A stretch of 33,670 bases of DNA. It comes from Siphonobacter sp. BAB-5405 (lineage in GTDB: Bacteria; Bacteroidota; Bacteroidia; Cytophagales; Spirosomataceae). The notes beneath the pieces were generated by a model. It did no database searches. It was given only the letters and a program-made list of their open reading frames with translations, and had not been told where the DNA came from. Shown here one piece after another: positions 1 to 33,670 of this stretch (its first letter is position 1; every line of letters begins with the position of its first letter). Location of the stretch: assembly GCF_002872335.1 (NCBI RefSeq), contig NZ_NJAG01000025.1:55640-89309 (forward strand), given 5' to 3'. A program made the translations under genes and the position numbers.

Positions 1-62
1 ATACATGGGGCTTCTTCTATCGCTGAGCATAAGCTTTACCCAATAGCTCGGTAAGAATACAG

Positions 63-1607
63 TTACTTCCCCGACACCGGAATCCACTGAGTCGACAGAT
101 TCGGCGTTTTCATGTTCTTATCCAGCGGATACATGGGCCGCTGGATGTGTTTGTAGGGTAGACGGTACAAATCCTGATCGACGCCACCGGGCGTCAGGGC
201 CATGATCCAGTCTTTTTGCATGTGGTATAATTCGGGTTCAAGGTAACCGATTTTTACGACGACAATGTCCGCTTCGCGGGGTTTGAGGCCCAGGCGGGTA
301 AAGTCCTTTTCTTTATGATAGGGTTTGCGTTTCTGCGTCACGATGACGTGTACGCTGCCCACTTTGACCATTACTTCCACCACGGCATCCCGGTCGCCTT
401 CCACGATGGATTCAACCGTACCTTTCAACGCTACAGGTTTGGCAAACCGGTGATCGACGATGGCTCCGGCCGTACCCTCAATCGAGCCACCAACACCCAC
501 AGCCTGGGCTTTCTTCACAAAAGCAGGATCGGGAATGGAGGCGTAAATCAGCGTCGGACCATCGGCTTTCCGGAACTCCGGACGTTTCAGGATTTCCGTA
601 ATCGTCCAGGTGACATCACCGGCTGCTCCGGCCGTTGGGTTGTCGCCCGTATCGCTGATAAAAAAGGGCTTTTTCTGGCTGGCGATGGCTTTCGACAGTA
701 CCTCATCCAGCTTGCCTACGGGGGCCACAAAATCGAATTTCGAGCGAACGTCCCAGAAATGCTTCGCCAGCTTTTCCGCCGCTTTGGCCACTTTCGCCTG
801 ATCGTCGCCCACCATCATGATGACGCCGTGATTACGGGGAGCGTCGGCCCAGGCGTAGCTGATCCAGATTCCACCATCCACAATACCGGGGTTATTGTCG
901 GCCAGGGGAGCCACTTCGGCGTACAGACTTTTGCCCGGTTCGATGCGGGTGCTGGTTTGTTCACCGGGTAGCAGAATCGGTACGGGAATCCAGGCTTTGT
1001 AGGCGGGTTTGCCCTTGCCACTTTTCAGGCGGTCGATGAGGTGTTGAACGGCCCGTTCTTTCGTCTGCATGGCGTCTTCGTGGGGAGCCATGCGGTAACA
1101 GGTCATGAGGTCGGTGTTTTGGGCCAGTCGTTTGGTGACGCAACCGTGCAGATCCATGGACGTAGACAGCAGCGTTTTGTACCCCACCACCTGCCGGATT
1201 CGCGTGATGAGATCGCCTTCGGGGTCGTCGAGCCCCTGTACGCTCATCGCTCCGTGAATATCCAGGTACAGGCCATCGTAGGGAGCATTTTGCTTGAGCA
1301 GGTCCAGCATCTTCGTAACCAGCGATTCGTAGGCCTCCCGCGTAGCCGCTCCGCCGGGAATGGATTTGCCAACCAGCGAAGGGAACCACTGAGCCTGCTG
1401 CCGCAGGGGCGAGTCAGGCGTCAGAAAAGGGTAGGAGGTAAAGACCTGCTCACCCGTTTTGGGGTGAAACGCCTCTTCGTGCGTAACGGCGGGCGAAAAG
1501 GTGCTGGATTCAATACCTAATCCCGCAATGGCGATGCGAGGTAACGTCGATTGAGCAAAACCTGCGTTCAACCAGAGCGTAAGAATAAAGAGCAGAGGTT
1601 TTTTCAT
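63..1607 (-). CDS. M81 family (MlrC-like) metallopeptidase, exported
   Basis: The protein resembles the M81/MlrC family (microcystinase-like, DUF1485 plus MlrC C-terminal domain). These are predicted metal-dependent hydrolases of about 500 residues, and the length fits. Visible family features are an N-terminal IAIAGLGIESSTFSP segment, a DIHGAMS motif near residue 116 that would supply metal ligands, a CYRMAPHEDA segment, and a FISDTGDNPTAGA stretch in the C-terminal half. The frame opens at 1628, but I prefer the ATG at 1607 because it starts directly with a Sec signal peptide (MKKPLLFILTLWLNAGFAQS). The protein is therefore probably periplasmic or surface-exposed. No strong ribosome binding site is visible. 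The gene lies downstream of the zinc metallopeptidase on the same strand, but a terminator separates them. The real substrate is unknown; the family name does not imply microcystin cleavage. Confidence 0.88.
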   Translation of the reverse strand: MKKPLLFILTLWLNAGFAQSTLPRIAIAGLGIESSTFSPAVTHEEAFHPKTGEQVFTSYPFLTPDSPLRQQAQWFPSLVGKSIPGGAATREAYESLVTKMLDLLKQNAPYDGLYLDIHGAMSVQGLDDPEGDLITRIRQVVGYKTLLSTSMDLHGCVTKRLAQNTDLMTCYRMAPHEDAMQTKERAVQHLIDRLKSGKGKPAYKAWIPVPILLPGEQTSTRIEPGKSLYAEVAPLADNNPGIVDGGIWISYAWADAPRNHGVIMMVGDDQAKVAKAAEKLAKHFWDVRSKFDFVAPVGKLDEVLSKAIASQKKPFFISDTGDNPTAGAAGDVTWTITEILKRPEFRKADGPTLIYASIPDPAFVKKAQAVGVGGSIEGTAGAIVDHRFAKPVALKGTVESIVEGDRDAVVEVMVKVGSVHVIVTQKRKPYHKEKDFTRLGLKPREADIVVVKIGYLEPELYHMQKDWIMALTPGGVDQDLYRLPYKHIQRPMYPLDKNMKTPNLSTQWIPVSGK

Positions 1608-1667
1608 GCAACAAGATAAAGAATTCAATCCGGTAAGTGTAGGCTTGCCAAGGGATGGAGGATGGAA

Positions 1668-1709
1668 TAAAAAAAGACTGCTATCGATTCCTTAAAATCC
1701 ATAGCAGTC
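1668..1709 (-). terminator. intrinsic terminator of the zinc metallopeptidase gene
   Basis: An inverted repeat pairs 1676-1689 with 1696-1709. The stem is 14 bp with one internal mismatch and the loop is six bases. An A-run at 1669-1675 on the plus strand reads as a U-tract after the stem in a minus-strand transcript. It lies just past the stop codon at 1730, so it fits Rho-independent termination of that gene and isolates it from the M81 gene. Confidence 0.8.
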
Positions 1710-1729
1710 GCTGGTGAACAGAAATGATG

Positions 1730-2578
1730 TTACTGAAGATTGGCGTCTTCGTTGCTGTTGAACGTATCTCCCTGTTTAATATCGCCGGTTTTCAACCCTT
1801 TTTTGAACCAGTACACGCGTTGGGCCGAACTGCCGTGCGTAAACGCATCCGGTACGACGCGGCCCTGCGTTTCTTCCTGAATCTTGTCATCGCCGATGGC
1901 ATGAGCGGCGTTTATGGCCTGCTCAATGTCTTTCTCGTCCAGGGCTACACTTTGGCCCTGAGCCCGGTTGGCCCATACGCCCGCGTAAAAGTCGGCCTGT
2001 AATTCCAGTCGTACTGATAAACGGTTATATTCCTTTTCGCTCAGCCGTTGTCGCATGGCCTGCATTTTGTCGGTCGTACCCATCTGTTTCTGTACGTGGT
2101 GACCGATTTCGTGGGCAATGACGTAGGCCATGGCAAACTGCCCCGGAGCCTGAAAACGCTCGGCCAGTTCATCGTAAAACGAAAGATCGATGTAGACTTT
2201 CTCATCCGCCGGACAGTAGAAAGGCCCCATGGCGTTCTGAGCCGTACCGCAGCCCGAGGAGGTTACGCCCCGGTACATGACCAGTACCGGCTTGGGATAC
2301 TGAGCATTCTGTTCGGCGAAGATCTTCGTCCACGCGTCTTCGGTACTGGCCAGTACACGACGGGTAAACTGAGCGGCGGCGTCATCGGCCTGCTGATCGA
2401 CGGGAGCCTGCGTCGTAGCCTGTTGATTGCCTAAGATACTGGAAGGATCGCCACCCAACAGGGTAACAATTAAAGCAATGACGACGGTACCAATGCCGCC
2501 GCCAATGATCAGGCCACCAGAGCCACTGCTCCGACGGTCGTCGACATTATCGCTTTCGCGACCTCCTAACCAACGCAT
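1730..2578 (-). CDS. neutral zinc metallopeptidase, YpfJ/KPN_02809 family
   Basis: This is a full-length member (282 residues) of the putative neutral zinc metallopeptidase family represented by E. coli YpfJ (Pfam Zn_peptidase). It starts with the family-typical MRWxGxRES N-terminus, followed by a glycine-rich linker and one membrane-spanning helix at about residues 22-42, so it is anchored in the inner membrane. The zinc-binding HEIGH motif is at residues 156-160, and the downstream LELQADFYAGVWA motif near 191 supplies the likely third ligand. The GTAQNAMGPFYCP segment before the active site is also characteristic. No natural substrate is established for the family. The gene appears monocistronic, with a terminator immediately downstream. 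Confidence 0.92.
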   Translation of the reverse strand: MRWLGGRESDNVDDRRSSGSGGLIIGGGIGTVVIALIVTLLGGDPSSILGNQQATTQAPVDQQADDAAAQFTRRVLASTEDAWTKIFAEQNAQYPKPVLVMYRGVTSSGCGTAQNAMGPFYCPADEKVYIDLSFYDELAERFQAPGQFAMAYVIAHEIGHHVQKQMGTTDKMQAMRQRLSEKEYNRLSVRLELQADFYAGVWANRAQGQSVALDEKDIEQAINAAHAIGDDKIQEETQGRVVPDAFTHGSSAQRVYWFKKGLKTGDIKQGDTFNSNEDANLQ

Positions 2579-2752
2579 AGATAGATAGTAGTGTAAAAGT
2601 TGAACGTTTAGTTCTGTAAAATTTCGATGCCAAGATTATTCATTTCAGGGAGAAATGATCAGAATTAGCTAAGAAAGCTTAGGAATGCCTGTCGTGAACC
2701 CTGGGCATAGGTATTATTTTTTCTAACAAAAGTCAAAACCGACCTCTATTCC

Positions 2753-3010
2753 ATGAAAAAGCTATTTGAATTCGTAACCCCACTCACCCTCATGGCCGGA
2801 GCCGGACTGCTCATCATCGGTCAGGGTCTACTGCATCTGGGGGAAGAAAACAACGTACTGCAATTTTTCTTCGGCGTTCCACTTTTGTTTGGAGCAGTAG
2901 TCGTTCACATCATCATCTGGGGAATGCTAAAACGTAATATACTCTACATCTGGCTGGTGGAATTTGTTCTGGTAGGCTTGTTTCTGTACGCTTTTTTCTT
3001 TCGGTGGTAA
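2753..3010 (+). CDS. small membrane protein with three predicted helices
   Basis: This 85-residue protein is almost entirely hydrophobic. Likely membrane helices lie at about residues 8-28, 35-57 and 64-83, separated by a short acidic loop (GEEN) and a basic loop (KRN). The N-terminus MKKLFEF suggests the N-terminus stays in the cytoplasm. I do not recognise the family and no catalytic motif is visible. It is transcribed divergently from the zinc metallopeptidase gene across a gap of 174 bases. The next plus-strand gene starts 70 bases downstream and could be co-transcribed. Confidence 0.65.
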   Translation: MKKLFEFVTPLTLMAGAGLLIIGQGLLHLGEENNVLQFFFGVPLLFGAVVVHIIIWGMLKRNILYIWLVEFVLVGLFLYAFFFRW

Positions 3011-3080
3011 GTACAGAATCGAATTCATCACCAGCGTGGATGGTATCAATTTTGTAGCAAATCTGCAAAACCTTAAACCC

Positions 3081-3506
3081 ATGAAAACGCTACTCACCTT
3101 TCTAATGCTTACGCTGGGCGTGCGGGCTTCCGATGACCGCGTAGCTAATTTTTCCTACGGTACACCCGGGCAGGAGAATTACGAAGAATTCTCATTCTGG
3201 ATAAAAAATAATCGACCTGCTGAAATTCAGTACGTGTACGGCAAGGATCGTAAAACGCTTCGCCTACGCTACGTAAAACAGGATCAAAGGCATTTTCAGG
3301 TACGGTTTCCTAATCAACTCGTTTTACTGCTTTCCCCGCAAGGGAATCAGTTACGGGTGTACGACTTGAAGGGCAAATACGCCGCCAAGACTTTTTCCTG
3401 GCACTACGAAGGGCCCGTTGATGGTGTAGGAACCTTTTGCCAAGCCTGTGCCGAAGATGAAACCGAAGCCATGCAGTTACTGCGGCAGTATTATTTCAAG
3501 CCCTGA
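3081..3506 (+). CDS. small exported protein of unknown function
   Basis: The frame is open from 3036, but the ATG at 3081 is the better start because it begins a signal peptide (MKTLLTFLMLTLGVRAS). This gives a 141-residue precursor. The mature part is rich in beta-prone and charged segments (EFSFWIKNNRPAEIQYVYGK, LRLRYVKQDQRHFQVRF). It ends with a short cysteine pair (FCQACAEDE) followed by an aromatic C-terminus. No family is recognised. It may sit in the periplasm or on the outer membrane. It converges with the S41 peptidase gene; 118 bases separate the two stop codons and no clear terminator is visible there. Confidence 0.6.
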   Translation: MKTLLTFLMLTLGVRASDDRVANFSYGTPGQENYEEFSFWIKNNRPAEIQYVYGKDRKTLRLRYVKQDQRHFQVRFPNQLVLLLSPQGNQLRVYDLKGKYAAKTFSWHYEGPVDGVGTFCQACAEDETEAMQLLRQYYFKP

Positions 3507-3624
3507 CCGTCCCTTCAGGAACCTTCTGCTTCGACGAATCAGCAAGCCTGACGCGGGTACTGAGGTCACTAAACAAGGTAAAGCCGCGAAAGAAAAACTT
3601 ACCGGCTCATCCAGGCAAAAGGAT

Positions 3625-4869
3625 TCATCGGTTGGCGGTCTGGCGGATATAGTTCAGCGTTTGTTCCTTCCAGTCCCGGTTGTAATCCAGTAAAATGTCC
3701 GGTGCGACTCCCACTTCTTCGTACCGCTGGTAATGCCCCGAATCCTTCATGTCGGTAGGGTAAAGCGTGTACTTGCCGCTGGGCAAGGCCATGCGTTTTC
3801 CGTAATTATTACCGTACGTGAGTGTCCCATTCGTAGTACTGCCCAGTAGCGTTACGCGTTTGAGTTTCCGAAGTTCAAGGGCAAACTGCTCGGCGTTGCT
3901 AAACGTTCGGTGATTGACGAGTGCATAAACGGTACCCCGGCGGGTGTAGCGTTGCAACAAGTGAAGAAATTTACGGGACGCTTTAAATCCCCCGCCGCCA
4001 TTATTGCGAAGATCCACGATCAGCTGGGGAGCGTGCAGGGAATCCTTGATCCGGTCGTAAAAGGCGGCTGACTTGAGAAGTTCCTGCGGAGACGTTGAGA
4101 AGCTACCCAGGTGTAGATACTGGACCTGATCGCTTAGAGCTTTTAACTCAAAAACCTTGCCCGAATAATTCACGTAATCCGGAGTTTTGGACTCTTTTTT
4201 CCAGGGCGTTTCGGTTAGCCGTCCAGGGATGAATTTTTCGTTTTTAACGAGCAGAAACGTTTTCTGGAGTAGGTGAGCGTGGTACGCCCGGAAATGATCC
4301 GGCTTGAATTCCCTGAGAATAAACGCAAGCTGTCCCGGCTGCCAGTGCGGTAACCGCGAATGCAGAACAACGCCGAGCAAACTGTCCTTCCGGGCAGTTC
4401 GGTAAATTCCCACCTGCAGGTAAGATTCGTAGTGATACACGCCTTCAACCTGATCAAAGGCGGTGTTTTGTAACACGGCTTCGAGGGAATCCCGGGCCAG
4501 GGTAGCCCGGGGGAAACCCAGGAAAGATTCCGACTGCCGATACGCCGTAATCCAGGCAGAATCGACGAGCATTTCTTTGGTAATGGCTTGTTTGGGATTT
4601 TGGTAAAAAGCCAGGTGATTGTCCCGGAAAGGCAACAGAAGCTGGGATAAGGTATAAAATTCCTGAAAGTCAGAAGTCGGTTGAACGTTTTTCAGCCGTT
4701 CCGCACCCAAAGCGTAGGCCACTTTGGATTCGCCTTTCATCTGTTCGCGGTACGAAGGAAGTTGCTGAACCGCCGTGTACAACTGATGCCAGTCTTTCTG
4801 ATACGTAGATTGAGCCTGACTGGTCAGTATACCCAGCCATAGAAAAAACAGGGGTGCGAGTTTGTGCAT
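3625..4869 (-). CDS. S41 family peptidase, exported
   Basis: The C-terminal half matches the S41 (C-terminal processing/tricorn-core) peptidase fold. It has the strand-turn LIVDLRNNGGGG at about residues 283-294, followed by ALVNHRTFSNAEQFAL with Ser324 as the likely nucleophile, then LLGSTTNGTLTYGN. A Sec signal peptide occupies residues 1-20 and ends in SQAQS. The N-terminal 230 residues are a helical and mixed region without an obvious PDZ domain, as in many Bacteroidota S41 proteins. The total of 414 residues is normal for such members. Substrates are unknown. It lies downstream of the DUF1080 gene on the same strand but beyond that gene's terminator. Confidence 0.85.
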   Translation of the reverse strand: MHKLAPLFFLWLGILTSQAQSTYQKDWHQLYTAVQQLPSYREQMKGESKVAYALGAERLKNVQPTSDFQEFYTLSQLLLPFRDNHLAFYQNPKQAITKEMLVDSAWITAYRQSESFLGFPRATLARDSLEAVLQNTAFDQVEGVYHYESYLQVGIYRTARKDSLLGVVLHSRLPHWQPGQLAFILREFKPDHFRAYHAHLLQKTFLLVKNEKFIPGRLTETPWKKESKTPDYVNYSGKVFELKALSDQVQYLHLGSFSTSPQELLKSAAFYDRIKDSLHAPQLIVDLRNNGGGGFKASRKFLHLLQRYTRRGTVYALVNHRTFSNAEQFALELRKLKRVTLLGSTTNGTLTYGNNYGKRMALPSGKYTLYPTDMKDSGHYQRYEEVGVAPDILLDYNRDWKEQTLNYIRQTANR

Positions 4870-4925
4870 ACGCAGAAAAGGAAGCCAAAACGTAGAAAGA
4901 GGTTCGGGAGGGGGACGAATGGTCA

Positions 4926-4958
4926 GGAAAAAAGAAGTCCGTAGCTTCGGCTACGGAC
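4926..4958 (-). terminator. intrinsic terminator of the DUF1080 gene
   Basis: A perfect 9-bp stem (GTCCGTAGC at 4937-4945, GCTACGGAC at 4950-4958) closes a four-base loop. On the minus strand the stem is followed by a T-rich tract (complement of 4926-4936). It begins ten bases beyond the DUF1080 stop codon, so it is a convincing Rho-independent terminator between that gene and the S41 peptidase gene. Confidence 0.85.
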
Positions 4959-4967
4959 CAGGGAAAT

Positions 4968-5930
4968 TTATTCTTTAGGAAGCGTAATCCGGATATTCCG
5001 AAACTCAATCGGACCGTGATCGCCCTGGAGGTAAATCGGACCCGGTTCGGCTTCGTTGCTGTCGATGGCTCCACCCGTAATACCCGGAATGGTGGTGTCG
5101 CAGATAATGGTTTTTCCGTTTAAGGCGACCGTTACCCGGCGACCAATGAGCGTGATGTCATAGCTCTGCCACTGATCTGCGTCATTCTCCGGAAGTTCAT
5201 TCGGTACCAGGAAACCGTAGACGGCACCCAGCATGTCAATTTGTGGTTCAAGTCCTTTGCTGTCGACGATCTGTACTTCATAGCGTCCCCGCAGGTATAC
5301 GCCGCTATTGCTTCCCTTGGGATACTTGAATTCAAGGTGCAGTTTAAAGTCTGAAAACCTCTGCTCCGTCTGGATGTTCGAGCCGGATTTGGGACTTTTC
5401 AGTACACCATTTTCCACCACCCACTGATTGGTCTGGCCCATGGCCTTCCAGCCTTTCAGGTCTTTTCCGTTGAATAAATCCATCGATTTGCCCCAGTTCG
5501 GCTGTTTGGTGCGGGCCAGCGAAGGAGCCCGTACGCCCGTCCAGGAAACGCTTTGGCCCGCAGGCGTCGTCATGGTGCCACTGAGCTTGTCGCCTTCCAG
5601 CGTTCCGTTTACAACCAGATCCTGCGTGGCTCGTTCCCATTGCGGAGGAATGGCGAAGCTAAGTTTCCCATCCGCAAAAGTTACTTTAGAAATCGGACGG
5701 GCACTGCCGCTACTGCCCACAAACCGGCCCACGAGCGTGTTATGACCCGAATGTGTCACCTCCAGCCAGGAGGGCATGGTGTTGTTTCCCGACTGAACGG
5801 TCAGATCCCAGCGTCCTTCGAGAGACGTAGCCGCCGGAGCAACCGCTGGCTTGCGGTCTTCGGCATAAACGGAGAGACTGGTTGCGGTAAGCGTAACCAG
5901 CGTAAGGGTACGCAGCATGGAGGAAAGCAT
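4968..5930 (-). CDS. DUF1080 / 3-keto-disaccharide hydrolase domain protein, exported
   Basis: The C-terminal 170 residues (about 148-320) form a DUF1080 domain, now called 3-keto-disaccharide hydrolase, with a concanavalin-like jelly-roll fold. Recognisable segments are SMDLFNGKDLKGWK, WVVENGVLKS, FKLHLEFKYP, NSGVYLRGRYEVQI and the terminal PIEFRNIRI. An N-terminal domain (about residues 35-140, LEGRWDLTV... SGTMTTPAG) looks like a small lipocalin-like beta-barrel. A signal peptide precedes it; the start may be the ATG at 5930 or the one at 5918. In characterised members the domain cleaves 3-keto glycosides made by FAD sugar dehydrogenases, none of which lies nearby. A -7 element is present upstream and a terminator follows. 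Confidence 0.85.
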   Translation of the reverse strand: MLSSMLRTLTLVTLTATSLSVYAEDRKPAVAPAATSLEGRWDLTVQSGNNTMPSWLEVTHSGHNTLVGRFVGSSGSARPISKVTFADGKLSFAIPPQWERATQDLVVNGTLEGDKLSGTMTTPAGQSVSWTGVRAPSLARTKQPNWGKSMDLFNGKDLKGWKAMGQTNQWVVENGVLKSPKSGSNIQTEQRFSDFKLHLEFKYPKGSNSGVYLRGRYEVQIVDSKGLEPQIDMLGAVYGFLVPNELPENDADQWQSYDITLIGRRVTVALNGKTIICDTTIPGITGGAIDSNEAEPGPIYLQGDHGPIEFRNIRITLPKE

Positions 5931-5967
5931 AGAGGTCTGAACGGATTAATGGTCGTGTACGAATGCT

Positions 5968-5975
5968 CAAATCTA
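5968..5975 (-). promoter_or_regulatory. Bacteroidota -7 promoter element upstream of the DUF1080 gene
   Basis: On the minus strand this octamer reads TAGATTTG, an exact match to the Bacteroidota sigma-ABfr consensus TAnnTTTG. It lies 38-57 bases before the two possible start codons, a sensible leader length. No good TTTG -33 box is found at the expected 19-21 base spacing, so the assignment rests on the -7 element alone. Confidence 0.5.
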
Positions 5976-6058
5976 GGCATCTAAACGCTGGTATAAAAGG
6001 ACCAGCAAAGAATGAAGCGGGTGAGTTACTATATTGCTGACGAAAAGGACCCTCACCT

Positions 6059-6736
6059 ATGCATAAATCCTTACTCGTCCTGTTGCTGGCGTTCGCTGCC
6101 CGGGCCTCTGCCCAGTCGGACACGCTAACGAATCACTACGTACGGCTACAGCCCTTACAGCTTTTGTTTAGGGAATTGGTGGTGGGCTATGAATTTCCGT
6201 TCACTCAAAAATTCACCCTCGAAGTAGGAGTCGGGTACCGATTTCGCCGATTTAGTCATTCGCCCGAAATTAAAGGACTGGCTCTGGGGATGATGGGTGA
6301 TTATAACCTGCAAAATATGGGAAATCCCCATTATCAGGCCGTAAAGTTTTCGATTACGCCCCGCTATTATCTGAATGCCCGCAAAACCTTTTTTCTGGCA
6401 ACCGAGCTGTTTTTCAGACACTGGTGGTTTGACAACGTACAGGCTAAATTTGATAATACAGAAGGCTACCGTTTTGACGCAGTACGAACCGAACGAATGA
6501 ATGTTTGGGGCGGGAAACTACTGATAGGTACGAATGGCAAACTGTTCTTACTAGGCAAAAATCCGGTGTACTGGACTCCTTTCCTGGGTTTCGGACTTCG
6601 GTCCAAAACCTACACCTATGAAACCTGGGACGGAACCCTGGGGGATACCCCCGTAACGTACCAGAAAGAGAGGGGTACTGTCAGCCTGTCGCCCAGTATT
6701 CATTTGGGCGTATCGCTGGCGTATCGCCTTCGCTGA
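6059..6736 (+). CDS. outer-membrane-type protein, paralog 1 of a tandem pair
   Basis: This is a 225-residue exported protein with signal peptide MHKSLLVLLLAFAARASAQS. The mature part has alternating polar and aromatic residues consistent with transmembrane beta-strands (KFTLEVGVGYRFRRF, KFSITPRYYL, FFLATELFFRHWWF), ending in a strand with a C-terminal aromatic/basic tail (VSLAYRLR). An eight-stranded outer membrane barrel is the likely architecture. It is clearly homologous along its whole length to the next gene; both carry QPLQLLxRELVV, LQNMxNPxYQ and NVWGGK/DVWGGK blocks. The function is unknown. The genes overlap only if the second one's long start is used. Confidence 0.7.
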   Translation: MHKSLLVLLLAFAARASAQSDTLTNHYVRLQPLQLLFRELVVGYEFPFTQKFTLEVGVGYRFRRFSHSPEIKGLALGMMGDYNLQNMGNPHYQAVKFSITPRYYLNARKTFFLATELFFRHWWFDNVQAKFDNTEGYRFDAVRTERMNVWGGKLLIGTNGKLFLLGKNPVYWTPFLGFGLRSKTYTYETWDGTLGDTPVTYQKERGTVSLSPSIHLGVSLAYRLR

Positions 6737-6780
6737 TGGTCTCGAAGCTAAACAGTATACATGAAACCAATCAAATCCCT

Positions 6781-7467
6781 ATGAAACTCATACCCAAACT
6801 AGGCTTATGGATATTACTCACGGTCTCGACGAGTGTGTACGCCCAATCGGATACGGTATGGAATCAGTACTTGCGAATCCAACCTTTGCAATTGCTGTGT
6901 AGAGAGCTGGTGGTAGAATACGAGTTTCCCGTGACGGAAAAACTGACCATTGGACTGGGGGCTGGATACCGGTTTCGCAAGTCCAGCGGTACGTCAGAGG
7001 TGGCGGATTTAATGCGAATCATGACGGCTGATTACCGTTTGCAAAATATGGCTAATCCGTATTATCAGGGCGTTAAGTTCTCCCTTAGCCCCCGCTACTA
7101 TCTGGATACCCGTAAATCCTTTTACGTCTCGGCGGAGCTATTTATGCGGTACTGGTGGCTGAATCGCCTGGATGAACAGTACCTCAATCCAAAGGGTACC
7201 TATGTTCGGGCCCGAAAAAGCGAAGAAATGGATGTCTGGGGAGGAAAAATACTGGTAGGATTGAATCGAAAACTGGTTTCCTTCTCTGCTCATCAGGCCG
7301 TGTACATCACCCCGTTTCTGGGGATTGGGTTTCGGCATAAAGCGTACACCTACCAACGCATCTACCTGTCCTCTTTAGCCAGCGATACTGGCGATAACGA
7401 AAGGGGAGGAATGAATCTGGCAGGCCTGCACGGTGGCTTCTCTCTGGCGTATCGCTGGGCTCGCTAG
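6781..7467 (+). CDS. outer-membrane-type protein, paralog 2 of a tandem pair
   Basis: This is the second member of a tandem duplication. The frame is open from 6736, overlapping the previous stop, but the ATG at 6781 is preferred because it begins the signal peptide (MKLIPKLGLWILLTVSTSVYAQS) and gives a protein collinear with the upstream copy. Conserved blocks include QPLQLLCRELVVEYEFP, LQNMANPYYQGVKFSLSPRYYL and MDVWGGKILVGLNRKL. It ends in a barrel-like strand (GGFSLAYRWAR). The mature protein has a beta-barrel pattern and no catalytic motif. The gap to the upstream gene is 44 bases, so the pair is probably one transcript, ending at a strong terminator. Confidence 0.7.
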   Translation: MKLIPKLGLWILLTVSTSVYAQSDTVWNQYLRIQPLQLLCRELVVEYEFPVTEKLTIGLGAGYRFRKSSGTSEVADLMRIMTADYRLQNMANPYYQGVKFSLSPRYYLDTRKSFYVSAELFMRYWWLNRLDEQYLNPKGTYVRARKSEEMDVWGGKILVGLNRKLVSFSAHQAVYITPFLGIGFRHKAYTYQRIYLSSLASDTGDNERGGMNLAGLHGGFSLAYRWAR

Positions 7468-7529
7468 TACGCCATGCGTAGTGAAAGTAGCGTTCTAAAT
7501 ACTTACAGATCTGGATAGAATTAACGAAA

Positions 7530-7564
7530 AAAACCTCATCAGATTACAGATCTGATGAGGTTTT
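7530..7564. terminator. bidirectional intrinsic terminator
   Basis: This is a perfect 15-bp inverted repeat: 7530-7544 (AAAACCTCATCAGAT) pairs with 7550-7564 around the five-base loop TACAG. It has an A-run on its left flank (from 7527) and a T-run on its right, so it can terminate transcription from both sides. It lies between the convergent outer-membrane paralog pair and the dynamin-like GTPase gene. Confidence 0.9.
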
Positions 7565-7592
7565 CTAAATACGAGCCAAGTCGCTAGTGAGG

Positions 7593-9752
7593 TTAATTTT
7601 TATGCGTGGAGAGGTAACTTCTCAGTTGATCGACTTGTTCATTGCTTTGTTGAAGCACCTGCTGGTTGAAATTGATCTTTTCGTAGGTTTCCACCCAGAT
7701 TCGCACGCGATTCCGCTGATAGAAAATTTCCCAGTTGTCCTTGGTATTTTTAGCCTTGAATAACTGATCGAGCAATTCTTCCACCAACGCAAAAGACATT
7801 TTATTGAGGTCTTTCGCCCAGACGTCGAATTCATTCTGAATCTTGTAGAGACAGGCCTCCACGGAGCTGACGATGTAATTACGAATGTCTTCGGCCGTAT
7901 CCTCCCGGGACAGACGCACCGAAACATAATCCGGCGTCAGGATATCCAGGTGTTCCCGAATCCGGAAGTGTAGAAAACCTAAATACGACAACTGGAACTG
8001 AGCGAACGATTGTACGGGCAGGTGTAACGAAGGCATGGATTCCAGCTCCCGCAACAGACTCACCTCAAAAGATTCATGAGGGTGAACAAGGCCCGCCAGA
8101 CGACCTTCCGTTTTAAGAATATCAAAAATGCGTTGACGCACCTGCTGGATCACGTCATTGAGCGTATCACCCAATTTCAGAAACTCTTTCGTGATGAACG
8201 TGCGGTGCTCGTTCAGATATTCTTCGTACGTCTTATTATACGAGCCCAACGCATTACGGCTCAATTCAATATCCCGAATGGTCAGATTGGCGGCATATTC
8301 CAGACACGACTGCTTGATCTGATCGAATTTTTCCTGAATCTGCAGGTTGGGCGAATCCCGCAGGGCGTTGAGTTCTTTCAGGTTCTCTTCGCAGGCATTG
8401 GTTAATTCCTGCCAAAGGGTATTGAATAAGCTTTTGAAAGTGGCGAAATCCGTCATATCGTCGGGGGGAGTAAAAATTCCGTTAAAATAGTTAATTACCT
8501 GATGAAGGGCTCCATCGATACTGGTCATTTTCCGCTGGTATTCCAGAGCATATTGTTGATCCCAGTCATCGAGTTTATCCTGCATATCTTCCAGAACAGC
8601 CCGTAGTACGTTTTCTTCGACTTCCTCGGCACTGGCACAGTCTACCGTAACGATCTTGCTAAAGAACAAACCGTTGCGATCCGTACTGTCTTTTAAATCC
8701 TGGCAGTTCCGGGCATTGTCCGTCAAGGTCTTGGTATGATTCAGGAGCAGAAAGGAGCAGGCGGGCAGGCTGATGCCCGGAATCGCCATCTGTTCAAGGG
8801 AGTTTTCACAGAACTGATACAGGTCCAGATCGGCGGGTTCCCAGACGGCCCCCAACGCATCAGGTTTGCGGACAAAAAGAATAAAATCAATATCACTGGC
8901 CAGCGACCGAATCAATTTCTGCTCATTGACCAGTCCCGTATCACCCAGTCCCGGCATGTCAATCAGCGTAATCGGGCCTGCTTCCGCCAGGGGGAAAGGC
9001 GTGTCAATATGCACCTGTTTAACGGCCAGATAGGCGTAACTGGCCTCGCGGTTTTCGTTCACCTGGGCAATGTACTGCCGCACCTGATGCAGGGGAACTT
9101 CCTGCGTAAGGCCCGTCAGTAAGTGATTGAACGAGGAAAAGTTACGGTGAATTTCCTGGAGCTTCTGGTAACGGGCTACGGTAACCGGACTGGTATCCTC
9201 GGGCTGATCCGGTAAGGCCTGCGAAACGAACTCAGCCAGGTTGGCCGGACTATACTGCAAGTCCAGTTCCTGAAAATAAGGAGATACCGTTGACTGGAAA
9301 AAGCTCGTCCGGCTGTGAAATTCTACCAGAGCCCGGGCTTTGTGACTATCGTTGGCAATGACACTCATGACGCCCGTGCAGTGCGGGCCATTGCCGTCGG
9401 GAATGACCTGGGAATTCAGTCCGGACAGGCTTTGCAGCAGTCTGCTTTTTCCCTGGCGGGCTCTGCCAATGACTCCAATGCTGATGCTTTTGCGGGAAAA
9501 TCGCTGACTGAGCTGAACCAGATACTGTTGTTCTTCTTCAATTCGCTTGAGAAGCGTGGGCAAATTAGCCCGATCAATGGCCTGGATGACCTGGTCAGAC
9601 GCATGATCCGATATTTTTAGTTTAACATTTTCCAACACTGACATCGAGTGGCTCATCAAAGCGAGCCGCTGCATGTCCTGCGTGATTTTATCCGCAAACT
9701 GCCCCCGCTTCTGGATGATCTGCTGGATATTGGATACTATGAAATTAGGCAT
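7593..9752 (-). CDS. dynamin-like GTPase
   Basis: This 719-residue protein has a large dynamin-type GTPase domain at about residues 85-400. Motifs are G1 GRARQGKS (96-103), a G2 threonine at 126 (CTGV), G3 DMPG (265-268, within LIDMPGLGD) and a G4-like NHTK (338-341). The flanks are helical. The N-terminal 85 residues and the C-terminal 300 residues look like helical bundle/stalk segments. No clear transmembrane paddle or signal peptide is visible, so it is probably cytoplasmic and acts peripherally at membranes if at all. Bacterial dynamin-like proteins often occur beside a second GTPase, and here a smaller GTPase gene lies 186 bases upstream on the same strand. The exact function is unknown. 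It could be membrane repair, division or phage tolerance. Confidence 0.85.
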   Translation of the reverse strand: MPNFIVSNIQQIIQKRGQFADKITQDMQRLALMSHSMSVLENVKLKISDHASDQVIQAIDRANLPTLLKRIEEEQQYLVQLSQRFSRKSISIGVIGRARQGKSRLLQSLSGLNSQVIPDGNGPHCTGVMSVIANDSHKARALVEFHSRTSFFQSTVSPYFQELDLQYSPANLAEFVSQALPDQPEDTSPVTVARYQKLQEIHRNFSSFNHLLTGLTQEVPLHQVRQYIAQVNENREASYAYLAVKQVHIDTPFPLAEAGPITLIDMPGLGDTGLVNEQKLIRSLASDIDFILFVRKPDALGAVWEPADLDLYQFCENSLEQMAIPGISLPACSFLLLNHTKTLTDNARNCQDLKDSTDRNGLFFSKIVTVDCASAEEVEENVLRAVLEDMQDKLDDWDQQYALEYQRKMTSIDGALHQVINYFNGIFTPPDDMTDFATFKSLFNTLWQELTNACEENLKELNALRDSPNLQIQEKFDQIKQSCLEYAANLTIRDIELSRNALGSYNKTYEEYLNEHRTFITKEFLKLGDTLNDVIQQVRQRIFDILKTEGRLAGLVHPHESFEVSLLRELESMPSLHLPVQSFAQFQLSYLGFLHFRIREHLDILTPDYVSVRLSREDTAEDIRNYIVSSVEACLYKIQNEFDVWAKDLNKMSFALVEELLDQLFKAKNTKDNWEIFYQRNRVRIWVETYEKINFNQQVLQQSNEQVDQLRSYLSTHKN

Positions 9753-9846
9753 GGAGTCAATTCAATAAGAAAAGTGTAAGAAAAACACAGCGAGAATCCG
9801 AAAATCCAGTCATCCTTTTGATCAGGCACAAAACAATCCAGTAAGA

Positions 9847-9874
9847 TTACCTGACGACGCTCCGTCGCCAGTAA
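9847..9874 (-). other. intercistronic hairpin between the two GTPase genes
   Basis: On the minus strand, CTGGCGACG (complement of 9863-9871) pairs with CGTCGTCAG (complement of 9851-9859) around a three-base loop. The one non-Watson-Crick position is a G-U pair on the minus strand but an A-C mismatch on the plus strand, so the structure favours the operon's transcript. Flanking TTAC/GTAA can lengthen it with one bulged base. No U-tract follows, so a processing, stability or attenuation role is likelier than termination. Confidence 0.5.
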
Positions 9875-9938
9875 CCCTGCCTGAGCTGGCTCTGGAAATT
9901 AGCCGTCCGTGTGATTTCTGAACGAAACAAAAAAGCGG

Positions 9939-10865
9939 CTACCTGAGTACTTTCAGATTACTGTAGTTCAGGCACCGCGAGTGCAATCGTTCGTTCGTAG
10001 ATTTCAGGTAGTTAAGTTCTTTAAACAGGTTTCTGAAAAAGCCCATCAGGCCTTTCTTTCTTTTCAAATAATACTGCTCGAAAATGAAGGAAAATAAGTA
10101 GAGGTAAGGATATTCAATATTCTGGGGATTAAACTGATTGCGTTGCGTAACACTAAATACAGGCTTCCATACTTCCGTATTCAGGATTTGTACCTTTTTG
10201 TGATACATGAATGAAGCATTACCCAACGTTTGAATGGGAATGATCGCTGATTTAAGGTTATCCTGAAGACCCAGAAAGTCAAAAATTTTCTGGTACACTT
10301 CATGAATTTTCAGCGTTAAGTCCTTGGTCAGCGTATCATTGACCAGATACGTTTCGCATTTGGTTGGAATGAACAGAACCAGTTTTGTATCCGGATTTTT
10401 TTCTAGCCCCAGCTTCAATACATCCAATAGATTCTGGACATTGTTTTTACATTCTTCCATGTCGTTCATGACGGCTGACGAATCGATGGGAATGACAATG
10501 ACGGAAGAATCCTGAATAAAATTGACGACTTTTTCCGTATCATCCGTAATCCAGTTTCCCGGAATATCACGGAACGAAACGACCAGAAAAGGCTCTGAGT
10601 TTTTGTGAGAAATTTCTAACGGATAGGTGGATACAGCATCCGTTGACTGAATTCCATCGAAATAAGTAATGGTGCCCTTGCCCAGCGAGGCAATGAGCTT
10701 CTCCCTATTTTGATCTAACTGGGCAGCTAACTGGGAATCCAGGGTCAGGTTTAAACCAATACTACTGGCCAAATCGCGGCGGATGTTATCATCCATTGAA
10801 GATAAAAACGTAGTTTTTCCTTCACCGGATGCGGCTAGCATCGTGACATTAATAAAGGTTTGCAT
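9939..10865 (-). CDS. TRAFAC-type GTPase partner of the dynamin-like protein
   Basis: This 308-residue cytoplasmic protein has a GTPase-like core. A P-loop AASGEGKT lies at residues 11-18 (the usual first glycine is alanine). G3 DIPG is at 100-103 within VVSFRDIPGNW, and a G4-like PTKCE is at 167-171 after a hydrophobic strand. The arrangement recalls the TRAFAC GTPases seen in predicted bacterial conflict modules (double-GTPase or GTPase-plus-effector systems), but I cannot assign a Pfam family with certainty. The C-terminal 100 residues are aromatic and basic (YPYLYLFSFIFEQYYLKRKK), which could touch membrane or the partner protein. Base composition is visibly AT-richer than in most neighbouring genes. 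An AAGGAG sequence lies about 14 bases before the start codon. Confidence 0.7.
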   Translation of the reverse strand: MQTFINVTMLAASGEGKTTFLSSMDDNIRRDLASSIGLNLTLDSQLAAQLDQNREKLIASLGKGTITYFDGIQSTDAVSTYPLEISHKNSEPFLVVSFRDIPGNWITDDTEKVVNFIQDSSVIVIPIDSSAVMNDMEECKNNVQNLLDVLKLGLEKNPDTKLVLFIPTKCETYLVNDTLTKDLTLKIHEVYQKIFDFLGLQDNLKSAIIPIQTLGNASFMYHKKVQILNTEVWKPVFSVTQRNQFNPQNIEYPYLYLFSFIFEQYYLKRKKGLMGFFRNLFKELNYLKSTNERLHSRCLNYSNLKVLR

Positions 10866-10917
10866 GGGTGAATAATAAGCTCCTTGGACTTGGCGATTTA
10901 ATTGGATCAGGTCTTTA

Positions 10918-10934
10918 TCCTGAGCTATTCAGGA
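10918..10934. promoter_or_regulatory. inverted repeat upstream of the GTPase cassette, proximal
   Basis: TCCTGA (10918-10923) and TCAGGA (10929-10934) form a perfect 6-bp inverted repeat with a five-base spacer, about 53 bases before the start codon of the GTPase gene. It could be an operator or a small leader hairpin. A repeat this short can arise by chance. Confidence 0.25.
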
Positions 10935-10987
10935 GTGAAGGCCGTCATCATGGATCATATTTAGCACTGAGGTTGTCTTGATAAGGT

Positions 10988-11006
10988 ACAGTCTGGCGAC
11001 GACTGT
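10988..11006. promoter_or_regulatory. inverted repeat upstream of the GTPase cassette, distal
   Basis: ACAGTC (10988-10993) and GACTGT (11001-11006) form a perfect 6-bp inverted repeat with a seven-base spacer. It contains the 9-mer CTGGCGACG, which also forms one arm of the hairpin between the two GTPase genes, in opposite orientation. It lies about 120 bases before the GTPase start. It is a possible operator with weak statistical support. Confidence 0.28.
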
Positions 11007-11757
11007 TCGGCTCTATATCCGTATATGTATGAAGCGGCAATCATGAAATGATAATTTTTTAAGTGTAGGTGCTTAAACTTTACTTCTTTCATGACTCCGA
11101 AAGCAAATCTTTCTGGTATTTATTAAACGTATAATTTGCTTATAGTCAATACATTTTAAGGGACATGGCTGATTTCAAAAAGTCAACCTGTCAGGAAATT
11201 ATTGCGTTATGAATTAGATACCAAATAAACCGAGTGAAATGCTGAAAATAATTCCTTTCCGTGCAGAGCTTGTAGGAATTTGCTTAATTGATTATTAAAT
11301 GATAATAAATTTTAAAATTTCGGAGATGTTTTAGAAGCCCATTTCAGTAAAATTCCTTTCCGTCAATTACCCAGGATTTAGGGTTAAATTTTGTAAAATA
11401 TTATTTGAAACTATATAGATTAATTACTCGCATTGCTCTGATTATTAACGTAAAACAGCCAATTAGTAAAAGAATTAATTCTTCGTTTACTATAAAGACG
11501 AATGGAGATGATTAAAAACTTTCTTTACATGAATGTATCGCTAATGGTTATGTGAAGGCCTATAAAATACTAGTGTATTTAGTTATATTTAAAGTGTGAA
11601 TAGTTATAATTGTAATAAAAATAGTAGACGCTACTCAGGCACGCTTGCTGAGAGGAATTCTTTACCAAAACGGGACTATTCGTATTGCAGCCATGCCAGT
11701 ATTTAATTGATGAAGGCTCACGCACAGCAAATACGTAACCCTTTTCACTGGAAGTCT

Positions 11758-12171
11758 ATGAGAAAAATAACCTTGATCCTGGCTATTGCGGTAGGCTTTG
11801 TTGCGTGCAGGAGCGGACGTAATTCTGGTGTAAAAACAAGTCAGAAAGTAGGGTATACCTTTTCTGACTATAACCTGGCCCGCAAAGCCCCGGATCATTT
11901 ACGAACGCCGGAACAGCAGACAATGCTCATCCAATTAAGCAAAACCGTAGCGGATCATATGGTCGTTGAGCAGAATCAGCTGGTATTTAAAATGAGTGAA
12001 GAAGCGTTTGTTAAGAAGGGGATGCCGAAAGAGTTATACGCTGAGATTCAAAAGAATATGGAGACGAATAATAAATACCTGGCAACCATGGAGCCCTCAG
12101 AATTTGACCTGGATGAAATGCTGAAGAACTTCAAAGCTTCGATGAACAGGTTGGGTTCGTCAGCTAACTAA
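11758..12171 (+). CDS. small putative lipoprotein of unknown function
   Basis: The frame is open from 11707, but the ATG at 11758 is chosen because it starts a lipoprotein-type signal (MRKITLILAIAVGFVAC) with the cysteine at residue 17. The -3 residue is phenylalanine, so the lipobox is imperfect. The mature part of about 120 residues is mostly helical and charged. It includes a segment EQQTMLIQLSKTVADHMVVE followed by MSEEAFVKKGMPKELY. No enzymatic motif is visible and no family is recognised. The gene has its own terminator immediately downstream and is probably monocistronic. Its long AT-rich upstream region probably holds its promoter. Confidence 0.6.
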   Translation: MRKITLILAIAVGFVACRSGRNSGVKTSQKVGYTFSDYNLARKAPDHLRTPEQQTMLIQLSKTVADHMVVEQNQLVFKMSEEAFVKKGMPKELYAEIQKNMETNNKYLATMEPSEFDLDEMLKNFKASMNRLGSSAN

Positions 12172-12188
12172 TAATCATGATCCCAAAG

Positions 12189-12219
12189 GCCTGGGTTGAT
12201 TTCTCAACCCAGGCTTTTT
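12189..12219 (+). terminator. intrinsic terminator of the lipoprotein gene
   Basis: A perfect 11-bp stem (GCCTGGGTTGA at 12189-12199, TCAACCCAGGC at 12204-12214) with a four-base loop is followed by TTTTT. It begins 18 bases after the lipoprotein stop codon. This is a textbook Rho-independent terminator. Confidence 0.9.
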
Positions 12220-12277
12220 AATGTTCTGAAGGGATTTTGGCTAAGGTCGGATGTCCCAATTTCCACGTCTAAGCAAA

Positions 12278-12607
12278 TTACTGAAACACCACCTTCTCCG
12301 GTGTAGGATACTCTAGTAATTTCGAAAAATCCACTTTCCAGAAATCCAGATCCAGCAGGCGATTGTGTTCGTCCTTCGTAAGCGTAATAACGACGGGCGT
12401 CTGATCGGAGTCGATGTAATTGACCTGTACCACGTCACCCGCGTAGGCTTCGGGATTACCGCCGAGCGAAATGCTACCCATTTTTCCACCTTCGTATTCT
12501 TCCACCAGTTCATCAATGGGATAGTCTGCCGGGTTGAGCTGTACGTGTTGCAACATATGGTGAATGAGTGCTACTTCCTGTTCGCGAATGGGCCGTCGTT
12601 GATTCAT
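12278..12607 (-). CDS. small DUF6984-like protein
   Basis: This 109-residue soluble protein has a helical N-terminal part (RPIREQEVALIHHMLQHV), an acidic loop (ELVEEYEGGKMGSISLG), then beta-prone segments (GDVVQVNYIDSD, PVVITLTKDEHNRLLDLDFWKVDF). The N-terminal pattern R-P-I-x-E-x-E-x-x-L-I and the terminal DLDFWKVDF resemble what I remember of the DUF6984 family, whose function is unknown; I cannot verify this. No signal peptide is present. It is transcribed divergently from the GH127 gene, whose start is 190 bases away, so they may share a regulatory region without being functionally linked. Confidence 0.6.
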   Translation of the reverse strand: MNQRRPIREQEVALIHHMLQHVQLNPADYPIDELVEEYEGGKMGSISLGGNPEAYAGDVVQVNYIDSDQTPVVITLTKDEHNRLLDLDFWKVDFSKLLEYPTPEKVVFQ

Positions 12608-12721
12608 AACTACATGCGAGTAAAAGACAGGCGGCGTACGGTGCCGCTGATTGCCTTCAAAAATAAACGGTTCCCGGCAAACAGGCTAACATCCTACAGC
12701 CTCTGGTAAAATTCCCGGAGC

Positions 12722-12749
12722 TTTGCCAGTCGGTAATCGTCTACTTTTG
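12722..12749 (+). promoter_or_regulatory. Bacteroidota-type promoter of the GH127 gene
   Basis: TACTTTTG at 12742-12749 matches the -7 consensus TAnnTTTG exactly, and TTTG at 12722-12725 matches the -33 box. The 16-base gap is shorter than the usual 19-21. A start site near 12,756 would leave a leader of about 40 bases before the preferred ATG at 12798, which supports that start over the upstream ones. Confidence 0.55.
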
Positions 12750-12797
12750 ATCTACGCCCTGTATCCGCGTTTGTTCGTACTAAAGTGCCTGCTTACC

Positions 12798-14819
12798 ATG
12801 CTTAACCTCATTCGCCGTATTTCCATCGCCGGACTGGTGGGTTGTAGTACCCTCAGTCTGGCCCAGACCAACAGTCTGGTCAATACTTCCCAAAGTAAAT
12901 TTTCCCGCCTCCAGAGTCTGGATTTAGATGCCGTACAGTGGACGACGGGCTTCTGGGCCGACCGCTTCCGGGTATGCCGGGATTCCATGGTACCTCAGCT
13001 CTGGAAAACCTATACCGATGCGGACGTCAGTCACGCCTACCGCAATTTTGAAGTGGCCGCCGGGCTACAGCCCGGAGCTTTCAAAGGACCGTCCTTTCAC
13101 GATGGTGATTTCTACAAGACGCTCGAATCGGTGGCGAGTATGTACGCCCTGACCAAAGATCCGAAGCTGAATAAGCACATGGACGAGGCGATTGCCGTCA
13201 TCGGCAAGGCTCAAACGCCCGACGGATACATTTATACGAAAGCGATCATCGAGCAGAAGAAAACGGGTAAGAAGCAGATGTTTGACGACAAACTCAGTTT
13301 TGAAGCCTACAACTTCGGCCACCTGATGACTGCCGCCTGCATTCATTACCGGGCTACGGGGCAGACGAGCTTTCTCGACATTGCCCGAAAAGCCACTGAT
13401 TTTTTGATTGATTTCTATACCAAAGCCAGTCCTGAGCAGGCCCGTAACGCCATCTGTCCTTCGCACTACATGGGCATTACGGAAATGTACCGGACTACGC
13501 ACGAGCCGAAATACCTGGCTCTGGCCCAGAAGCTCATCAATATTCGGGGGATGAGTGAAGGTACGGACGACAACTCCGACCGCGTACCGTTTCGCGAGAT
13601 GAAGAAAGTGATTGGGCACGCCGTACGAGCCAATTACCTCTTTGCCGGAGCCGCTGACGTATTCGCCGAAACGGGCGATAGTACGCTGCTGTCTACACTC
13701 GATCTGGTGTGGGACGATGTCGTCAACCGCAAGATGTACATCACGGGTGGTTGCGGAGCTTTGTACGATGGCGTATCGCCCGAGGGCACTTCGTACCAGC
13801 CGGATACCGTTCAGAAAATTCATCAGGCCTACGGGAAAGCCTACCAGTTGCCCAACCTGTCGGCCCATAATGAAACCTGTGCGAATATTGGAAACTTGCT
13901 CTGGAATTACCGGATGCTACAAATTACGGGCGATTCCAAATACGCGGATGTGATGGAGCTGGCTTTGTACAATAGCATTCTTTCGGGCATTGATCTGGGC
14001 GGAACGAAGTTCTTCTACACCAACCCGTTGCGGGCTTCGGATGCGTACCCGTACCAGATGCGTTGGATGGGGGGCCGTTCGCCGTACATCGCCTTGTCCA
14101 ACTGCTGTCCGCCGAATACCGTCCGGACGATTGCCGAGGTCAGTAATTATCTGTATAGTACGTCAGATCAGGGTTTATGGCTGAATTTATACGGTAGTAA
14201 TCGGTTAAATACGAAGCTACCCGATGGGTCGCCGCTGGTCGTCTCGCAGGAAACGGACTATCCCTGGCAGGGTACGATCAAAGTACGCATGGAGAAAGTG
14301 CCGACTCGGGTCTATTCGCTTTTTGTACGGATTCCGGGCTGGTGTACGGGAGCCACACTGAGCGTAAACGGGAAAACGCAGTCCGCGACATCCGGCACGT
14401 ACGCCGAAATCCGCCGAACCTGGAAAGCAGGCGATGTGGTAGAAATCAAATTGCCCATGCCTGTACAATTGATGGAATCCAACCCGCTGGTGGAAGAAAC
14501 CCGCAATCAGGTGGCCGTGAAACGCGGACCACTGGTGTACTGCCTGGAATCCGTAGATAACCCTTCCGTACCCACGGATCAGGTGGCTTTATTAACCGAA
14601 ACGACCTGGAAAACGAAGCCGCTGGGGGTGGAAGGTACACAGGTGATGGTGCTGGAAGGGAAAGCTCGCCCATTAACGCCCAAGAACTGGAACCAGCAAC
14701 TCTACCGACCGCTCCAAACGCCCAAGCCTACATCCACCACCGTTCGCCTCATTCCGTACTACGCCTGGAGTAACCGGGGGCATTCGGAAATGGCGGTATG
14801 GTTGCCGGTGGTGCGGTGA
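12798..14819 (+). CDS. GH127 (DUF1680) beta-L-arabinofuranosidase-type hydrolase, exported
   Basis: The protein matches GH127 in length and sequence, an (alpha/alpha)6 barrel followed by beta-sandwich domains. The retaining mechanism in HypBA1 uses a zinc-bound cysteine nucleophile. The zinc ligands are conserved here: Glu359 and Cys361 in NETCANIGN, and the Cys436-Cys437 pair in SNCCPPNTVRT (numbering from the ATG at 12798). Other family blocks are GGCGALYDGVSPEGTSY, SFEAYNFGHLMTAA and the C-terminal RGPLVYCLE. The frame is open from 12723, but the ATG at 12798 is followed by a plausible signal peptide ending SLAQT and lies downstream of the promoter. Substrates are probably beta-L-arabinofuranosides; RG-II-active relatives act on other sugars. 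It converges with the DUF5703 gene. Confidence 0.92.
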   Translation: MLNLIRRISIAGLVGCSTLSLAQTNSLVNTSQSKFSRLQSLDLDAVQWTTGFWADRFRVCRDSMVPQLWKTYTDADVSHAYRNFEVAAGLQPGAFKGPSFHDGDFYKTLESVASMYALTKDPKLNKHMDEAIAVIGKAQTPDGYIYTKAIIEQKKTGKKQMFDDKLSFEAYNFGHLMTAACIHYRATGQTSFLDIARKATDFLIDFYTKASPEQARNAICPSHYMGITEMYRTTHEPKYLALAQKLINIRGMSEGTDDNSDRVPFREMKKVIGHAVRANYLFAGAADVFAETGDSTLLSTLDLVWDDVVNRKMYITGGCGALYDGVSPEGTSYQPDTVQKIHQAYGKAYQLPNLSAHNETCANIGNLLWNYRMLQITGDSKYADVMELALYNSILSGIDLGGTKFFYTNPLRASDAYPYQMRWMGGRSPYIALSNCCPPNTVRTIAEVSNYLYSTSDQGLWLNLYGSNRLNTKLPDGSPLVVSQETDYPWQGTIKVRMEKVPTRVYSLFVRIPGWCTGATLSVNGKTQSATSGTYAEIRRTWKAGDVVEIKLPMPVQLMESNPLVEETRNQVAVKRGPLVYCLESVDNPSVPTDQVALLTETTWKTKPLGVEGTQVMVLEGKARPLTPKNWNQQLYRPLQTPKPTSTTVRLIPYYAWSNRGHSEMAVWLPVVR

Positions 14820-14856
14820 GGTTTTTCGTGATGTGGATGTGGTACCTGACCTTTTC

Positions 14857-14903
14857 CCCCGCATTGCATACGGGGCTATTGTTGTTAAACCCCCTTCGGG
14901 GTT
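14857..14903 (-). repeat. composite two-hairpin repeat element (single copy)
   Basis: Read on the minus strand, a first hairpin (AACCCC/GGGGTT, 14888-14903) is followed by a 12-base spacer containing AACAACAATAG, then a second hairpin (CCCCG/CGGGG, 14857-14875). The order, spacer size and spacer core resemble the tandem elements at 20,263-20,437. It lies in the gap between two convergent genes and may also help terminate transcription. Confidence 0.55.
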
Positions 14904-14928
14904 GGGGCGTATAATAGAAGAGGTAACT

Positions 14929-14979
14929 GGTGCAGGTTTCCAAACCTGTACCTACGATCCGGCAGTTTCTAACTGCCGG
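14929..14979. repeat. paired palindromes, REP-like
   Basis: Two adjacent hairpins are visible. GGTGCAGGTTT (14929-14939) pairs with AAACCTGTACC (14942-14952), 11 positions with one G-T pair. CCGGCAGTT (14959-14967) pairs perfectly with AACTGCCGG (14971-14979) around a three-base loop. Six bases separate them. Paired GC-rich palindromes in intergenic DNA are typical of repetitive extragenic palindromes; they may also block transcription between the convergent genes. Confidence 0.55.
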
Positions 14980-15013
14980 GCTATGTTGTAATGCGGGAAA
15001 CTTAGAAACCAAC

Positions 15014-17335
15014 CTACTCCGGCAATAACACCACCACATCCTTCCGCCGTTCCTCGGGCCATACCTTCAGTTGTTCCAATTTTCCATTTTTTAGTATCCC
15101 TTCCACCGTCGTTTGGTAAGGAGCGTGGAGTTTGAAATGTACGTCCCAGTTTTGGGGCCAGGCGGGAAAAAGGTACAGCTTCCGGCCATCGGCCTGTAGG
15201 AGCATTTCTTGTAATCCAATCATCCCCGAGCCGCCCCAGTTGTGGTCGGGTGTCCAGTCGTAGCCGGGACCCCAGAAGGCGGGAAAGCGGCGGCCTGAAT
15301 CCTGGAGCTTCAGTAAGGTGAGGCGAGCGGCTTCATCTCGAAGGCCGAGTCGGGCGGCGAAGATGTTATCCTGCTTCCAGCCCACGTGACTCCGAAACCG
15401 CAGGGCGTCGGGATCGTAACGATAGGTATTGATCGCCGTATCCAGATTGGCCCGACCTATGCCGTACGTACCCCAGGGAAAAACCGGATACAGTTGCGGC
15501 GTTTCGGTATTGTTAATGCGTTCCCAAAGCTGAGCGGGTGCCAGTGTCGGATGACCGTCGAAACTACGAAAACTGATACTAGGAATTCGACTCAGCATCA
15601 ATTGCCAGTGTTGTCGTTTTTCCAGATTCAGGTACGAATCGGGCAATTCGAGCAGTCGGGTTAGTACCGTTTTCAGAGCTGAAATCGTGGAGGTGGCGTT
15701 ATACGTCATCTTGTACGTTTCTGCCGCCGATCCGGGATACAAAATCAGCTTTCCAGCTCCATCAAACGTCTTACTGCCGCGTTTTTTCGCCAGATACTGG
15801 TAATGCTCATGGAAGAACGTCAGGCAGCTTTCAATGAACGGTACGTAGGCATGAATGGCGTCCCCGGCGTACCGCTCGGTTTCCAGCATCATCAGGCAAA
15901 ATTCCAGTACCGTATCCCATTCGTACTCCAGCCAGGCATTATGTTCCATGCCCGGATCATAGTCTGCCGGACGCTTCCAGCTATACTCTGCCGGGTTGGG
16001 TAAGCCAAAGTTTTCGAGTTGTTCCGTGAAGCTCGCCCCGGCGTGTTTCCAGTACACCCGCGTCCGTAATTCGGCGTTGGCCAATGCACGCTGGTAAAAG
16101 GCAAACTGGGGCTTCATCAAGGCCCAGTCGCCGCTTTTCAGCATTGGCCAATACACCAGTCGCTGGTTCTGGGCCGTATGCGTACCACCCCCCCAGTTCC
16201 GGAAATCGGGCGTAAATTTCATCGAAGAATCCGTCAGAGCGGGATCATAGGTAAAGAGGCCACCGTTGAATTTGGTTGGCCATTGACCACTGGCGTTGCA
16301 ACCCAACAGGTAGCGAAATAACTGGTAGTTGCGACCGACTTTCCATTGGGGCGTATTCGCCGCTCCGATGGTAATGAAGCTGCGTTCCCAGAAGGCTTTC
16401 CACCAGTCCAGCGTCGCTTTTCGGGCCGAACGGGCCGTTTGGGCGGATTCGTTCCGAAGGGCCGTTAAACCTTTTTTCCATTCGTGAAACGACTCATGTT
16501 GAGCCGTATGTAAATGCAGCGTGAGCGACTGTTGCCGCTGGGGGCGAAGGCTGACAAGCTGGTAGCCCCGAAAATCCGTATCCTGGTACTTCCCCTCAAC
16601 CGTACCCGCCGCTTTCAGCCCTGGTCCCGAAAGGACGCCCCCAAACGTCAGGTTTTTTAGCGGATTGTACAGTTGATTCTTGACCGAATCGAGTTGCTGT
16701 TGGCGTACCGTTACGTCGAATACCGAAGGGCCGGAACCGTTGGCATGGTAAAAGAGAATTTCATTTTCCTGAGCCTGTACGTCGTCTTTTCGTGTGACGA
16801 TTTCACCCTGCGGAGCAAATTTATACGAGTTCGCATGGTTGGCTTTGCCTTTCACGGGACGGTCGGCGTACCGCCAGCTTTCGTACGTTGCCTGGGTTTG
16901 AACGGCCCGATTACTGCTTATATCTACGTGAACGACGGGTCGAAAAACGTCCACCCAAACATCGATCTGAGCCGTGTGTGTACCCTTGCTACCCGTGATG
17001 CGTACGTGCCCTTCCTGCAGCCGAAGTTCCTGGCGAAAACGGGTTCCAGATTCGAAAGGATTGGGGGAAAGTCGCACCCGAACGCGTCCTAGTTTTAGTA
17101 GCGTATTGTTGTGATCGAAGGTGCCGCTGCGAGCTACGTACAAAAGCAGCTCGCCCTGTTCTACCCAGACGTTCAAACCTACGTCACCACCGCCGCAGGG
17201 CATGGACTCCGAAGCGTTCCGACTGGGCGTGTCCCAAACTACATTATAGGATGTTAGCGAAGGCGTTTGAGCACGAACTCCGGACAAAGACCACAGAAGT
17301 GCAGCAACTAACGAAAGTCTGAATATACCCATCAT
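15014..17335 (-). CDS. DUF5703 domain protein, putative glycoside hydrolase, exported
   Basis: The N-terminal part (about residues 25-270 of the mature form) resembles DUF5703_N, a beta-sandwich domain found at the start of large Bacteroidota proteins. The start SYNVVWDTPSRNASESMPCGGGDVGLNVWV parallels the [25 protein letters not shown] beginning of GH95, suggesting distant kinship. The C-terminal part is helical and (alpha/alpha)6-like, with family-type segments GNYQLFRYLLGCNASGQWP-like, FNGGLFTYDP, FRNWGGGTHTAQNQRLVYWP and WTPDHNWGGSGMIGLQEML. The ATG at 17335 (or 17332) starts a signal peptide ending SGVRAQT; the frame extends further upstream to 17449 but that part is not signal-like. About 773 residues result. 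Activity is not established as far as I know. It faces the frameshifted hydrolase divergently. Confidence 0.8.
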   Translation of the reverse strand: MMGIFRLSLVAALLWSLSGVRAQTPSLTSYNVVWDTPSRNASESMPCGGGDVGLNVWVEQGELLLYVARSGTFDHNNTLLKLGRVRVRLSPNPFESGTRFRQELRLQEGHVRITGSKGTHTAQIDVWVDVFRPVVHVDISSNRAVQTQATYESWRYADRPVKGKANHANSYKFAPQGEIVTRKDDVQAQENEILFYHANGSGPSVFDVTVRQQQLDSVKNQLYNPLKNLTFGGVLSGPGLKAAGTVEGKYQDTDFRGYQLVSLRPQRQQSLTLHLHTAQHESFHEWKKGLTALRNESAQTARSARKATLDWWKAFWERSFITIGAANTPQWKVGRNYQLFRYLLGCNASGQWPTKFNGGLFTYDPALTDSSMKFTPDFRNWGGGTHTAQNQRLVYWPMLKSGDWALMKPQFAFYQRALANAELRTRVYWKHAGASFTEQLENFGLPNPAEYSWKRPADYDPGMEHNAWLEYEWDTVLEFCLMMLETERYAGDAIHAYVPFIESCLTFFHEHYQYLAKKRGSKTFDGAGKLILYPGSAAETYKMTYNATSTISALKTVLTRLLELPDSYLNLEKRQHWQLMLSRIPSISFRSFDGHPTLAPAQLWERINNTETPQLYPVFPWGTYGIGRANLDTAINTYRYDPDALRFRSHVGWKQDNIFAARLGLRDEAARLTLLKLQDSGRRFPAFWGPGYDWTPDHNWGGSGMIGLQEMLLQADGRKLYLFPAWPQNWDVHFKLHAPYQTTVEGILKNGKLEQLKVWPEERRKDVVVLLPE

Positions 17336-17544
17336 GCAATGAATTGAATAGCCAGCGGAATCTCTGGAAAAATAAAGCCAGTATCCCCGAAATATGGTAG
17401 TAATAAGTGAGGAAGCCTGGCGATACTTTAGAAAAGACCAAAGAAACATACGCCGACCATTACACGCAAAATGTCCGCAAGGCTCTGGCTAAGATGGTAC
17501 AATTAAAAGAGAAAATGTTAGATAATCAGGCTGGCTTACGCTGG

Positions 17545-17552
17545 TAGTTTTG
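17545..17552 (+). promoter_or_regulatory. Bacteroidota -7 element before the frameshifted hydrolase gene
   Basis: TAGTTTTG matches TAnnTTTG exactly and lies 26 bases before the ATG at 17579. Transcription would start near 17,558, giving a leader of about 20 bases. No clear TTTG -33 box is visible. This may be the promoter for the downstream hydrolase series. Confidence 0.5.
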
Positions 17553-17578
17553 TAATTCATTCGCTCTGAACATTTACT

Positions 17579-20274
17579 ATGCATCGATTCTTTCTATTCC
17601 TTTCCCTGCTTTTTGCTTTCCACATCCAGGGGCAGGCTCAGCAAAAACTGACTCTGGTATTGCCGTCGAAAAGCCCGGAACGGGTCAGCTTTGGAGCCGA
17701 AAAACTACAGCAGAAATTACGATCGGCGGGCTATGAGGTCACCCTGGTCCGAAAGGATCAGGTAAAAGCCGACCCTTCACAAATTCGTATCGGAATTGTC
17801 GGTGACGCTCTGGTTCAGTCGCTTACCGAAAAAAGCGGCAAGGAAGGATTCGTCCTGCATAAAGAAAAAGGGCAGCCCTGGCTCATCAAAGGCAGTGACG
17901 CTTCCGGAGCCCTGTACGGGTGTCTGGAACTGGCCTCCCGTCTGCACCCCAAGCTACCCGAAACCCTGCATCTGACTGACCAGCCCGAAATGGTGTTGCG
18001 GGGTACCTGCATTGGCATCCAGAAACCGTACTATCTGCCGGGACGTACGGTGTATGAGTATCCGTACACGCCCGAAACGTTCCCCTGGTTTTACGACAAA
18101 GAGCTATGGATTCAGTATTTGGATATGATGGTGGAAAACCGCTATAACTCCCTGTATCTCTGGAACGGCCACCCCTTTGCTTCTTTGGTTAAACTCAAGG
18201 AATACCCGTACGCCGTAGAGGTGGACGATGCGACGTTCAAAAAAAATGAAGAAATGTTCCGTTTCCTGACGCAGGAAGCCGACAAACGCGGTATCTGGGT
18301 GATTCAGATGTTTTATAACATTCTGTTGTCGAAGCCATTCGCCGAAAAACATAACCTGAAAACGCAGGACCGGGAGCGGCCCATCACGCCGCTCATGTCC
18401 GATTACACGCGGAAATCCATCGCCGCTTTCGTGGCTAAGTATCCCAACGTTGGTTTGCTCATCACGCTGGGCGAAGCCATGGAAGGCGTAGGGCAGGACG
18501 ATGTGGACTGGTTTACGAAGACCATCATTCCCGGTGTACAGGACGGTTTAAAAACGATTGGGCAGAAAACCGAACCGCCCATTGTACTGCGGGCTCACGA
18601 TACGGATGCTCCCCGCGTCATGAAATCAGCGTTGCCTTTGTACAAGAATCTGTACACGATGGCAAAATTTAACGGCGAGGCCTTGACGACGTATACCCCC
18701 CGGGGAAAGTGGGCCGAGCTGCATCGCACGTTGAGCAATATCGGCACGGTACACATCGAAAACGTCCACATTCTGGCCAATCTGGAGCCTTTCCGCTACG
18801 GTTCGGCGGACTTTGTGCAAAAGTCCGTACAGGCCATGCACAACGTTTACGGAGCCAATGGCTTGCACCTGTACCCGCAGGCTTCGTACTGGGACTGGCC
18901 CTACGCCGCTGATGCCGCACCCAAACGTTTGCTACAGGTCGATCGCGACTGGATCTGGTACCAGACCTGGCTCGTTACGCCTGGAAAGCCAATCGCGATC
19001 GGGCGGGAGAGGTTACGTATTGGGGCCATGAGCTGGCTCAGAAATACGGATTGCCGCTGGAAAAAGGCAAGGCTGTACTGGAAGCCTATGAACAAACGGG
19101 CGAGATTTCACCGAAATTATTACGGCGGTACGGTATCACCGACGGCAACCGCCAGACGCTCACGCTGGGTATGCTGATGACGCAACTCATTAACCCCTGG
19201 CGGTACGGCCTCTTCACGCTGTTGTACGAATCGGAAGCTCCCGAGGGCGAGATGATCATTGAGTACGCGGAAAAAGAAGCGAAGCAGGAGAAGCACATCG
19301 GAGAAACACCGATTCGGGTAGCGGAGGAAGTGGTTGAACACGGAAAGAAAGCCGTCCAAGCCATTGACGAAGCGACGCCCGCCGTCACCAAAGATCGGGA
19401 AGAATTCAAGCGGTTACGAAACGATGTCTACGCTCAGAACGCTATGGCTCAGTTTTACGCCGACAAAGCCCGGGCGGCTGTGGCGGTGCTACGCTACAAG
19501 TATTCCGGCAAAGTCGAGGATCTGGAAAAAGCCTTACCGCTGCTGAAATCGAGCGTGGCTCACTACGCGGAGCTAACGAAGCTGACGAAAGATACCTATC
19601 TCTACGCCAACAGTATGCAAACGGCCCAGCGAAAAATTCCGATGCGGGGCGTCAATGCGACGTACAAAAACTGGTACGAAATGCTGCCCGTTTTTGAAAA
19701 GGAACTCCGCACGTTCGAACGGAAGATTGACTCGCTCAAAGCTCATACGGGAGCCACCGCTCTGCAACGAATGGCTTTTAAACCCGCGACGGTCCAACTG
19801 ACGAACGCCAGCTACTTCCCCGTACAAGCGGGCGAAAGCATTTACGCCGATACGCTGGCAAAAATCGTCGCTCTGACGCCCGAACTGAAAGACTTGAAAG
19901 GCTTGAAAATGCGTAAGAAGCAACAGCAGTCGGAGCGTACCACGCTGACGTTCCATACCGATAAGCCCGTGAAACTGCTGGTGGGTTTTTACAACGAAAA
20001 GAATGCGGCGTACCTGCGGGCACCCGAGCTGGAAACCGACGCCAGTGCCAACGATTACGGGCAGGCGGAAATCAAGATTTCCAACGCTATCCAGATCGAA
20101 GGCTTCCCGCCCGTACACGTGCATGCGTTCACGTTTGCTCCCGGTAATCATACCTTACACCTGGGTCGGGGCCAGTGCGTACTGCTGGGTTTTGTGGAAG
20201 GGGCTCAGGAAATTCCGGTATTCGACGGCGGACTGGCCGGTAATCAAAAAAACATCGACTGGTTATTCGAATAA
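17579..20274 (+). pseudogene. alpha-glucuronidase-like glycoside hydrolase, broken by a one-base frameshift
   Basis: Two overlapping frames encode one protein of about 898 residues. The first frame holds a signal peptide (ends QGQAQ), a GH67/GH20-type N-terminal alpha/beta domain (about residues 22-130, KLTLVLPSKSPERVSFGAEKL-like) and a TIM-barrel-like region with MVENRYNSLYLWNGHPFA, LITLGEAMEGVG and GLHLYPQASYWDWPY. At W464 (18968-18970) the reading should continue as ARYAWKANRDRAGEVTYWGHELAQKYG in the next frame. One missing G after TGG restores this exactly. The first frame otherwise runs on to 19177, and the second is open from 18913 to 20274 and codes for helical and beta-sandwich C-terminal domains. 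It may be a true mutation or a sequencing error. The substrate is probably a uronic-acid-containing side chain, by family resemblance only. Confidence 0.8.
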
Positions 20275-20437
20275 ACCGATTAACCCAACTAGTCAGGGGT
20301 ACGATCCCTGGAATCGGGAAATGCTTAATCGAGCAGATACCAACTCCGAAGGAGTTCAACCCGATTAGCTAGGGGTGCAACCCCTGGAATCGAGATTCGA
20401 AGGAATCAACAAAAGTAACCAGGGCTACATCCTCTGG
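20263..20437 (+). repeat. three tandem copies of a composite two-hairpin element
   Basis: Each unit has a small hairpin with a GAA-type loop, a spacer of 11-19 bases, and a second GC-rich hairpin. Unit 1 is TTATTCGAATAA (20263-20274) plus CAGGG/CCCTG (20294-20310). Unit 2 is AACTCC/GGAGTT (20342-20356) plus AGGGG/CCCCT (20371-20385). Unit 3 is GATTC/GAATC (20394-20407) plus CCAGGG/CCTCTGG (20419-20437, one G-T pair). The CCCTGGAATCG tail follows the second hairpin in units 1 and 2. The first hairpin of unit 1 includes the stop codon of the upstream gene. Stems differ in sequence but keep pairing, which suggests that structure is what matters. Confidence 0.65.
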
Positions 20438-20465
20438 CACATTCCAGCAAAAAAAAAGCCTCTCT

Positions 20466-21998
20466 ATGCGTCAGTACCTCCTTAGCGGAATGCTCGCTTG
20501 TCTGAGTCTAAGCACCTTCGCTCAACACGTATTAACGGATCAGCCCCTTCAGAAATACGTAACGGCCTTCAACGCGGCTGACGAAGAGGCCGTGAAAAAC
20601 TACGTCCCCAACGCCCAGTCGCAGGCCTGGCTTTCCCAAAACATTCCGTACTTCGATAGTCCCGATTCCGTACTTACGCAGTTGTATTACTATCGCTGGT
20701 GGGCGTTCCGTAAACACCTCAAGCAAACGCCCGACGGATTCATTTTCACCGAATTCATTACACCGGTGAAACACGCCGGGAAGCACAATGCCATTAGCAG
20801 TGCTCTGGGTCATCACGTGTACGAAGGCCGCTGGCTCCGCAATCCGCAGTACGTCGACGAGTACATTTCCTTCTGGCTGTACGTCGATCCCAGGCATACC
20901 GTACAGCGGTTCCATTCCTTCAGCAGCTGGCTCGCCGACGCCGTGTATCAGCGGTATCTGGTCAATACAGACGAGTCTTTTGTGCGGAAAATTACCCCCG
21001 CTCTGGCCGCCGACTACCGCCGCTGGGAGTCGGAGCGGCAATTGCCCAATCAGCTTTTCTGGCAGCACGACGTAAAAGATGCCATGGAGGAATCCATTAG
21101 TGGGGGGCGGAAAGTGAGAAACGTGCGGCCCACCATCAACAGTTACATGTACGGCAACGCCAAAGCCCTGGCCGCTCTGGGGCAACTGCTGAAAAACGAT
21201 ACCCTCCGGGAAACCTATCTGCAAAAAGCCCTGCAACTGAAGCAATTGACGCAGCAGACCTTGTGGAATGAGGGCGATCAGTTTTTCGAGGTGAAACTGG
21301 AAAACGGAACCTTTGCCAACGCCCGCGAAGCCATCGGATTCATTCCCTGGTACTTCAACCTGCCCGACGATAGTCCCAAGTACGCCGCCGCCTGGAAACA
21401 ACTCGGCGATACGACCGGATTTCAGGCTCCCTGGGGCCTGACCACCGCCGAACGCCGGCATCCCGGGTTCCGGACGCACGGTTCGGGACACGGTTGCGAG
21501 TGGGACGGTCCGCTCTGGCCCTTCGCCACCACGCAAACCCTGAAAGCCCTGTCGCATTTTCTGACGGATTACCAGCACAATAAAACCGTCAGCCGGGCCC
21601 AGTTCTTCGATGAATTACGCCGATACGCGGATTCGCACGTCATGAACGGCAAGCTATACCTCGGTGAATATCAGGATGAAAAGAACGGGGAATGGCTGAA
21701 GGGAGACGATCCCCGCAGTAAGTTCTACAATCATTCCGGATTCGCGGATTTGATCATTAACGATTTGATTGGACTGAAACCCCGTTCGGACGATACGCTG
21801 GAAATCAAACCGCTCCTCGAAGAAAAACGATGGGACTGGTTTTGCCTGGATCGGGTGCCCTACCACGGAAAAACGCTGACGATTCTCTGGGATAAAACCG
21901 GGAAAAAATACGGCAAAGGCAAAGGTTTCCGGGTATGGGCCGATGGTAAGGAAGTCTACCACGGAAAACAGTTGAAAGCCATTCAGACCCGGCTTTAA
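20466..21998 (+). CDS. MGH1-like (alpha/alpha)6-barrel glycoside hydrolase, exported
   Basis: This 510-residue protein has a signal peptide (MRQYLLSGMLACLSLSTFAQ) and a six-hairpin glycosidase pattern like the mannosylglycerate hydrolase (MGH1)/GH63-like domain. Helical blocks carry aromatic-acidic motifs: YYYRWWAFRKHL near residue 75, FWQHDVKDAMEESISGG with Asp205, RPTINSYMYGNAKALAAL, and THGSGHGCEWDGPLWPFAT with Glu345 and Asp347 as candidate catalytic residues. A C-terminal beta-sandwich-like tail ends the protein (LEIKPLLEEKRWDWFCLDRVPYHGKTLTI). The GH family cannot be named with certainty and the substrate is unknown. It opens a series of same-strand genes with 16-18 base gaps before GH28 and GH95. 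Confidence 0.78.
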   Translation: MRQYLLSGMLACLSLSTFAQHVLTDQPLQKYVTAFNAADEEAVKNYVPNAQSQAWLSQNIPYFDSPDSVLTQLYYYRWWAFRKHLKQTPDGFIFTEFITPVKHAGKHNAISSALGHHVYEGRWLRNPQYVDEYISFWLYVDPRHTVQRFHSFSSWLADAVYQRYLVNTDESFVRKITPALAADYRRWESERQLPNQLFWQHDVKDAMEESISGGRKVRNVRPTINSYMYGNAKALAALGQLLKNDTLRETYLQKALQLKQLTQQTLWNEGDQFFEVKLENGTFANAREAIGFIPWYFNLPDDSPKYAAAWKQLGDTTGFQAPWGLTTAERRHPGFRTHGSGHGCEWDGPLWPFATTQTLKALSHFLTDYQHNKTVSRAQFFDELRRYADSHVMNGKLYLGEYQDEKNGEWLKGDDPRSKFYNHSGFADLIINDLIGLKPRSDDTLEIKPLLEEKRWDWFCLDRVPYHGKTLTILWDKTGKKYGKGKGFRVWADGKEVYHGKQLKAIQTRL

Positions 21999-22016
21999 TG
22001 CTAATACAAAGCAATC

Positions 22017-23567
22017 ATGCGAACACTTTTCACTTTATTGACCTGCATACTGATCGCCGGAACGACGCAGGCCCAGCAGTACTTCAACGTCACAGCCTAC
22101 GGAGCTAAAAAAGACAGCAGTGCCCTGGCGACGCAGGCCATTCAGAAAGCCATTGCCGCCGCCGTGAAGGGGGGAGGCGGCACCGTATACTTCCCACCGG
22201 GCAAGTACAAAACGGGACCCATTCACCTGAAAAGTAACATCACGATTCACATCGATGCGGGTGCCGAAATCCACTTTACGGATAATTTCGACGCCTATTT
22301 GCCCATGGTCGAATCGCGTTGGGAAGGATCGGACGTAACGAACTTCTCGCCGCTCTTTTACGCCAACCGGGCCGAAAACATTGCCATTACGGGTCGCGGA
22401 CTGATTGACGGGCACGGTAAAAAGTGGTGGGCATATTCGGAAATACACGTCAAAAACTCGCCGGGTTCAAAGTGGCAGGACGAGTTTCACCGCCTCAATA
22501 AAGACATTCTGCGGCCCGATCTGCCGGGCTGGGTTGAGCGGGGTTTTCTGCGGCCTCCGTTCATTCAGTTCATGCACTGCAAAAACGTGCTAATCGAAGG
22601 GATCACCATTCGGAACTCGCCGTTCTGGACGGTCAACCCGGAATTCTGCGAAAACGTAACCATCACGGGCGTTACGATTAACAACCCGCCTTCCCCCAAT
22701 ACCGACGGCATTAACCCCGAATCCTGCCGCTACGTGCACATTTCCAATTGCCACATTAGCGTGGGCGACGATTGCATCACCATTAAATCGGGTAAAGATC
22801 GGGCGGGCCGCAAGATGAACGTTCCGGCCGAAAATCATACCATCACCAACTGTACCATGCTGTCGGGACACGGCGGTGTGGTGATCGGCAGCGAAATGTC
22901 GGGTGGCGTGAAGAAAATAGCGATCTCCAACTGCGTATTCGACGGTACGGATCGCGGCATCCGGATCAAAACCGCTCGCGGTCGGGGTGGCGTGGTGGAA
23001 GACATTCGCGTGGACAATATCATCATGAAAAACATTCGGGATCAGGCCATTGTACTCGATATGCAGTACGCCAAAACCAACCCCGAACCCGTTTCCGAAC
23101 GGACGCCCGCCTTCCGGAATATTCACTTCAGTAACATCACCGCCGAGGTGAACCGGGCGGGTTATCTGAACGGATTGCAGGAAATGCCCATTGAAAACGT
23201 CAGTTTCACGGACCTCCAGATTCGGGCCAAAACCGGATTTCTGATCAAAGCAGCCAAAGACGTATCCTTTCATAACGTCAAGGTCAGTACTCAAACCGGT
23301 CCCGCCATTGAGGCTGAAAATGTACAGACGCTGGAAGTCAATGCGGTGAAGACCTACACACCACACGCTGATACACCCGTGCTGGACCTGACCAACATTC
23401 GCGATGCCTTCATTACAAATGCCTTTCCGGCGGCGGGTACCGAAGTGTATTTGAAAATCAAGGGAGCCGATAGCCGCAACATCACCCTGGAAGGCAACCA
23501 GTTCAAAGGCGTAAAAACGCCCGTCTGGAAGTCGAATGAAGTGAAGGAAGACGTGGTACGGAACTAA
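22017..23567 (+). CDS. GH28 polygalacturonase family protein, exported
   Basis: This is a right-handed beta-helix pectinase of family GH28. The catalytic set is complete: NTDG (residues 228-231, Asp230), GDD (Asp251, Asp252), SGHGG (His285) and RIK (Arg316, Lys318). The N-terminus is a signal peptide ([20 protein letters not shown]) followed by the family block [25 protein letters not shown]. The 516-residue length fits. It would hydrolyse alpha-1,4-linked galacturonic acid, as an endo- or exo-enzyme on homogalacturonan or a rhamnogalacturonan backbone. The gap to the upstream gene is 18 bases and to GH95 17 bases, so they are co-transcribed. Confidence 0.95.
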
Positions 23568-23584
23568 ATGGGTCGGGCATACGC

Positions 23585-26374
23585 ATGAAATTACGCATTT
23601 TTTTACTGTTGTTGCTGGGATACACGGCTCAGGCTCAGTCGTATCAGTTGTGGTACACCAAGCCCGCCGTCAAGTGGACGGACGCCTTGCCGCTGGGGAA
23701 TGGGCGACTGGGAGCCATGGTCTTCGGAGGAGTCGAGAATGACCGGATTCAGTTCAATGAGTCCACGCTATGGACGGGTGAGCCGCGTGCCCACGCTCGG
23801 CCCGGAGCGGCGGCCTATTTACCCGAAATCCGCAAACTACTGGCCGAAGGCAAGCAGAAAGAAGCCGAGCAATTAGCCGAAGCCCATTTCATGGGCCTGA
23901 AAAGTAACGAAGGTCGCAAGGAAGAATGGCTGGCGTCGGTGAAGATGGGCAAGGGCGTACCAGGAAATCCGGCAGAAGCGGCCTATGACGATTCGGACTG
24001 GAAAACCATGCCCGTACCCGCCTACGAGGGTTGGGAAACGGTAGGCTTCGAAGGGCTGGACGGAGCCGTCTGGTTTCGAACCACGTTTACTTTACCCGAA
24101 AACTGGAATGGTAAAGCCCTCACGCTTGACCTGAACCGCGTTCGCGATCATGATTTTACCTACGTCAATGGCAAACTCATAGGAACGACGAACAGTACCG
24201 AACCTCGTAAGTATCAGATTCCCGCCCATATACTGAAACCCGGCAAGAATGTACTGGCCATTCAGGTGATCAATTACTTCGATAAAGGCGGGATTGCGGG
24301 GTACAAGGATACGACTCGTCATTTGGCCCTATATCCGGCTAATAGCTCCGAGAAGCTTTCCCTGAATGGTAACTGGAAGTATTTTATCCAGAACAGCGAA
24401 CCGCCCGCCGTACCCCGATATCAGGCCGATTATCAGCCGTTTGGAAATCTCAACCTGAGCTTCAAAAACCTAACGAACTCAACGGATTACCGTCGCGAAC
24501 TGAACCTGAATGAGGCTGTAGCCCGGACGCAGTTCAAGGCAGGCGACGTGACTTATACCCGCGAATACCTGACGAGTCAGCCGAAAGGCGTACTGGCGAT
24601 TCACCTGACGGCCAGTCAGCCGGGACGCATCAGTTTGACGGCCGCCCTGAGCAGTCCACATGCCAGGCATAGCGTACGGAAAATCGACGAACAAACACTG
24701 GCTCTGGCCGTACAGGTACGAAACGGAGCCCTTCGTGGGGAAAGTTACCTGCGGGTGGAAACGAAAAAAGGGATAAGTCGCATGGAGTCGAATCAACTGG
24801 TGATCGAGGGAGCCGACGAAGTGACGCTGTATCTGACGGCGGCTACGAATTTCGTTGATTACCAGAATGTTTCGGGGAATCCGGTGGCCGTCTGTGAGAA
24901 AATCATACAGCGGGTGACCGGACAAACCTACGCTCAGGTTCGGCAGGAACACCTGCGGGAATACCAGCCGTATTACCAGAAGTTTTCGGTGGAACTAGGG
25001 CCTAACACCGACCAGAAACTGCCGACCGATCAGCGATTGGCTCGCTTTTCGGCCGCACCCGATCCGTCGTTTATGGCTTTGTACATGCAATATGGACGGT
25101 ATCTGCTGATTTCCAGCTCCCGACCGGGCGGACAACCCGCCAATTTGCAGGGCCTCTGGAACGACCTGCTGGCTCCCCCCTGGGGCAGCAAGTACACGAC
25201 CAACATCAACCTCGAAATGAACTACTGGCTCGCCGAGGTACTCAACCTGTCGGCCCAGCACGAGCCGCTGTTTCGGATGATGGATGAACTCGCTCAGACG
25301 GGTACGCAAACGGCGAAGCTCCATTACAACGCTCGGGGCTGGGTTTTGCACCACAATACGGACTTGTGGCGGGGAACGGCTCCCATCAATGCCGCCAACC
25401 ACGGCATCTGGGTAACGGGAGCGGGCTGGCTGAGTCAGCACGTATGGGAACATTTTCAGTATACCCAGGATCTGGATTTCCTGAAAAAGCGGGCGTATCC
25501 GCTGATGAAACAGGCCGCTCTGTTTTTTACGGATTTCCTGGTAAAAGATCCTAAAACGGGCTGGCTGATCAGTACGCCCTCCAACTCGCCCGAGAATGGT
25601 GGGTTAGTCGCCGGACCCACGATGGATCATCAGATCATTCGAACCCTGTTTCGAAACTGCATTCAGGCCAGCGAACGCCTGCGTACGGACGAAACCTTCC
25701 GCAAAACCCTGCAAACCCAACTCCAGCAACTGGCCCCCAATCAGATCGGGCGGTACGGACAATTGCAGGAGTGGCTGGAAGACCAGGACGATACGACCAA
25801 TCACCACCGTCACGTGTCGCACCTTTGGGGCGTACATCCGGGCGATGACATTACCTGGGGGAAAACGCCCGACGTAATGAAGGCCGCCCGGCAGTCGCTG
25901 TTGTACCGGGGTGACGAAGGAACGGGCTGGAGTCTGGCCTGGAAAATCAATTTCTGGGCTCGTTTCCGCGAGGGCGAACACGCTCTGCAACTCGTCAAAA
26001 TGCTGCTGCGTCCGGTGTCGGGAGCCGGTGGTTCGTACGTTAATCTCTTCGATGCTCACCCGCCGTTTCAGATCGATGGAAACTTTGGTGGCTCGGCGGG
26101 AATGGCTGAAATGCTGCTGCAAAGCCATAGTTCTGGTATTGATCTGTTGCCCGCTTTGCCCGCAGTACTGGCCGAGGGAAACCTGCGGGGAATCCGGGCC
26201 AGGGGTGGTTTTGAGCTGGATTTTTCCTGGAAACAGGGTAAGCTGACGACGGTAACGGTCCGTTCGCTGGCCGGAGAGCCCTGCGTTCTGCGGTATGGCT
26301 CGAAAGAAGTGAAGTTCACGACGGAAAAGGGCCAATCCTACACCTTCAACGGCAAGCTGGAAAAGCAGAAGTAA
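23585..26374 (+). CDS. GH95 alpha-L-fucosidase/alpha-L-galactosidase with an inserted jelly-roll domain
   Basis: The start (signal peptide ending AQAQS, then [27 protein letters not shown] and [11 protein letters not shown]) and the C-terminal catalytic barrel define GH95. Catalytic residues known from AfcA are present: Asn540 and Asn542 in [10 protein letters not shown], Glu670 in SNSPENG and Asp831 in QIDGNFGG, plus [12 protein letters not shown]. An insertion at about residues 105-280 interrupts the N-terminal beta-domain just before [13 protein letters not shown]. It reads like the sugar-binding jelly-roll of GH2 enzymes ([57 protein letters not shown]). This makes the protein about 130-150 residues longer than usual. 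It would remove alpha-L-fucose or alpha-L-galactose; the sequence alone does not decide which. Confidence 0.93.
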
Positions 26375-26401
26375 AGCGTTTCAGCCAGCCGTTCATACCC
26401 A

Positions 26402-26429
26402 TACGTCCGGCCCGCGTGGACCGGACGTA
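26402..26429 (+). other. hairpin between the GH95 and GH2 genes
   Basis: TACGTCCGG (26402-26410) and CCGGACGTA (26421-26429) form a perfect 9-bp stem with a ten-base loop, in a 71-base gap. No T-tract follows, so it is more likely an RNA stability or processing element, or a solitary palindromic repeat, than a terminator. Confidence 0.45.
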
Positions 26430-26445
26430 ATTCCCTTTAGAATCA

Positions 26446-29400
26446 ATGCATTTAAAACTGATCCTGTTGAGTCTGTTTCTGACCTTCACGGCCTGGGGAC
26501 AGTCGCGAAAAGAAATTTCCTTGCAGGCAAACTGGCAGTCTACCGCCACGGACGATACCACGGCACACCCGGATTTTTATCGAAGTGACTTCAAGCCTCA
26601 GTCCTGGAAAACCGTGCAGGTGCCCCACAACTGGGATCAGTACGGTGGCTATCGCCGGAAAGTCAACGGCAATCGCTACGGCGTAGCCTGGTATCGCAAA
26701 ACCTTCACGGTGCAGGAAGCCGCGGCGGGAAAACGATTCTTTCTGTTTTTTGAAGGCGTAGGTTCGTACGCCACCATCTGGCTCAACGGAAAAAAGATAG
26801 GCTATCACGCGGGGGGACGGACTTCGTTCACTTTGGATATTACGGACGTTGTTCGTCTCAACAATCAAACCAATCTGCTGGCCGTACGGGCCGATCACCC
26901 CGATCAGATTCAGGATTTACCTTGGGTGAGCGGCGGGAGTTCCAGCGAGCGGGGTTTCTCGGAAGGCTCCCAGCCAATGGGCATCTTTCGTCCGGTGCAG
27001 CTCATCGTAACCCGTGACGTACGAATTGAACCTTTTGGTGTACACGTCTGGAATGATACGAGCGTTTCGGCCACGGCGGCGAAACTGCACGTTACGAGTG
27101 AAATCAAAAACTACGGTACCCGGCCCCGTACCCTGACGGTCGTGCAGCAACTGCTGGATCGTTCGGGAAAAACCGTAACCAAAGTTGAGCAAAAACTGAA
27201 TTTAAAAGCCGGAGAAACGGTAACGCTTGCGTCACCAGATCTTTCCGTTTCGCGTCCGCAGCTCTGGTCACCCGAGCAGCCGTACCTCTATCGACTCGTG
27301 ACGCAGGTGCTGGAACAGGGCCAGCGAATGGATCAACTAACCACGCCCTACGGCATCCGACGGGTGAACTGGGATTTGAGTCCCAACGCGAAAACCCGCT
27401 TACGCATCAACGGCCAGCGGGTCTTCATCAATGGCGTAGCCGAGTACGAACATTTGCTGGGCAGCAGTCACGCGTTCAGTGAAGAACAAATTCGCACGCG
27501 GGTACGTCAGGTCAAAGCCGCCGGATTCAATGCCTTTCGTGACGCTCATCAGCCCCATAACCTTCGCTATCATCCGTACTGGGACGAAGCCGGTATTCTC
27601 TGGTGGCCGCAAATGGCCGCTCACATCTGGTACGATACGCCCGCCTTTCGCCGAAATTTCAAACGATTACTGATCGACTGGGTGAAAGAGCGGCGAAACA
27701 GTCCGTCGATCATTCTCTGGGGACTCGAAAATGAAAGTACGCTTCCCGAGGATTTCGCCCGGGAATGTAGCGAGCTGATCCGGCAACTCGATCCGACGGC
27801 TTCTTCCCAGCGAAAAATCACGACCTGTAACGGTGGGAAAGGTACCGACTGGGACGTGCCGCAGAACTGGACGGGTACCTACGGCGGCGATCCGCACCAG
27901 TACGGCGAAGACCTGAAACGGCAGATTCTGGTGGGTGAATACGGAGCCTGGCGAACCATCGACCAGCATACGGAAGGCCGTGGCGTATTTAGCGAAAACC
28001 GCATGACGGACCTGATGGAAACCAAAATCCGGCTGGCCGAATCGGTACGGGATCGCACGGCCGGGCATTTTTTCTGGTTGCTCAATTCGCACGACAATCC
28101 CGGTCGCGTGCAGGGTGGGGAAGGACTGCGGGAGCTGGATCGCATCGGCCCCGTGAATTACAAAGGACTCTTTACCGCCTGGGAAGAACCGACGGACGCC
28201 TTTTACCTGTTCCGGTCCAACTACGCTCCTAAAGAAACCCAGCCGATGGTCTACATCGTGTCGCATACCTGGCCGAACCGCTGGACTACGCCGGGGAAAA
28301 AAGACAGCATCATCGTCTACTCCAATTGCGATGAAGTGGAACTCTTCAATGACGTGAACCACCGTTCGCTGGGACGGAAAACACGGCAGGGGGTAGGGAC
28401 GCATTTTCAGTGGGACGGAGCCGACATTCAGACGAATACCCTGTATGCCGTTGGATACGTCAATGGGAAAGCGGTGGCTACGGACGTGGTGGTCTTGAAT
28501 CATTTGCCCGAAGCTCCGCATCTTTCGGAAGTAACCGGAAAGGTATCGCCTGTCTCCACGTCTGCACTTCGTTACCTGTACCGGGTCAATTGCGGCGGAC
28601 CGACTTACATTGATGCCCAGAAGAACGTCTGGTACGCCGATCAGCGGAAAACGAAGACAAACGCCTGGGGTTCTGCTTCCTGGACTGAACACTATCCGGG
28701 CATGCCCGCCTTCTTTGCCAGTCAGCGGCGAACGTTTGATCCCATTCGCGGTACGCCCGACCCCAACCTCTTTCAGACTTTTCGTTACGGACGTGACCAA
28801 CTGGCCTATCATTTCAACGTACCCGACGGCGACTATCAGGTGGAACTGTACTTTATCGAACCCTGGTACGGCACCGGCGGTGGACTCGATGCCACGGGCT
28901 GGCGATTGTTTGACGTCGCCATTAACGATGAGGTACGCCTCAAAAACCTGGACATCTGGAAGGAAGTGGGCCACGATGCTCTGCTGAAAAAAACGCTACG
29001 CGTACGGGTGCGAGGCGGGCAATTGAAGGTTTCTTTTCCCCACGTACCATCCGCTCAGGCGGTTATTTCGGCCATTGCCATTGCGGCTCTGGATACCAAA
29101 TCTGTTGTTACGCAGCAATCGAGTTCCATTCTGAAGAGTACCAATGGGACGGTTGAATCCTGGCTGGACACGGGGGATGGGTTATTCGCGGACGAATCCA
29201 TTCAGGCCGTTTCGTTACCCCCTCATTTGTACGGAGCCACCTGGCTAAAACGGAAGCGGAACGAAGCCGCAACGGTACAGGTCACGGAAGCGGCGGATGT
29301 GTTTCTGGCTGTACCCGCATCGACATCGTCACTTCCCGGTTTCGAAACCACGGGTACGTTCCTGACGACCGATGAACCCCGGCAGTATTCGGTCGTACGC

Positions 29401-29889
29401 AAACGAGTGCAGGAGAATGAAAAGCTGACGGTGGCGGCGGGTTCCTGGCTGGCCGCACTTCCCATCTACACCCTTGAACCCGCCTACGATCTGAAAGCGG
29501 CCACGAGTTACAAAGCCACGCAGGCCCAACCCGTAGGCGAGGGCGTAGGTAAGGAGGTCTTCCTCGACAAAGAGCGGATGGTCTTCAAAAAAGCCAGTGG
29601 TGATGCGTTGGAATGGACCCTTGCCGTAGGGGTGGCCGATACGTATTCCCTCACCCTCAAATACCATAATCCGGCTCAGAAAGCACTAAAAGTAAGTGTC
29701 GAGTTAATTCTCAAAGATGGTACAGTGGTGAAGCCCGCCGAAACGCTGGAGCTGGAGCCTTCCAAACCCGGCAAATGGACCTACGCCACTACGAATACGG
29801 GTACGATGATCAATGCGGGTACCTACACGCTGCGTCTGAAAACGCTGGATGCCGAGCGTTTATACCTGGATGCACTGGATGTTCAGTAA
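26446..29889 (+). CDS. GH2 family beta-glycosidase with malectin domain, exported
   Basis: This protein has 1,147 residues. Domains in order: signal peptide (ends AWGQS), GH2 sugar-binding jelly-roll (about 30-190), immunoglobulin-like domain (195-305), TIM barrel (305-590), a DUF4982-like beta domain (about 610-685), malectin-type carbohydrate-binding domain (about 700-880, LYRVNCGGPTYIDAQKNVWYADQ-like), and a C-terminal beta region (about 900-1147) of unknown type. The acid/base is Glu430 in WGLENES and the nucleophile Glu498 in LVGEYGAWR, so the retaining site is intact. GH2 activities in pectin loci include beta-galactosidase, beta-glucuronidase and alpha-L-arabinopyranosidase; the sequence does not decide between them. 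It is the last hydrolase of the series. Confidence 0.93.
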   Translation: MHLKLILLSLFLTFTAWGQSRKEISLQANWQSTATDDTTAHPDFYRSDFKPQSWKTVQVPHNWDQYGGYRRKVNGNRYGVAWYRKTFTVQEAAAGKRFFLFFEGVGSYATIWLNGKKIGYHAGGRTSFTLDITDVVRLNNQTNLLAVRADHPDQIQDLPWVSGGSSSERGFSEGSQPMGIFRPVQLIVTRDVRIEPFGVHVWNDTSVSATAAKLHVTSEIKNYGTRPRTLTVVQQLLDRSGKTVTKVEQKLNLKAGETVTLASPDLSVSRPQLWSPEQPYLYRLVTQVLEQGQRMDQLTTPYGIRRVNWDLSPNAKTRLRINGQRVFINGVAEYEHLLGSSHAFSEEQIRTRVRQVKAAGFNAFRDAHQPHNLRYHPYWDEAGILWWPQMAAHIWYDTPAFRRNFKRLLIDWVKERRNSPSIILWGLENESTLPEDFARECSELIRQLDPTASSQRKITTCNGGKGTDWDVPQNWTGTYGGDPHQYGEDLKRQILVGEYGAWRTIDQHTEGRGVFSENRMTDLMETKIRLAESVRDRTAGHFFWLLNSHDNPGRVQGGEGLRELDRIGPVNYKGLFTAWEEPTDAFYLFRSNYAPKETQPMVYIVSHTWPNRWTTPGKKDSIIVYSNCDEVELFNDVNHRSLGRKTRQGVGTHFQWDGADIQTNTLYAVGYVNGKAVATDVVVLNHLPEAPHLSEVTGKVSPVSTSALRYLYRVNCGGPTYIDAQKNVWYADQRKTKTNAWGSASWTEHYPGMPAFFASQRRTFDPIRGTPDPNLFQTFRYGRDQLAYHFNVPDGDYQVELYFIEPWYGTGGGLDATGWRLFDVAINDEVRLKNLDIWKEVGHDALLKKTLRVRVRGGQLKVSFPHVPSAQAVISAIAIAALDTKSVVTQQSSSILKSTNGTVESWLDTGDGLFADESIQAVSLPPHLYGATWLKRKRNEAATVQVTEAADVFLAVPASTSSLPGFETTGTFLTTDEPRQYSVVRKRVQENEKLTVAAGSWLAALPIYTLEPAYDLKAATSYKATQAQPVGEGVGKEVFLDKERMVFKKASGDALEWTLAVGVADTYSLTLKYHNPAQKALKVSVELILKDGTVVKPAETLELEPSKPGKWTYATTNTGTMINAGTYTLRLKTLDAERLYLDALDVQ

Positions 29890-29947
29890 GGATAAGATGC
29901 TATAATTTGATGTAAGAATCATATAAATAATTCGGAAAGTACCATGG

Positions 29948-29955
29948 TAACTTTG
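29948..29955 (+). promoter_or_regulatory. Bacteroidota -7 element before the symporter gene
   Basis: TAACTTTG matches TAnnTTTG exactly. It lies in the 227-base gap between GH2 and the symporter, 161 bases before the ATG at 30117. This suggests that the symporter and lyase genes can be expressed separately with a leader of about 150 bases. No good -33 box at consensus spacing is seen. Confidence 0.42.
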
Positions 29956-30116
29956 TCAGAAAGAATAGGGTAAAACCGGGAGTGCTTCGAAATATATAGC
30001 CTTTTCGTCTCAATTTGAGGGCTTTTTACCGGCGAAAGGCAAAAAATTGGGAAGCTGCGTACGGTACGGGCGGCAGAAAAGCAGACTTTATCAGGTACAG
30101 ACCTCTACCGATTGTT

Positions 30117-31715
30117 ATGAAAAATTTGCCTCTGATTGATCTTACGGTTATCGCTCTCTATCTGGGAGCCATGATTGCGGTAGGATTCTATTTTTCACGG
30201 AAAAACAAAAACGCGGAACAGTTCACCAAAGCCTCCGGCATGATTCCCGGCTGGGCTATTGGGATGTCGATCTACGCGACCTTTTTGAGTAGTAATACCT
30301 TTCTGGGCGTACCCGGTAAGGCCTTTGGCGGCAACTGGAATGCTTTCGTCTTTAGTTTGTCTATGCCACTGGCGGCGTATACGGCCTCGCGTTACTTTGT
30401 TCCTTTTTACCGGCGAACGGGCGAAATCTCGGCCTACACCCACCTCGAACATCGGTTCGGCAGTTGGGCCCGTACCTATGCCGTGGTCTGTTTTCTGCTG
30501 ACGCAACTGGCCCGAATGGGTTCCATCTTTTTCGGAATTGCCCTGAGTTTACAGGCCCTGACGGGGTATTCCATGGAAATGATCATGATCGTCATGGGGA
30601 TCAGTATCATCATTTATACGGTGATGGGAGGAATCGAAGCGGTTATCTGGACGGAAGTGGTGCAGGCCGTCATCAAGACCCTCGGTGCCCTGATTATTCT
30701 GTACCTCATTATCCGGGAAATGCCGGGTGGCGTGCCTAAAATCGTCGAAATTGGAAAATCCTACAATAAATTCAGTCTGGGGACTTTCTCGCTTGATTTC
30801 ACACAGTCTTCTTTTTGGGTCGTTTTGCTGTACGGATTTTTCATCAACCTGAACAACTTCGGGATGGACCAGAATTACATCCAGCGATACCATACCACTT
30901 CATCAGCCCGGGAAGCTTCCCGCTCTCTGTGGCTTTGCGTGGTGCTGTATATTCCGGCTTCGCTGCTGTTTTTTGTAATTGGTTCCTGTCTGTTTGCGTA
31001 CTACGAAGCTCATCCGGAATTGTTACTAGCCGTCAAAATGCAGGTAGCTCAGGAGCAGGCAACGGGCGGTACGAGCGTGTCACAGGCTCTGGCTAACCTG
31101 AAACCTTCGGACTACGGCGACAAAGTAATGCCTCATTTCATGGTAACTAAAATTCCAACGGGACTGGTCGGATTGATCGTTTCGGCGATCCTTTCTGCCG
31201 CGATGAGCACCATCAGTTCGGGAATGAATGCGTCGGCAACGGTATTTTCCGAGGACATTTACAAACGGTATATCAACCCGAATGTCAGCAGCAAACAAAG
31301 CCTGCGGTTGCTGCATCTGGCAACGGTAGTGGCGGGTATGCTGGGACTGGGAGCGGGGATCGCCATGATTGGTGTAAAGAGTATTCTCGACATCTGGTGG
31401 ACGCTCTCGGGTATTTTCGCGGCGGGTATGCTGGGGCTGTTTCTACTGGGAATTATCAGTCGGCAAACCCGTAACCATGAGGCCATTACGGCTACGCTGA
31501 TCGGTATACTCGTTATTATCTGGATGACCTTTTCGCCGCATTTCCCCGAAGAATACGAATTTCTTCGCAGTCCCCTGCATCAGAATATGATCATCGTGAT
31601 TGGTACGCTGGCAATTTTCCTGACCGGACTGCTATTGACCCGATTTATACCCACGAAAATTTCTAAAAAACCCGTAGTCGTCTCCTTGCTGGCGGCTCTG
31701 TGCCTGTTGCTCTAA
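30117..31715 (+). CDS. sodium:solute symporter (SSS family)
   Basis: This is a polytopic inner-membrane transporter of the solute:sodium symporter (LeuT-fold) family. The ATG at 30117 is chosen; the frame opens upstream at a TTG (30015) but the first 34 residues are basic and not membrane-like. From MKNLPLIDLTVIALYLGAMIAVGFYFSRKNKN the protein has about 13-14 hydrophobic helices. Typical SSS blocks are YATFLSSNTFLGVPGKAF, ISAYTHLEHRFGSWAR, YTVMGGIEAVIWTEVVQ, MDQNYIQRYHTTSSAREA and AAMSTISSGMNASATVFSEDIYKRY. The 532-residue length is usual. Family members import glucose, galactose, sialic acid or other sugars with sodium. The context suggests a pectin-derived sugar or sugar acid. The gap to the lyase gene is 23 bases. 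Confidence 0.93.
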   Translation: MKNLPLIDLTVIALYLGAMIAVGFYFSRKNKNAEQFTKASGMIPGWAIGMSIYATFLSSNTFLGVPGKAFGGNWNAFVFSLSMPLAAYTASRYFVPFYRRTGEISAYTHLEHRFGSWARTYAVVCFLLTQLARMGSIFFGIALSLQALTGYSMEMIMIVMGISIIIYTVMGGIEAVIWTEVVQAVIKTLGALIILYLIIREMPGGVPKIVEIGKSYNKFSLGTFSLDFTQSSFWVVLLYGFFINLNNFGMDQNYIQRYHTTSSAREASRSLWLCVVLYIPASLLFFVIGSCLFAYYEAHPELLLAVKMQVAQEQATGGTSVSQALANLKPSDYGDKVMPHFMVTKIPTGLVGLIVSAILSAAMSTISSGMNASATVFSEDIYKRYINPNVSSKQSLRLLHLATVVAGMLGLGAGIAMIGVKSILDIWWTLSGIFAAGMLGLFLLGIISRQTRNHEAITATLIGILVIIWMTFSPHFPEEYEFLRSPLHQNMIIVIGTLAIFLTGLLLTRFIPTKISKKPVVVSLLAALCLLL

Positions 31716-31738
31716 AGATTTAAACATTTCTCCAAAAC

Positions 31739-32665
31739 ATGAAAACTACTACGAAGGGATTCATCCCCGTGATGCTTACGCCCTTTAAAAACGACGGTTC
31801 GATCGACTTTCCGGCCCTGACCAAACTGACGAATTTCTACCTGGAAGCCGGAGCCTCCGGCTTGTTCGCCAACTGCCTGTCCAGCGAAATGTTCGAGCTG
31901 AACGACGAAGAACGGCTGGCGGTCATCGCTCACGTGCTGGAAGTAACCCAGGGATCCGTTCCGGTGGTAGCCACGGGTACCTTTGGCGGACCCATTCCGC
32001 AGCAGGCCGAGTTTGTGAGACGGGTACACGACCTGGGTACCGATGCCGTGATTCTGATTTCGGGTTTACTGGCCGATGAACAGGATTCGGATGAGGTGTT
32101 CAACGACCGCGTAGCTGAATTACTGAATCTGACGGATCACATTCCACTGGGTTTTTACGAATGTCCGGTACCGTATAAACGTCTGATTTCCCCGGAACAA
32201 CTCAGGAGTTTCGTTGCCACGGGACGGATCATCTACCACAAGGATACCTGCCTGGATCTCAATCAGATCAGGGAGAAACTGAGCGTTACCGACAACCCCC
32301 AGTTTGGTTTATACGACGCCTACATGGTTCATGCAGTGGATTCGCTCCGGGCCGGTTCCGCCGGACTGTCCTGTATTCAGGGAAACTTTTCGCCGGAACT
32401 GATCGTCTGGCTTTGCGAAAATTACAATTCTTCCGAAGATGAAGTACAGAAAGTCCAGCAGTTTCTGATTGATAACATGGATGTGATGCACAACGTATAC
32501 CCCATCGTTTCCAAGTATTTTCTGCAAAAACGCGGGTTTGATATCTCCACGTTTACGCGGCGAAACGTAGGTGTACTAACGCCTCAGATTTACAAGGAAG
32601 TCGAAAGTCTGTATTCAAAGTATAGTCAGTTGAAGGAAGAACTGGATCTGAAAGCCGTCTACTAA
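31739..32665 (+). CDS. dihydrodipicolinate synthase (DapA) family lyase/aldolase
   Basis: This 308-residue cytoplasmic TIM-barrel protein belongs to the DHDPS/N-acetylneuraminate lyase superfamily of class I aldolases. The Schiff-base lysine is Lys168 (YHKDT) and the catalytic tyrosine Tyr140 (GFYECPVPYKRL), with the 28-residue spacing seen in E. coli DapA (Tyr133/Lys161). The N-terminal GFIPVMLTPFKNDGSIDF block is typical. The YECPVP sequence after the tyrosine differs from classic DapA (YNVP), so lysine biosynthesis is unlikely. Co-transcription with a sodium symporter at the end of a pectin locus suggests retro-aldol cleavage or dehydration of a 2-keto-3-deoxy sugar acid. That substrate is inference. 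It converges with the AraC regulator gene, 8 bases apart. Confidence 0.88.
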   Translation: MKTTTKGFIPVMLTPFKNDGSIDFPALTKLTNFYLEAGASGLFANCLSSEMFELNDEERLAVIAHVLEVTQGSVPVVATGTFGGPIPQQAEFVRRVHDLGTDAVILISGLLADEQDSDEVFNDRVAELLNLTDHIPLGFYECPVPYKRLISPEQLRSFVATGRIIYHKDTCLDLNQIREKLSVTDNPQFGLYDAYMVHAVDSLRAGSAGLSCIQGNFSPELIVWLCENYNSSEDEVQKVQQFLIDNMDVMHNVYPIVSKYFLQKRGFDISTFTRRNVGVLTPQIYKEVESLYSKYSQLKEELDLKAVY

Positions 32666-32673
32666 AAAAATGC

Positions 32674-33552
32674 TTAGTTGACGCGGTGCAAATACTTGCG
32701 TTTATACTCTAACGGCGTAACGCCCGTTACTTTTTTGAAGTGCCGGTAAAAGTTGGAAACGTTATTGAATCCGCAGTCAAAACAAATGACTTCCGTCGGT
32801 ACTTTATTCTCGACCAAAGCCCGGCAGGCATGACTAATTCGTATTTCGATTAAAAAGTCATAGTAGGTCTTATTGGTTAATAGTTTAAAGTACCGACAAA
32901 AGGAAGTGACACTCAAGTTACTGATGGATGAAATTTCTTCCAGCGTAATGTCTTTTTTGTAATTCGTCAGTGTATACGCACAAACTTTATTCAAGCGTTG
33001 CGTATCCATATCATTCGACTGATAAAACGCACTTTGACTGCTTACGATAGGGGTATATTCGTCCGTCTCCGCTAACGTTTTCAGAATCTTTAACAGAAGA
33101 ATAATTTTATCCAGATCCGTTGCGGTAGTAGCGGCGTACATTAATTCGATCAGTTTTTCTTTTACTGATCCGGTCATCACCATGCCGCGTTTTGCTTTCT
33201 CGTATAACTTGGGAATTAAGTAGGCTTCTGGTAACTTTAACAAGTAATCGCCCAGGCAATCGGGCAAAAAATGAATCACAATCGCTTCCACGTTCAGGTC
33301 TGAATCGGGCTGATAGTATTCTTCTTTACAACGCCAGGTATGCGGTAAATTTTCACCTAACAGTACAATTTCGCCTTTCGAAAAGTTGCTGATGTTATCA
33401 CCGATGAATCGGACGCCTTCGCCCTGAATGACGTAATGAAGTTCGATTTCCGGGTGATAATGCCAGATGGTACCGAAATTAGGTTTAATGTCGTGACGAA
33501 TGCTGAAAGAACTCTCCAGTTTAACGGGGACTTTGTGAAATAGAGGCTTCAT
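32674..33552 (-). CDS. AraC family transcriptional regulator with cupin sensor domain
   Basis: This is a 292-residue regulator. An N-terminal cupin-like ligand domain (about residues 15-110: WHYHPEIELHYVIQGEGVRFIG, GEIVLLGENLPHTW) is joined to a C-terminal AraC/XylS double helix-turn-helix domain (about 195-290). The first HTH is ITLEEISSISNLSVTSFCRYFK and the second includes VICFDCGFNNVSNFYRHFKKVTGVTPLEYK, the most conserved AraC signature. It is probably a sugar-responsive activator of the adjacent transporter/hydrolase operon. Base composition is AT-richer than the hydrolase genes. A near-match -7 sequence (TAAGTTTC on the minus strand, 33601-33608) lies about 50 bases upstream, one base off consensus. 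Confidence 0.92.
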   Translation of the reverse strand: MKPLFHKVPVKLESSFSIRHDIKPNFGTIWHYHPEIELHYVIQGEGVRFIGDNISNFSKGEIVLLGENLPHTWRCKEEYYQPDSDLNVEAIVIHFLPDCLGDYLLKLPEAYLIPKLYEKAKRGMVMTGSVKEKLIELMYAATTATDLDKIILLLKILKTLAETDEYTPIVSSQSAFYQSNDMDTQRLNKVCAYTLTNYKKDITLEEISSISNLSVTSFCRYFKLLTNKTYYDFLIEIRISHACRALVENKVPTEVICFDCGFNNVSNFYRHFKKVTGVTPLEYKRKYLHRVN

Positions 33553-33670
33553 GTACGCAAGGCGTTGATCGTTTTCTTAGAGGTGTGAATGCATCGGAGC
33601 GAAACTTAGAAAGTGCTTACTCCGGGATTCTGTTAAATCTTACCCTTACCGTTTCTCTTCAACCTGAACA

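Follow-up and report, generated by a model that had tools for sequence, protein, structure and literature searches.

A small GTPase gene paired with a bacterial dynamin-like gene: a candidate two-GTPase module in Siphonobacter and other bacteria

Two apparently separate threads of research meet in the gene pair described here: the DO-GTPases of predicted conflict systems, which have been proposed to act as switches (PMC7159879, eLife 2020) and occur as pairs in 38% of those systems (PMC7159879), and the bacterial dynamins, whose triggers in vivo are mostly unknown. Dynamin-like proteins (DLPs) with gene partners have been described before. In the HSR1 clade of cyanobacterial BDLPs, the gene after that of the DLP encodes a GTP-binding protein that is proposed to be regulatory; nearly all cyanobacterial BDLPs also carry an L/INALL/I extension of the P-loop (PMC5827413). 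In E. coli, the DLP RdcA has a dedicated operon partner, RdcB (YjdA-YjcZ), and a role in signalling, and RdcB is said to resemble no known family (PMC6510439). DynA is described as clustering on the membrane and delaying phage lysis (PMC8844932). If the small GTPase of the present locus controls its dynamin, the two would offer a compact two-protein model of dynamin activation in bacteria.

The locus and its two proteins

The window (the whole stretch of DNA that was analysed, 33,670 nucleotides) contains two neighbouring genes on one strand, as the preliminary description had proposed, both of them minus-strand open reading frames. The features are as follows:

7593..9752, minus strand: dynamin-like protein (DLP) gene, 719 aa; G domain at about 90-370, then long helices
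9939..10865, minus strand: small TRAFAC-type GTPase gene, 308 aa; distant DO-GTPase2 branch; G1 ending in GKT, G3 DIPGN, G4 PTKCE
9753..9938, minus strand: spacer between the two GTPase genes, 186 bp
7530..7564, no strand assigned: terminator-type hairpin downstream of the dynamin gene, 15-bp perfect stem and 5-base loop
10866..12290, no strand assigned: AT-rich region upstream of the pair, putative promoter region, G+C 0.374
5826..12289, no strand assigned: stretch missing at the equivalent site of congener G072 (site comparison)

The downstream terminator suggested earlier holds up: folded as the minus strand, the hairpin gives a z of -4.93, with 0 of 200 shuffles equally good. It was not listed by a pattern scan for terminators, which returned 5 terminator-like sites against a chance mean of 4.7. 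The upstream DNA is indeed AT-rich (the window as a whole has a G+C of 0.512), and a promoter scan gave a signal no better than chance. The hairpin that had been placed in the 186-bp gap is of chance strength (z -0.58, 58 of 200 shuffles equally good). A regulatory RNA reading was rejected on that result and on an Rfam search that found no match over 7400-12750.

The larger gene had been read as encoding a dynamin, and it does: Pfam Dynamin_N scores 32.5 bits against a cut-off of 27, and an AF2 model and Foldseek agree. By these same three lines the DLP has the bacterial dynamin layout of a G domain plus helical stalk. The model (pLDDT 86, helical in its C-terminal half) is of the predicted BDLP/SynDLP fold: its best Foldseek matches are BDLP, SynDLP and IniA, and the top PDB match is BDLP 2j69 (E 4.1e-14). 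TM-scores for the top seven matches are just 0.24-0.32, and the stalk geometry is therefore either different or mis-modelled. Membrane binding by the DLP is putative and unproven, because a hydropathy scan found no strongly hydrophobic and no obvious transmembrane segment; the best 19-residue value, 1.4, lies inside the G domain.

The canonical G4 consensus of bacterial dynamin-like proteins is (T/N)KxD. The P-loop and DxPG motif that had been noted for each gene are present in both proteins; the (N/T)K-type G4 claimed with them has to be withdrawn for the DLP, which reads NHTK and is not NK-type; the small GTPase reads PTKCE, and neither motif is canonical. NKxD occurs in 0 of 23 aligned DLPs.

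The small protein was right to be called a TRAFAC-type GTPase: its predicted model (pLDDT 85) matches the G domains of Arf, Rag and elongation factors, and no housekeeping family, the outcome that would have undercut the idea, was matched in Pfam or NCBIfam. It is best placed as a distant branch of DO-GTPase2 (PF19993). The window protein scores 20.4 bits, below the curated cut-off of 27, and some orthologues score above it: 4 of 15 host-family copies (35.6 for the second copy in genome G020, 31.3 in G192, 29.0 in G183 and 27.3 in G042, with its frame) and, outside the phylum, those of Nonomuraea (43.1) and Nostoc (35.9), with Streptomyces (14.0) failing. The other 11 of the 15 family copies, the window's among them, were absent at E<=0.01 from the DO-GTPase2 genome search. 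These scores of relatives support the proposed link with conflict-system TRAFAC GTPases. The distance is considerable: 14-43 bits for the branch versus 195-204 for the canonical DO-GTPase2 proteins of genome G055. A PxKxE G4, in which Glu takes the usual place of Asp, is found in 19 of 19 aligned small GTPases; together with the NH motif of the DLP, it would point to changed recognition of the base. The DO-GTPase2 Walker B glutamate was taken to be the Glu of DxxGE (a placement made by inference); the window protein has Asn there, 11 of the 19 cassette members have Glu and 8 have another residue, while all four canonical DO-GTPases of G055 have Glu.

Recurrence and mobility of the pair

Among 200 genomes of the host family, the window's genome included, a DLP was counted (E<=1e-10) in 14, and the small GTPase was found in those same 14; the small-protein search also gave two short matches (E ~0.008) in genomes without the DLP. 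A neighbourhood survey, suggested earlier as a check, found the pair adjacent on one strand at 15 of 16 family DLP loci, including one where the DLP is truncated; the rarity of adjacency that would have counted against the idea was thus not seen. Adjacency also held at all 10 named loci of the genome collection, nine of which are in the family survey too, the tenth being Dyadobacter frigoris. Gene order is small-first at five loci of the genus Siphonobacter and DLP-first at the remaining 14 of 19. Flanking genes vary between loci, and no third-gene family stays adjacent to the pair across genera. Chance adjacency was rejected by the cross-genus comparison: 85 of 98 locus pairs share the small GTPase gene versus 9 that share any other neighbour. 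The two proteins diverge in step: across 18 pairs, their pairwise identities have a correlation of r 0.98 (rank 0.85), a level reached by 0 of 2000 permutations, uncorrected for the species tree. A genome-collection search with a single small protein gave no match, and a draw of 395 Bacteroidota genomes (four family genomes among the rows listed) gave no full-length match beyond the genome of the window itself, and three short DLP matches (E ~5e-6).

Outside Bacteroidota, the pair was found again in two actinobacteria and on two cyanobacterial plasmids that are nearly identical. By profile search, the small GTPase is the next gene in 4 of the 10 plasmid-collection records with a DLP; since the Nostoc and Aulosira copies are near-identical, these four represent at most three independent cases. 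Nostoc, Streptomyces and Nonomuraea carry a third gene, for a protein of 290-339 aa that has a single hydrophobic stretch close to its C-terminus; that of Nonomuraea is an ORF called in this analysis. Comparison of the third genes did not establish homology: the best BLASTP E in a five-sequence comparison was 0.003, and hhalign probabilities were 0.3-1.3%.

Comparison of congeners gave two sites that are filled in one and empty in another, and at one of them the pair makes up the sole ORFs of at least 90 aa in the extra DNA. Where the window has 5826-12289, congener G072 has 1661 bp of other sequence between corresponding flanks. That stretch holds the pair and two related genes at 6059-7467, one of them with a sub-threshold outer-membrane-barrel match, and within it 11259-12108 does not align to the nearest relative. 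Because different sites are occupied within the genus, the evidence favours gain elsewhere over loss from G072. Transposon-type ends were not seen: neither 7400-12350 of the window nor 7900-12400 of locus L038 has a long repeat, direct or inverted, bracketing the pair. A phage origin was rejected, as a DLP search of 50,697 phage records gave no match, viral contigs, searched with the DLP only, yielded none confirmed, and a PHROG search had nothing for the DLP and a single weak hit of unknown function (E 0.046) for the small protein.

A possible switch and effector, and the alternatives

It is well supported that the two genes are one functional unit, because adjacency survives reversal of gene order, extends over three phyla and different genomic sites, and comes with correlated divergence. 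That the small GTPase may regulate or recruit the DLP, as first suggested, is plausible. The fuller reading, which we hold with about even confidence, is that the pair is a mobile module of GTPase switch and membrane effector. The small DO-GTPase2-type protein would sense or integrate a signal as a nucleotide-dependent switch and, once active, would bind and license the DLP. The DLP would then oligomerise on the inner side of the membrane, which it would remodel, cluster on, seal or perhaps break. The likeliest use would be to protect against mobile elements or damage to the envelope. The analysis itself establishes that both proteins have the homologies described, that their genes stay adjacent while their location varies, that they diverge together and that their motifs are variant; we infer the physical interaction, the direction from switch to effector, the membrane action and the protective use. 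Counting against this reading are the DLPs that have no small partner, the lack of Glu at the DxxGE position in 8 of 19 small GTPases, the low share of family copies above the DO-GTPase2 cut-off, the want of a strongly hydrophobic segment in the DLP and the want of a clear defence island.

The defence part of the idea finds no support in the gene neighbourhood, which forms no clear defence island. Among 104 neighbour proteins (a set that lies outside the window's own neighbours), five PADLOC models matched at E<=1e-10, one protein each by raw count (DndA, SspA, two PglZ and mad2), so at most five proteins are involved; a Pfam scan of the neighbours matched 148 families. Of the pair itself, the DLP came no closer to a PADLOC model than LeoA (E 0.74), and the small GTPase had no hit at E<=1. 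A bolder version is tentative and rather doubtful: a distinct, unnamed system for immunity or membrane surveillance that would govern a dynamin through a dedicated small GTPase switch, much as eukaryotic Rab/Arf-type switches govern membrane machines, with a third, tail-anchored membrane protein completing the module in some cyanobacteria and actinobacteria, and that would have moved from phylum to phylum in the form of a compact, mobile cassette.

The absence of a clear island would suit a hetero-oligomer, which we consider somewhat unlikely. Here the small GTPase would be a structural or catalytic co-factor of the DLP (GAP-like or chaperone-like) in ordinary envelope maintenance, neither an upstream switch nor a defence part, comparable to RdcB with RdcA, a DLP and its dedicated partner in E. 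coli signalling (PMC6510439). Tight gene coupling fits as well: at 9 of 14 DLP-first loci the spacing runs from an 8-bp overlap to a 9-bp gap, and the remaining five loci have 43, 50, 51, -70 and -151 bp (the longest-ORF start was used for the two negative values). However, patchy spread (14 of 200 family genomes), varied sites within one genus and plasmid copies are unlike housekeeping, and the nearest family of the small protein is a switch-type GTPase.

Less probable still, and in our view unlikely, is a toxin and its antidote, in which the DLP once freed would harm the membrane and the small GTPase would keep it inactive. The second copy in G020, an intact small gene beside a DLP remnant of 283 aa (matching residues 433-715), looks as if the harmful half had been lost, and the three small-protein queries of the plasmid collection matched 3, 4 and 3 records, all with an adjoining DLP. 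Against this, locus L041 has an intact DLP and no small partner, and two Calothrix plasmids have intact DLPs without the small type. L041 and the 6 of 10 DLP plasmid records in which the profiles found no small type also tell against the switch-and-effector reading, as they indicate that the DLP does not always depend on the small partner.

Finally, it is improbable that the pair is a degenerate leftover of a canonical DO-GTPase/GAP1 conflict system, reduced to one GTPase and an effector: such an origin would account for the DO-GTPase2 scores of the relatives, a Nostoc plasmid whose DLP diverges from three DO-GTPase-like genes (one above cut-offs) and the DO-GTPase1/2-like gene (below cut-offs) next to the DLP in Stanieria, but the branch is distant with its own invariant PxKxE, and in the 14 pair-bearing genomes GAP1-N2 is found in none, GAP1-N1 in one (G055, in two canonical operons on contigs apart from the cassette) and GAP1-M in none, a weak negative as that search missed both GAP1 proteins of G055. 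GASH was sighted once, in a canonical operon of G055.

Comparison with described systems

The switch-and-effector reading draws on two groups of described systems. With the DO-GTPase conflict systems (PF19993/PF19975, PMC7159879) the pair shares a small GTPase nearest to DO-GTPase2 and mobile neighbourhoods. Those systems are defined by GAP1, whereas no GAP1 was found in the cassettes; the cassette has a single GTPase where the canonical systems of G055 have paired DO-GTPase1 and DO-GTPase2, and its G4 is PxKxE versus SKSD and SKAD in the DO-GTPase2 copies of G055. The cassette partner is a dynamin-like protein, whereas the main text of the DO-GTPase paper nowhere uses the word "dynamin" (PMC7159879).

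Among bacterial dynamin-likes (Nostoc BDLP, SynDLP, IniA, the 5owv/5oxf dynamin pair and LeoA), the DLP belongs to the same fold class by Foldseek, and its matches there include DLPs known to act on membranes. Its P-loop continues GKSRLLQSLSGL, unlike the L/INALL/I extension of cyanobacterial BDLPs, it is without NKxD, and its partner is a small GTPase rather than the second DLP of the known bacterial dynamin pair. Likened by description only, RdcA-RdcB resembles the pair in joining a DLP to a dedicated partner. Apparently the nearest printed precedent for a DLP paired with a GTPase is the HSR1 clade; compared by description only, its partner is described as HSR1-type and that of the cassette is nearest to DO-GTPase2.

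The gene pair and its two products

The source genome of the window comprises 6.49 Mb in 246 contigs. The two genes of interest are, in transcription order:

9939-10865, minus strand: small GTPase, 308 aa
7593-9752, minus strand: dynamin-like protein (DLP), 719 aa

They had been described as an adjacent couple, and both are on the minus strand, 186 bp apart. The AT-rich upstream region (G+C 0.374, vs 0.512 for the window) and the terminator beyond the DLP gene (a 15-bp perfect hairpin at 7530-7564, z -4.93) were borne out as well. The hairpin placed within the 186-bp gap is at chance level, with 58/200 shuffles equally good. Elsewhere, at 12723-21998, the window carries genes for the breakdown of pectin-type polysaccharides:

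aceric acid hydrolase (1157.5 bits, above cut-off)
DUF5703 protein
alpha-galacturonidase-like ORF (839 bits, under its cut-off)
beta-arabinobiosidase-like match (weak)

The larger protein, claimed to be a dynamin-like GTPase, scores above the Dynamin_N cut-off, and its AF2 model (pLDDT 86, pTM 0.60) best matches BDLP, SynDLP and IniA. Because TM-scores for the best seven structural matches are just 0.24-0.32, the assignment is limited to fold class, at which level the protein is a bacterial dynamin. For the smaller one, the proposed TRAFAC-type identity agrees with a model (pLDDT 85) that matches Arf, Rag and elongation-factor domains. Its score against DO-GTPase2 (Pfam PF19993) is 20.4 bits, under the cut-off of 27, so membership rests on its relatives. 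The cut-off is exceeded by same-position relatives outside the phylum (43.1 in Nonomuraea, 35.9 in Nostoc; the Streptomyces protein scores 14.0) and by 4 of the 15 copies in the host family (the second copy of genome G020, 35.6; G192, 31.3; G183, 29.0; G042, 27.3); a genome search found no DO-GTPase2 match at E<=0.01 for the remaining 11. Canonical DO-GTPase2 proteins of the family genome G055 score 195-204. Judged by sequence, the cassette's small GTPase is a predicted distant branch of DO-GTPase2.

The G4 motif of the small GTPase is PxKxE in 19/19 aligned proteins, with Glu replacing the usual Asp, whereas the canonical G055 copies have SKSD and SKAD. The Glu of DxxGE is present in 11 of the 19; the window protein has Asn. 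In the DLPs, the G4 Asn is retained in 23/23 and NKxD is found in 0/23, in an alignment that leaves out the split or partial Pseudanabaena and Anabaena proteins. Given these altered motifs, base recognition or rate may be unlike that of standard GTPases in both proteins.

Linkage and distribution

The DLP was found in 14 of 200 family genomes (the window's included) and the small GTPase in the same 14; two extra small-GTPase matches among the 200 are short (E about 0.008). The suggested neighbourhood survey upheld the pairing: the small GTPase adjoins the DLP on the same strand at 15 of 16 family DLP loci. A second copy in G183 (L041:8772-10955) is an intact DLP with no small GTPase, possibly a solo paralogue, and in the second copy of G020 (L036:9489-11431) the small GTPase is intact and the DLP truncated to its C-terminal part (283 aa). 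Across 19 loci, the small GTPase comes first in all five from the genus Siphonobacter and the DLP in the other 14 (a 13-bp gap at one locus, L038, is the product of a long ORF call). Among cross-genus locus pairs (n=98), the small gene is common to 85 and any other neighbour to 9. Both genes are present in 10/10 named genome-collection loci, nine of which are contigs of the family survey. Identities of the two proteins correlate (r 0.98, 18 pairs, 0/2000 permutations; uncorrected for phylogeny).

Adjacency extends to distant genomes, an outcome that had been named as support for a system. When 72,556 plasmid records were searched by tblastn, 10 had the DLP (8 cyanobacterial, 2 actinobacterial), and the small-GTPase profile matches the next gene in four: Nostoc carneum, the near-identical Aulosira laxa, Nonomuraea (a chromosome-sized record) and Streptomyces. 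The next gene in the other six is unmatched by this profile. In Stanieria it is DO-GTPase1/2-like, under the cut-offs; on a Nostoc ATCC 53789 plasmid (L072:3128-8640) three DO-GTPase-like genes, one above Pfam cut-offs, diverge from the DLP; no DO-GTPase-like gene adjoins the DLP on two Calothrix plasmids or in Pseudanabaena, and the Anabaena record holds a DLP fragment. Three small-GTPase queries of the plasmid records matched only where a DLP adjoins (3, 4 and 3 records). Among 395 Bacteroidota genomes drawn, the only full-length match was in the window's genome. Horizontal spread of the pair is the simplest reading of this patchy distribution. A third gene (290-339 aa) follows the pair at the Nostoc, Streptomyces and Nonomuraea loci (L065:9606-10592, L073:9253-10125, L068:9052-10071); each product has one hydrophobic segment near its C-terminus, and comparison of the three gave no clear homology.

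Genomic sites and neighbouring genes

The congener G072 is without both genes and retains the flanks of the window site, with 1661 bp of other sequence between them vs 6464 bp in the window, where the extra stretch also holds two more genes (6059-7467). At the site in genome G083 the flanks are 4055 bp apart, vs 320 bp in G072, and the pair are the only ORFs of at least 90 aa in the extra stretch; the occupied/empty comparison is cleaner here than at the window site. G060 shares the right flank of the G083 site, and its left flank does not align. The second pair copy of G020 lies elsewhere again, which makes three different locations in a single genus. A search for terminal repeats around the pair (L038:7900-12400; window 7400-12350) found none, and at any given site the pair may have been either gained or lost.

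Enrichment near defence genes, which had been proposed as a supporting sign, is not indicated. Run on 104 neighbour proteins, PADLOC gave one match each (E<=1e-10) to DndA, SspA, two PglZ models and mad2, hence at most five proteins, and a raw count of <=5/104 does not point to a defence island. As for the GAP1 partners that define DO-GTPase conflict systems, GAP1-N2 was found in 0/14 pair-bearing genomes and GAP1-N1 in G055 only, in two canonical operons on contigs other than the cassette's, which serve as a positive control for that search. GAP1-M was also found in 0/14, a weak negative because the search overlooked the two GAP1 proteins of G055. The operons of this Spirosoma-type genome each contain DO-GTPase1, DO-GTPase2, GAP1-N1 and a PNP_UDP_1 protein with a near-threshold EAD1 match:

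L111:4628-11250, canonical DO-GTPase operon, with GASH
L112:659-5970, canonical DO-GTPase operon

A possible mechanism and known systems

Conserved linkage and correlated divergence support a shared function for the two proteins. In the most economical model, the small GTPase would be a switch that licenses the DLP, which would then act on membranes as an oligomer; the direction of control and the purpose of the pair are what we infer. The small GTPase may instead be a structural co-factor of the DLP, or may be its antidote. In published work, a DLP and a partner form a signalling pair (PMC6510439), and DynA has been tied to phage tolerance (PMC8844932). A DO-GTPase is also noted in PSP operons (PMC11237479). 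Among the open-licence titles and abstract openings matched (most subscription papers and all of bioRxiv fall outside this scope), a DO-GTPase2-dynamin pairing is undescribed. The DO-GTPase systems were defined in a paper whose main text leaves dynamin unmentioned (PMC7159879), whereas the partner in the cassette is a DLP. The nearest precedent for the pairing is a cyanobacterial DLP clade, described in PMC5827413, with an HSR1 GTP-binding protein encoded downstream.
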